Shown piece by piece: positions 1-64,000 of a stretch of DNA of 64,000 nt. The position numbers were made by a program, and so were the translations under genes. The stretch lies in the NCBI RefSeq assembly GCF_016808335.1, contig NC_053153.1:30449590-30513589 (forward strand). Reading direction: 5' to 3'. The notes below the pieces were generated by a model. It saw nothing but the letters and a program-made list of their open reading frames with translations, made no database searches and had not been told where the DNA came from. Each line of letters starts with the position of its first letter. Position 1 is the stretch's first letter. The stretch comes from Panicum virgatum (taxonomy: Eukaryota > Streptophyta > Magnoliopsida > Poales > Poaceae).

Positions 1-257
1 CCTCGCCATCGCTTGAGAGTGTTTCACGCATACGGCAGCTCACTCGCAGTGAGCCACGTCGCCTAGATGAGCCCTTCTATTCGCCCACGATGCCTGCCTG
101 CAGCATGGGCCCCGCCGCTCACGTCCCACACCTAAAAAAGCAGCCAGCTGAGACAAGTATGATCCTACAGGCAGCGACAGAGGTGCTGCTAGAACATGTG
201 TCTCTGAAAAAAAAGAGACCGGTGGATAGGGTCATGGCTCGCTTGGTAGGCAGTCGT

Positions 258-480
258 CACTGTGAAAAACGATTTGTTTGGCCCTCTATTTTTTTTCTAG
301 GGACGGTCTAAAAACTAATCCGCTCAGCTCACCCGCTTCTATAAATAGGGATGGATAATGGTGTCACCAATCTCCACAATTTTAGAATTTTAGAGACAGA
401 TGACGAAAATGGAAATAGTGATGGCATCACTCGCCTCTAGAAACAGATTTTTGGGGTTAATGATGCCATGATCTGCTCCT
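258..480. mobile_element. CACTA-like terminal fragment
   Basis: Starts CACTGTGAAAAACGATTTG and continues with a short unit that recurs in altered form (ACCCGCTTCTATAAATAGGG, then GATGGCATCACTCGCC). The same order of words occurs in the better preserved end at 2893, so the two are diverged copies of one family. No partner terminus or transposase belongs to it here. Read as a decayed end of a CACTA (En/Spm-type) element. Confidence 0.4.
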
Positions 481-1225
481 ACCAATCGATTTTAATTTTA
501 GAGTTAATACAAAATAATGACATACCTCTTAGAGTTACAAGTGAATGTGTAGTGTGGTGAGGAGGGGTGTATGCGAGAGGCTTGAGGTAGGTTCAAACTC
601 TGGTTTACGCAAGTGTGCATATTCATAAAAATTTGTACCATGGTAGTACAGGGGTTTGTGGTGGTGACTGATTGGCTGGGATATTTTTACTTTCGCTGTT
701 TTCAAGTTTTTTTTTAGAAATTGATTTGTAGTGGCGGCACTAGCCCTCCCTGCCGTACGGCCCTACCTCATGCTCTTAGCATAAATTAACTCTCTTTTGA
801 TAATTCATGACTGCAAAACTGTATTATCTCCGACCTCTTCTTTAATATTTTAGTACTCAACTTTTATTTGGATCAATATCCTAGCTACATACTAAAATAT
901 TTGGTAGCTACTAATATTGATCACAAATGTAACATATGGTTTGTCAACCTACGGAATGCAGATACTATTCAATTAGCAATACTACTATTAAGATATTTTT
1001 ATGAGACATTACCATGAATTTGCCCATCATTCAAAGCATTTGTGCCCGGTGCAACTCAACTCCTTTCCAATCTATACACCGTTGGATATTTTATTATCTA
1101 CATAGAGCATGTATGTAATATGTGTCACTGCCATGTTAAATTCCTACATTTGTATGTTTTCATTTCTACCCCTTGCTTTATTTACTTAGGTATACAGATT
1201 TATTTTATTTTGAATTAAGAAAACT
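481..1225. other. AT-rich stretch without recognised gene
   Basis: No ORF of convincing composition and no recognised repeat end. Mostly AT-rich intergenic sequence leading into the Helitron terminus at 1261, so part of it may be the body of that Helitron, whose 5' end I could not find. Confidence 0.5.
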
Positions 1226-1231
1226 GATGAT

Positions 1232-1261
1232 AGGGCGCGCAAAGCGTGCGGTATGTTCTAG
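1232..1261 (+). mobile_element. Helitron 3' terminus (hairpin plus CTAG)
   Basis: A GC-rich near-palindrome (AGGGCGCGCAAAGCGTGCGG) is followed a few bases later by CTAG at 1258-1261 and then a T. This is the standard 3' signature of plant Helitrons: a subterminal hairpin, then CTRR, then host T. A nearly identical terminus lies at 36590. The 5' end was not identified. Confidence 0.55.
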
Positions 1262-1262
1262 T

Positions 1263-1436
1263 TCCTATACAAGGCTACTCAATTTTCCCCCTTCCTGTAG
1301 CTCCTTGCTTTTCCTGTTCCTGTTGTTTCCAACAGTCCTGGCCATGCCTACTCCCCATGATAATATTACTCTATATCAATGCGACTGCCCCCAGCAGAAT
1401 GAGATTCATATCCTCATGTATATGCCATTTTTTTAA
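1263..1436 (+). pseudogene. dirigent-protein N-terminal fragment
   Basis: The plus-strand reading frame gives a hydrophobic leader (LLFLFLLFPTVLA) followed by QCDCPQQNEIHILMYMPFF and a stop. It parallels, in the same order, the start of the dirigent pseudogene at 37091 (signal peptide, then CECPQ, then EIHLRMYLHQF). Only the signal peptide and the first conserved block remain. Dirigent proteins guide stereospecific phenoxy-radical coupling in the cell wall; this fragment cannot encode one. It begins just after a Helitron 3' end, as the other copy does once an intervening MITE is discounted. Confidence 0.5.
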
Positions 1437-2892
1437 ACCAACCAGGTAGAAGAGTTGCCGATTATATTGAAAAGTACAAATGGAAAAAAAAACTACATTG
1501 GATTAGAGCATCAGCACGCGCCACACAACACTAACGAACTACTCAAATAAACTCAACATCGACCAGTTGGATTTTGGAGCATCAACATGCGCTGGACTCA
1601 ACTCATCTCCAACAATTGTTTGGTTGGACTGTGTCATCGACTCGAGCCTATACTCTCTCGGCCCGGTTGGATTGGGACGACATCGACACGAGTCCCAACG
1701 AGAATCCTGCTCAGTCGGATTGGGTCACCGTCATGAGCCTCCACAGCAAACTCTGCCCAGTCATATGGGGACATCGGCACGAGCCACCACACACCCACCA
1801 AACTCCTTTTTTGCTTTTTCTTTGTTGAGAAAGAGAGAAAAAAATAGAAAAAGATGGAAACATAAAAAACAGAAAAGGCGCCCACCCCCACGTCGTCCAT
1901 CGGGCGACTTGGGTGGCTCCCCAATCTCCCCGCCGTAGCTAGATCGTGCACTCGCCCTGCCTCCGCCTCCACCACTGTCGGAGCTACCCATCGGAAGCCC
2001 TGCGAGCAGCAAGGATGGCAGTGGCGGGGACCTCTCATTTTCCCTCTTCACATTTTGCCTCTCTCCCTTCCTTCTCCTTTCGTTCCCCTCCTTTCTTCTT
2101 GCTCTGGTGGCTTGTGGCTAGTGGCGCAAGCTAGGGGCTGGCGACCGATCCGCGGGCCTGGTTGCCGGATATGCGCTGGAGGTGCCCGGGTCTGCTCTCT
2201 GCAGGTGGTTCCACCCAGATCCGCTGGTGGGCGGACAGCTGTGGCCCTGGGCGGTAGTGGCAGTTTGTGAGCCCTAGGCGACAGTGGCTCGAGGCCTACA
2301 CACTACGGCTGCTCGGCACAGACCCAGGTGGCGGCAGTGGCGGCGGCGCTCAGGTGCTTGCTTCACGATGCGGTGGCGCCTGGCCACTTCTTCTGGTCGT
2401 CATTGCTGCCCACACTGAGATGTGTTGGCAGCATCGTGATGGCGTGGCCAGCGGTGGCTTGCTCAGTTGTTCGCTAGAGACATCATGGTGATGTGGCCGA
2501 TGGTGATCAAATGGAGACATTTAACGGTGTCGTGTTGGTGTGGCTAACGATGCCGGCTGTCTCATACATCTCAGCTCGGTTTTTGGTGGGATCGATGGAG
2601 GTCAAGGTGAAAACCTCGATAACGACGTCTGCGGACACCATTCCCTCCTTGGAGGCATCTTCTCTCAGTAGCTCACTACCCTACCGTGCTATGTTCAATG
2701 CGGGTGAAAATCTAACCCTCCTTGGGCTGGCATCGATGTGCCTTGTGGCACATCCTTCCTGAAGCCAACACTAGGCATTTCTGACGTGGTGGTTTGCCTT
2801 CTTATGGACGGCTATGGCAAGGGTGTTTATATGTACCAATTTGCTGCTATACCAAATGATCCAACCCCAAACAAGTAAATGTGATAAAGAGA
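1437..2892. other. gene-free stretch, GC-rich in its second half
   Basis: At 1610-1790 an imperfect unit (CGGTTGGATTGGGACGACAT, CAGTCGGATTGGGTCACCGT, CAGTCATATGGGGACATCGG) recurs about every 50-65 bases. From about 1880 to 2760 the DNA is GC-rich with overlapping open frames on both strands, which is compositional. No protein family was recognised. It could be a captured exon or an old retrocopy. Confidence 0.4.
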
Positions 2893-3575
2893 CACTACTA
2901 AAAAACGATTCGTAGGAACGTCATATTTTTTCTAAGGCCGGGTCAAAAGTTAACCCGCTTCTACAAAGGGAGCGGGCTATTGTAGCAGTTGGCCTGCCTC
3001 TGGAAAAGCATTTTTAGGGGCCGGTGATAGCGTCACTCGCCCCTGAAAACAGGGATCATTTTCAGGCCTAGAAATCATTTTGTAGGGGCGGGTGATGCCC
3101 CCACCTGTCCCTACAAATGTTTTTCAAATTTATTCTAAAAACTCGTTTAACTCATAAAATATAGCAAAACACATAAAAAAGGTGAAACCCTAAGATTATT
3201 GTGACATGTAGAATAAGAAAAAAAATATGCTAAGCACATTTCAGTATATATAGTATTTAAGAGTGTGGCAATCTCAAAGTATAGCTTCAGTTGTATAGTA
3301 GGGTGGGTATACATTGTGGTTTCCACACTCTTAATCATTATATATAATGAAATATGTTTGTCATATTTTTTCTAGTTCTATAAGTGACAATAGCCTTTGG
3401 TACAAGTTTCACCTTTTTTTTAATGTGATTTGCTATATTTTATGATTTAAATTATTTTTTAAAAGAAATTTGAAAATCAATGTAGGGGCGGATGGGGGCG
3501 TCCCATCCGCCCCTACAAATCGATTTCTAGGAGCGGGTGGGGGCATCACCGGCCCTACAAATGCTTCTCTATAAA
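2893..3575. mobile_element. CACTA-like terminus with subterminal repeats
   Basis: Begins CACTACTAAAAAACG and then repeats variants of TAGGGGCGGGTGATGCCCCC in both orientations (around 3005-3115 and 3483-3565). Such clustered inverted short units are the transposase-binding subterminal region of CACTA elements. The sequence between the two clusters is AT-rich and non-coding. No opposite terminus was identified, so the element may be truncated or end near 3575. Confidence 0.5.
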
Positions 3576-5294
3576 AGAAACGAGGAGGCCGGGACTCAGC
3601 CTTCCCACGCGCCGCCGCTCCTCCCTCCTTGCATGCCACAGTCCTCCTCCCCTCCTGCATGTAACGCTGCTCCTCCCTCCTCCACCCACGCCACTGGTCT
3701 TCTCCCCTCCTCCCACGCGCCGCCACTCCTCCTCTCCTCCTGCACGCGCAGCGGTCCTCCTCCCCTCCTCGATACAATATTCTATACCAAATAAAAGTGA
3801 TTGATCTTATAAAAATATTATGAAATATAACGCTTAAAAGAAACAAGATTTTCCCATTAGCTGATATGTTCTGGTTAATTATTGACGCTGGTATTGTTTG
3901 ATATGACCTTCAACATTGACTGACACCTAATGAAACATGTGTGCACCAAACCAACTGATTCTGATTCTTTATGGAGCTGATTCTATGAAAGAAGTGATTC
4001 TCTTTAATTCTTTAGAATAATCTTTTAAAATTAGAATGGAGAATCACTTCACAGAATTAGGAGAACCTATTTTTTTTTCAGTTCCCAGCCTCTTAGTTCA
4101 GTTCGCATAATTACTTAACAGAATCAGCAAACAATCACCTCTCTCTAAAAAAAAAACTGTTTGGCAGAGCTTCTGCTGGATTTAGTAGAGAATCAGCTCT
4201 GCCAAACGCACCCTAAAATCATTGTGATTTAGACTTCCTTATTCATGAACACTACAACATGATTGTGACTTGATGATGTCATTTATCCCGTACCTGGCGT
4301 TTAGTGATTATCACCACCGAAATAACATGCATTCCGGATGTTTATATAGGCCATGACAGCAAAAGAAATATGGGATCTAGAAAACTGGGGCATTAAAGAT
4401 GACGCAATATTTAGAGTAATTACACATCTATATACTCTTGGACATACCTAAATTCCAGCAATACTTTCATGCTAATAGGGGCGTTTGCAAATGATGAATA
4501 TTTAGACTAATGGGATATGTATAAACTCGAGGACACCGTCTTCAGAGAGCTAGGCTACACCGATGCAGGCAACCAAACATGCACACCTTGCATACGTTGA
4601 GCCTGTCTCCACCGGGCTTGGCTCTAGGAATAGGGCCAGGCTGGACAGAGAACCAATCATGCCGAAATATGCAAACATTGCACTAGCAAGGCATTGCTGC
4701 CTCTGGTCCTTCTCTGTTCTCTCCCGTTCACTCTCTCTTTTTTTTAATCTAAAATACCACAGGTCCAAGAAAATCATAGTACGGGTCATGTATGGATGCA
4801 GACGGCGCGCCAATTTTCTAGTTTACACCCCTATTTCCGATACACACACATGTTTAGACTTTACCATACGTCCATACATGAGAAGGTGTCACATCATTTC
4901 ATTCAACACTACTCATGCTAATTTTCCATGGTTGGCATCAACTAATCTTACAATGACACCAATGTTGATCACTTGTCTTACATGTTTATAAATTAGCTTC
5001 TTGCACAAGCATAAGGCAATATGTAGACGAGTACATGTTAAATAATTAACATATGGGTCCCATCATTGTTCGTAGCGCAGATGGAATATGAAGCCTACCT
5101 TGGATTCCAGTCAGTAAGGTTATCTTCTCGTATTATTCTTTTACTATGTTGTCATGTTCGGAGCTCTTAAGAATAATGTTGCATGTTTAGTCTAAAACTA
5201 TCATATAAGGTCACTTCTCCCTAGCTAACTTTCTCAACTTATTCAGATGTGGCCCCAATATAATTTCATTTCAATTTTGACAGTTTCCAATAAC
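3576..5294. other. intergenic stretch, possible MITE remnant
   Basis: A pyrimidine-rich block lies at 3596-3770. Around 3950-4215 short words related to AGAATCA and TGATTCT recur in both orientations, and the stretch ends TCTGCCAAACGCACCCTAA, a sequence style common in grass MITEs. I could not define clean terminal inverted repeats. Nothing coding was recognised. Confidence 0.35.
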
Positions 5295-5480
5295 CACTGC
5301 TAGAAAATGGTGAATCCGTCCATGGCGTTAGTACTGGCTACATAATGAGCTGGTACTAATGCGCGCAATTATTACCGGTCCGCCTAGATGCAACTTAGTA
5401 CCAGCTTGGCGGTTCCAACCGGTACTAAATTGCTTCAGCTAGTACCGATTGAAAACACCAGCCGATACTAGATACACAGA
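5295..5480 (+). mobile_element. CACTA 5' terminus with GGTACTAA-type subterminal repeats
   Basis: Starts CACTGCTAGAAAATGG, followed by repeated inverted units related to AGTACCGG and GGTACTAA (5335-5470). This is the classic grass CACTA subterminal pattern. A leader-like region follows (5490-5920). A second, related 5' region lies at about 6966 just upstream of the tnp2 pseudogene, so this end may belong to a separate truncated copy. Confidence 0.6.
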
Positions 5481-5589
5481 CACAACTTCTTTCTCCCCGA
5501 GCCCAAGCAGCTCATTTATTCCTTCATCCTCCCTTGTTCATCCATGGCTCCATAGGGGAGTTGTCGCCTGATTTCTCCATTTTTCTTGA

Positions 5590-5915
5590 ATATTTTACTC
5601 ATCCAAGTATTCTAAAGGTTAGCAACTTCATTCTCCCTTCTCTCATGGTTATTATGCTATGTTTTATGCTCTGTAGCTAGAGAAATTTGTGATTTCTTAG
5701 AATGAGGGAGAATAGAAAGATTTTTTTTATTTATACACGCATTTTCTAAGGATTTCACTAATCCAAGTGTTGTAAGGGTTAGCAACTCCATCCTCCCTTC
5801 ATTCATAGTTAGCTTGCTAATTATTATATGCTTTCTAGCTAGAAATATTTACCATTTTTGGAATGAGGGAGAATGGAGAGATTTTGTATTTATACATATT
5901 TTATAGATATATTTT
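5590..5915. repeat. two-copy tandem repeat, unit about 160 bp
   Basis: ATCCAAGTATTCTAAAGGTTAGCAACTTC at about 5602 recurs as a diverged copy at about 5761. In both copies it is followed by a segment ending in a GAATGAGGGAGAAT block and a T-rich stretch. It lies in the presumed CACTA leader and has no coding content. Confidence 0.6.
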
Positions 5916-6080
5916 ATGAGAGAATATTTGTGGATAGATTGCCAAATCTTACATTTCAACCTTATTTATGGTTAGTTTCCTATTTCTTATTGAATGCATG
6001 AATTTGAATGTGAATGTGAAATGTCAAATTGAATATTTATTAATAGATTATTTTGACACTCTAATGATATATTTATATAT

Positions 6081-6963
6081 ACATAGGGATGCTGAACCGC
6101 AAACGGAGGGATGCTGAACCGCAAACGGAGGAATGCTGAGTGTCAACCATTTTTTACACACGCCCAGCATATATCGTGACTCCATGCTAATTAACCACGT
6201 TTATATATATTATTTGAGTAACAAACAAGTCATTGGCCACCAACTTGCACAGCTGGCTACATATGCTTAAGCCCCTGGAAAATATAAACATTGACAGATG
6301 ACTGTCGTACACAAGATGGTACCTATTTAAGCATTTAGTTAGCTACTGGTTGCAATCAGCAAGCTGCCATACCAATGCTGAATAAGATATGGTTAACTAT
6401 TGCTGATTTTTAAACCGTCCTTGATAAGCATAAAATGATGAAGGTGATGGTTGGGTGCTTTACAATTTGACCTGGTCAATATGTAGGCTATATAGATATA
6501 GCATAACACTAGTATATATACATAGGGATGCTGAACCGCAACCGGAGGAATGCTGAGTGTCAACCGTTTTTTACACACACCCAGCATATGCCAATCCTGA
6601 CTCCATGCTAATTAACCACGTTTAGATATATCTTACAATAAGTTAATGGCCTGCAGTGCTTTGTATTATTATTTGAGTAACAAACAAGTCATTGGCCAAC
6701 AACTTGCGCAGCTGGCTACATATGCTTAAGCCCCAGAATAATTTAAACATCGAAAGATAAATGTCTTACACAAGATGGTACATATTTAAGCATTTAGTTA
6801 GCTACTGGTTGCAATCAGCAAGCTGCCAATACCAATGCTGAATAAAAAATGGTTAACTATTGCTGGTTTTTAAACCGCCATTGATCAGCATAAAATAATG
6901 AAGGTGACGGTTGGGTGCTTTACAATTTGACCTGGTCAATATGTAGGCTGATATAGATATGCT
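6081..6963. repeat. direct duplication, unit about 430 bp (6081-6505 and 6521-6963)
   Basis: The two halves can be followed side by side from GGGATGCTGAACCGCAA, through CAAACAAGTCATTGGCCA and TTAGTTAGCTACTGGTTGC, to CCTGGTCAATATGTAGGCT. The second copy has an extra segment near 6625-6660 and scattered substitutions. The first copy has an additional local repeat of GGGATGCTGAACCGCAAACGG at 6087 and 6108. No gene was recognised in either copy. Confidence 0.85.
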
Positions 6964-6965
6964 AG

Positions 6966-8393
6966 CCTGGTGGTGGGGGGGGGGGGCGCTTTATCCCTGG
7001 TTGGTGGCTTTAACCGAGACAAAATATCCCTGCCCCCTTATCCCCTTCTTCCCCCCCCCCCTACCCGAGTCATTCAGCTCCTTTGTTCTTGCTATTCTGG
7101 GCTCAAGTGGGGGATGTTCATGCCCATTTTCTCCTTGATTTGTGAAGGCTTTTGATTTTTCCATCCATCCAATAGATCTAAAGGTTAGAAACTTTATCCT
7201 CTCATCTTACATTGCTAGTGTAGCTCATTTCATGGTTTATAAATAGAGAAAATTGTTGTTTTTAAATAGGAAATGTTGGAATTTTTTTCCATTTATACAC
7301 AATTTGAGCTCAAATATACTTAAGGTTTGGATACGTAGATCTATTTACTTGTATTAGCTGATCAAAATTAGTATAGAGAGTAGAATGTTGTTTTTTGGAA
7401 TGAGAGTATATACAGAAAGAGAGAGGAATACTATATAGAAAAAATATGGATATGAAAAAGTATGTATATATGACATATGTGGATTTGAATATGTTTGAAC
7501 TTTATATGAGTAGCGAATATGAATTCATTTGAATATGTTTATAATCATTTGGAAAAATAGTGAAAAGTTAGTGAATATGGTTAGTTCTTGTTTCATTGTA
7601 GTTATATCCATTTTCAATTCATTTGATAAGTGAGTGTGAGTATAATTTCATTCAAATAATAATGATAACAATTATTCATGTTTTACATTTATTTGATAAG
7701 TGTAGTGTGATAATGTTTAATCCATAGAAATGGCATTGCAACATGATGCATTGGAGCATCGTGCATCTGCTCGGGCATCTGTACGCAATCATTTGAAGCG
7801 CACGGGACATTCCTTTGAGTTCCACCATGAAGAGCGTCTTGGACTTGTTAGCGGTCGTATTCATTGTTGGATTAAAAAAGCATTTCACTGCCTCGTGCTT
7901 TGAAATGCAAGACGCAAATTTGAGCGCGAATTGATGTCGAGTTGCATCGTACGAATGATGATCGTAAGTTGATACCTCGACGTAATGCAAGGCGCGAAGT
8001 GTCGGGGATGGTAGAAACTGACCGTTCAGTGTCGAGAGTTCGTGCGGCAGTTCACGAGGCTTGATCAATAGTCTCGTGAGTAGTTTGTATTAGCATGTAG
8101 CTTATTCAGCATTTCAGACCTTTTAATTAGTCATGTTGTGTAATGGATCATGTAGACATTTCAATTAATCATGGTGTATAATGTATATTTGGACCTTTTA
8201 ATTCTAGACTTCTGAATTTATTATTCATATTGTGCGATGGATATTTCGAACCTTTTAATTCATGTTATTGTAATTATGAGAATTTATTTATTTATTTACT
8301 ATTATTTGATACATGTAACAAAATCTATCCATTTGAAATCTGAATATGAGAATTGGAGTAGTGAAATTAGTTTTATTTTTTAAAATAATGCAG
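6966..8393 (+). mobile_element. second CACTA 5' region (subterminal repeat plus leader)
   Basis: At 6985-7035, TCCCTGGTTGGTGGC and TTTAACCGAGAC resemble the inverted CCGGTTGGT and AACCGGGAC units of CACTA ends. The following leader has TCTAAAGGTTAGAAACTTTATCCTC at about 7176, matching the leader after the 5295 terminus. The rest, up to the transposase start at 8394, is AT-rich. A short open frame around 7732-7920 may be a remnant of an element ORF. This is probably the 5' part of the element that owns the tnp2 pseudogene. Confidence 0.5.
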
Positions 8394-9476
8394 ATGGACT
8401 GAAAATGGATGTAAAATGCTGGTCGATGTTCCAAGGAGTTCATTGATGACCTGTATTGTTTTTTTATGTGACCGAGGCAAATAAGCATAATCGTTTTATG
8501 TGCTGCCCGTGCGGAGATTGCCAGAACAAGAACGATTACTCATCTTCATAAACCCTTCACAGCCACATTTTTGCTAATGCTTTCATGTCTAGTTACATTT
8601 GTTGGACCAGCCACGGAGAAATAGGGTTATAGTGGAAAACAAAGATAATGATGAAGAAGATTATGATGACAAATTTTTTTGATCATGCTGGATTCAATGC
8701 CTTTGACGATGATATTACCATGGAAGAGCTTAAAGGAGAGGCGGAAAAAGATGATCCCACCGACGATCTTGGGTAGGCATTGCACGGTGCGTGGGGAGAT
8801 TGTGAGAGCGACAAGGAGAGGATGAAGTTCCAGCAGATGTTAGAGGATCACCACAACTTGTTTTACCCAGGTTGCGAAGACGGATTGAAGAAGCTTAGCA
8901 GCATCCTAGAGTTGCTGCAATCGAAGGCAGCACATGCGAACAAGGGATTTGGTGAATTACTGAAACAGTTAAAATATGCTTCCTGAGGACAACGAATTGC
9001 CTACCACAACATATGAAGCCAAACAACTTATTTGCCCTCTAGGATTTGAGTTACAGAAGATACATGCATGTCCCAATCACTGCATCCTCTACCGAGGTGA
9101 TGCATATAAGAATTTGAATGCATGGCCCGTATGCGGTGCATTGCATTACAAGATCAAGAGAGATGATACTGGAGATGAGTTGTTGAGGGGGGGTGTCCCA
9201 GGAAGAGAGTTCCTGCCAAGGTCATGTGGTACTCGCATATAATACCACATTTGAAGCATCTATTTAGGAATAAAGATAATGCTAAGTTGATGTGATGGCA
9301 CAAAGAAGAACGCAAGCAAGATCCAATGTTGAGTCACCCAGCTGATGGATCATAGTGGAAAAATAGATAGAACCTACAAAGACTTTGCGATGGATGCGAG
9401 AAATATAAGGTTTGGTTTGAGTACGAATGCCATGAATCCTTTTTGTGAGATGAGCAGTGGCCACAACACTTGGCCT
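8394..9476 (+). pseudogene. CACTA transposase (tnp2-type) pseudogene, 5' part
   Basis: Plant CACTA elements encode a tnp2-type transposase that cuts the element at its CACTA ends. This 5' part holds the Transpos_assoc-type N-terminal region (ATG at 8394; FMCCPCGDCQNKNDYSSS near 8490-8550). The conserved block LPEDNELPTTTYEAKQLICP at about 8979 and IHACPNHCILYRG follow, and the frame then runs to the HNTWP motif near 9475. Stops at codons 3 and 7 and several later frame changes make it non-functional. The coding sequence breaks exactly at CTTGGCCT (9469-9476) and resumes in the same motif order at 30557, after about 21 kb of nested insertions. Identification is confident from motif order; the exact start is less certain. 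Confidence 0.85.
9469..9476. repeat. 8-bp target-site duplication CTTGGCCT (left copy)
   Basis: CTTGGCCT precedes the hAT-like terminus TCAAGATGAG at 9477. It recurs at 30549-30556 directly after the opposite terminus. An 8-bp duplication is diagnostic of hAT-superfamily insertion. Confidence 0.85.
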
Positions 9477-9894
9477 TCAAGATGAGAATGGACCGGGTCG
9501 ACCCATTGGATCGTTGGCCCGACCCATAATAGCAAGGCCAATGGGCCACCGGGTTGGCCACAAATGAAAATGGTCCATTTAGAGCCGACACCTGTTGACC
9601 TGATGGGTCGATAGGGTCGACCCGTGGCGTGACACTTCCCCCACGCAACCCCATCCACAAGTGCGCCGCCAGGCTCCTCCGCTTTGGCACGCGCTGCCTT
9701 TGTTCCTTTGTTTCGATGTGCGCGAATCATCTCAGTGAGCCGACGGGTGGATCAAACTAGTAGCGAAGCCAAGAAAACGGTGAAGAGACGCGACGCGACC
9801 GCGGGCACGAACCCACCCAACGAGTCATCCATTCCAAGAAGCAAAAGCCATGACAGTGATGCAGCTAGTACACAACACTCAGCAGAGTAGGCAG

Positions 9895-10316
9895 TGTCGG
9901 TGTTTAGCTGCCAAGACTGCTCAGGGATACCCTTAGCAGTAGGATTGTAGGCAAGGGATCGACTAGCTCTGGAACTCGATGGTGCAAGAAACACAAGGAT
10001 TTAGATAGGTTCGGGCCGCGAGGTGCGTAATACCCTACGTCCTGTGTGGTTGCTTGTATTGCCTTAGGTGTTGATGTGTTTCGAGGGGGGGGGTCCCTGC
10101 CCGCCCTTATATATTCTGGGGGGACAGGGTTACATGGAAAGTCTTAGCCGAGTACTGTTAGAGTCCTACTACAACCCGGTCGGGTAGTTTTCTTGTACTT
10201 CAGCTAGTTCTACGCCTATTCGGGTAGTTACAAAAGAGGTAAGGTACATCCATGCGCTATCTCTTACTCTAGAATATTCTATGCCTATGAGCAGTCCCAC
10301 TGCCCCGGGTCTGACA
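9895..10316 (-). repeat. 3' LTR of the minus-strand gag-only element
   Basis: Matches 29591-30008 along its whole length with scattered substitutions and a longer G run near 10086. It contains a minus-strand TATA-like TATATAAGG around 10108-10118. The inner boundary is followed at 10317 by AGCCCCCGAGCTC, which on the minus strand is a purine-rich tract (GAGCTCGGGGGCT) directly before the LTR, as expected for the polypurine tract. Confidence 0.85.
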
Positions 10317-12015
10317 AGCCCCCGAGCTCTTCGTAGCCGAGTTCTGCAGGAGTCGAGTACTTGGTGAGGCGTCTTCGAGTACTTCAAATAGTCAGAACGT
10401 CCTTCTGGTTGCCTCTGGGCCTTCCTTTGTGTACATCAAGTAGTCTTCCAAGTTCTCCTGGTTGCTTTGAGGCTGTGAGGTGCTCAAGCCTTGAAATCTT
10501 AATCATATATGGTGCGTGAAGTACTCGCGCTGCATATGGAGTAGCCCCCGAGCCTTAGGTTGAATCGCAGAATCAGCCTGAGGGTCACTTCAGTCTTTTT
10601 CTTCCTTTATTTAAAAAAAATTGAAAAATAAATCTCTGATGCCACATATCCCGCAGCCCTTGAGCCTTAAATCAAAATCTCGTATCTTGTGGGTAGCCCC
10701 CGAGCCAAGATTTGGAATTAAGGATCTAATTCGCGGCATCTGATTTTATTCCGAGATCTCAGCAAGTTTAATTAGATCCGATACCCAAAAGATCTCTTTT
10801 TGGGTAATATCCCAGAAAAATGATACGATTGGATATGCCACACTGATTGCACCCGTGACATCCTAAAAATAAAACTCGGGATATTTATCTCTTTACTGTG
10901 CGTTCACATGGGAATTCACTGTGCGGAGAATCCGCACTATGACACCCATGATTGCTGTGTCTGTAGCATTCACGGGTCGTCGTCCAGTGAAGCCCTCGCG
11001 GCTATAAAAGGTGGACAAGAGGCCTTGCTAGAAACACCAATTCACTGATGCTATGGCTCGCAATTGGTGCTCTCATTTAGGAAGCTCTCGCCCTCCTGAA
11101 ATTTGTGTAGTGTTTTCTAGCAAAAGATGCTAGAAAAGTACTTGCGAGTGGCAAGAGAAGTCTCTGCTGCCAAGCCCTGCAACCCCACTACCCTCATCGG
11201 ATCCATTTTGGGAATCATTCCCTTGCATCTACCAATGAGGGAGGTTCTCTGTGGATGGGTTGCATCTAGTTGTGTCATACTCTTGGGATTTCCAGGACGG
11301 AAGTACCCAAGAACTGACATCTCTGGTGAGGAGGCTTAATATTGTCACAACGTATTCAGGGAGAAGGGGAATTTCCCTTTCAAGATGCGAGAAGAGGACT
11401 TGCGAGGCGCTTATTGTAATCTGCCTCCTTGCTCTTGAAACTTTTCTCCTAGAATACGAATATCATTATTCCCTTAGTGGGAATAATAAGTTTGGAGCTT
11501 TGTAACGGCTTTGGGCTGATGTAGCTGCAACCATCCTTGTCCAGGAGATCCAGGAGGTGTGCGTGCAGGTCCAAGTCGTTGTAAAGCTTAGAATAAGTAC
11601 TCGAGTTGTAGTGTCGAGTAGTTTATTACTTCAAAATTCTTATCTTTTATCTGGAATGTAATCCCAGAAAAGGAAGTGTTATGTCGAGTAGTTTTCATGG
11701 GATTTGAGTGTTTTCTTTTCCGGAATGTAATCTCAAAAAAAAAGTCTCAGAAAAGATCCCGTTTTTACCCCAAACGTTAACTGACTCTCAGGCTTCCTAA
11801 TATTTACAGCTTTGCCACCGCCACTCCTATTTAATAGAGGGGTAAATTAGGTTTTACCCCACCGGCCGCCATTCTCCGCCTTTCCTGTTTATATCTATTC
11901 TTGCTCTTTTCCTCAGAACTTCTAGATCTAAGTCTTTTCCTTGCCCTCCCTAGTCCCTACTTCTTGGGTTAGGTTTAGCCAGTGTATGCACGTGAAGTGA
12001 CCGGTAAACTTTCGA
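10317..12015. other. 3' non-coding region of the gag-only element
   Basis: Contains the polypurine tract at its left edge, repeated AGTAGCCCCCGAGCC words (10540, 10690) and the putative antisense promoter at 11001. The short open frames here show no recognisable domain. It probably includes the 5' untranslated region of the antisense gene starting at 12016. Confidence 0.5.
10998..11012 (+). promoter_or_regulatory. TATA-box candidate for the antisense ORF
   Basis: GCGGCTATAAAAGGTGG on the plus strand is a strong plant TATA consensus in GC-rich context, about 1 kb upstream of the plus-strand ATG at 12016. Its orientation is opposite to the host LTR element but correct for the antisense gene. 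Functional use is inferred. Confidence 0.45.
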
Positions 12016-14907
12016 ATGGCGCCCAAGAAATCGACTAAGGGGAAGGATGTGAAAGCGGAACCTACCCACGACGAGGGATGGATGCCAAGTAAGTGCTTAG
12101 ACTCAGACTTGGAATCACTTGTTTCTGCGGGTCTTTTGCCGGCAAAATCTGTAATCCAATGGCATTCCGCCTTTGGTCAAGATCGTTCGTATGAAAATAC
12201 GGGTGAGATTGGGGCTTTTGCCCCTTATTTTGAAGGGGGATTGGGGCTCCCTTATTCTGGTTTGTTTTTTGGGCTCCTATACTATTACGGGATCCAGCTT
12301 CACCATCTTACCCCCAATTCTTTCATTCATCTTTCTATCTTCATACATTTGTGCAAAGCTTTCCTGGGCATCGAGCCCCATTTCGAACTCTTCCGTTATC
12401 TTTTCCAGCTCAAGCCCCAGCCAAACTCTATCAAGTTATATGTAGTTGGAGGTGCGGGAATTCAGCTTAGGCAGGGGATGGATAAGGTTTATATCCCCCA
12501 TAAACTGTCTAGTAAAGTAATCGACTGGAAGCCAAAATGGTTGTACATAGCAAACCATGGCGAGAGTCTTCCAGTGATTACCCCAGGTCCCCCAATTCAG
12601 AGGCCTGAATGGAATAAAAAACCGATAGATGACAGCCAGATCCCCGAACTACTAGAACGGATTGCCAGTCTAAGGCAGAGGCATATATCCGAGGATGCTG
12701 TTATTTTCGACTGGATGAGAAGAAGAATCCAGCCATTGCAAGCTCGAGAGACATTCGGTTTCCAGTATCGAGGAACAAGTGATCCGTCGCGGTACTCAGA
12801 CAAAGAAATCTCTAATGGAGAGGTTTTAAGTCGAGTTCAGCAACTACTCAAGAAGGTGGAGAATGTGCCCATCATTCCTGATACTTTTTCTGCAGCGAAT
12901 CGTCCGAGACAGGTATGAACAAAGTAGTCGATTTGTATTTTCGAGTACTTTATTAGCAAGTTTCTTAATGAAATTTGATTTTGTTCAGGAGACGTGGATG
13001 TATACAGAAGCAGCCCTCCTTTTCCAGGCATTTTTCGTCCTTTTCACCTTCTTCCAAGCGCTCATGCACCCCCAAAACCAGATTCAGAAGAGTCTTTCTC
13101 TATGGAAAATTATATAGATAGTTTTGATAGTGAGTTTGGTCGTGCAAAAGCTGGAGAGGCTGCTGGCGACGAGGAAGGTGGGGGAACGGAGCCCCAGCCC
13201 AAGCGAGAGTACTTTGGTGGATCACCCAAAGGGTACCCGGACAGCAGCACGGAAGCGTCGGGGTGCTTCATAGCCTGATATAGACAGGTAAGTTTTAGCT
13301 TAGTTACAATCGAGTACTTTTCCAAGTTCTATCGAGTTGCTTTTCTTTAAGCTTTCTGGTTTTATAAGTCCTACGGGCAAGATGCCGCGGACTATAGCAT
13401 CTGGGGATGATGCTGGGGTGGGATCGAAGGTCCCTTCCACCCTAGTGGACCCGTCAAAGGGGACAGGAACTACCCTGTCGCAGAAAACTGCGCCGGCGGG
13501 TGGTTCCAAAGAAGGTGACGCCGGGGATGATGGGAGTAGAGCACTAGTCGTCGGGTCCCTCCCCAAATTCTCCGTGGCAAAGAAGCTCTCTATGAAAAGG
13601 GCACCTGCGTAAGTTTCTGGATACTTGATTACATGCTTTTGTCTATATATCGAAGACTTTTAACCCTGATATATACTCCTGGAGACTAGGGGGTCTGGTG
13701 GGAATACTTCCACAGCCCTCAAGTCTACAACTGAGGAGCCTGCGAGTACTGCTGATGCAGATGCTCGTGAAACAGAGGCGATGGCAGATTCCATGCTACG
13801 GGATTCACCACTTCCTGAAAGAGAAGAGGAGGAGAAGCAGTCGGAGGATGTTCCTGCAGGTAAGTTTATTATACCCCTTCCTCCAATTTGCACTTTTCTC
13901 CTTCTTGTTCTTTTGTTGACTCGAAGAATTTTTCCTAGGTCCTCTAAATTAGGAGGATCCTGCGAGGAAAACTGAGGAGTCGCCGCGTACAGATGCGTCC
14001 CTTGTGGTGGGGACCAACACTTCCCTTGCTCCATCGGGAAGTGCCCCGCCACAAGTAGATAAAATAAAGCTTGCGCAAGAGCATTTTGGCCTTGCGCATA
14101 AACTTTTGATGGTAAGTAGTCGATGACTCGAGTACTTAAATTTGTAGATCGAGTAGTTAGATACTGATCTTTTGCCTTTATATTTGTTAGGAGCTGGCAG
14201 AGCAGAGGAGCAACAAGCCCCAGGACAATTCAGAGCTACTCGCTCTGAAGGAACAAGTGTCCAAGCTCACGGCCGATAAAGCCGCTCTTGTGGAGAAGAA
14301 TAAGAAAATCTCCAAAGACAAGAGAGGTGAGTCTTTTGCTGTTTAATAAAGCAGTCGACTAGTTTTAAGCATCTGGTGTTTATAAGAATTCTCTTTAACC
14401 ACATATGCAGTACTCCAAAAATCATTAAAGATTCAGGAGAGCACAGTGCTTGATTTAAAGATTCTTATGTATCGAAACGCGGATGAGATTGAAAAGCTCC
14501 GGAAGATCAAGGCAGACTCTGACAAGGAAGTACTATCTTCCTTAAAACAAGTGAAAAACTTGTCGGAGTCCAAGACTGTGCTGCAATAAGAACTCGAGGA
14601 ACTGAAGGCTGCAGCCCAGGCTGTGGTAGACATGGTAGAGATTCCAGAAGACAATGCAGAGGTGCCACTCTCCTTGGCTGGGAAGCTTCGGAAAGTCCCT
14701 CAGTGCTTTCTGCAGTATGTCTCAGTAACCACCCGGCAGTACGTGTCCCACGTGCCTGGGTTGGTTAAATCCTACTAGCCACAGACACCACTGGATCCGC
14801 TAGGTAAGGGTGCAAAGTCAGACTGTAGTGATGAGCAGTTTGACAAGTGCCTCTTTGAAGTCTCACCTATTGCAGATAGGATAGTGGATAGCATGAGGAA
14901 TGCCTAA
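12016..14907 (+). pseudogene. Transposase_28-type ('putative gypsy type transposon') antisense ORF, 7 exons, broken
   Basis: Exon 1 (12016-12912, 299 codons, start MAPKKSTKGKDVKAEP) holds the signature YYGIQLHHLTPNSFIHLSIF with HLCKAFLGIEPHFELFRYLF, typical of the Pfam 'putative gypsy type transposon' family found beside grass Gypsy elements. Its biochemical role is unknown. Splice-like GT/AG borders suggest further exons near 12989-13287, 13370-13608, 13690-13859, 13939-14111, 14191-14326 and 14411-14907. The last two encode a Lys/Glu-rich coiled coil (LLALKEQVSKLTADKAALVE). Stops inside the last exon (near 14587 and 14776) and no clean frame through exon 2 mark it as decayed. It runs antisense to the LTR element that carries it. 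Confidence 0.7.
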
Positions 14908-15462
14908 TCTTCCTGGCTTTTGTATTTGTGTGAAATGATGTAATGGGCTGCTGGAGCCCCCAAATACTCTTAAGTTGTGTACAAATATTTAAAATATTCT
15001 CTGTACTGAGTATTTGTTGATGTTTGGAAGGATTAGGGAGTCCTTGGTCGAGTAGTATTACTTGAAAGTCTCAGGACGAGTACTTTTAAGTTCGGAGGCA
15101 ACGCACCCACTCGATCTGGTGGCAGATATAGAATATCCGTTCTGTAGTGTAGTCTGGCTTATTCCTTAGAAAAGGATGGAGCCAAAGTTTGAAATCTTGC
15201 TCGAAAATCGATCGAGTAGATTGTTCTATTCCAGAACTTGGAGAAGCTTCCTAGTGCTGACCGGTTAGGATGAGATTACCCAAGTGGGAAAAGCACTAGG
15301 AAGAATAGTCAAGCCGTAGCCTGAAAGGTGTTTTCCCTTTAAAGGAGATGTTTTAAGTAGTTGAATGCTCCTGAGTATGATCGTTGAGAACATAACTCGA
15401 TGCGTTCAGGACGGGAGCAGAGCAATTTAGACTCAAGATGCCAAGCATAAGTGCAGTATCCT
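14908..15462. other. non-coding spacer of the gag-only element
   Basis: No ORF of note. Contains CGAGTAGT/CGAGTACT words typical of this element and, near 15255-15330, a single diverged copy of the unit arrayed at 15909 (GACCGGTTAGGATGAGATTACCCAAGTGGG). Confidence 0.5.
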
Positions 15463-15809
15463 ACGAACTCGGTTGTCCAAGCAAGCGGGAGACTCTCATC
15501 AACTACTCGAGGTACCAAACCCTTAGTGTAACAATCTCGGTGGTCCAAGCAAGCGGGAGACTCTCGTCAACTACTCGCGGTATCAAGAACGAAAGGCAAT
15601 ATCTTGTGAACTCGGTGGTCCAAGCAAGCGGGAGACTCTCGTCAACTACTCGGGGTACCAAGAATGACTGAAACACCCTATGAACTTGGTGGCCCAAGCA
15701 AGCGGGAAACTCCCGTCAACTACTCGGGGTACCAAGCCCTTAGTGTAACAATCTTGGTGGTCCAAGCAAGCGGGAGACTCTCATCAACTACTCGGGGTAC
15801 CAAGAAATG
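15463..15809. repeat. tandem array A, 5 copies of a 68-75 bp unit
   Basis: The core GGTGGTCCAAGCAAGCGGGA followed by GACTCTCGTCAACTACTCGG recurs with starts near 15471, 15539, 15614, 15688 and 15756. Inter-core segments alternate between two types (CCTTAGTGTAACAATCT after copies 1 and 4). Such arrays are common in large Tat-type elements. No coding potential was recognised. Confidence 0.9.
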
Positions 15810-15879
15810 CAAGTATTGTTCTGCCCTTTGATGAGTTTGATGACTTGAGATCTTCTCAAGGGTTAGTATGGATTGTCCT

Positions 15880-16299
15880 ACTTAAGGACTAGAGTAATTT
15901 TCAAAGTTGACCGTTTAGAATTAACCTCGTCAGGTTACCCAAGTGAGAATAACTTTGAAAATATCCAAAAACCTACTCGATCCAGCGAGTAGGGTGTCTT
16001 CTTTGAAGATTGAAGTAACCTTTAAAGTTGACCATTTAGGATTAACCTCGTCAGGTTACCCAAGTGGGACTTACTTTAAAGATATCCAAAAACCTACTCG
16101 ATCTAGTGAGTAGGGTGTCCTACTTGAGGACTGGAGTAGCTTCTAAAATCGACCATTTAGGATTAACACCGTCAGGTTACCCAAGTGGGACTCATTTTGG
16201 AAATATCCAAAATCTACTTGAGCCAGCGAGTAGGGTGTCCTACTTGAGGACTGGAGTAACTTCTAAAATTGACGTTTAGGATTAACCCCGTCAGGTTAC
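15880..16299. repeat. tandem array B, 120-121 bp unit (continues at 27037)
   Basis: Units start at GACC(A/G)TTTAGGATTAAC near 15909, 16030, 16151 and 16271, each carrying GTCAGGTTACCCAAGTGGGA and CTACTCGA..GAGTAGGGTGTC. The fourth unit is cut at GTTAC by the inner Gypsy insertion and resumes at 27037, with a further unit start near 27132. Confidence 0.9.
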
Positions 16300-17500
16300 T
16301 GTTATCACCATAAATTAATAGGGTTAATTAATGGGCCGCGAGCAAGTTGGGCTTAAAGCAGGAATTAAAGAAGGCTTGTGAATCGGCTCCTGCATGAGTG
16401 TTTGGGCCATGTGGGCCATGTATCTTTAGATTTAGTTCAGTTTGGTTTAGAGATAGAGTCCGATTTGGACACGTTGGTTTAGATTGTTTTCCAAGTCTCC
16501 GGACTATATATATGTACCCTATGATATTCGTAAAAAGAAGAACGTCATCACATCTTGCAACAACAATTCTCGGCGCAATGCCACCCCTAATCCTAGGGTT
16601 TCATCCAAGTAAGCGCCATGCTGCCCTGATCACTTCTTGCGATCAGGGCAGCATTGTTCTTGCTTTTACCTTGGTATTACTCGTACTGAAGCGTTTTTTA
16701 TGGCGAGTAGTGCTAGTTATCCTGATGTTCGTAGCATGACCTTTAGTAGATTTATCATCTACGAATATCATGTTATCTCTGCGTGATCATGTATTAATCT
16801 TACGCTAATTCTCGTTGCATAGAGTTAGTCGCGTAGAGATAACACTCTGCTTCTTTTCTATCTAGTAGATCTAATCTATTATGGTTTGTTCTTATACTTA
16901 AGAATCGGCTTAATATCTGCTAGGTTAGGCCTTGCAAACGGGTTGGACGATCCGATGACGTATTAGATGTTTTGCCTTGATCTTAATAGGGATTGATCCG
17001 GGAATCGGCTTTTGCTTATTCTTAGGCCTCTATTCTAGTTAAGGTTTGGTTATCTATTACGCTCGTTAGGCCTAACTACGTGTAGGATGTTCCGATCTAG
17101 CAGTGAAGATTTTACCGTCGTGGATTGGATTAGCTAGATTTAATTGACGCAGTTTTTGCAGTTATTTGCTTTATCTATTAATATCCGGATATGCAGATCT
17201 GATCTGACACTGGGACTCAATCGGCTCTTTAAAGCCGATGCAAGAGTCGTCCCGGGGAGCCGACCATGGCTCGGACTAATATTTACACGTGTTTGTGCAC
17301 ACAGGCAAATCGTCGAAAGCACGTTCGCACCTTCCTGATCGGGTATAGGTCAGGTGGCACGCCCTGCATCTCCGGAAGCGTCGGCGTGTGCCAGGATCTG
17401 GGCCGTTGACCGAGGGACCGGTGCCAGCCAGCGCTCTGGCAGCCTCCCGGCTCTTTGTGTTGCCTGTTGCTACTCACCGGTGGGTTTGGACCCGACAACA
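16300..17500 (+). repeat. 5' LTR of the inner Tat-type Gypsy element
   Basis: Runs from TGTTATCACC to CGACAACA. A TATA-like CTATATATATG lies at about 16505. Compared with the 3' LTR it lacks an extra segment containing GCTCTTGTTATTTATCA (about 26278-26297) and shows scattered substitutions. Confidence 0.9.
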
Positions 17501-17522
17501 CATTTTGGCACGCCCGGTGGGA
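17501..17522 (+). other. primer-binding-site-like sequence
   Basis: CATTTTGGCACGCCCGGTGG lies immediately after the 5' LTR, the position of the minus-strand primer site, and its style is typical of grass Gypsy elements. The matching tRNA was not determined. Confidence 0.55.
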
Positions 17523-17552
17523 CCTTCATCAACAACAACGTCCACCGCCGGG

Positions 17553-19602
17553 ATGACTGGACCTCAGAACCAAGCGCCGGTTCCGCCGGCCACCAACCCT
17601 GTCACATATGAAGAGCTGACCCCCGAACACCAGTAGAAGTATGATGAGGTCAAAGCTCAGTACAAAGCCGATCTCATCGGCTCTTTCGAGAGGACTTGCA
17701 GCCACGACATCAGGTGGAAGGGGTTCTCACCCGAAGGCGCTCTCGACAACATCGACCTGTCCGTACCGTCAGAGGAGCGCACCGGAGCCCTGCGCCAGGA
17801 GATGAACTACATGGTGGCTCAATCGCTTCATCGGCACTCAGAAAGCCTGGTGAACGAGCTCGAGCATGTGGCACATCGCGTCGTCCAGGAGGTGATCAAG
17901 AACCAGTACTCCCCATTGGGACCAATCCTGGGGAGTCACAGGGGAGAAGCCCCATTTCAGTCTAGGCCGCCAATGCCATACTCGCTCACAACTCCAGGAC
18001 CGCAGACTTCGCCGATCTACGTTGTCTACAAGATCGGCGGTGATTCCGGGGAGGGCCAGTTCCTGAGCGAGCCGCCTAAGGAGATCCCGCACGGCTACAC
18101 GTGCGTGTACATACCTGACAACATCAACCCAACACGCGCGGGACAGCTGGTGAGTACAGGAGCTTCAGGGGCAGATGAGGAGAAACAAGCATGGCTAGCA
18201 AAGTACGCTACCGGGCCGAGTGCTGAACCCTCAGCCCCAGGAGTTCTTAGTGTGGAGCAGATCAGCACAATACTAAGGGACCAGTTCAGCATTCTGTCCA
18301 AGAGAAAGGCGATCGGCTATTCCAAGCCGTACCCAAGCGACTACGACTTGATCCTGTTGCCACCCAAGTATCGGCTCCCGGAGTTCACCAAGTTCAGCGG
18401 GTCAGAAGGGGCCAGCTCCATCGAGCATGTGAGCCGATACCTAACGCAGCTCGGGATGATTTCAGTATCGGATCCTCTGAGGGTCCGGTTCTTCTGCCAG
18501 TCTCTCACGGGCTCAGCTTTTGGATGGTACACGTCATTGGCCCCAGATTCGATCCGCACTTGGAGGCAGCTGGAAGATCAGTTCCACACCCAATATCACT
18601 CAGAGGCTACTGAAGCCGGGATTGCCGACCTCGCCCAAGTCAAGCAGAAGCGAGGGGAAAGTGTGTCGGAGTACGTGCAGCGCTTCAGAGAGGTTAAGAA
18701 TCGATGATACTCTTCGCGCATCACAGAAAAGGAGGCAGTCGATTTGGCAGTTCTGGGGCTTGCTAAGCCGATCAAGGATCTGGCTTTTCAGTTGGAATTC
18801 ACCTCTCTGGCGCACATGGTGCAGAAGCTCACGACATATGAACACTATCACCCTGAGCTGTACCTGGAAAAATTCAAGCGCCATGTGAATATGCCCCAAG
18901 CAGATGATTCTGATGAATCTAGCAGGGAAGAAGAAGTGGCTGTGGCAGAGTGGACCCAGGGGGCAAACCCCGTCCCGTGCAAGTGGGTCAAACAGAAGGG
19001 GTTTGTGAAGGGCTTTGACTTTGACGTGGCCAAGGCAGAGCAGATATTCGATCTACTGCTCAAAGAAAAGCAGTTGAAGCTCCCAGAGAATCACAAGCTG
19101 CCAACGACGCAAGAGCTAGGGGGAGGCCGTACTGCAAGTGGCACCACTCGTTCACCCATGCCACGAATGACTGCAAGGAGCTGCGTCGGCAGATCCAATC
19201 GGCTATTGAGCAAGGCCGATTAATTCTGGCCCAACACACGATGAAGGTTGACAGTCAACCATTGCCATAGGCTAACGTGGTGGGGTTGTCCGATCTTAGA
19301 CCTGAGGGCCAGAATTTTGTGTTCCAGATTAGCATGATGGGACCCATACGCCGCCGTGACGAGTAGAGGAAAGAGGCCGATTCTGGCAAACAGCCCCAGG
19401 ATGAAGACGAGTCGGAGTAGCAACATATTACTGAAGAACAAGTGTGTCACATCCGCAATCAACTCCCAGCTTCTAATCAGCTTCTTGAAAAATACGAGTA
19501 TCAGTACAAGCTGCGTTGCCGGTATGAATCGGAAGAGGAGGAGTACGAGCACCACACGGGGAGAACGCTGGGAAGGCGCCAGACTATACGAGACCACTGG
19601 CA
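17553..19602 (+). pseudogene. gag of the inner Tat-type Gypsy element (broken)
   Basis: Gag forms the virus-like particle that packages element RNA. The ATG at 17553 opens the frame; a TAG at 17634 and a TGA at 18705 interrupt it. The central retrotransposon-gag domain is clear (about 18370-18730: RLPEFTKFSG, GSAFGWYTSLAPDSIRTW, YVQRFREVKNR). A zinc-knuckle-like stretch follows near 19127-19200 in a shifted frame (YCKWHHSFTHATNDC). Several further stops occur between 19260 and 19420. Downstream the reading continues into the protease region. The product cannot be made intact. Confidence 0.85.
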
Positions 19603-20673
19603 TTGCCTACTATCGATGATTGCCTGGAGTGCAGGCCTCGGGGACGCCAGTCAGGCGAGACGTCGGTGTTCCGGCGCTTGGGGCCCAAAGCGCGTCACGA
19701 CGACTATGTTGAGCGGCCATCCAGGGATGATCTTGAGCTCGAAGGAGAGGATAAGTATCATCGTCCACGATGGTGTCCTGACGGACTCAGTCGCTCGCAG
19801 AAGCGCAGAGTGCAGCGCTTACGCAATCTCGAAGAGGCAGAAGCAAGGTACCTCGACGTATTGAGGAAGGCGCGCCCAAATCTTGCGGGGCAAGTCAGGC
19901 GCCCGCAAAGAGTGGAAAGGCACCCTCCAAGGAGGGAGTGGCATCCCAAGCATTTAAAAGCCGATGAGAAACCGTCGGCTGATGTGAATATGGTATTTGT
20001 GCTCCCGTCGGAATTTTGTGCGCCTCATCCGGAGGAGCTGGCCGTCGCGCAGCTGGATCTTGGCCCACAGCCGATCATCTTTGAGAAGCCCAAGGAGAAA
20101 AGCTACAAGCACCTGAAGGGGTTATATCTCAAGGGTCTCATCGACGGCAAGCCTGTGAACAGAATGTTGGTCGATACCGGCGCCGCAGTCAATTTGATGC
20201 CGTATTCAGTGTTGCGCTGATTGGGTCGTTCTGCTGCTGACCTTGTCAAGACCAACGTAATGCTCAATGATTTCAACGGGCAGCCGTCGGAGGCAAAGGG
20301 CGTCCTCAATGTGGAGTTTGGTTCAATGGGATTGGATTCACGCCAATTGTTGTGTTCCTTCCACAAGACCGTCCCAACCTCGTTCTTCATCGTCAACAGT
20401 AAGAGTACGTACACAGTGCTGCTTGGGAGGGATTGGATTCACGCCAATTGTTGTGTTCCTTCCACAATGCACCAGTGTTTGGTTCAATGGGATGGCGACG
20501 AAGTGGAGGTGGTCCGTGCAGATGACTCCAGCGAGGTTTCGCTCACAGACATGAACGCCTGGGACGCGGAAGGACAAGAGCCGATCTCAGGGATTGCGCT
20601 GGAAGACTGTGATCGGATCGAAGCGACAAAAAACGGATTGAGGCTGGTCTTATCCACTGGCCTCACAGAATAA
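19603..20673 (+). pseudogene. aspartic protease region of the inner Gypsy element
   Basis: Encodes a basic linker (about 19603-19960) and a retropepsin-type domain with the catalytic motif LVDTGAAVNLMPYS (about 20167-20210). A TGA at 20218-20220 then splits the domain; the second half (VLLGRDWIHANCC) follows to the stop at 20673. A mosaic duplication at 20317-20366 replaces part of the domain core. The protease would process Gag-Pol; this copy is interrupted. Confidence 0.8.
20317..20493 (+). repeat. mosaic internal duplication in the protease gene
   Basis: GATTGGATTCACGCCAATTG plus the next 17 bases occurs at 20330-20366 and again at 20431-20467. The 16-17 bases preceding the first copy (GTTTGGTTCAATGGGAT) recur at about 20477, on the other side of the second copy. 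The insert therefore joins two pieces in an order different from their source. Confidence 0.85.
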
Positions 20674-20904
20674 ACACATCCTGGCATGCTACAGAGTTTA
20701 GCAGGTTTAGAGAGGCCGGTCCCAGCGACCGTCCCCAAAAAGTAGATAATTCTTATTTGGAGTTGAAACTGTTACATAATGAACAAACAATAGCTTGCTC
20801 TGGCAGTTGGTTAGTTATTGAGTATTCAGTTTCGAAAGGTAATACAGAAACGGACAGCCCGTGCGGTCGGCCGAAATTTTTCTTTTGTTATCTCTCCGTG
20901 TTTG
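20674..20904 (+). other. linker between protease and RT
   Basis: Open frames are short and carry no recognised domain. It falls where Tat elements have a variable linker. Confidence 0.4.
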
Positions 20905-22430
20905 CTGTCGACGTGGCAGATGACTACGAGTTGCCTGCGTTCACAATTGATTTTACAGGCAACGGTAAGTTGGGGTACGGGTTTACATCAACTGACAATT
21001 TGGAGGAAGTTGATATCGGTCCCGAGGATAAGCCGTGACCAACATTTATTAGCAAAAGGTTAGACCCGAGCCTGCGTGAGCCGATGATAGCACTATTGAG
21101 AGAATACCGTGACTGTTTCGCGTGGGATTATGCTGAAATGCCCGGTCTGGATAGAAGCATCATCGAACATTGGCTCCCGCTTAAGAAAGGATTTCGGCCG
21201 TTTCAACAACGACCACGACAGATGAAGGCTGAAATCCTAGAGGAGGTTAAGAAAGAGGTGCAAAAGATGTTGGATGTAGGGTTCATCAGGCCATGTCGGT
21301 ATGCAGAATGGATCTCCAGCATGGTCCCTGTACAAAAGAAGGATGGCCGATGGCGAGTCTGCGTGGATTTGAGAGACCTCAACAGAGCAACGCCAAAGGA
21401 CGAGTATCCGATGCCCGTCGCGGAAACATTGATCAACGCAGCTGCCGGTCACAAAATGCTAATCTTTATGGATGGTAATGCCGGCTACAACCAGATCTTC
21501 ATGGCCCCAGAGGATATAAGAAAGACCGCGTTCAGAGTACCAGGCACGGTCGGCTTGTTCGAGTACATGGTTATGACCTTTGGATTGAAAAATGACGGTG
21601 CAACATATCAACGCACCATGAATTACATTTTTCATGATCTCATCGGCAAACTGGTAGAAATCTACATTGATGATGTCGTGGTCAAGTCCGCATCGGCTGG
21701 GGGACATCTGGAAGATTTGCGTCAAGTCTAGGAGCGGACTCGAAGGTTTGGGCTCAGAATGAACTCGAAGAAATGCGCCTTTGGTGTATCGGCCGGTCAG
21801 TTCTTAGGATCCCTGGTACATGAGCGAGGAATCGAGATCGGTTTAAAGAGTCAAGAAGCTGTAAGGACAATGAGGCCGCCTACTACGAAGGAGTTGCAGA
21901 AGCTCATCGGCAAAATCAACTTTGTCAGACGATTTATCTCCAATCTATCTGGGCGTATCGAGCCGTTCATGGGTCTGGTAAAGATCAAGTTTGAGGATGA
22001 GTTTCACTGGGGGGCAGAACAGCAGCAGGCTTTCGACGAAATCAAGGGATACTTGTCGAAGCCTCCAGTGTTGGTTACTCCTCAGCAAGACAGGCCTTTC
22101 TTCGTGTACCTGTCTGTGGGAGACACTTCCATTGCCTCGGTGCTGGTTCAGAAACATGACGATCAGGAGAGGGTTGTTTTCTACCTCAGCAGACGCATGT
22201 TGGACGCTGAGACCAGGTATCCTGAGATTGAGAAGCTTTGCCTTTGTTTGTTCTTTACATGCACAAAGCTTCGTCATATTTTGCTCTCGGCGGAAACGAT
22301 CGTTATCTGCAAGTCGGATGTCATAAGGCATATGTTGTCGTCTCCTTTTCTAAAAGGCCGACTCGGAAAATGGATGTTTGCGTTGTCGGAGTTTGATATC
22401 CGATATCAACCTGCAAAGGCAGTCAATTGA
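20905..22430 (+). pseudogene. reverse transcriptase and RNase H of the inner Gypsy element
   Basis: RT copies element RNA to DNA. Motifs in order are KKGFRPFQQRPRQM (about 21185), VPVQKKDGRWRVCVDLRDLN (about 21327), LIFMDGNAGYNQIFM, FRVPGTVGLFEYMVMTFGLK and the catalytic YIDDVVVKS (about 21661). The Ty3-type RNase H follows (about 21960-22430: QQQAFDEIKGYLSKPPVL, FFVYLSVGDTSIASVLVQ). Interruptions are a TGA at about 21036, a TAG at 21729 and a TGA at about 22428. Catalytic aspartates are present, so inactivity comes from the stops rather than active-site loss. Confidence 0.9.
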
Positions 22431-22910
22431 CAGGCACTGGCGGATCTCATTGCAGACAGGGTCAACACTAACGTGGCCACACTTTTTATACGTGCTTGGG
22501 CCATGTTTTTCGACGGATCGGCCTGTGATGATGGGTTCGGCGTGGGAATTCTTTTGGTATCGCCTCGAGGGACGACTTATTCCTTTTCCATCAGGGTGAC
22601 TACTCCATGCACCAATAATTTAGTAGAGTATGAGGCCGTTCGCAAGGGGATGGAATTACTCCTGGAAGCTGGCGTAAAAGCGGTGGAAATATTTGGCGAT
22701 TCGAAACTGGTGATTTCTCAGCTCACGGAAGAATATAGATGTGAGAGCGAGGCTCTTTTTCCGATATGGATGCAGTGCCGCGAGTTGATGTCACAATTCA
22801 GGTACATTAATTTCCACTGGATACGCAGGACTTTGAACAATGAAGCCAATGACTTGGCACAGATGGCTTCCGGATACAAGAAAACAGCCGATGGGGTCGA
22901 TGTAGAGGTT
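22431..22910 (+). CDS. second, archaeal-type RNase H domain (Tat lineage), within pseudogenised pol
   Basis: After the Ty3-type RNase H, the frame opening at 22473 holds AMFFDGSACDDGFGVGIL, NLVEYEAVRKGMELLLEAG, VEIFGDSKLVISQL and NNEANDLAQMASG. These four blocks hold the Asp, Glu, Asp and Asp positions of an RNase H1 active site. A second RNase H here is the hallmark of Tat-type elements. It is part of Pol, not a free gene, and the frame continues into integrase. Confidence 0.8.
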
Positions 22911-24156
22911 TATTTTCTAGAACCTGGAGATTGGAGAGCCGATATCTTCAATTATTGGAAGGATTCGGCTCGGGGGGCACCCAGAAGGATAAGACTCAAA
23001 GCTATGAAGTATGTTCTAATAGGGGACGATATGTTCTACAGGACTTTGGAAGGACTGCTGCTTAATTGTCTGGGGCCTTCAGAGTTGAATCGGCTTTTGC
23101 ATGAGGTTCATGAGGGAGCCTGCGGTACTCATCAATCGACCCATAAGATGAAGTGGCTGATTAGGCGATCGGGATATTACTGGCATACCATGCTTGAGGA
23201 CTGCTTTAAATATTACAAGGGATGTCATGCATGTCAGAGATTCAGCAAGATTCATATGGTGCCGGCATCAGTAATGAATCATATCATTAAGCCATGGCCG
23301 TTCAGGGGTTGGGCCATGGATATGATTGGCCAGATCAACCCGCCATCCAGCAAAGGTCGGTGGGTGTTGGCTGTCACGGATTATTTCATGAAATGGGTGG
23401 AGGCGGTACCCATGAGGTCGGTGGCATCAAAAGATGTGATCAATTTTGTTAAAGAGCACATCATTCATAGGTTCGGGATTCCCCAGACCATTACGACCGA
23501 TGGAGGATCGGTCTTTATATCGGAGGAATTTAGGAAGTTCGCCGATGACATGGGGTTCAAGCTGATCAGATCATCCCCATATTATGCCCAAGAGCCTTAT
23601 CAAGCTGATCAAAAGGAAGATCGATGAATATCCTAGGCGCTGGCATGAGGTGTTGTCAGAGGCTTTATGGGCATATCGTATTTCGTGTCACGGATCCATC
23701 AAGACGTCACCATACCATCTGGTCTACGGTCAAGACGCTGTGTTGCCATGGGAGATCACGGCCGGATCGAGGCGTGTTGAGTTCCAGAATGATCTGTCGG
23801 CTGAGGAGTATGCAGCCTTGATGAGCGACAATGTGGAGGATCTCACAGAGCTAAGACTTTGGTCACTTGAGAAGATCAAGGAAAACAATGCTAAAGTCGC
23901 TCGTGCATACAACAAAAAGGTCAAGCCAAAAAATTTCCAGGTTGGAGACCTGGTTTGGGAGGCAGTGCTACCATTGGGAACTAAAGATAGGAAGTATGGT
24001 AAATGGTCTCCAACTTGGCATGGGCCGTACAAGGTTGATCAGGTCCTGCCTGGAAATGCGTACATGCTTGAAGAATTAGACGGTGTCAAGTTTCTTGTAG
24101 CCGTCAATGGCCAACACCTCAAGAAATATTTCCCGAGCATGTGCGAAGGCGAATAA
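22911..24156 (+). pseudogene. integrase of the inner Gypsy element, with active-site deletion
   Basis: Integrase inserts the cDNA. The HHCC zinc domain is visible (about 23090-23245: LHEVHEGACGTHQSTHKMKW with GCHACQRF). The core has its first Asp in GWAMDMIGQI (about 23310) and its second in ITTDGGSVF (about 23495). At about 23590 a small deletion shifts the frame directly after SSPYYAQ, removing the block that normally carries the catalytic Glu. The C-terminal part resumes in another frame (23584-24156, SLIKLIKRKIDEYPRRWHEV to a stop at 24154). Confidence 0.85.
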
Positions 24157-24195
24157 CAAGAGCCGATGAAATCCATCTGGCTGTATTATAAAAAG

Positions 24196-24387
<192 letters not shown>

Positions 24388-24486
24388 AGCAAGGCAGCCG
24401 ATGTGTAACCATCGACTTAAGATGTTGTTAATAGGTACGAGTTTTAGATTTAACAGGCAACATTAAATGTTCTCTGAATTGTTCTA

Positions 24487-25729
24487 CTAGTTCAGGAACT
24501 CTTCTATGGCATGGATGGCTTCTGCGCGTATGGCGTCGGCTTTTGCTATGATCGCTTCGTCGTCCTTGTCATCGCCTGTTACCATCTGTTGACTCAAGGT
24601 GCTTATCTCTGCGAACTCTGCCCGTATCTGCTTGGTCATTTCTTGGGCTTCTTGCTTGGAGTTTGCAATCGAGGCTTTCTCCAGTTGGATCAGTCTCTGG
24701 GTGGTGCGGACCTTTTCTTCGAGTTCCACCAGTTCTTTCTCCAGGAGATTGAGTCACCTTGTACTCGCAGAGATATCGGCTTTGGCGTCCAAAGTTTCTT
24801 TCTTCTGTTGAGCATCTTGCACTTTTGAGCGATGTCGGCTTTCAGAGGAATTTGAGAATGACATAATTCTATTCTCTGTTGTGCTGCTTTCACCTCTGCC
24901 CGAAAGAAGGGAAGATGGCCGGCTAGCCAGAGCTTGACCTGAAGTGACTCTGGGAGTTGGGATTCTATCTGCTCGAGGATTTTCTTTATTTCGCTGGAAT
25001 CATCAACCAGGGTACTGATTGGAGCAGATAGCAGATTTTTGATGTGTTGAAGCTGATCCGCGAGGTCAATCGGCTGCCGTGATGATGGTACTTTCGCTCC
25101 AGGGGCGATCAGACCCATTGATGCTGGGTCAAAGGAGAGCAAATCTGAAATATTGAAGCCCTGTGGAGATATTGGAGTTAGTTTTGGGAACAAGGTGCAT
25201 CAATGGAGTTATCGGCTGATTTAGAATCGGCTCATGTAGTGTTACCTGTTCTGAGTAAGAAGCAATGGTCGATCTGGGTGCGATCAGCTCAGTTGAGTTT
25301 GAGGCAACAACAGGGGCATCGGCTATGTCAGCCTGTTCGTCACGCACCTCCATCGGAGCATCGGGAGTTCCGGGTTGAACTTCCATCGGTACATCAGCTG
25401 TTGCAGTTCCTTCGCTGCGAATTTCTGCTGGGACGATGGTTGATTCTTGTTGTTCTTGGACTTTAGTTGTTCCAGTGTCGGCTTCATGAACGGTGGTTCC
25501 CTGTTGTGCTGGGCTTCTAGTACTGAGGATGTCTCCAGCTGCGTCCTGGAAATAGGATTACAGTCAACCAGAATATATATGCGTAAGAAAGAAGTTTCGG
25601 AGAGGTGAATTACCTGGTTGGTGTTGGATTCTGATAGATTCGGGGTGAGATTAAGTAATAAAAAATGGAAGATGGATCGGCATTTTCACATTTGCGAGGA
25701 GCCGGCTGCAGAGACGTTGCGTCTTCCAT
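24487..25729 (-). pseudogene. antisense spliced ORF of the inner Gypsy element (unknown function)
   Basis: On the minus strand an ATG at 25729 opens MEDATSLQPAPRKCENADPS, ending at an AG/GTAATT donor near 25614. Next comes a segment rich in Glu, Pro and Thr (about 25548-25246), also ending at a GTAACA donor. The last part (about 25160-24487) is Gln/Lys/Glu-rich and helical, probably a coiled coil (QRLIQLEKASIANSKQEAQE), ending EAIHAIEEFLN. A stop or frame change near 24755 breaks it. Tat elements commonly carry antisense 3' ORFs; their function is unknown. It converges on pol across the TA repeat. No domain was recognised. Confidence 0.55.
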
Positions 25730-25803
25730 GGTGGTTGTAGTGCGTTTTAATGAGCATCAATGGGAAGATGAAGCAACGAAATGGTTTTGTAATTATCATT
25801 GCC

Positions 25804-25819
25804 AAAACCAGGGGGCATG
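25804..25819 (+). other. polypurine tract region before the 3' LTR
   Basis: AAAACCAGGGGGCATG immediately precedes TGTTATCACC of the 3' LTR. Its position and purine richness fit the plus-strand primer site. Confidence 0.65.
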
Positions 25820-27036
25820 TGTTATCACCATAAATTAACAGGGTTAATTAATGGGCCGCGAGCAAGTTGGGCTTAAAGCAGGAATTAAAGAAGGCTTGTG
25901 AATCGGCTCCTGCGTGAGTGTTTGGGCCATGTGGGCCATGTATCTTTAGATTTAGTTCAGTTTGGGTTAGAGATAGAGTCCGATTTGGACACGTTGGTTT
26001 AGATTGTTTTCCAAGTCTCCGGACTATAAATATGTACCCTATGATATTCGTAAAAAGATGAACGTCATCACGTCTCGCAGCCACAATTCTCGGCGCAGCG
26101 CCACCCCTAATCCTAGGGTTTCATCCAAGTAAGCCCCATGCTGCCCTGATAACTTCTTGCGATCAGGGCAGCATTGTTCTTGCTTTTACCTTGGTATTAC
26201 TCGTACTGAAGCGTTTTGATGGCGAGTAGTGCTAGTTATCCTGATGTTCGTAGCATGACCTTTAGTAGATTTATCATGCTCTTGTTATTTATCATATACG
26301 AATATCATGTTATCTATGCGTGATCATGTATTAATCTTACGCTAATTCTCATTGCATAGAGTTATTCGCGTAGAGATAACACCCTGCTTCTTTTCTATCT
26401 AGTAGATCTAAGCTATTATGGATTGTTCTTATACTTAAAAATCGGCTTAATATCTGCTAGGTTAGGCCTTGCAAACGGGTTGGACGATCCGGCGATGTAT
26501 TAGATGCTTTGCCTTGATCTTAATAGGGATTGATCCGGGAATTGGCTTTCGCTTATTCTTAGGTCTCTATTCTAGTTAAGGTTTGGTTATCTATTACGCT
26601 CGTTAGGCCTAACTACGTGTAGGATGTTCCGATCTAGCAGTGAAGCTTTTACCGTCGTGGATTGGATTAGCTAGATCTAATTGAAGCAGTTTTTGCAGTT
26701 AATTGCTTTATCTATTAATATCTAGATATGCAGATCTGATCTGACATCGGGACTCGATCGGCTCTTTAAAGCCAATGCAAGAGTCGTCCCGGGGAGCCGA
26801 CCACGGCTCAGACTAATGTTTACATGTGTTTGTGCATGCAGGCAAATCGTCGAAAGCACGTTCGCACCTTCCTGATCGGGTATAGGTCAGGTGGCACGCC
26901 CTGCATCTCTGGAAGCGGCGGCGTGTGCCAGGATCTGGGCCGTTGACCGAGGGACCGGTGCCAGCCAGCGCCCCAGCTGCCTCCCGGCTCTACGTGTTGC
27001 CTGTCGCTACTCGTCGGTGGGTTTTGACCGACAACC
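25820..27036 (+). repeat. 3' LTR of the inner Tat-type Gypsy element
   Basis: Aligns with 16300-17500 over its whole length. The TATA-like CTATAAATATG is at about 26024. The end reads CGACAACC where the 5' LTR ends CGACAACA, so the terminal CA has become CC. GTTAC (27037-27041) follows as the target duplication. Confidence 0.9.
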
Positions 27037-27190
27037 GTTACCCAAGTGGAACTTATTTTGGAAGCATCCAAAACCTACTCGAGACAGCGAGTAGGGTGTC
27101 CTACTTGAGGACTGGAGTAACCTTAAAAGTCGACCATTTAGGATTAACCCCATCAGGTTACCCAAGTGGGACTCACTTTTAAGGACTCCT
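27037..27190. repeat. tandem array B, remainder after the insertion
   Basis: Resumes at GTTACCCAAGTGGAAC and carries a further unit starting near 27132 (GACCATTTAGGATTAACCCC) before ending in unrelated sequence near 27190. Together with 15880-16299 it makes five unit starts. Confidence 0.85.
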
Positions 27191-27486
27191 AAGGTAGGCC
27201 GTAGCCTATGGACTACTCGATAGTGGCTCTTTGTCTTATCTGTCGGCAAAGAATTTGAAGTAGTGCAAAAGAGGGTGCAGGCCGTGGTTAAGAGAAAACC
27301 AAGTAGTCGATTTATGACAAAATCAACTTTATTTGAGAATTGTCGTGATTACAGAATTTGTAAAATGACAGACTCTGACTCTTAAGACCTACCCCTTGCC
27401 CACAGTAATAAATACTTGAGCAAGGGTTTACATGACTAAACATGAAAACATTTAGAGATAATTCTAATCAACAAAGTAGGCGACTA
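27191..27486. other. non-coding spacer downstream of gag
   Basis: No ORF or repeat was recognised. It lies between array B and the 3' end of the minus-strand gag remnant. Confidence 0.4.
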
Positions 27487-29544
27487 GATTGTTGGTAGAG
27501 TTTCATTCACCAGGGGTGCTCCAAGGGCTTTGCGGAGTGTGTTGCACTCGAAGACTGTATGGGAGCTCTTTGGATGCATGAAGCAATTATGTAGGAGTGT
27601 TTTGTTGATCTTGTCTCCTCCATTATGCGCTTCTGCACGGTACTAACCACGGGGCTTGCCCTGAGGAGTGGTACTTGCCTGCTTGCGCTTCTTGAAAGAT
27701 CCACAGATGTGTGCTGGGATGCGATAGTTGGAAGAAGGGCCGTAAGCCTCTATCTCCTCACGTTCCTTTTTCCTTGAGATGATTACATTGCGTGCGTCAC
27801 GCCCAATGTTAATCACGTTGCGGAGATCGCTGTTTGAGTAGTCGTAGTTGTCGCCTTGCTATTCTTGTCGATGATTGGTGACATGCTGGCGCCTGAATGC
27901 CCTTTTTTGGTTGAGCACACGGCGGCGCTCATAAAGTTCCTCCGCCACAGGCTCATCCTCCAATTGGACGGTCACCGTCACGGCTGGTGGAGCTGTAGGC
28001 GGGTCTTGCTTGATAGTAGTCTTGACTTCTGTGATTGCTGTGGGAGTAGCTTCCATGTTATCGGAGAGGTACTCATCATAATCATCAGAATTGTAGTCGT
28101 TGAGGTTGAGGCATTCCGTCAAATCATCGTCTGACTCGTGGAGTTCAGAGATGCAAACCATGAGAACTTCACAACAAAGGTCCTCGACCTCTTGGTCTTC
28201 TTTTCTTCCTGGAGGATTTATCGGAGCACATTTCTGGAACGGGAGATTGACTGGCTGAGGGCTAGGAGCCTTACCAGATTGAGGATGTGTCTCCTCCAAT
28301 CGTACTGTCCGTCCTTGCGGTGTCGCATATATGACCAAGTTGGGCAAGGAGTCCTGATCGGACTTGGAGTTCTTGGTCGAATTGGTTTTGACTTCTTTGC
28401 TGTACTGGATCAGATCATCCAGCTCACCCTCCGAATCGTAAGAGTACTCAGAGTCAGAATCGGTTAGACCACCGATTTTGGAGTATGTGTGTTTTGGGTG
28501 AACGAGAAGCGGGATGCCCATCTCTACTCGGAGGGCATTCTCGTTTATCCAATGTAGCCAAAATTGGGTGGGAGTCAACCCTTCTGGCTCTTTGGTCCAA
28601 GGCTTGTCGAGAATCGACTCGGTGGATTTTTCAGGGGTTTTGGCAGTTCAATTTTTCTTTTTAATCTTGACTAGCCCCCAGAGGATGTCTGCCATGTGTG
28701 GTGAGTGAGACATGACATCCCTGAACAAGTCGACGTCATCTGACCAGTCCTCGAGATCATCATATGGTTCGAGGTTGTCAAGACTTTACATGAATTGATC
28801 GAAATCCTGATCGAATAGGGGATCAGAGATATCGGTTGGTTCTGGAGTCCACTTGTGAACAGTTTTTGGTGAGGGGTTCTGGGGTTTCCCTGAGAGAGGC
28901 GATCCCATCCATTCGAGTCGGGAGTGTGCCTTCTCGGGTTTCCCGCAAAATTTTTCTGCCGAATTCAGTTTCTTGTCTTGCAGAGTTCTTTCAGCTATGT
29001 TAATGCAGTCGATGAGTGTAGAGTCTACTCGATCGACCCCTAAGAACATATTGCCCGACCAGGGGCACCGTAGGTTCGATGTTTCTGGGTTCTGTTGTGC
29101 CTTGGATGAGCCGAGAGCGGATTCTGCAAGATTGATGCATCCATGAGTTGATCATGAAACCCGGTCTACTCCGTCGAGTAGTTCGGAGTTGATGATCTTA
29201 GGGCATTTGATTGATTTGAGATAAGCCACGTATTTTCCGAGGGTTTCAGAAAATTGAGAATTTTTGGAATTGGAGTTTGTATCGAACTCGGCTGACTCGA
29301 GAGGATGAGTTGGAGTTGATACGTTTTCCACAATTTCTGAATCGAGCTCGGATGGAGCTTGGTTTCCACCGAGTTCGGCTACGTTGTCTGTTTCGGCGGG
29401 TTGGTTGTTAGGTTTCGATTTTGGTGTTTTAGGCGTGACGAGGTGGCTAGAGAAGCCGCCCGACCCATCAGCCGTACAGACCCAAGAACCGAAAACAAGA
29501 GTTGTGCCCTCAGGCACGTTGTTGGCGTCGCTTGATCCGGCCAT
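27487..29544 (-). pseudogene. gag remnant of the gag-only LTR element
   Basis: On the minus strand an ATG at about 29544 opens MAGSSDANNVPEGTTLVFGS shortly after the 5' LTR and primer-like site. Reading continues with nonsense codons near 29150 and 28786 and a further one near 28650. The segment 28578-27859 has TPTQFWLHWINENALRVEMG, acidic stretches, and an Arg-rich end (YERRRVLNQKRAFRRQ). A last frame near 27720-27490 gives HICGSFKKRK and NCFMHPKSSHTVFECNTLRK, the Cys/His end typical of Tat gag proteins. Two internal blocks (GVDRVS near 29160, GVDRVDSTLIDCINIAERTL near 29035) look like an internal repeat. No pol follows. Confidence 0.65.
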
Positions 29545-29570
29545 CAAATTTGCTGATGAGCTCGTCAAAC

Positions 29571-29590
29571 ACCCTACCTGGCGCGCCAGC
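29571..29590 (-). other. primer-binding-site-like sequence of the gag-only element
   Basis: On the minus strand GCTGGCGCGCCAGGTAGGG directly follows the LTR end CCGACA. The palindrome TGGCGCGCCA is conspicuous. The matching tRNA was not determined. Confidence 0.5.
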
Positions 29591-30008
29591 TGTCGGTGTT
29601 TAGCCGCCAAGCCTGCTCAGGGATACCCTTAGTAGTAGGATTGTAGGCAAGGGATCGACTAGGTCTGGAACTCGATGGTGCAAGGAACACAAGGATTTAG
29701 ACAGGTTCGGGCCGCGAGGTGCGTAATACCTTACGTCCTGTGTGGTTGCTTGTATTGCCTTAGGTGTTGATGTGTTTCGAGGGGATCCCTGCTCGCCCTT
29801 ATATATTCTGGGGGGACAGAGTTACATAAAAAGTCCTAGCCGAGTACTATTGGAGTCCTACTATAACCCGGTCGGGTAGTTTCCTTGTTCTTCAGCTAGT
29901 TCTACGCCTATTCGGGTAGTTACAAAAGAGGTAAGGTACATTCATGCGCTAGCCCTTACTCTAGAACATTCTATGCCTATGAGTAGTCCCGCTGCCTCGG
30001 GTTTGACA
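29591..30008 (-). repeat. 5' LTR of the minus-strand gag-only element
   Basis: Pairs with 9895-10316 and shares the TATA-like TATATAAGG on the minus strand (about 29793-29805). Followed at 30009 by the target duplication GGCAG. Confidence 0.85.
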
Positions 30009-30013
30009 GGCAG

Positions 30014-30548
30014 GAAAGAATCACTACCATGATGCGTCGTCCATTGACAAACGCAGTTATGCAGATGCATTATTAGAGCACAGAATAGGGAAATCATGCA
30101 ATCAACAGCAGGTTTTGAGTTTTGGCCGGAAATTCTTCTTCTTTCCATAAAAGCTTTCATCATCATCATCAGAGGCTCCTCCGATAGAAAAAACTTCTTG
30201 ATATTTCCTTTAACTGTAATAACATAGCAACAACGATGAGTAACATCCAGTGCGGTTATATAGCAGCAAAGTCTACAGAGGAAAAAAAGAATTGATCTTT
30301 GTTGTTGCTGCAATGACCTTTAACTTTAGAGATTTATAACTGTAATAATATTTGCCAACTGTGGAGATATCTATTGCATAATGATGCCTGAAATGATTGC
30401 ATATGCATAGGTTTATTTGGGCCGACCCGTAATGCCCATTGGGCCATCAAGGACATAGGCAAAATGCTGATTTGGGTCGGCCCATGGCCTTAGAAGTTGG
30501 CCTTGAGGCCATGGGGGCCAGGTCCGGGCCGGCCCATTCTCATCCTGA
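30014..30548. mobile_element. right arm of the hAT-like element
   Basis: AT-rich inner part, then GGCC-rich subterminal words (GGGCCGACCCG, GGGTCGGCCCATGG) and the terminus CCGGCCCATTCTCATCCTGA. No coding sequence was recognised. The left arm is 9477-9894. Confidence 0.7.
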
Positions 30549-30556
30549 CTTGGCCT

Positions 30557-32011
30557 GTGACTATACATCTACTATCTTCCACCATGGCTCTGCATGAAGC
30601 GGAAATTCATCATGATGTTGGTACTTATCCCAGGCTTGAAGTAGCCTGGGAATGACATTGATGTGTACCTAAACCCATTGGTTGAAGAACTCTTATTGCT
30701 ATGGCACGAAGAAGGTGTACGGATGTGGGATGAATACCAATAGTAGGACTTCAACCTACAAGCATTGTTGTTCGTAACCATCAATGATTGGCCTGCTCTT
30801 AGTAATTGTCAAGACAAACGAAAAATGGATATAGAGCCTACACATATTGTTTTGATGAGATTGATAGTATATACTTGATTCACTATAGAAAGGTTGTATA
30901 CATGGGTCATCGTTGGTTTCTTCCCGTCAGACATCCGGTATGAATAAAAGGAAAGCATTTCAAAAGCCAAGCGGACCACCGAACAAAGTCGATGCACCGT
31001 AGTGGTAAGAATGACTTTAAAATGGTAAAGGATCTAGAAGTAGTATTTGGAAAGGGACATGGTAGCCAACCAGTTTCAAGCAAAAATTGAATGGCACTCA
31101 TGAGTCTATTTTTTTAGGAACTACCATATTGGGAAGTCTTAGATGTTCGCAATGTAATTGATGTGATGCACCTCATGAAGAATCTTTGTGTCAACCTACT
31201 AGGATTCTTGGAAGTGTACCGGAAGACAAAAGATACACTAGAAGCACGGTAGAAATTGCAACGTACGGAGGGAACGAGATAACCTACATCCATAAATGAG
31301 AGATAACAGACGACACTACTTAAGTCCTTCTAGCTATACTCTTCACAAAGAAGAGAAGGGAAGCATGTTTGAATGCTTGAGCAGTATCAAGATCCCATCT
31401 AGATACTCCTCCAATATAAAAGGAATCCTAAATTTGCCGGAGAAGAAATTCACAATCCTAAAGTCTCATAATTGTTACGTGCTTATGACTCAACTTCTTC
31501 CGATTGCGTTGCGGGGGATTCTGCCTAAGAATATCCCATTAACCATCATGAAGCTACGTGCCTTCCTCAGTGCAATTTCTCAGAAGGTAATTAATCCAGA
31601 TAATCTAATAAAGTTGCAGAACGATGTGCTATATTTTGTGGGTTTCGAGTTGATATTTTCACCATCATTCTTCAATATTATGCCACATCTTCTAGTTCAC
31701 CTTGTGAACGAGATTGATATACTCAAACCTGTATTCCTACACAAAATGTACCCTTTTGAGAGGTTCATCGCAGTACTAAAGAAATATGTTCGTAATCGTG
31801 CTTGTCCGGAAGAAGCATCGCCAGTGCCTATGGAACAAAGGAGGTCATTGAGTTTTGTGTTTACTTTATCGATGAATTGGTGAAAGTAATTAATTCAAAC
31901 CATGGAGTGACCATCCGAGAAAATAGTGCAAACCACAAGGACTATATGGCTCTGGTCCCAACTAATCAATTAGATGTCTATAGCTTGTTAGTGGGTTACC
32001 AAAAGGTTTAG
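30557..32011 (+). pseudogene. CACTA transposase (tnp2-type) pseudogene, 3' part
   Basis: Continues the 8394-9476 pseudogene. Motifs in order, over several frames and stops, are LWHEEGVRMWDEYQ (about 30697), DEIDSIYLIHYRKVVYMGHR (about 30855), HRSGKNDFKMVKDLEVVFGK, LPYWEVLDVRNVIDVMHLMK (about 31125) and MRDNRRHYLSPSSY (31296). Then KNIPLTIMKLRAFLSAISQK, LVHLVNEIDILKPVFLHKMY and FERFIAVLKKYVRNR match the DUF4218-type C-terminal part. A frameshift near 31810 moves to EVIEFCVYFIDELVKVI. Similarity stops at about 32011 where unrelated repeat DNA begins, so the C-terminus is missing. Confidence 0.85.
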
Positions 32012-32800
32012 GAGGCTTTGATGAGGGGTTCGCTGGCTTCTAAGGGTGTACTCTTTTGTTTGATTTTGTCACGTCTTGGGGGAGGTTCACTCACATAGCT
32101 ACTGAAACCTTACTGGGCTATTGACTTGTTAGGGAGTCTTCATAAAGACCTCGTATTGTACCCATGCAGTCATACCTTGGAAGTGTGATGATAGTGCCTG
32201 ATCAGTACTGCGTGATGGGTAAAACGACTTGTGGGTAAAGTGTGCGACCTCTACGGAGGGTAAAACCGATATATCAGTGATGCTCATGGTCAAGAGTGGC
32301 TCGGACCCTCGTATGATAACTTAATTGGAATTATGTGCTTTAATTCAATTGTTTAATGTTCTAAATTTGATTTATTACTCAGTTGTATTTTTATTTCATA
32401 AATGTGGGAAGGATTCATTCATGACTTAGTAAATAGGTTGTAAATGTTCAGCTGTTTATGCTTACCGCTTTAGCCAATCTTTATCTTTGTTTAAACCTTG
32501 CATGTGATTTATTGTCCTAATATACTTGCTGATCAGTACCAACCGTAAGTGTACTCACACTTGTTAAAATCGCTGCTTAGAAGAGAAAGTTGATGTGAAG
32601 TTCTTTGAAGATGTTGCTGAGTTTTAGGTGTACGCAACCGATCGGCCGTCGTTTCCAGGATGAAGTTGTGTATCTGATAGGCTTAGTGTTGCTCATTATT
32701 CTATTATATCATCACTGTACGTATAAAATTTGATCCTATCATATATATAGTTATATATTCAATTTTATTTTTAAAAACCGGTGTGACATTGAGTTGGTGG
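32012..32800. mobile_element. unclassified dispersed-repeat-like segment
   Basis: Sequence character changes at 32012. It has no coding sequence and ends near AAAAACCGGTGTGACA (about 32775-32790), which could be an LTR end. I could not find a matching start or target duplication. Best guess is a truncated or solo LTR. Confidence 0.3.
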
Positions 32801-33299
32801 CTACTTTTACTTTTTTTTACAGTTACATCTTAGAGAATATCATTATGAACAGGTGATATGTGCCAATCCGGACAAAAAATATTCAATGATCTGATTAAGT
32901 TTGGTGTTGTCTTTGTGTGCTTTAATATATATGATCCAAGGTGTATCCAAGGGGCAAACAGATATAAAATTTTTCCTCTATTCCTCAAACTCTCCCGATC
33001 CAATCATCAGGTTGATTAAAACCTGCTCCTGTTTGCTCGCACGCCCGCGTTCCATGCCAAAAAGTGGACGCGTGGCGTTCAGCCGTAGCTCTGGGTATTT
33101 TTCAAAAAAGCCCTCCAAGTTTATAGGAATCACAATATAATCCAACACACCTGACCCACACAGTAACCACGTGTACATATTTTACAAATAAAACCTCGTA
33201 CCAAAATTTATTCAACACAAAGGAGAGAAAAATCGACGATACTGTTATTTTCACAGAAACCACCCCAAGGCGATTTTCCAAACACCCCCTCTCACCACC

Positions 33300-34025
33300 T
33301 AGCCGGCCAACCCCCCACCCACCAACCCGAGGGGAATCCTAACCCTCCGCCCTCTCTCTCCCTCCCCGCGCCGCCACCTCCGCTCCCTTTCTCCTCTCTG
33401 CCTCCCTGCAGCAGCTTCCTCCCCTCCCCTTCTTCGTCGCTCCTCCTACTCTTCGCTGCCGCCGTCGGAGGGGGAGTAGCCGGCCGCGCCGCCGTCAGCG
33501 GCGAGGGCGGCAGGCGGCTACGCATTGCCAGCACGAGCGAGGGCGTGGCGTTTGTGGCCGCATCGGTCGACCGCTTCCTGGCGGACGCCTCGCTTGCCGG
33601 CTGCCGCCGCGCCCAAACCGGCCGCCCGCTTGCTCTCGCGGTGGACGCCGTCCTCCCCCATGCGCCATCCGGCCATCCCTCCCTGCTCGCATTCCGGCCA
33701 CCGCCGCGCCACCACGGCCTCTGTTGCCGAGCGTCGTGCCGTGCCATGCTGGGCCGCGCGCCGAGGCCCCAGAGCATTGGGTGCAGCATGGACGAGGAGG
33801 AAAGGGACAGGGATGGGCACTCCCTCGGTGCGGTGTCGCCCGTTGCTCTGCACTCGTGACTGATGCCGATCTCTACTACCTATCTACCCTCAACCCCCCC
33901 CCCCCCCCTCCCCCCCCCCCCCCTTCCTCCCGACCCTCTCTCTTGTTCCTTCGGCACCTCGCCACTTCAGCAGCACATCCATCTCTGGATCCGCGTTGAG
34001 GTGTCGCCGACGACGGCAATGAGGT
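33300..34025 (+). other. GC-rich exon-like region inside the Helitron
   Basis: Strongly GC-rich with open frames in nearly all phases, bounded by AT-rich DNA, as in first exons of grass genes. It contains a C/T homopolymer tract (33892-33922). No protein family was recognised, and the frame and strand of any original coding sequence are uncertain; the downstream exon-like segments suggest plus. Confidence 0.35.
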
Positions 34026-34221
34026 ACGTACATGTCGTCTCAATCTTAGCATGAATAATGAAAGGAGCCAGATATATGGTTTGTTGTTCCTGTGAAGTAG
34101 TCCCCAATCTTTAGATGACACCCTTCAGTTTTGAGGGTTCAGGCAAATGGTGCGAACTCAATGTTGATTAAAATGAAACTTGCTGCTATAATGCTTGTCT
34201 CTCTATTTTTTCTTGTAGCAG

Positions 34222-36206
34222 GAAAGGGGATTTCTCTTGAGTGGTTTCGTTCTCTCTCTCAAGCAGGCCAATGAGCATAGGAATTCAAAGAGGTGCTTGG
34301 AGCAGGTAAGAATTGATATTTCAATTCTCCTTTTATTGGCATTGTTCTCCAGATATGTATTGCTAAATTAGCTGTCACAAAAAATGATAATATTAATTTA
34401 TTTGTTGACTGCTTGAGAAATTTCTCTGATGGGAACACAATAAGTTTATCTAGCTTTCCGACTTGTAACTGATTAATGAGGATTCATTGTTGTGTCCCAC
34501 TTTTAATTCACTTGGAGAAGCACTATTTAAAATGATTCACATTATCTTCTACTGTCATTTCTGACTGGTATAACATAGTTCTCAAGTGATTAGTTACATC
34601 AACTTCGTAAGTTTTGACTAAATTTGATTTCTGTTCTTTGTTTCAAAATAGTGCGAGATTAATTATGCCAGTCAAAACTCTTATTCCATGGGTAGAAATA
34701 GAATTCGACTGTTCCATGATTCAGTGCTCAAAGATTGATTATAGTTTTTCTTCTCCTTAAGAAGCAGATAGCATTTAAAGACTCTGATTTCCAACATGCT
34801 CTTATTTTACAGGAAAGAAGCATTCTGAACCTTTTCTGATCAGAGAGCATTACTCTGATAAATACATGTAAGCTTCTACCCTCATATATACACTGCTTAG
34901 ATAAATACTATTTCTATCATTGATAATTGCTAACCTGCATTTATGATTCAGATCACTCATGTTTTAGGATGTTAATGAAGTCATTGCCTGCAACTGTTTC
35001 AATGAAATAGGCAGCATGTCAAATTTAGTTTTGTGTGATCTCAGATTCATCTATGCTGAGATCTACTAAGCCTTCAACTAGACACAGCATCAAACAATAA
35101 TTATTTACAGTATACTTGGTTTATGATAAGTATTTTCTTATTACATAGAAGCAAACTAACCTTCTGAATATCTATAACTAAGTGGCACTTGAATTACTCT
35201 TATGTTACTCTTATTCTTTGTAGCAAATGTTGATGCATTATGCCCATTGACAATCATGCATGTTCCGAAGCCAGCAAATTACACTCATGAAGTTCTTTTC
35301 AAAAAAAAAACAACACTCATGAAGGATTGTGTTTGGCTGCACAAGTTGAGTCAATCTCGACCTGTATCTATGTATGCTGAATGTACCCAGCTCATGGGAA
35401 TTGATATGTACCCAACCTGAACAATGTTGAATTAAGTATAGAAATATCTCATGTTGCAGTACCACAATTTCTATTGCTACTATCATGATAGGTTTTAGTG
35501 CTGTTGCTGCTGTCTCATAGTATTTGAGAAGGTTGTGACAAGTGTTTCAACTATTCTGAAATGAGCTACATCTATGTTGGTTAGCAATCTGTATCTCCAA
35601 CTTCACATCGGCATACAGTAACATGTTAAAGGAGGATTTTTAAAATTTTTTGAAAGAAGAAAGTTAAGAAGTAGGTTTTCAGGATTCTAAGCTGTTCTCA
35701 ACTGCATTTTGTACAGTATTATTTTATTCCTCATATTATGGTTTCTGGCAATTATTACAATTCATTCTAATGCTAGAATTGGCTTGGCAAGTGAAGATTT
35801 GAAGAACACAATAGAGAAGACGTTGGGTGGTGCTGGAGTGGCCCTTTTATCCCCAAGGTATGTGATTCCTGTTGTGATTTTTGTACTATCGGCTTTCTCA
35901 GTTCACTTCTAAAGCACTATTTTTAGTTTTCAGGTGAACACCACTATGCTATTGTACTAGATCTTATTTTACTGGCAAATTATGTTACAGTTATCTTTAA
36001 CCCATAAATAGACATGTATTTCAGTGATCTCTTCTCCTGTTGACTATTTTAATACTAAAGTAAGAGTTGTCATCTTGAATCCCTAATTATAATTGGCTTA
36101 CTTTAATTTATGCAGCTTCTTCCAGGGATGATGGTTTACCTTGCATACAAGGCTGCAGCTTCGGTACAAGCTAAAGTCTACAGAGACAAAAAGGATCTCC
36201 AATTGA
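34222..36206 (+). pseudogene. captured gene fragment with exon-like segments (unrecognised)
   Basis: Three segments have AG...GT borders. 34222-34305 encodes RGFLLSGFVLSLKQANEH. 35777-35857 encodes GLASEDLKNTIEKTLGGAGV. 36116 to about 36206 encodes LLPGMMVYLAYKAAASVQAK. Coding-like composition and splice borders suggest a host gene captured by the Helitron. The second and third segments are not in compatible phase, so the original product cannot be read through. I do not recognise the family. Confidence 0.4.
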
Positions 36207-36591
36207 TACTCAAGAAAGGATATTTTATTTCAAAAAAAACTCAGGAAAGGATTATGACAACGGAAGTATATGTAAATAAATGTATATTCTATGGGTGATA
36301 ATTTGAATTTTTTTTTGAACCAGTTATTGCTGATTTCTTCATGTGAGGACAATGGACCACCTACTACAGTAACCAACATCTGTGTGTTCATTTTAAAGCA
36401 CTGACTGTGACCGGAGTGCATATGCCTTTAAAAGTTATATCTATTCGATTTCTTATGCATCAATCTATGCCATTTGGCACATTCATTACCTTCGATTTAT
36501 TTATATTTAAATGTACATTTTATTATCTTTGATTTACTTCTATTTTATTCTATAAATGGTAGGGCGCGCATCGCACGCCTAATGTTCTAGT

Positions 36592-36995
36592 CAATGTACA
36601 AAATAGCCCGCTATTGCCCGCTATTAGCTTTTTAGGAGATCTACCGCTACGCTATATAACATTTGTTCGCTATGTCTGCTAAAGGGGGTTTTACAGGATT
36701 TAGAGGTAATAAATGTCTGATATGTCCGCTAAAGATTTATTCAAAAAAAATAAAAAATCAATATAACTAGAGTGGATCATAGACAAAACAGCAGAGCCAT
36801 AGTTGGACAGTCAAGAGATGAGTTGAGTCTATTTTTAGAGTGTTAGACCAATGATTCTTCTAAATTTGTATGTAATTATTAATTATTTTATTATTCCGCT
36901 AAATGATTTAGCTTCCGCTGTAGTTTTCACTATAGCTTTTTTAGTTTTTTGGAAGTACTTCCGCTAAATATGTTAGCCTACTATTTTTTACATTG
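36592..36995. mobile_element. hAT-like MITE, about 404 bp
   Basis: The left end CAATGTACAAAATAGCCCGC mirrors the right end read on the minus strand (CAATGTAAAAAATAGTAGGC). CCGCTA words recur inside both ends, as in hAT-type elements. It is non-coding. A clean 8-bp target duplication is not visible. It starts one base after the Helitron CTAG. Confidence 0.5.
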
Positions 36996-37090
36996 GTTAA
37001 TACCACCCCTCTCCCAGTCTCCCATCATTCACGCAAGGCATACGAGCGCCCCTGTTTCTCTCGGCATCGTTTCCAACAATCCCCCACTAA

Positions 37091-37473
37091 ATGGCTACTC
37101 CATCTCTTTCCTTCCTCCTTCTCTTCTGCCTGCCAATAGTCCTGGCAACGGCTAGACCCGCTGATAAAAGTTATCGGTATCCGTGTGAGTGTCCCCAAGT
37201 CCCAAGAGAGTGAGATTCACCTGCGTATGTACCTACACCAATTCCCCGCATGGCCAAACGTCACAAACCCTAACGAAGTAGGTGCCATAGCTTCGACCCA
37301 ACCTATTGGGTTTGGCACGATGCCACGATGTACGCTCACGACTGGTTTCTAACATTAGGACCCAATCCGAATGAAGTGATTGTTGCACGTGCACAAGGCT
37401 TCCATCTCCAATCTGGTCAAACCGCCACAAGTTGGTACACTTCTCATATTATAGTGTTCCAGGATGCCAGCAG
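37091..37473 (+). pseudogene. dirigent-like protein pseudogene, first exon
   Basis: The ATG at 37091 opens a signal peptide (MATPSLSFLLLFCLPIVLA) and then YPCECPQ; a short insertion gives a stop at 37211. In the next frame come EIHLRMYLHQF, NEVGAIASTQPIGFGTM, then another shift near 37320 and HDWFLTLGPNPNEVIVARAQ and GFHLQSGQTATSWYTSHIIV. The order (signal peptide, N-terminal strand, VARAQG, H-Q-G) matches dirigent proteins, which direct phenoxy-radical coupling in the apoplast. It ends at a good donor (CAG/GTAAGATG) at 37474; no second exon was recognised. Two frameshifts make it non-functional. Confidence 0.7.
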
Positions 37474-37524
37474 GTAAGATGCATGTTTTCTTTAATTACA
37501 TGCAACCTTGAGATCAACATACTA

Positions 37525-37638
37525 CTCCTTATGTCCCAATTTATTAGTTATTTTGGTTTTTCTACATAAATTAATTTTATTATGCATCTAAACATACTAT
37601 ATATCTATAGATGCATAGTAAAAATTAATTGAAGGGAG
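37525..37638. mobile_element. Stowaway-like MITE
   Basis: Starts CTCCTTATGTCCCAATTTATTAG and ends ATTGAAGGGAG, flanked by TA on both sides (37523-37524 and 37639-37640). The ends follow the CTCC(C)...GGGAG pattern of Tc1/Mariner-derived MITEs. Confidence 0.6.
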
Positions 37639-38359
37639 TATAATGTTGGGTTGGGTTGGGTTGAGGGGCGGGGGTATCATTCTTGTTGTTATTACCCCGT
37701 AATTTTCGGTTTTAGAAAACTAGTATTGATACACACACACGAAGTTTCACATACTACACACAGGGATTATGGGCATGTAGGATTATATTTCTTTAGGTAT
37801 TCTTGGATGAACTAGATCCTAAGCATTTGGGTCCCCAAGTTTCCCTTTCGAAACAGGCCTTTAGGATACAACTAATCTACTTATGTAAGCTGCGACCTGC
37901 AACGTTACGTTGTAACCCTTCTTCCTCGAGAAATGTTCACTTCCTAAACAGCTGTTTATCTTTTCCAACTGCCTTGAGGATAAAAGAGGAATGTGGTCGC
38001 TTCCTAGAGCCGTGTGGTCAGTGGCCACTTGAGAATGTTTGGCAACTTAATTTGATGGTCTAACATGCACTAGCTGACTAACAGTCCCCCCTTACAATTT
38101 ACTTGTGCCAAACGGTCTTTGTAAACATTTAGTTTTTTATGTTACAGTACACCTTAAACCATCTTAAATTCCCTTAGGAGGAGCAATACTATACTATTTC
38201 TCAATGGGTGCAGCTCTTCCAAGATATAGTAACTGATTACTGATATATTTTTTGAGATTACACAGTACAACTCAGACACTCACAACGCACGCACACTCGT
38301 CTCTATAAATACATGTATGCAAACTCTATCTCTATAAGCATCTTCGAAGACTGAAATCA
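37639..38359. other. intergenic stretch ending in an interrupted dispersed repeat
   Basis: No coding sequence was recognised to about 38245. From about 38250, GAGATTACACAGTACAAC, CACAACGCACGCACACTC and TATAAGCATCTTCGAAGACTG look like a common grass short repeat. It appears to resume at 42190 (CATATCCTCGAAATTGATGA, GTCACCACAGGC, GAACGTCGCC) after the CACTA insertion. A tRNA-derived SINE is possible but no promoter boxes were confirmed. Confidence 0.4.
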
Positions 38360-39944
38360 CACTACAAGAAATTATTTAATCTATGACGAAACAAATTCGT
38401 CATAAATTAATGAAAAAACGTCGCAAAACAATATCTATGACATTTTCATGACGATTTTGGATAACGTCATGAAATGAGCGTCACAGATTAAATTGATCGA
38501 CGTTTTTTGCGTAAGCGTCATAGATTAGCACGATCTATGACATTTCTAAACCATCACAACACAACCCGAAGCCCACTTAGTCCAACCCAAACCCAATATC
38601 TATGACAAAAATAAATGTCACAGATATTATCACAGATAACACCACGTGTTCAACCATCAATGACATGAATATTGACGTGGCATCCAATGTGGCCGACGAC
38701 GTGGGGGCTGATGTGGCATCCGACATGGCGGGTGATGATGACGTGTACATGTCAATGATGTGTAAAGTGGTACTGATGTGGCGGATGATGTGGCAGGTGA
38801 CATCAGCACCCCCAGCCCATTTCTGGATGGATCGAATTCTGCGTGGGCCACAAACTTGGGCCAAATATTTCTCAACCCACAATTAATTTCCAGCTAACCA
38901 ATTTCAGCACACAACTCATATAAACACTCAGCACAAAAATAATAGCATCACATGAATCACGTTTCCATTCAGCATGATATTAAATCAACAGATCACATAC
39001 ATTTTTTTTCCACTAGCATCACTTGCACAGCATCAGAAACAAAAAAAAAAGGTTTCAACATAATTGCAAACACAAGTACGCAGTTCCACGAGAAGCTATA
39101 ATTGACCTCCTAGCTCCTGCTAACTGGGGTGTGCTGTCGCCCCTCTCACCTTGTCCACTATCTCCATCTTTGCATAAACTAGAGAAAATATGGAGACAAA
39201 ATAAAGGTTGAGCATATGTAAATAAAGGAGACATGAGTCTCACTTGTTATTATCTGGATTCATGCACTATGACATAAGTTCATATCATAGGTAAACTGCA
39301 AAGATGATTCAAGTATTCAGTGATAGAATATACAACCTTAAAGTTAACAAGCTAATTTCAGATTAGATATATTATGCACTGATGCTAAAATGTTTATGCC
39401 ATTATTATCAATAAAGTTACACAACAATCAAGGGACCAAACAATAGTTTGAACGGCAATAACAAACAGGAGGATTACATCAAGAAAAAGAGAAATTAAGT
39501 GGAAAATGGAACTGCAGTTCTACACATAAATAAGATAATTGGACATTCATTTTGGGAAATAAATCAAGCAAGGTAGATATTATCGATGAAATGGAACCTC
39601 ATTCTACAGATGAATTAGATGATTAGCCATTCAGTTTTGGAAATGAAGCCAACAAGACAGCAACTATCCTGTATCTATCTAATGTACCTTTGGTTCTGCC
39701 CACTAGACATCCTGCGCCATTGTGGTCATGCTCCACCACCACGACTCTGCTATGGGGATGCAAATAGTTTAATACAAATCATTGCCGTTGTCCAAGCACA
39801 AACATGGTTACTAGTGTAAAATAATCACCAGTGCACCCACACATACATTTCATCGACCACCATGCATGCGTACCTTAACTGCTGCTGGTGGTGGTACCCT
39901 GCTCATTCGAGGTGCCTTGGTATCCTGCTCACCCGAGCTGCCTC

Positions 39945-40053
39945 AACCAGGGCTCCGCAATGCCGCCTTGAGCACCTGCCGGTGTAGTGGAAGAAGTGCA
40001 GGTCCCCGGGCCCCGTGTCCCCGATGAGGTGCTGGAGCTCCCGCCGGATGGAT
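39945..40053 (-). pseudogene. possible metacaspase fragment
   Basis: The minus-strand frame reads IRRELQHLIGDTGPGDLHFF then HYTGRCSRR. The pattern L..L......GDL.FFHY.G fits the p20 core of plant metacaspases (Cys proteases), where a catalytic His normally follows the Gly; here it is Arg. Only about 35 codons are recognisable. Alternative: chance resemblance. It lies upstream of nothing functional and beside the TSPO fragment in the same CACTA element. Confidence 0.35.
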
Positions 40054-40173
40054 CTGTGGAAGGGAGCAGTGGTGGGTCTGAGAGAGAGGGAGAGAGAGGC
40101 CTGCACACGGTGGAACATGAATAGCACACACGAGAGAACAGGACACATGAACAGGCGGGACGGAGGAGCGGGC

Positions 40174-40442
40174 TCAGATCTTGTTGTTGACGACAGCGAC
40201 AAGAACGGCCCAGGCGACGGCCGACTTGGCAAGGTCACCGGCGACGAGGTTCACGGCGTCGAACCCACGCGCGCACACCAAGGCGCCGGCGGCCATGCCC
40301 GCGCGCGCTGGGCCGTTGCCCAGCATGAGCGGCGCCCACGCCAGGACGCACGCCAGGACGCCGCGTAGGGGAGCAGCGTGGCGGCCGGGAGCACGTGCAG
40401 CCCGCCCTCCGCCCACGCCATCCACGCCACCACCGCCTCCGA
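40174..40442 (-). pseudogene. TSPO (translocator protein) 3' fragment captured by CACTA
   Basis: The minus strand reads VVAWMAWAEGGLHVLPAATL. After a one-base frame slip near 40372 it continues VLACVLAWAPLMLGNGPARA, FDAVNLVAGDLAKSAVAWAV and LVAVVNNKI, then a stop at 40174. This is the order of the last three membrane helices of plant TSPO/MBR proteins, including the WAEGG, AWxPL and NPIAGDL..AW-like blocks and the VN.K end. TSPO is a small five-helix membrane protein binding tetrapyrroles and sterols. The N-terminal helices are absent, with GC-rich untranslated-like DNA upstream. It is non-functional. Confidence 0.6.
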
Positions 40443-41659
40443 GCGAGCGAGAGAGTGAGAGAGGTCGACGGCGCTAGAGAGGGGGAAAGCCGAGCGCCCG
40501 GCGGCGCCAGGGGAGGCGGCAGGCGGGGAGGGGATAGGATTGAGAGGGAGCTGGAGAGTTAGGGTTTGGGTTGGGGATCCAACAGATTATATAGCCTGGG
40601 ACTACGATCACAACCATCAGATGGGCAATGAACGGTTGGAGATGGATGGGCCATTTGGGCCAAAATATTGTTTCATTCCTTCTCTACTTATTAATATTTT
40701 TCTCTACTACTAATTAATACACCGTAACTTGTAAATAATTACTTTATGTACACCTAATTATTTCTTTACATGTAATAGACAACATCTAAGTTTCCATGCA
40801 GAAATTTCAAGAATTTTTTAACAGATTTAGTATTTTTCTACCATTTAAATAAATTTTTGCATGCTTATTGAAAATAATTACTATTTGACCTACAAGTATC
40901 CCAAATAATACCTAAAAATATCGTAAAAATATATTTACAAAAATATATACAATTTTATCCTATATCCTAAAAATGGATGAATGATTCAAATGTTTGTTAG
41001 GGATAATTTAAACTTTTATGCACAAATTTATTGATAATAAAAATAATAATATCCAAATTCGGTTAGAAAATTCTACAAATTGATATTCCATTACATTTTA
41101 GGCCCATAAGATTGTCATAAAAGTTTCAAAAGTTTTTACAAAAGTTGAAAGTATACGTTATTCAGAAAATGGATAGGTCTCTTACATTGTTTCACACGAC
41201 TTAAGTCAAACTTTGAAGTTTCATACGACTCAAATCCTATATTGATCATATACTCCTTAAATGTGGACACATAAGTTTACAATAAAAAACTTAAATGACT
41301 TTGGTAAAGTGACACTATACAGTGTTCACAAATGGAAACATCTCTCATGTAGTTTCATATAATTCAACACAAACATTGAAGTTTTCATACATCTAAATAT
41401 ATTTTGATTCGGATGTACCTAAAAATTGGATGAAACTTCAGTTTTACCTTTGTAGGAGAAAATATGTAGTTAGTTTAGTGATTATTATGCAAGAAAATAT
41501 CTTCCTATTTCCTATTTTTACTTAACTAGAGTTAAACAACAATTTTTGGCACAAATCAGGAGGTATCTTGGTGGTAGACGTGCTCTAGAGTAAGCAGCAG
41601 GTACTGGATTCGATACCCCACTCACCCCCACGTTCCTTTTTTTAGATCAATTTGTGGAG

Positions 41660-41845
41660 GTGGAGTTGCTAGGCTGGGCCGAGTTGGGCCACGTCGGCCT
41701 TAGAGAAAGTTGGGCCGCGTCGGCCTTAGAGAGAAAAAAAATGATGCTGGGCGGCCGGTGAACCGAGTTGGGCCGCGTCGGCCTTAGAGAAAAAAAGAGG
41801 TGCTGGGCGGCCGAGTAACTGTGCTGGTGTGGGCTGGGTGACCTG
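41660..41845. repeat. short imperfect repeats in the CACTA interior
   Basis: GAGTTGGGCC(A/G)CGTCGGCC followed by TTAGAGA occurs three times (near 41681, 41709, 41767), the last two each followed by GTGCTGGGCGGCCG or ATGCTGGGCGGCCG. No function was recognised. Confidence 0.7.
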
Positions 41846-42234
41846 GCACTACTAACCAGGGAAGACAAATAAGTATAAAAGATCTAAATACCGTAGTTCA
41901 ATGGAAAGTTTAAAACATTTAGGTTAAGAGGTTCTAAGGTTGAGCTTTGCCATTTGCAACTTTTATTTTTTTTCCATTTCGTGACGAATTTGTTTACGTC
42001 ACGTTGTTCTGGACTTTAGTTTGCTGTTCATGACGAATTTGTTAAAATGTCGCAATGTTCTAGGCCGGACTATGACGAAATTTATAAAACGTCACGGTTT
42101 TTGGGCTTGATACCCATAACAGCGAATCCATGACGTTCTCTGAGAATGTCATGCAAAATCTGTCACAGATTAAATGATTTTTTGTAGTGTCAGCATATCC
42201 TCGAAATTGATGAGTCACCACAGGCATTTCGCTC

Positions 42235-42674
42235 TCAACGAGAACGTCGCCTACCATTGAAAGCACAACAAGCGACTAAGACATCTGTTTCCCCCGCTGC
42301 CTGTTCACGCGTCAATCCTGTTTCATGAATAAATTCCGCTGCATGTTGGTCTTCCTCCCTCGGCGGCACCAGGAGCGGCTCGGGTTCTTTTTGTTGTGTG
42401 CCTAGCAAAGGAATGGTCTTCCCACATTTCTTATTTTTCTGGTGGGCCTTTATTAGCGTGCGGTCGCAATCCAAGGATGTTTTTTTTTTTATCTTGGTGG
42501 GTTGCTCAAGCATACGTAGACCTTTGTTGCTACTTCTGGATCTACTGGCATCATCTTCTTTGGCGCTTTAGATATGAAATATTCTTTCACCTCGCGGGCC
42601 ACTTGCTCCCTCGTTTCCTCGTCAGTCATGAGATAAGGAAGGAATCGACCATTCATAAACCTATTTCCAACCAA
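42235..42674 (-). pseudogene. unrecognised minus-strand ORF remnants
   Basis: Two overlapping minus-strand frames, 42674-42489 (FMNGRFLPYLMTDEETREQV, EVKEYFISKAPKKMMPVDPE) and 42513-42235 (Lys-rich start, then PLLGTQQKEPEPLLVPPREE), look coding in composition. They may be one gene with a frameshift near 42500. No family was recognised; TE origin is likely from context. Confidence 0.3.
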
Positions 42675-43044
42675 AATGTGTTAATATGTTAGAGGATGCT
42701 AAAAATGACGCTGTGGGATGGATCTAACTTTTACTTGTGGTGCGGGGAGGAAAGGGATCTGAATTCATCTTTAATATTATCTGACTGAAACAGTTAGGGA
42801 ACCATTACAATTTTTTCTATTTATAATATTAAAAATTGTGTACGAAATTGTTACAAGGGCCGTATACGTAGGTCCAAACTCCAAAGAAAGAACCTAATAC
42901 ACATCATTTTTTTATTTTCTAGCTATAGCTGTAAAATTGTTTATTATTAAATGCTACTTGTAATACTTTTATGCATGGAACAGATTTGCGGGATCGACCC
43001 TTGAAGTGTTGGGGCTCATTCGCCCTAGGCCCACCCGTGGTCAG
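42675..43044. other. non-coding stretch
   Basis: AT-rich DNA with nothing recognised, ending in GTGGTCAG (43037-43044), the left target duplication of the hAT MITE. Confidence 0.5.
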
Positions 43045-43211
43045 CAGGGGCGGATACAGGAGGGGGGCTAGGGGGGCTCAAGCCCCCCTAAGCTCTCCTA
43101 ATTACACGTAAAATACTGTAGCAAGATCTCCAAATCACCATTAAATCTTCACACAAATCAATATCTCTATTGTTTCAGCCCCCCTTGCCTCCAATCCTGT
43201 ATCCGCCACTG
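43045..43211. mobile_element. hAT MITE, 167 bp, perfect 8-bp target duplication
   Basis: Starts CAGGGGCGGATACAGGA and ends, on the minus strand, CAGTGGCGGATACAGGA. GTGGTCAG flanks both sides (43037-43044 and 43212-43219). It has inner inverted GGGGGGCT / AGCCCCCC words and is non-coding. Its freshness suggests a fairly recent insertion. Confidence 0.85.
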
Positions 43212-43265
43212 GTGGTCAGTGGTCCATCATGGGTGGCACTGGAGCATTTACTAATGCACATGGTA

Positions 43266-44035
43266 TCTATAAAACCTATAAAATTAGTCCACACTAAGAG
43301 TCATTAATTCTATTTCTCTCAACATGCAAGCTATCCACGTCATCATCCACTAGAACCTTCTATTTATGTCTTCTACCGATTTTCTATGCACAACCGCAAG
43401 CCATCAATTCTAGCGCAAATGATTCCTCCACCACAACAAACACACCTGAAAGGAGCTAAAGAAAACCAAAGGCCGTCACTGCAATACGAAGAAACCCAAA
43501 TATCGTCACTCCACTCCACCTCTGGCATGCCCTGTCCTACTCGGCACGGCTGTAGCTAAGGGCACTGTCGACTTTATCTTCGGCAAAATGTCGCCGCCAT
43601 GCTGCAAGGCTGCAACCTTCATGCCCGCTGTCCGCTCCCCAACCATAGTAGCATCTAGAAAAAAGGAGATGAAAGGTCTTTGATGGTGTTTACGCTCATC
43701 TTTAGGGTGTTTGGTTTTCAATCTCCTTTTTTATAGTTTTCTGATGGGGAGCAAAAGAGGTGGGCAAAGGATAATGTAATAATAATAATACAAGGATAAG
43801 GATTAAAAGGGAGAAAAAGAAAAAGAAGAAAAAAAGAAAGGAGAAAAGGAAAAGGTAGAGAAAATAAACAAGAAAAAAATAAAATTAGAGAGACAAAGAA
43901 AAAATATAAACAAATAAAAAGAAAAAAATTGTCTCATACTTTACGAGTGCTATTTTGTCATTAATCATTTATTTAGCTAAAATAATCTTTCTTCTATGTC
44001 TCAAGTCCCGTAGCAACGCGCGGGGAATCACCTAG
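43266..44035 (+). mobile_element. small non-autonomous Helitron, about 770 bp
   Basis: The 3' end has the hairpin CCCGTAGCAACGCGCGGGG (about 44007-44024), then AATCACCTAG ending at 44035, followed by host T, a common grass Helitron terminus. The 5' end TCTATAAAACCTATAAAATTAG at 43266 follows an A, fitting A/T insertion. The interior holds a purine-rich tract (43790-43930) and no Rep/helicase. Confidence 0.65.
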
Positions 44036-44037
44036 TT

Positions 44038-44827
44038 ATCAACTATAAAGATGTCCAAAGTACCGTGAGTGGCATCATTGATAATGTTAGAGAGCTTGAT
44101 ATTCATATATTCTACACTCCGGAAACATCAGCAGAGGTATGTAAAACTCACTTCATCAGTTTTACACCTATCATCATTTAGTTCTAAGTTCCCTTTAACC
44201 CTTCGCTGAACCAAAAAAATTTAAAAACTATGAGAATAATAATCATAGTGGAGCTAGTAAAGCCAAATTTGTATGGCTATGTATCATATTCTTACTAATT
44301 TGTACAACCTATACTAGTAAGGCCTTGTTTGGATGGAAACCATGAGATAAAATTATATAAGAATACTTATAGTAGATATATCTTTACTTATTTCTAAAGC
44401 ACATAAATGCTTCCACCTTAATTTTTGGTTTTGTCCAACTTCTATCATTGACATGTGGGTCTAGGTCCATCCCATATTAGAGTGGGACCATCCTTGCTTC
44501 CACGACTCGATCACGTAAATCCCTACAAATTAATGCATGACTAACTATATTTATCATATCCTTATAAAGTTTTTGACCGTAGCAACCACGGGTATATTTG
44601 CTTAGTAGATTACAAAAATCTGGAATGCAGATTATAAACAGTCAGGTTGTTTGGATCAGTTGAATATATTATAAGGTGATTAGAGGGTTCTTTCTTTCTA
44701 TAATCCCAATATAACTGGATGGAGGGAGATAATAGGATTATAAGAATCTATAAATGGTTGGATTCTGTAACCTACACAAGAATCTGGATTGTCCGGATAG
44801 GCTATAGATTTTGTTGGGCCATTTTCA

Positions 44828-44858
<31 letters not shown>

Positions 44859-45098
44859 GCGCGCTCTTAAATTAGCAACCGATGTATAGGCAAGTAGTTT
44901 AAAAACTGTAGCTGCAAACTGTAAGTACCGAATTTATTATGACAAGCATTTACAGCTGTGCCATAGTGTTTGAAATTGAACATTTTCTAGTAGCTACCTT
45001 GATTATTCACATTAATGATCTATGTATATGATCTGTAAGATTTTCATTGATTTTACTTTGTTCTATATATACAGGTTAAATTCGCAGCGGTTATTTGA
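44038..45098 (+). pseudogene. two exon-like segments of an unrecognised gene
   Basis: 44038-44136 is open (INYKDVQSTVSGIIDNVREL, DIHIFYTPETSAE) and ends at a good donor (GAG/GTATGT). 45075-45098 follows an acceptor (TATACAG) in the same phase and gives VKFAAVI and a stop. The intron (44137-45074) contains a C homopolymer (44829-44858). The first segment begins two bases after the Helitron 3' end, so the gene may have been cut by it. I do not recognise the protein. It could be the 3' end of a broken host gene. Confidence 0.35.
44829..44868. repeat. poly-C tract followed by GCGCGC
   Basis: About 30 consecutive C, then GCGCGCT. Length is likely unreliable in sequencing. Confidence 0.9.
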
Positions 45099-45304
45099 AG
45101 TTCAACTGGTTATACCAAATAATGATATCACAAAACTGCTATGGAGAATTTGTTAAAGTATTGATTAGGTTGATAATTTGAAGAAAATAATGTGTCCGTG
45201 GAAGGTTGCGGTGTGCTTGTTTGCCGTACCTTATGCTGTATGCCAGTTAGATGTCGTGGCAAACTTTCTGTTTCCCATGTCAAATAATAGCTGTATGCCA
45301 GTTA

Positions 45305-47202
45305 CTTTTTTTTTGAACAAACGGCACTCGACGAGTGTGTTTCTATTAATATAGCAGAAAATACAAGACTACGGCCCTGGGAGGCCATAGGCAGGGAAAC
45401 AGAAAAGAAAAGAAAAGAAAAAAGCAACTATACTCACCCGGTTGGATTGTGACATCAACGCGGGGTACCACTCATATCCACCCATCGGCGTCAGCCCCAC
45501 ACATGAAGACGACAGCGGAGAGAAACGAACCGCATCTCCGACCCACGTACCACACCCTTGCAGTCATCGAGACTCCGACGTGATCCGGCGCTGGTGAAGG
45601 AACAATGGAGGCTGACGCCTTCATTGGGCGTTGCAACAAAGGAGGACCTATCCGACGGGATGAGAAATACCGAGTCCGAGCAAACCAAACGCGCGGGGGC
45701 CTCGCCGCATCCGCCGTTGGACGCCTCCTCTCTCGTGCGCAGGGGGCTCGCCAATCCCGCCACAACTCCATGCTCGAACTCGTTCCTTAAGTTGCTGTCG
45801 AGATAGCGAGCATAGCCGCCCTGCCTCCAAGGAACTTTACCAGAACAACAGACCGTCGCCGTGGTCTCAACTTCAACACGTAACCTTCTCCCGCACGAAG
45901 CCGCCGCAGATCAAGGTTGTCACCTGTGCCGTCTTCCAACGTTGTACTGCACCGAATAGGCTCAGCCATGCTGACCTACTCGCCGCGTTCCGCTACAGGC
46001 CGAGTCGTCTCCCGATGCCGTTGCCACAAGCGCCGTCCTCCAGACGCTGTCCCACACCGAACCGACAATTGCGAAGGAACGTCGGCCGCCGTGGTCCGCT
46101 GCGAGCAGCCGAGCGACACCCAGGCGACGACCCTTGATCACCAATAGATAGCCGCCTTGACGTGTGGTAGTCACACCCTTTAGCTTGTCCCACTATGGAG
46201 TTGCCAGCACCGGTCGAGGCCGCCAAAGACAGTGGGCCGGCCAAGCTGCAAACCGAGCGGGTCTCAAGAGACAACGCCTCCAAGGAGGGTACGACGCCAA
46301 AGGCGCCGCCGTTGCTCGTCTAGAACTAGACAGGGTTTTCACCCAGAGACCTCGTGCAGCAGGAATGAAGCTCCAAAAAGACGCCCCCAACAGGGAAAGC
46401 GACGTCCGAGAACGTCGCCGTCAGAAGGCTTTCGCCCGGAGCATTCATCCCTGTTGCACGCGCGCGATGTAGGAAACAGCACCACCGTCCCAGCCATCCC
46501 AACCGGGCAACGCCTCCGCCGCACCCCACGAGTCATTGTGCAGCAATGTCGCTCCTCTGTCGTCCCGCTCCACCACCGGCCGACGTGCAGCTCCCTCCGC
46601 CGGCCGCGCGCTTCGCCGGCCACGCGCCCAACATGGCTTCCGCCGGCCGCTCGCCTCGCCGGTCGCACGCCCAGCACGGCCTCCGCCGGCCTCGCGCGCA
46701 GGGCCTTCCGCCAGCCGCACCTCTCCGGCCGAGCACCTCGCCTCGCCGCACACCTCCGCCGACCGCATGCCTCGCCGCACCCAGGGCCTCCTCCGCCGGC
46801 CTCATGCTCCGCCGGCCGCAGACCTCGCCGGTCCACGCGCCGCGCCCGCCGCCCTGACCGAAGCCGTGCCCAGCTCCACCGCTGGGCGACAGATCCAGCC
46901 ACTGGCAAGCCGGATCCGGGGGTGGAGAGGCCGGATCCGGCCGCGCACGCCGCCGTCGTCGCGAGCTAGTCGCCGTCGTCCCCCCTTTCGATGGCGTCCG
47001 CGCCGGCCATCTGTTTCAAGGGGGAGGAAGGGAAGGAAGGGATGGGATGCTCCCCGCCGCCGCCATCCTGGGGTCCGGCCGGACTTCCGGCGTCGCCCTC
47101 CGGCGGTGGCGAGGTGGGGAGGAGGGGGCGGCGACTGCCGGGGGAGGGGGTCGCCGCCCGAGTCGCCCTATGCGGGGGACGACGCAGGGGCCTGTCCTAT
47201 GC
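45305..47202 (-). mobile_element. non-LTR-type (poly(A)-tailed) insertion, minus strand, about 1.9 kb
   Basis: TATGCCAGTTAC occurs at 45294-45305 and again near 47200-47211, bracketing the segment; a 12-bp variable duplication is typical of target-primed insertion. On the minus strand the segment ends TCGAGTGCCGTTTGTTCAAAAAAAA, i.e. a poly(A) tail at the left edge. The interior (45480-47190) is strongly GC-rich, with open frames in all phases and no RT or endonuclease motif. It is either a 5'-truncated or non-autonomous LINE/SINE-like element or a retrocopied transcript. The Pro/Arg-rich ORFs inside look compositional. Confidence 0.6.
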
Positions 47203-47213
47203 CAGTTACTTGT

Positions 47214-49697
47214 TGATGCCTATGTACTGTTTTGGATAGATGCATGCTCAGGATCATATACTTTTAATTTGATTGCAATTTTCAAAACTAGAAAATTATA
47301 ATACATTCCTCTGGTTGTGGCATTTGATGTTAGTCATGATATATGCTAACTGCAGCAGAAACAATAATACCGTACAAAAAATCTTGCATTATTAATGTAG
47401 AATGCAAGCATGTTTGATCCATGTGGCTCTAAATGAACCAAAACCTCTGTAGCACGGACGCGCGAGGATTATTCATATTATCATTTTGTCTCTGCCGTTG
47501 AAAACATAGGCCTTTCTCTCTTGGGTTCATCTGGTTATCCTAATTTCTGTTTTGCCATTGCCGGCGGGACAACGCAAGTTTACCACTAAGACAAATATTA
47601 AGTTGCGCTAATTTACCATTCCTCCTCTTAGGCTATTTCAAACTCAAAAGGATATCATCCTATCTTCGAATCTTAGACAGCCCAAGTAGAAGCAAGAAAT
47701 GGGCTAAAATAGAACAAAAAAAAAAAGAGAGAACGAAATGAGACAAGCTTCGATGAGATTTAATTTGAATCCAATAATTTTTGCTAAACCAATCTAAGTT
47801 TAGATGAATTTCAACTTTTCCTAAAGAGATGTTGGGTGGGGGGGTGGCTAGTGAAGCAGGGCAAGCGCCCCGCCCGGCAGGTCCACACAGTCGGAGCGCT
47901 AGTAATGCGCTGGTGGCATTGTGGGGTGCGGCTAGACGTCCCCGAAGATGATGCAAATGGTTTCCATCACCAGACGACATCAGCTCACGAACTTTCTTTC
48001 CTCACCCTCGCTGCCCAGTGCCCACATCTCCCACCCTAGCGAGGCCTCCCCTACCCCTGCGCCATCCCGCTACCGTCTTCCTCGTCTCTAGCAGATCCCA
48101 CCGCCGAATCTGCCGCTACCAAGCTTCGCCGCCGTCTCCGCCACCAGCTCCACCATCGGCGAATCTTGCCATACTCCCCTACTGCCCACCGGTGCCTCAC
48201 TGCCCTGCCAACAACCCGTCACCACCGTCGGTCCTCTACCACCCAAGAGTCCTCACTCTACAGCTGGGGAACATCACTGGCGACGACTCGAACCCCCAAA
48301 GCCTCCAAATCCCCAACACTAAACCACGGCGAGGAAACCGGCAAGCACCGCGAGCTCGGGAAGAAGGCTGGTGGGCTGTTTGGGCCTTAGGTGATGGCTC
48401 ACGTGCTTGTTATGCGAGCGATGTGGTAGCCACGGCGGGTGTTGAGAGACAGCAACGCAAAAATGTTTTTTCTTAAACAAAAAGCTAGGAGATTGTCCAG
48501 AGTAGACCTAAGCAAAATAGATCCGGCCTGAACCCAACGGGCTAATTCCCGCCCAGTGCTCATTTAAGGCCAGGCGTTGCCCTATTTTGATGGTTCCAAA
48601 AATTCAGTCCAAGCTCGGGGTCAGAGGTGTCGCAGCAGCAAGCTCCTCCTACAATTTCGTGGTTTGGACCTAAAACCCGGCCGACAAACTGGTCCACATA
48701 TGTGATCTATCTGAATTTGTTGCTGGAACAAGTTTTTTTTCAGCAACAAACAAAATTTTTTCCGCAACAAAAAAAACTGTTCCGCAACAAATAAAAATTG
48801 TCTCACCTTATGTGATAGTTTGACTGTCAATTACACGTTTGACTTCTATTATTTACCCCAAGCTCGACCCATCCCTAAATTAAAAAATATATATTTTTGC
48901 AATAAAAAAGATGGTGGCCTAGTCCAAAGCCTAGCCCAGCTTCAGCTTGATTCTATAGGCCCAAAAATAGGGGTGTCAATAGTTAACACTTAGGTGCACC
49001 TCCAACTCTTTTTAATTCAAAATTTTGTACTACTTCTCCAAAATGAGATATCAATTTGAAAAAGTAGTAAAAAAAATTAGATTAAAAAGAATTGAAAGTG
49101 CACTTAAGGGTCACCAATTTGCACCCCTACCCAAAAGAATTAATGGGTGGGCTTGGCATGGACTTCAGGCCCGCAAGAAAAGCATTTTTTTTTTGTCAAC
49201 TCAACCCTAGCCTGGTCCGCAAAATGCTCAGGATAGTTCAGAGTTCCGTTGAGGAAAATAAGGCAGGGCCCAGCCAACGATCGTTAAGGGCTACTACCTC
49301 ATCAGAATTTTTGAAGCAATAGCGGGGAAATAGACTATTTTAGAACAATCAATTTAACAAAGCCAACCACAGGTCATAAAGACATTATGCCTTAATAAGG
49401 ATTCTATTACTCAGATTTGCTTTGCTTTGTGTCCAAAGAAAAATGTGCAATTGAGAAAAGAAAATAATGATATGAAGAATAACAAATGGTCATTCTATTC
49501 ACAAATGATTAACCCAGACTGTTTGAGTCTTCAACAACATTTCACTACTAATTTAACATCAGCATCTGCATCTGGTCAGATCTTATTCACATCCACAACA
49601 CAATCTACAGTTTGTGAAGGACTTAGGCTTTCTAAAACTTGCCACTAAATTAGCGCAAGAGTTAGTTCCTAGAACTAGGATCAACTAAAACCGGTTG
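47214..49697. other. intergenic region downstream of the NEN-like gene
   Basis: No gene was recognised. 47830-48480 is GC-rich with compositional open frames. 48715-48805 has four AGCAACAAA-type words (CAGCAACAAACAAAATT, CCGCAACAAAAAAAACTG, CCGCAACAAATAAAAATTG). The last part, near 49300-49697, probably includes the 3' untranslated region of the minus-strand gene ending at 49698. Confidence 0.45.
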
Positions 49698-52600
49698 CTA
49701 ATTGGAGTGTACAACCAACCTCTTTGCAACCAACCTTATCCCAGCATTTTGCTGGTAGTCATATACTTCCAAAGAAAAGAAGGCGTCCACCTTGCTCCCT
49801 CGGACAAACAGAGAATCCAGTTCTGTGGCATCTACATTGCTAAAAACAAGCGTCTGAATGTTACCACTGGGCTCTTTCTGGCATATATCTGTTGAGTAGA
49901 TTGCAGAGTCGCCACTGACAATAGTAGGGATGCTGCAGGGTAAGGGCACTGTTAGAACTCTGAAAATCATAAAGCGCTTCCAGAATACAAAATGAAAGGG
50001 GGAACAAAACTCACTTTAGGCGGACAGTTGGACGATTGACATATCCATACTTCTTAACCAGGGGTCTCCATTCAGAGGTGCTGCCGGATTTCTGAGATGA
50101 CTTCCGAGCAAGATCATCACAAAACTCAAGAACCTTACTGAGATTCTCAGGGATGTCTACAACTATGTTTAACTTCGGTTGGCCTGCATTGTCTAGAAAC
50201 TTTGTACTAACCCCAAACTGGACTTTCAAGCCTGCAGAACACAGCAGTAGTGGGCTGTCTTTGTGCTGGATAGATGACCTCTGACCAAATTGGTGCAATG
50301 GAGCAACTGAGATTTTAATATACTCAGTTGAAATATCATCTGGCTCAAGAAACCCGGAATAGCCACTGGAACTTGCATCCATCTGTGTGGTGGTATCTAC
50401 CTTCATTTCCTCAATGTGGGATACCAACTCAACAGATTGCCTGCTTGTTGAAGGATCACCTGTTCCTTCATTACCTCCCTCAGGTAACACACCGTTAGCT
50501 GGACAAACTGTGCGCTGCCGTTTTGAAGAATTAGGTGAAGAGTTCGCTTCAGGTTTTGGTGCCTCGGGAGAAGCAGCCCCATTAGCTCGGCTCCTTGTTA
50601 TTGCATGCTCAACAAGGTTCTCAACAGTAAGCACCTCTGGAAGACTTGCCTCCTGTCAGAATAACTTTGGAATTTAGCCAACAGATTATCTCCAATAGTG
50701 ATTAAAACAATTAGCTATAAATATCCCACAACATGATGATTCGCTTTCTTTTCACAGAGTAATTTCTACAGTAACTGAAGTAGTTAAAAAGAATGAGAGT
50801 CGTAGCATCAATTACATAGAACTAGTTCGATTGTAAATTATTGGCAAAAAACGGCGGCAACTGCAATAAATTGAACAGAGTGCATATATAACAAAAAAAT
50901 GAGAAAAGAACGACAAATTTCCGTATGAAATTATTGACACATAGGGCCTATTTCCCAATAGCAAAACTTGACTTGCCCATTGAGCCATTGAGGTACTGAG
51001 CTATTCCGGATGGCTACATGGGAAACCAGTGGCGGGGGGGGGGGGGGGGGTACCAGAAATGCTTCAGGCAAAGAAACACATATTAATGTGATTGGAACAG
51101 CCTAGCTGATGAAATTAACCAGGTATGGGAAAATAAATGAATGCAAACATACCAGGAACAACACTGTAGCACAGTACTTGAGAACTTCAAGGTTCATTCT
51201 AACATCATCAAGACTCCTGCAGAAAAATTGCAAATAAAATGAGTGAGAGGCCATTCACTCCAGTTTTGTGTAGGCCAAGATAAAATTAAAGCACAAGGGA
51301 CATTTCAACTTCTAGGTCGTAACTAATATCCTATCCTACCAACAGTCAGTGGACTGTGGTTGCAGATGAATGCATAAAGGGAAACTGGATATTATTGATT
51401 AATACTTTTAATGGCAGTTCTTCATGCCAGGCAGACAGTTGTTCTGGTGACATGAACATGTAGTGAAGAGCTACAGTTATGCATTGCACCGCATAATTAT
51501 GACATCTATTCAGCATGACCTATCTAAAGGAAAGAACCATCATAAGCCATGCCATCTTTTGGGATATTAGTTAGCTAGTCCAGATGAGCCAACCCCAAAG
51601 ATGGGATGGAAGATCCTGGGATGGTGGCTTTTGACATTTCGAGAAGAGATGGTGCTACTTAGTTAGGAATGTGAAGAGATAAAAGGACACCATTGCCCAA
51701 CCAAATTCCTCATATGGCTAGGGCAACCTAGATGGGCACAACTGAGCTGGGTAACAAAATACCAGCTAAAAGGATTCCAAGCCAAGTTACATAAACTGAA
51801 GTGATGCAAAGGGTGACAGGTGCATATGAAAACCCTAGATGTTGAAAGAGGAAGCAATCGGAATACAAATGCAATGCTATCACTTGAGTTAGTTGCAATG
51901 ATATTTACCTGTGCCTTTGCTTCCCTAGGCCAAAGTAATTTGCCAAGCTTGCCATCTGCAGGTGAAATGGATAAGTACAGAACATGAGATACCCCTTTTA
52001 CTGACAGAAGGAATTGAAAATTCCCAATAGAGGTCATGTATATCCACTTCAATGTAACCTCACCTATCATTATTACACTATCTCCTAAAAACACACTTTT
52101 TAAAATTACAAGCAGACTCTAGTCAGCACATAGTTCCTTTACCTTCATGTCTCCTGCCCTCCTCCCAAACCGCTGGGTAAGCAGAGGTAAGGTGTCGATC
52201 AGCCCCTTTGGCTCAGGAGGTGGCCGGCCAATCTCTGCAAACACCTCCCTTATTCTTGCGGAATCAAACCTCACAATGTTGTGCCCTGCCCAGACCCGCC
52301 CTGTCAAACGTTCAGAAGAGTCGTTTCAGTAATTGGGCCATTTCATGGAAAGTTCAGGTCCACACATCTCAGCTTACACTCTTTCGATGCCTTTTCAGAC
52401 TAATGAAGCCCCTAGTACGACTAATAATTGATATGACCTCAATAAGGAATCAGAGATAGCAGGCTGCTAGACCATACTATAGTTTGATTGACTCCTACTT
52501 TACGCATACCATGAGTCCATGACAATGCACACCTAGCTTGTACACGACAACAATTGTAGAGAGATCGACTGCAAGCATGAGGTAGAGTAAGGGAAATCCC

Positions 52601-52960
52601 TAATTCTAACTCACCGTTGAGGAGGTCGTAGACTGCGTCGGCGACGTCGCGGAAGGGCGGGGCCCCGGAGACGGCGTCCCGCGTGATGCCGTTGCAGCGC
52701 ACGGAGGCCGCGGAGACGGCGGACGCCGGGTCGGCGGGGCGGACGAGCGTGGCGTAGGAGGCGACCTCGACGAGCCTGCGCGGGCAGACGAGGATGGCCC
52801 CGAACTCGAGCAGCGCGTACCCCTGGCCGGCGCGCTGCGGGACCGAGGTCTCGACGTCGAAGAAGGCGATCTCGGGGCCCCCGGCGCCCGGGGGCGCGGC
52901 CCCCTCCGGCGCCGCGGGCGCGGGGGAGCCGGAAGCGGGGGAGTCGGAGGCCGTCGTCAT
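49698..52960 (-). CDS. NEN-type DEDDh exonuclease-domain protein (intact, 6 exons, 495 aa)
   Basis: Exons, minus strand: 52960-52615, 52300-52143, 51955-51909, 51216-51153, 50652-50015, 49932-49698. All borders are GT/AG and phases join to one 495-codon frame. The start ATG at 52960 is in a GC-rich exon. The exonuclease domain (residues about 30-205) has Asp35 and Glu37 (FFDVETSVP), Asp128 (GHNIVRFDS), His183 and Asp188 (QRHRSLDD), the full DEDDh set. A Ser/Pro-rich linker with KRQR at 249-252 (possible nuclear signal) and a conserved C-terminal domain follow. The layout matches NEN1-4 (NAC45/86-dependent exonuclease-domain proteins), which act in nuclear degradation of differentiating sieve elements. 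Whether this paralogue does so is inferred. No large TE was recognised in its introns; intron 4 has a G run (about 51034-51050). Confidence 0.85.
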
Positions 52961-53011
52961 GGCGTCGCGGGCAGCAGAGCAGGCGGGCGGATGAGGAGGC
53001 GTGCGGTGGGG

Positions 53012-53024
53012 CGAGGCGGCGGAT
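53012..53024 (-). promoter_or_regulatory. TATA-box candidate of the NEN-like gene
   Basis: On the minus strand CATCTATATATCCGCC lies about 55 bases upstream of the ATG at 52960, in otherwise GC-rich DNA. It would imply a very short 5' leader of about 25-30 bases. The start site is not shown by sequence alone. Confidence 0.4.
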
Positions 53025-53354
53025 ATATAGATGGATAGGGCGGAGGAGGGGGGAGGGCTGGTTGGGGCTTGCGTGGGGGGGTTGAGGAGGGGAGGGAGGG
53101 AGGAGGCGTGAAGGGAGCGGCGGCGAGGAGGAGGGAGGAGCCGGCGTGGTGGCGTGGGGACGGGGGTTTTCGGGTTGGGCGAGCTGGTGGGATTGGAATA
53201 GGAGCTTGTTTCCACCCGGGGGTGAATTGAATTGCTCTTGCTTCGCTTCCAGGTTAAGGAATGCACACGGTGTCTCTAGCCTGCCCTCCCCCTCCGTGTC
53301 CGAGATGGGGAATGTAAGGAAGGGAACGTCCCACCATTGTTATCTTGTTACTTG

Positions 53355-53481
53355 CTCCATTTCAAATTATAGATTGATTTTAGTAAATTTGGTTATATAA
53401 CTTTTACTATACATTTAGATAAATTTTGTAAATTATGTATCTAAATTTGTAAAAATGATCTACAATTTTGAACCGATGGAG
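53355..53481. mobile_element. Stowaway-like MITE in the NEN-like gene upstream region
   Basis: Left end CTCCATTTCAAATTATAGAT; right end on the minus strand CTCCATCGGTTCAAAATTGT, then TAGATCATTTTTACAAATTT mirroring TTGATTTTAGTAAATTT. This is the classic Stowaway/Mariner-derived structure, about 127 bp, located about 400 bp upstream of the ATG at 52960. Confidence 0.75.
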
Positions 53482-54817
53482 TATCTCATTCCTCGTAAGA
53501 TCAAAACTCAGTTCCTCTCAAAAAAAAATCCCAATTCTCTCCCTAAGTGAAAGTGTATTATACTGGTCGAAGCGTAATCAAATCGTGTAATTGTGCTTTT
53601 AATTTTTTTTGCAGTTGTGATTTTTACTGCTTTTTATCATAAAATCAAACATAGTCGAATTGTTTTGCCTGGATAAACTATTTGTCCCCTCTCCATTTAC
53701 GTTGTTCTCTTCGTGGAATCAATCTGCTTGCTTCCTTGGTGAGATAAAATGGTCCGTTAAGCTAATCAATTGCTGCTGCATCACGCGACCGTCGAGAGCG
53801 GATGTGAGTTCAATTCGGATGTGAATTCTATCTGGGTATATACGGGCATCATGCCGTTTGCGTCCATCAGGCTGATTGGTCTTTTCAGATGGAGCGCGTT
53901 ATCGCGCGACCTGTCACGTGCTTTGGGACCGCGCGACCCCCGCGTCCGCCCCTTTCCACCAGCGCGCAACCCCCAGACATTTCCTTTCCCTTTTTGATCC
54001 CGCCGCCGCAATCCCAGGCCCACGCGCCGGAAAGAAGGGAGGCGCCCGCAGCAGCCGCGGCGCGCCGCATCCCCCATCGTCCCATCCACCGCGCCTCGCC
54101 GCATCTCGCATCCATCCATCCAGCCCCCATGCCGCATCTCGTCGACACGCACGGGAGGGCAGCCGCGGCGGCAGCAGGACCCTCGCGACTTGCGTCCTCC
54201 CTCCCCGATCTGCAACTCCTTCCTTGTGTTTGCAACTCTTTTTCGTGCTCGTTCCTTCTCATCTACTCGATCTAATCCCCCTAAATCTGTGCAAATCTTC
54301 CCTATGATCTTCGAATTGTAGATAATTTTTCATGTCCATCAATATATTAGTGCAAATTTGTTGCAATTCACACAAGTTGCTAGCAGTTTTGGATGGTGAC
54401 TCTTGACTAATGATCAGTAAATAAACTATTAGGACTTAATTTCGTCTAATAGATCAACAGGATGGGTGCCCCCTTGCAAGACTCTTCTGAACATATATGT
54501 TTATGGATTGTAGTCCTGAGATGGCAACTTGTGTTCATTTTTTTTGTGGCAACTTGTGTTTCCTCAGACTGCAGCTTATCTACATTTTGAGTTTTTTTTA
54601 TGGCAATTTGTGTTCATTTTTTTGTGGCTATAAAAGGAAACTTGTATTGTGCTAATTAGTTTTGTTTTATAGGTTCATTAATATAACAAATTGTGTGCCT
54701 TCCTATATACATTATGAGTTTCCTTACATGACAACTTATACTTAATATTTGTGTTTTTGTAGGTGTAATATGACTTGTAGTGGGGTTTTTATCTAAATTC
54801 TGCACCACTACAAGAGC
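53482..54817. other. spacer with GC-rich block upstream of the FAR1-type transposase
   Basis: 53880-54250 is GC-rich with compositional open frames on both strands, possibly a 5' exon or promoter of the transposase gene. 54320-54780 is AT-rich and contains the first copies of the AAGTTGC/GCAACTT word (54374, 54533, 54549). No terminal inverted repeat could be defined. Confidence 0.4.
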
Positions 54818-57814
54818 ATGATTTCCTTGCAGCCCCTTCGGATCTTGAGTTGCAGCAAGATTCTGGTGCAGCTTTTCCCACCGATGTGTGTTGCAGGTGG
54901 TGCAGTTGCACATGTGTCCAGCAGCAACTTGACTCTTCCTGTAATATCCAATGAAGCTCTTCATCTGCCAAGCAACTCAGCTCCTCCTGAACTGGCAACT
55001 CAGCAACTTAGCAACTCAGCATCAAAGGTACTCCCGGCTGAATCTGGTGGTGTGACAGTTTCCACGGCTGAGACAACAGCAGATGCAGTTGATGTTGAGG
55101 ATGGTGTTGAGGTTTTAACCACTCCGCAGGAATCTTTTGTAGGCATGTCTTTCAATACTTCTGATGCTGTCAAAGACTATTACAATTCCTATGCTCGTCA
55201 TACAAGTTTCTCTATAAGGATCAACACATCCCGTGAGTCGAAGAAGGCCAATGAAAAGACAAAGTATATCTATGTTTGCCAGAAGGCTGGGGTCAACAAA
55301 AAAGAGAAGGTTGCTCATGATGGGCCAATATCTGAGAAAAAGATTGTGAGGCAAAGGCGCAGGGATTATGTAGATAGGACGCACTGCCTAGCTCACATGA
55401 TTATGAGGAAGACATCCCCTGGACACTAGGAGGTTGAGAACTTTGAAAGAGAGCACAACCATGAGCGTTTAAGAAAATTTTCGCTCACAAAATACTTGAA
55501 GTCCCACAGAGACATACCAGCTGAAGAGAAAGAGTTCATCAAGTTGCTCCATGGATGCTGCATCACGACAACTCGTGCTTATCAGATAATGGCTGAGTTG
55601 TATGGAGGTATTGAAAACTGTCCATACACAGAAGGTGATGCTAAAAATTTGCGTGTTGAGTACCGTGCTGAATATAGAGGTAAAGATTTGAAGGCGACAC
55701 TTGAGTACTTTGAGGAATTAAAGAAGGAAGATCCGGAATTCTATTATAGTTACACTCTTGATGAGTTTGATAGGGTTGAGAATCTATTTTGGGTGGATGG
55801 TGCAGCAAGGAGATCTTATGAGCTGTATAGTGATTGTTTATCCTTTGACACTACTTATTTGACCAATGCCTACAACATGACATGTGCTCCTTTCATAGGT
55901 ACGCATGTCCAGAAAAAAATGCTAGTTTTGCCCATTGATGGTTTTCATTGATTGTTATTTTTTGGATTCCAGAAAAAATACTGGTTGTCACACAAGTTGC
56001 TACTTTGAGAAAGCACAAGTTGACACACTAGTTGCACATAAGTTGCCATCTTTATTCTGCACCCGTTGATAGTCTTCAGCTATGAAAAAAATACTAATGA
56101 TTTGTATTGTGTTAACAGGGATTGACAGGAATAGCATAACAATCCAGCTGGGTTGCGGCTTTCTGAGGAATGAGAAGACTGAGTATTTTGTCTGGCTGTT
56201 TACTGAATTCAAGAAAGCAATGTGCAGCAAGGATCCTGCAAATATAATAACTGATCAAGATATTGCGATGAAGGCTGCTATCGCAGAGGTATTTGTCAGT
56301 TTAGTTCATAGGAATTGCCGTTGGCACATTATGGAAAATGCTAGGAAGACCATGGGTGCTTTCTTGGATAGCAAGGGGGATGGTAAGCAAGAGTTGACGG
56401 ATGACTTCAAGAATTGTATTGACAATAGCTTCACGCTGGCACAGTTTGAGCAGAAGTGGCAGGCATTTTTGGATAAATATGAGCTCAACAATGATGAGAG
56501 GTTCTAACATTTGTATGACATGAGACATTGTTGGATCCCTGCGTATTTCATGCATTGTTTCTTCCCCTTCCTCCAAACAACAGCACGGAGTGAAGGCTTC
56601 AATGCTGTCCTGAAGCGCTATGTCAACCCAAAGAACTCGATACTCAACTTTGTGCAGCAATATAAGAAAATACAACAAAGGATTTTCAGCAAGCAAGATT
56701 TGCAAGAGGCGGCCACAACCACGAAGGTCCCACGCTACTTGACGGGGCACCCTATGGAGCATCAGATGAAGAAAGCGTATACAAGGAGGTTGTTCAATGT
56801 GTTTCGACACGAGCTGCAGCTAAGTTCGAGCTACTATGTTGTTCGTGTTGAAGGGAATGACTTGATAGATGTTGTTCCGTACAAGCATTGCCCCGATCTG
56901 TTGTATGGGACACGAACATTCAGGGTCACGTCGTCCAGGGTGGAGGGCTTTTTATAGCTGCACTTGTTGCAAATTTGAGAGAGATGGAGTGCTTTGCTGC
57001 CATATATTGAAGGTTTTTTACGCCCTTGCAGTCCGCAAGGTGCCTGATCGGTACATTCTCCCTCGATGGTCAGTTGAGCCAGTGGTTGATAGTGGGATGG
57101 AAGTTGCCGCTAACGAGCATCTTCAAGAAGCCCAGATTACAGACCACGGGAAACATGTTATATGTTACAGCAGCATGTGCACAAACTTTAATAAAATTGT
57201 GAGACCTTTTATGGCTGATGACGAGGGGTATGTCATAGTCTCAAAATAAGTGAGTGCCCTGCAATCTAAGCTTGTTGCTTTGAGAAAAAGGAGAGCGTCA
57301 AGTGTTCTTCCGGAGGTGGAGTGTGAACAAGTTGATATTGAACAACCTGCTGCGCCAAGGCCGCAGAAGAAATCGCGCAAAAAAACAAGCTCATCAACCG
57401 GAGGGGGTGGGGATCCAAATCTGTCACAACAGCCTAATGGTCCGTATTGTCTTAACTGAACGTAGCAACTTGTACTTCCTTGCCCCTAGCAACTTCTACT
57501 CATTCAGCCTAGCAACTTGTACTCCTTGTTCTAGCAACTTGTGTGTATTACTCCTAGCAACTTGAAATTGTTTTGACTTTTCATGCTCGCATGTTGCTGG
57601 TGCTGAGATTGGGGACCCACCAATAACAAAGAAGCAAGGGCGTCCAAGGTCAAAGAGATACAAGACAGGGATGGGGTTGCTTCTCCAAAAAAAACCACCG
57701 TGTGGCTATTGTGGTTCAACAGAACATACCACATCAACTTGCCCCGCCAAGCCGGCAAGGAAGCAAACAAAAGAACTCTCGAATAAATCACTAAATGAGG
57801 TTGCTGCTGCGTGA
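54818..57814 (+). pseudogene. FAR1-related / Mutator-like (MULE) transposase pseudogene
   Basis: The start is uncertain (first ATG 54818). Domains in order: FAR1 DNA-binding (about 55130-55480: AVKDYYNSYARHTSFSIRIN, EREHNHERL); MULE catalytic domain with LSFDTTYLTNAYN (first Asp, about 55840), INIITDQD-type second Asp (about 56250) and TTARSEGFNAVLKRY (Glu, about 56580); SWIM finger YSCTCCKFERDGVLCCHILK (about 56956); CCHC knuckle CGYCGSTEHTTSTC (about 57697). An intron at 55899-56118 splices cleanly; another is likely at about 57440-57610. Stops at 55427 (a conserved Trp position), 56504 and 57247, and a frameshift near 56950, inactivate it. It is more likely a MULE than a domesticated FAR1/FHY3 gene, because of decay and context. 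Confidence 0.85.
57462..57568 (+). repeat. five-copy cluster of (C)TAGCAACTTG
   Basis: TAGCAACTTGTACTTCCTTG, TAGCAACTTCTACTCATTC, TAGCAACTTGTACTCCTTG, TAGCAACTTGTGTGTATTA and TAGCAACTTGAAATTG follow each other with 22-24 base spacing, in the probable second intron of the MULE transposase. Confidence 0.95.
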
Positions 57815-58623
57815 AAAAACAAGATGTGTTGCAGGGGGTGCATCTAACATTTTTTCCACTTTCTTGTAATTTATTAAACTGTAATTAGTGATTTATGAAA
57901 CTGCAATTAGTGAATTGATTTTTATTAAAGCATGGTGTGTGGTGATGTAATAATAAATAGTTGATGCTTTTGTATATTTCAAACTTGCTATATATATGGA
58001 TAAATATACTTTTAATAAAGCTTTGTGTATGGTGGTGTATGAAAAAAGATTGGAAAATTGCAGCTTGCATGTTGAATTAAGTTAACAGAAACACAAAGTG
58101 CAGATCCGATGTACATAAGTTGATATTTCAAAAAAGAAGATCTATGCACAATTTGCTGTTTCGACTTCAGACAAGTTGCCTGTTGGGCTGGTCACAAGTT
58201 GCCAGTGTAAATACCTCCATATATTACATAAGTTGCTGATCACACAGGATACCTCCATATATTACATAAGTTGCTTCTCACACAGGAAAGTGGGGGGTAA
58301 AAAAACGATCAGCATATCTGAGCATTGTTTAAAACCGCAGAGAACATCTATATACAGAGTGCATGCATCATGAAAAAAATCACAAGTTGCTGTTGGACTG
58401 GCCACAAATTGCATATAAGTTGTCTGTTGAACTGGTCGCAAATTGCCAGTATATTAAAATAAAATGGGAGCATCTATATACAGAGAATATGTATCATATG
58501 AAAAATACACACATCTCTCCTCCCCTTCCCCACTCCGTTCCTAGTCTACTGATTTGCCATCTTTCCATTTCCCTTTGCTTTTGAGAATAGTTCAGTCTTG
58601 TTCTCTAGCTTGTTGGTAGGGCT
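57815..58623. other. convergent 3' spacer between MULE transposase and Ulp1-like gene
   Basis: Holds paired segments ATTAAAGCATGGTGTGTGGTG (about 57926) and AATAAAGCTTTGTGTATGGTG (about 58014) with polyadenylation-like AATAAA. Tandem copies of ACCTCCATATATTACATAAG followed by TTGCT lie at about 58213 and 58251. Several AAGTTGC words are present. Confidence 0.6.
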
Positions 58624-61600
58624 TTAAAGCCACTCAAGAAGAACTCGCTTTCTCAGCTTCATTTCATCAAACTCCATCATATTTGGGAGGCTGTGTCCAT
58701 CCCAATGCTCTATGGCCTTGAGGGTGAACAGACCGCAGTCATGACTGAGTTTGAGGGCATAAAAAAAAGAGAGACAAATGTTAGATAATGTAGAAATTAC
58801 AAAATGTTACAATATCTACAGTTTTGAATTCAGTTTAGGATAAAAAAAAGAATGACTTGTGCTCACATCCCGAATTGCTTGTACCCCTCAATGAACTGCG
58901 TCTCGAAGTTGTAAATGGTAGGAATCTTGCACCCCTCAACTTTAGATGTGTACTTGTTCCATAGGGTGATCACTTTTGCACGCACCTGATTTGCTTTCCA
59001 TCTCAATTCAGCATTGTCGCTGTTCCTCAGAGAGTCTATGATTTGAAAATTCTTATCTGGCATATTTACAGCAAATGTGATCCAGTGGCCATCGCCGCCC
59101 GGCTGCGCTGTATTCTCTTGGTGCACGGGAAAGAGTATCTGTATAAAATCAGTTGAATAACTCACATGACAACAGAGATAAGTTGCTGCTAAGGGAATGA
59201 ATAAGTTGCTGGAAAAGAAAATCAAGTTGCTGATAAAAAATAGAAAAAATGCTACTGAACTGCGCAAACATGCTAATCCAATTCAATTTCTATTCTGCAT
59301 TCGGTTAAAAACAGATTGGGAAAAAAAATGGCGCTGTGAATGGGAAGTGATATGCAATGTTCAGCAATTGAAGCAGTATGCTGTGGGTCTCTGACCTCGA
59401 CAAATATCTAACTTTGAATATTGCTATCAGAAAGCTACCTAACTCTAAATGTTGCAAATCACAAACTACTCATTACTTTTAATATTTGCAATCAGAAAAC
59501 AAAGGCATTGGGAAACTACTCCTTAGTAATATTGCAATCACCAATGGGTTCTGTGGGATGAAATTTGCTAGAATCATACAACACAAGTTTGCAACTAGGT
59601 TACTAGGCAGACATCACAAAATTTTTAAGAAAAAGAAAAATGTGGTTTTACCATTTCATAGTTTGACTCGCGAAACTCAAAAGCGTTCTTGACAATGTTG
59701 CTGTTCATGGGTCCTGTCATCATTTGAATCTGTAGCAAAAAAAGTATATGGCAAAAAATGCTCAGATATGCACATGGGGGACATACTTTCAAAACGATAA
59801 GATACACAAAGATGTCAGAGGGGTCAAAGGGGGAAAAATGATATTACCGACACTCATGGGGACATTATCTTTGTCCTCTTCTTTCTAGGGTCCTGTGACA
59901 GCATGTAAGTCCCGAGATGCAAGGCGTTGGTGCCTAGCGATCTCCCCATAACCATGCCTGCTGCTACCTCATGTGCTGTAAGTGTTATCTCTTTGGATTC
60001 AAAGAATATTGTGCTGCCAACAAGAAAAGGTTTTATCCACAAATTTCTCCATGACTGATGGGCGGAAAAAAAGATGGGGGGGGGGATAAGATCAAGGTAT
60101 ATTGTCATACCCATCTTCGTGCCTAGTGTGTCTGCATATGATGCTGTACAGTTCATCTTCTGTTGCAAGTTGATCCTTGTCCATCCCTTGAGAATCCTCA
60201 TCATCTGTAAATCCCAGCGAGAAGCTTGGAGCATCGGGTGCATCCTTGAAACATTTGATGTCCTTCAAGTTGTCGACACGCTGCTATCAGAACACACACA
60301 TGTGCAAAAAAAATTAACACTTGCATGCTGTACAATGGAATGAAAAAAAATGAGAAGAAAGGAAAACATGAGTTGCTATTACCTTTTCTACTACTGCTTT
60401 ATGCATAGCTTCCGTGCGCCCATCACCAAGTGTAAATAAAGAGAAAAAACGGATTAGCACAAGTTGCTGGTTTGCAGAAAAAAATGTGATGGGGGCACAT
60501 TTGCATGCATGAGTTGCTACCTCATCTTGTTTTGGGATGGTATCTGATTTTTTCTGGAAACTTCCTCGCATACACTTTGATCGCTGCTGCACCAGGAAGC
60601 GGCTCTGCCTTTCCCTCATCTTGCTCCTTTGCAGTATTAAATTTGGGCACCACCGGTGGCAAGCCTCTCCCTCTTGTGCTAGCAAGTTTTTTCCTTGACA
60701 GTACATCTGACCGCTCCGCCTTTCTCTTTGTTCTCTTGGGTTTGGGCACTTCTTCCGGAAGATTGTCCACAGGCAGGGGTTGCAACAAATCTTCCAGAAG
60801 CTTGTCCTCAAACTTTTTTGCTTGCTCTTTCGGTTCAGAATTCATCTCATCGGACATTGTGACCGTGTCCTTTGCCCCTTTAAATTCCTTTTCGACAATA
60901 TCATTGAAGACTTCCTTCTCATTAGGCACGAGCGGCACATCGAGGAACTTAGGTGGTTCAAAGATCAAAGGCTTACTATCGGGCGGTGTAGCCATTAAGT
61001 CCAATAGTGTCATGCCTCCCAGAAGCCCGTACCGATTTACTGGTGTAATCGGTGACAATCCGCTAAACTCAGAGCTGGATTATGTGCCCGATTGCGTACT
61101 GCGTGGTGTGCCTTGATAATTGTCACCAGCCTCGTCTTTAGGTGATGGTGCTTCATCAAAATCTATCAAAAAAAAGATGATGTGGTCAAATGTAAGTTGC
61201 TACTGATCGAAACATAAGTTGCTGCTAAGCAAAATCATAAGTTGCTACTGATCGAAACATAAGTTGCTGCTAAGCAAAATCATAAGTTGCTAAATAACTC
61301 AATCCAAGTTGCTGGTTCAACCAAAAATACTGATACAAAAATTGCTGCTGGACTGATAAAAAAAGTATGTTTACCTTGTTTTCCATCATCTCTGATGCTG
61401 CCATCATCTTTTGATGCTTTGTCGTCATCCTTTGATGCTTTATCGTCGTCCTTTACACCTTTATCATCATCCTTGAATGGTGCACCTTTAGATTTATCAC
61501 CAGACTGGTCTTCGAGCGATGATGGTTCAGCAGATACTTTAAAAAAACATAAAACATAAGTTGCTGCTATCTCCAAAAAGAGAATATGCTACTAAACCAA

Positions 61601-63838
61601 TACAAGTTGTTGGAGGCCTTCAATACAAGTTGCATACCTGATTGTTTGCTGGCTGGTTCGGCTTTGTTGGTCTTCTTTGCGTTATCTACATCTTCAAATC
61701 TAAACTTCTTCTTTCTTTGCACTATCAAAGAAAAAGAAATGTTTCTGATAGAAAAACAAACTAAAAGAAGCATATGCGATGCTGCTAGTCATTACCTTCG
61801 TTCTCAGTAGCTCTTGGGTCAATTTGTGATGAATTGATATCATCTCCAAATCCATCGTTGTTCTCATCATCTTCGTCCCTCTCTGTGTCGCAAGAGTCAA
61901 AATTGGCATAATCTTCATCGCTGCTGGAGTCTTCTTCATCACTCCTAATCTCACCGAGTGATTCTTCCAGAATGTCGTTCTTCTTTTTACTCCTAACCTT
62001 CCGGGTACCTTTAGAGGTACTGGGGCCTGCTTGACCTCCTTCTGCATGGGCTTCTTGCTGTTGTACCCCCTAGCACAACTTTTGTGTTAGCTTGACAAAA
62101 GCTTGATTGATTGCAATGCTGAACTCGCTCAGTGCACTTTTGAGGACCTCCCGATTCTGTAAAAAAGAAAAAAATTGCAGAAACATAAGGCAACAACGAA
62201 AAACATAAGATGGTTGGATTATATGAGAGAAATGAGGGAGAAAAATGATGCGTGATGATAGAAAAAAAAGGATGGAGGGCAGAAACATACAACAATGACA
62301 GATTCCTGCATGTTTGAATCGATGAATTGTTGGATCCTTTCTGGTGCGATCATCGTTGTGCTTAAATGTTCTGGCTTTAGCTGTACAAAAAAAGGAGAAA
62401 AGGTGTGCATGAGTGAATAAAAAAGGATTACTGGTTTACAAAGGCAGCATATAACTTTGCATGTATAACTCTGTGACTCTGTACATGTGTATCCAACACA
62501 TGTATAACTTGCTACTTACACATACAAGATATTTACAAGTTGCTAATTCCCACACATGCAGAAAAGTTGGAGGAAAAAAGGTATCCGTGCATGAATCTTA
62601 CTTGTAGTTTGCCGAACTGAGTCTCGGAGAGCTTATCCATGAGTCAGACTTTGGAGACGAGTTGTTCCATCCATGCAGCGGCTCTTACTTTCAAGTCGTT
62701 GTTGACGATATCACCAACATCAAGTCAATCTAGATACAATATCTGCGTGCACAAAAAGAGCATATTGAACACAAAAAAAGGATAGTCAGGTCTTGAGAAA
62801 AAAGAAAAAGGGAGACCAAAAAATGGAAAAGACAAGGTGCTACAAGTCTAGTATCCATACGGTAAGGAAGAAGAGGCACCCGGACACAAACTTTCGCTTC
62901 TCAGACTTAAACTTTGCAATTTCTTTAATGAGTCTGTCCACTACTAGTTTGCACCAATTGTATCCTTTAATCTCTTTGGTGATGGAAATGGAATGGAAAG
63001 CCCTCACACACAACTTTGGGCTTGATGTTGGGCACAAGAAGGTGCTAATTGCAAACATTAGCCAAACCTTCAACCATTTGTCATCTATTGAATTCTTTCC
63101 CTCACCAGACAACTATTTTTCAACTTCTACAAATGATGGTGCCTTATGATCATTCTCATGGCTGAAAACTTGATAGAACTCAGTGAATGTATCAGAATAA
63201 CTCTTCTTCTCATAAACGACAGAGTTTGAGCCCATTGGTAACCCGAGCACTCGTTTAACAGCTTCATCGTCCACCTTTATTGTCCCCCTGTATGGGATCA
63301 CCAACTCGGACTTGTTGATGTCAAAATTGTTAACTAGCCAAGTTGACAACTTCTCAGGAACAATGTTGCACTTGATTTCAAGGAGTCCCTCAAACCCAAC
63401 ACTTGCAATTTGCTGTTTCTGATTACCCTTGAGATTTTCATTGATCTTGCTCAGTCTTTTCGCTGATCCTTTTTTCCTTATATCCTAAAAGAAGAAATGA
63501 AGCATTTAATGAGTTTGCACACAATTCATGAATTCAAATTGCTTAAAAAAAGGATTCATACAAGCTACCACATAATTCATGTATAAGCTGCTAGAGCGGA
63601 CATACTACAAGTTAGCCATAAAAAAAGAATTCATGCAGCATAGTTTTTCTGCTCCGAATGGTACTTGTTTTGCGTGCTTTCTTCCTTCAACAACTTCTGT
63701 CATTTCATCATTCACTACACTGCCTCTAGAAGTACTCTTGTCTGCTCTAGAAGTAGCCCTAGTTGTTCTCTTTGGAGACGGGGCTGTATTAGTAGCTTCA
63801 ATATTGCGTTTCTGGACCATGCTATAAAAAAAGTGCAT
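58624..63838 (-). pseudogene. Ulp1-type (C48) SUMO-protease-like pseudogene of a TE
   Basis: The minus-strand multi-exon remnant starts near MVQKRNIEATNTAPSPKRTT (63820). The N-terminal domain (63480-62840: WLVNNFDINKSELVIPYRGT, EAVKRVLGLPMGSN, YNWCKLVVDRLIKEIAKFKS) is the mobile-domain-like module common in grass TE Ulp1 genes. Acidic/basic low-complexity linkers follow (61380-62155, including KASKDDDKASKDD), then SPITPVNRYGLLGGMTLLDL (61055). The protease core has GHWITFAVNM (His, about 59085), FQIIDSLRN (Asp) and DCGLFTLKAIEHWDG (Cys, about 58740), ending at a stop at 58624. The catalytic triad is intact, but in-frame stops occur near 63113, 62730, 62645, 62070 and 61080. Ulp1 proteases process SUMO; TE-borne copies have unknown roles. 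Confidence 0.7.
61192..61281. repeat. 45-bp tandem duplication in an intron of the Ulp1-like gene
   Basis: TAAGTTGCTACTGATCGAAA followed by CATAAGTTGCTGCTAAGCAAAATCA is repeated twice without change except at the first base pair(s), then a partial third copy begins at 61282. Each unit contains two AAGTTGC words. Confidence 0.9.
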
Positions 63839-64000
63839 AAAGAAGATGTGTCAGACAAAATAATAACCCCATGATAAACAGAATAAGTTTCTACGAAAGG
63901 GATGAATAAGTTGCTGGAAAAGAAATCAAGTTGCTACGTGGGTTCAGAGAAAAAAAAACAGAGTTCAGTGGGTCCTAGTGTCAAGAAATCATCCTCTGAA
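63839..64000. other. window end, upstream of the Ulp1-like remnant
   Basis: Contains AATAAGTTGCTGGAAAAGAA at about 63904, a near copy of 59199-59219 (AATAAGTTGCTGGAAAAGAAA), followed in both places by ATCAAGTTGCT. No gene start or terminal inverted repeat was recognised before the window ends. Confidence 0.5.

Follow-up and report, generated by a model that had tools for sequence, protein, structure and literature searches.

The seven-base word AAGTTGC (GCAACTT on the opposite strand) is enriched and dispersed, mainly in non-coding DNA, in a decayed Mutator-type element (MULE) of Panicum virgatum in which a broken FAR1-MULE-SWIM transposase gene faces a broken Ulp1/C48 gene. We give a probability of about one half to the reading in which the word is recognized by a protein of the element itself, most probably the Ulp1/C48 product, which would counter silencing in the manner of the VANC proteins of Arabidopsis.

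Abundance of the word

Within positions 54360-64000 of the window (the whole stretch of DNA analyzed, 64,000 nucleotides), the word occurs in 34 exact copies, of which 25 read AAGTTGC and 9 read GCAACTT on the plus strand; an initial annotation, made by eye, had counted about 33. Positions 1-54000 contain seven copies, ruling out a word that is common throughout the window, and the element is thus enriched for it by comparison with its surroundings within 64 kb. First-order Markov simulation of 54360-64000 yielded 2.6 expected copies with a maximum of 6 in 100 runs, and second-, third- and fourth-order models, whose simulations already contain parts of the word, yielded 3.3 (maximum 7), 7.7 (maximum 16) and 15.8 (maximum 29). 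The initial annotation had named a shuffled control as the check on its claim; dinucleotide shuffling (1000 runs) left 1.04 non-coding copies (maximum 7) and 1.06 coding copies (maximum 6), far below the 30 non-coding copies observed. Chance and base composition are ruled out by these counts as the source of the excess, although the expectation of roughly one copy given in that annotation was slightly too low. Forms of the word with one mismatch are also above chance (14 versus 4.1, maximum 10 in 300 runs). A literature search for AAGTTGC or GCAACTT as a whole word in those spellings returned nothing apparently related, as judged by titles and the beginnings of abstracts.

Gene content of the element

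The coordinates of the domains, genes and word sites are collected in Table 1. The plus-strand gene has an N-terminal FAR1 domain, a MULE core and a C-terminal SWIM finger, and on this domain order, which matches the Jittery-type entry (FAR1, MULE, then SWIM or CCHC) in a table of PMC6446971, the predicted transposase is Jittery-type. The first piece of the split MULE domain matched PF10551 at E 0.0021, below the cut-off, and the second at E 7.1e-19; the SWIM finger lies in a different frame from the MULE domain, so that the present copy contains a frame change. The right end of the element appears to lie beyond the window.

In the opposing gene, one exon in the window matched the C48 domain at 20.5 bits, just below the cut-off of 20.7, which three of five scanned relatives exceeded; the catalytic H, D and DCG residues, as well as further in-frame stops, were read by eye. 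The N-terminal exon matched the Plant Mobile Domain (PMD) at E 0.0049 and 16.5 bits against a cut-off of 34.9. A Pfam scan of part of the exons, with E values of up to 10 allowed, found neither DUF1985 nor DUF287, one or the other of which marks the VANC-family protein of a VANDAL element. Fold prediction for the N-terminal domain gave a mean pLDDT of 37.6, too poor for use, and the solved structures that matched it, 22 designed Pizza proteins aligned over about 30 residues, were judged spurious.

Among 55 protein relatives, the organism is named for three, every one a grass. Pattern searches for a relative of the transposase gave 6 matches in viral contigs and 15 in genome contigs, and one for a relative of the N-terminal exon gave 3 in viral contigs, none of which was confirmed; tblastn of the N-terminal exon against plasmids gave no match.

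Table 1 Features of the element and sites of the word (positions of the window).
Feature	Position	Strand	Context
Three word copies (54374 +, 54524 -, 54549 -)	54374..54555	+/-	upstream of transposase reading frame
Two word copies (54924, 55003)	54924..55009	-	low-complexity, before FAR1; modelled coding, possibly untranslated
FAR1 DNA-binding domain	55175..55423	+	Pfam PF03101, E 1.8e-11; in-frame stop after it
MULE transposase domain	55838..56339	+	PF10551; split by intron about 55899-56118
Two word copies	55994..56046	+	transposase intron; antisense to gene if GCAACTT is sense
SWIM zinc finger	56956..57027	+	Pfam PF04434, E 1.8e-6
Five-copy word array, 22-24 bp spacing	57465..57563	-	likely intron, about 57440-57607
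Five word copies	58173..58390	+	between the two convergent genes
Ulp1/C48 gene, multi-exon	58624..63820	-	faces transposase gene; in-frame stops; approximate model
Three-copy word array, 21-23 bp spacing	59180..59230	+	Ulp1-gene intron
Single word copy	60461..60467	+	intron
Six-copy word array, 22-23 bp spacing	61194..61312	+	includes perfect 45-bp duplication
Two word copies	61558..61633	+	intron next after 61194..61312 array
Single word copy	62537..62543	+	intron
N-terminal exon, Ulp1 gene	62843..63484	-	weak PMD match; one in-frame stop absent in relatives
Two word copies	63908..63934	+	upstream of Ulp1 frame; block 86% identical to 59156-59231

Placement, spacing and flanks of the word

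On approximate gene models drawn by eye, 30 of the 34 copies are non-coding (7.62 per kb) and four, at 54924, 55003, 55541 and 57101, are in coding-looking DNA (0.70 per kb). The initial annotation was thus right that most copies lie outside exons, and its count of about three in exons becomes four; its coordinate 54533 belongs to the copy at 54524. Four coding copies are themselves a slight excess, reached in 1.9% of the shuffles. Exact copies occur in 10 of 18 non-coding segments, and the orientation of the word is uniform within each of the 10 clusters. Where neighboring copies lie within 60 bp of each other, 14 of the 17 distances are 20-25 bp. Adjoining bases are also shared: A stands at -2 in 25 of 34 copies, C at -1 in 19 and T directly after the word in 27, and by eye the flanks are pyrimidines at -1 in 32 and after the word in 33, giving a fuller form of about AYAAGTTGCY.

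Absence of the word from related elements, named in the initial annotation as a refuting outcome, was probed at the peptide level only. Among 16 relatives found for the Ulp1 exon, three can be read upstream into the adjoining intron; the peptides corresponding to the three word copies there are all kept in two of these, and two of the three are kept in the other.

Resemblance to VANC target motifs

The initial annotation knew of no named feature of this kind, but the target motifs of VANC proteins in VANDAL MULEs of Arabidopsis (PMC5735166) are a published precedent. There, an element-encoded anti-silencing protein binds a short motif that lies in one orientation in the non-coding parts of its own element, and the targets of VANC21 are non-coding, uniformly oriented, dense and tandemly repeated (PMC5735166). 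VANDAL21/VANC21 and VANDAL6/VANC6 are the closest known systems to the element described here, which likewise pairs a MULE transposase with a companion gene and carries an element-enriched short motif at high density, mainly in non-coding DNA by our approximate gene models, in uniformly oriented arrays, with tandem repeats both within introns and upstream of the genes. This match in layout to the VANC21 targets supports the candidate binding-site reading. The VANC6 motifs have an AGTTG core in common with AAGTTGCT, an overlap that lends weak support since 3.9% of random 8-mers have a 5-mer in common with the two VANC6 motifs and 8.2% with the VANC6 and VANC21 motifs together; neither VANC6 motif occurs in exact form between 54 and 64 kb. 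Other features differ: the word is another one, the transposase carries FAR1, a domain not listed beside SWIM and CCHC for the VANDAL group in the table of PMC6446971, and anti-silencing is here a proposal. Because of the FAR1-type transposase and the lack of a DUF1985 match in the scanned exons, we do not class the element as VANDAL.

The gene pairing has parallels in other MULEs. An Ulp1/C48 domain encoded opposite the transposase is also found in Kaonashi (KI/KIU) MULEs (PMC13317346, PMC2528002), although the KI-MULEs of Arabidopsis are non-TIR and mudrA-type, unlike the FAR1-type element here. According to the review PMC13317346, Ulp1-domain VANC genes recognize motifs in their own kin, and motif-specific hypomethylation of their own kin is reported for Kaonashi Ulp1 MULEs. 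Jittery-type MULEs with ULP in melon and grapevine share both the gene pairing and, by domain order, the lineage, and section 10 of PMC2528002 mentions no dispersed word in them. PMD is likewise transposon-borne (PMC5418596, PMC6446971), often antisense in PMC6446971, and the authors of PMC5418596 suspect that it has an anti-silencing role; the match here is similar in kind but falls under the Pfam cut-off, and the passages of these two papers on PMD MULEs mention no target word.

In the reading that we favor, the arrays would allow an element-encoded protein to recognize its own element. In a functional copy, we infer, this protein would bind the introns, the spacer and the upstream parts and counter host silencing, for example DNA methylation, leaving both genes free for expression. 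The arrays would grow by tandem duplication, at intervals of 20-25 bp, and by the copying of blocks from one intron to another, and selection would preserve the word while they multiply. Besides the lack of DUF1985 and DUF287 matches in the scanned exons and of exact VANC6 motifs, further observations speak against this reading: both genes of the present copy are broken; four of eight self-matches link word blocks of different non-coding segments, so these segments are not all independent; and an unrelated LTR element in the window also has a dispersed word, which is not confined to non-coding DNA.

Alternative explanations

The main rival is neutral growth: minisatellite-like arrays of about 22-23 bp, with the word as their core, would have arisen in the element, reached other introns through slippage and block copying, and then decayed, with no protein reading them and the non-coding bias mirroring only what introns tolerate. 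We regard it as unlikely but well short of negligible. The perfect 45-bp duplication inside the 61.2 kb array fits such growth, as do the greater identity of downstream flanks for adjacent copies (0.51) than for distant pairs (0.32) and the eight self-matches with E values of 1e-3 or lower, the four between segments all falling among 59.2, 61.2-61.4, 61.55-61.61 and 63.9 kb. However, the clusters at 54.4-54.5, 55.99-56.05, 57.5, 60.46 and 62.54 kb have the same word with no self-match to other segments, and distant copies share flanks little above random DNA (0.35 and 0.32 versus 0.27). Short arrays could have diverged past detection in those clusters. The slippage suggested in the initial annotation thus accounts for the 20-25 bp arrays, and some word blocks were copied between introns, so that repeat growth is partly correct as a mode of multiplication; for the clusters that lack flank matches it is not a sufficient explanation.

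It is improbable that the word marks the transposase's own binding sites, contacted through FAR1 and distributed along the element so that transposition can be loaded or regulated. The element does encode this DNA-binding domain, but the known FHY3/FAR1 site, CACGCGC, differs from the word, and transposase binding sites usually lie close to element ends, whereas the copies here run through introns. In VANDAL elements it is VANC, the companion anti-silencing protein, that binds the motif, and not the transposase (PMC5735166), which makes the FAR1 domain the less likely binder. The earlier proposal of binding sites spread across the element therefore holds in kind, given this precedent, but probably not with FAR1 or the transposase as binder.

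A signal at the RNA level, for instance AGCAACTT as a splicing motif or an RNA-binding site, is very unlikely. Copies are mostly intronic, and GCAACTT runs in the sense of the containing or adjoining gene in 8 of 10 clusters, but with a two-sided p of 0.11 this is a tendency only; the largely uniform orientation first described holds within clusters and not to the same degree relative to transcription. The intron at 55899-56118, noted earlier as the exception, is indeed antisense, and so is the single copy at 54374. These two antisense clusters, one of them within an intron, and the five copies between the convergent genes, which may belong to a 3' untranslated region, weaken the RNA idea, and the exact word is absent from 8 of 18 non-coding segments. 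Still less credible are sites of a host DNA-binding protein recruited by the element as an enhancer or boundary: dense clusters of one orientation resemble regulatory arrays generally, but the rest of the window is without excess (7 copies in 54 kb) and the copies span more than 9 kb through introns and are not gathered at a promoter.

A second word and wider significance

The window also holds an LTR retrotransposon with a second dispersed word, AGCCGAT, which occurs even in coding DNA, in all three frames; pol in this element is followed by a reading frame in antisense.

In the literature cited here, sequence-specific anti-silencing has been documented in Arabidopsis VANDAL MULEs (PMC5735166), and the review PMC13317346 extends it to Ulp1-carrying kin. 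If the favored reading of AAGTTGC as the site of an element-encoded protein were correct, anti-silencing would reach another transposase lineage, the FAR1 type, and the monocots, and the Ulp1 and PMD genes of plant transposons would be tied to silencing escape. A defined motif for testing would also be gained; VANC-motif pairs have been proposed as tools for setting epigenetic states at chosen loci (PMC5735166). It is a doubtful further step that plant transposons of unrelated classes each bear a private word along their length, recognized by a protein whose gene lies on the strand opposite the transposition genes, and that this is a general means of self-recognition and of evading silencing. 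AAGTTGC, in the FAR1-type MULE with its antisense Ulp1 gene, would then be one case in the window, and AGCCGAT, in the LTR element, the other.

A three-copy pattern of the AAGTTGC array was also matched in 15 viral contigs with 3 to 13 copies each, mostly in stretches with the look of regular short repeats.

Abundance and placement of the word

The heptamer AAGTTGC (reverse complement GCAACTT) occurs 34 times by exact count in positions 54360-64000 of the window, the region of a Mutator-type element (MULE), divided by strand into 25 and 9 copies, and 7 times in positions 1-54000. Apart from a run of A, it is the most abundant 7-mer of the MULE region. Simulated sequences (100 runs each) were expected to hold 2.6 copies at first order (maximum 6), 3.3 at second (maximum 7), 7.7 at third (maximum 16) and 15.8 at fourth (maximum 29). 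One-mismatch forms were likewise too many, with 14 against 5.1 expected (maximum 12, 300 runs), or against 4.1 (maximum 10, 300 runs) when the control was built without the exact copies.

According to approximate gene models, drawn by eye from reading frames and splice-like sites, the non-coding DNA (3935 bases) holds 30 copies, or 7.62 per kb, whereas the coding DNA (5706 bases) holds 4, or 0.70 per kb. Dinucleotide shuffling gave 1.04 expected non-coding copies (maximum 7, 1000 runs) and 1.06 expected coding copies, with at least 4 of the latter in 1.9% of shuffles. Exact copies are present in 10 of the 18 non-coding segments; two of the four coding copies (54924 and 55003) are in low-complexity sequence, possibly an untranslated part.

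Orientation of the word is uniform inside each of the 10 clusters, and GCAACTT is the sense form relative to transcription in 8 of them (p 0.11). Same-strand neighbors no more than 60 bp apart number 17, of which 14 are spaced by 20-25 bp and the rest by 34, 38 and 46 bp. The flanks show preferences for A at -2 (25/34), C at -1 (19/34) and T directly after the word (27/34), with corresponding values of 12/17, 11/17 and 13/17 when one copy per cluster was counted.

Origin of the clusters

The best-supported reading is that the copies would form a target array for a MULE-encoded protein acting in the manner of VANC, the anti-silencing proteins of Arabidopsis VANDAL MULEs; its main rival is that neutral repeat growth produced them. 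Tandem duplication is part of the growth of the clusters, since flank identity is higher in the 14 adjacent pairs (0.41 upstream, 0.51 downstream) than in distant pairs (0.35 and 0.32, respectively) or random non-coding pieces (0.27). Self-comparison of the region at an E threshold of 1e-3 gave eight pairs, three inside one segment, one mostly in exon and four between different non-coding segments; the spread is thus due in part to block copying. No match to another segment was found in this self-comparison for the clusters at 54.4-54.5, 55.99-56.05, 57.5, 60.46 and 62.54 kb.

Coordinates of self-matching segments and other features in the window
Feature	Position	Details
Self-match, different segments	59.2 kb with 63.9 kb	86% over 77 bp; word-bearing blocks 59156-59231 and 63862-63935, 4.7 kb apart; one-letter variant at first of three word sites in the 63.9 kb block
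Self-match, different segments	59.2 kb with 61.2-61.4 kb	two pairs
Self-match, different segments	61.26-61.32 kb with 61.55-61.61 kb	
Self-match, mostly exon	61.10-61.17 kb with 61.48-61.55 kb	
Exonuclease-like frame	52439-53275, minus strand	resemblance by eye; adjoins MULE
LTR retrotransposon	16300-27035	LTR identity 93.7%
Perfect AT dinucleotide run	24260-24383	62 units, within the LTR element
Antisense frame	24690-25199	between pol and 3' LTR
Two tandem arrays	15468-16299	68-bp unit (4.8 copies) and 121-bp unit (3.5 copies); abut 5' LTR
Match to 121-bp-unit array	~27.04-27.18 kb	past 3' LTR

The host element and its relatives

The plus-strand transposase contains FAR1 (E 1.8e-11), MULE (E 7.1e-19) and SWIM (E 1.8e-6) domains, and its reading includes in-frame stops and one frame change. 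It is decayed and, judged by domain order alone, of Jittery type, for which the order is tabulated in PMC6446971. Encoded on the minus strand is the multi-exon Ulp1 gene, of which one exon falls just short of the Peptidase_C48 cut-off (20.5 against 20.7 bits); among five scanned relatives, three scored above the cut-off and two below. Its N-terminal exon contains an in-frame stop that is absent from relatives, and further in-frame stops in the gene were read by eye. The sole match of that exon was a weak one to the Plant Mobile Domain (PMD; E 0.0049), below cut-off, as was that of the relative P0006 (E 0.00098). Neither DUF1985 nor DUF287 matched the scanned exon pieces, several small exons lying outside the scan. 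The right end of the MULE seems to lie beyond the window.

Species names accompany 3 of the 55 protein relatives: one from Setaria viridis (transposase) and two from Panicum virgatum (Ulp1 exons). A panicoid grass is the probable source of the window. Three of 16 relatives of the Ulp1 exon (P0041, P0042 and P0056) extend upstream through the adjoining intron. The peptides encoded in that frame by the three word copies of the intron are all kept in P0041 and P0042, and two of them in P0056. With 96 and 97% identity to the query, respectively, P0041 and P0042 are close copies, so their peptides show persistence among such copies and not selection.

Comparison with VANC systems

For the reading as a VANC-like target array, the closest counterpart is VANDAL/VANC. 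VANC21 targets as described in PMC5735166 are tandem repeats set densely and in one orientation in non-coding DNA, a layout that matches that of the word copies. The VANC6 motifs given there, AGTTGTCC and AGTTGTAC, have an AGTTG core in common with the word. This core is weak evidence, because 3.9% of random 8-mers have some 5-mer in common with the VANC6 motifs (8.2% for VANC6 plus VANC21) and both VANC6 motifs are absent from 54-64 kb. We call the MULE VANC-like in layout and do not class it as a VANDAL, since two testable features of VANDAL membership fail.

A review (PMC13317346) describes VANC genes with Ulp1 (KIU) as acting similarly on their own kin and dates Ulp1 capture to the monocot/eudicot separation. 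ULP sequences have been published for Jittery-type MULEs of melon and grapevine (PMC2528002). Ikeda et al. (PMC5418596) speculate on an anti-silencing role for PMDs that MULEs have captured; such PMDs occur as transposase fusions in Amborella and a number of grasses.

A second dispersed word

AGCCGAT (reverse complement ATCGGCT) occurs 32 times in the window against 6.0 expected, and 30 of these copies lie inside the LTR retrotransposon, which has gag, reverse transcriptase, RNase H-like and integrase Pfam domains. Its gag-pol span holds 15 copies against 0.85 expected (maximum 4, 300 runs), in both orientations and all three frames. A dispersed word is therefore not exclusive to the MULE. The second word cuts both ways: such words may be a general transposon device, or may have arisen for other reasons. 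The antisense frame of this element resembles DUF1409 weakly, with an E of 0.0026 that does not reach the cut-off. For the Retand lineage, antisense frames located between pol and the 3' LTR have been described, most of which contain a domain thought capable of DNA binding (PMC11963269).
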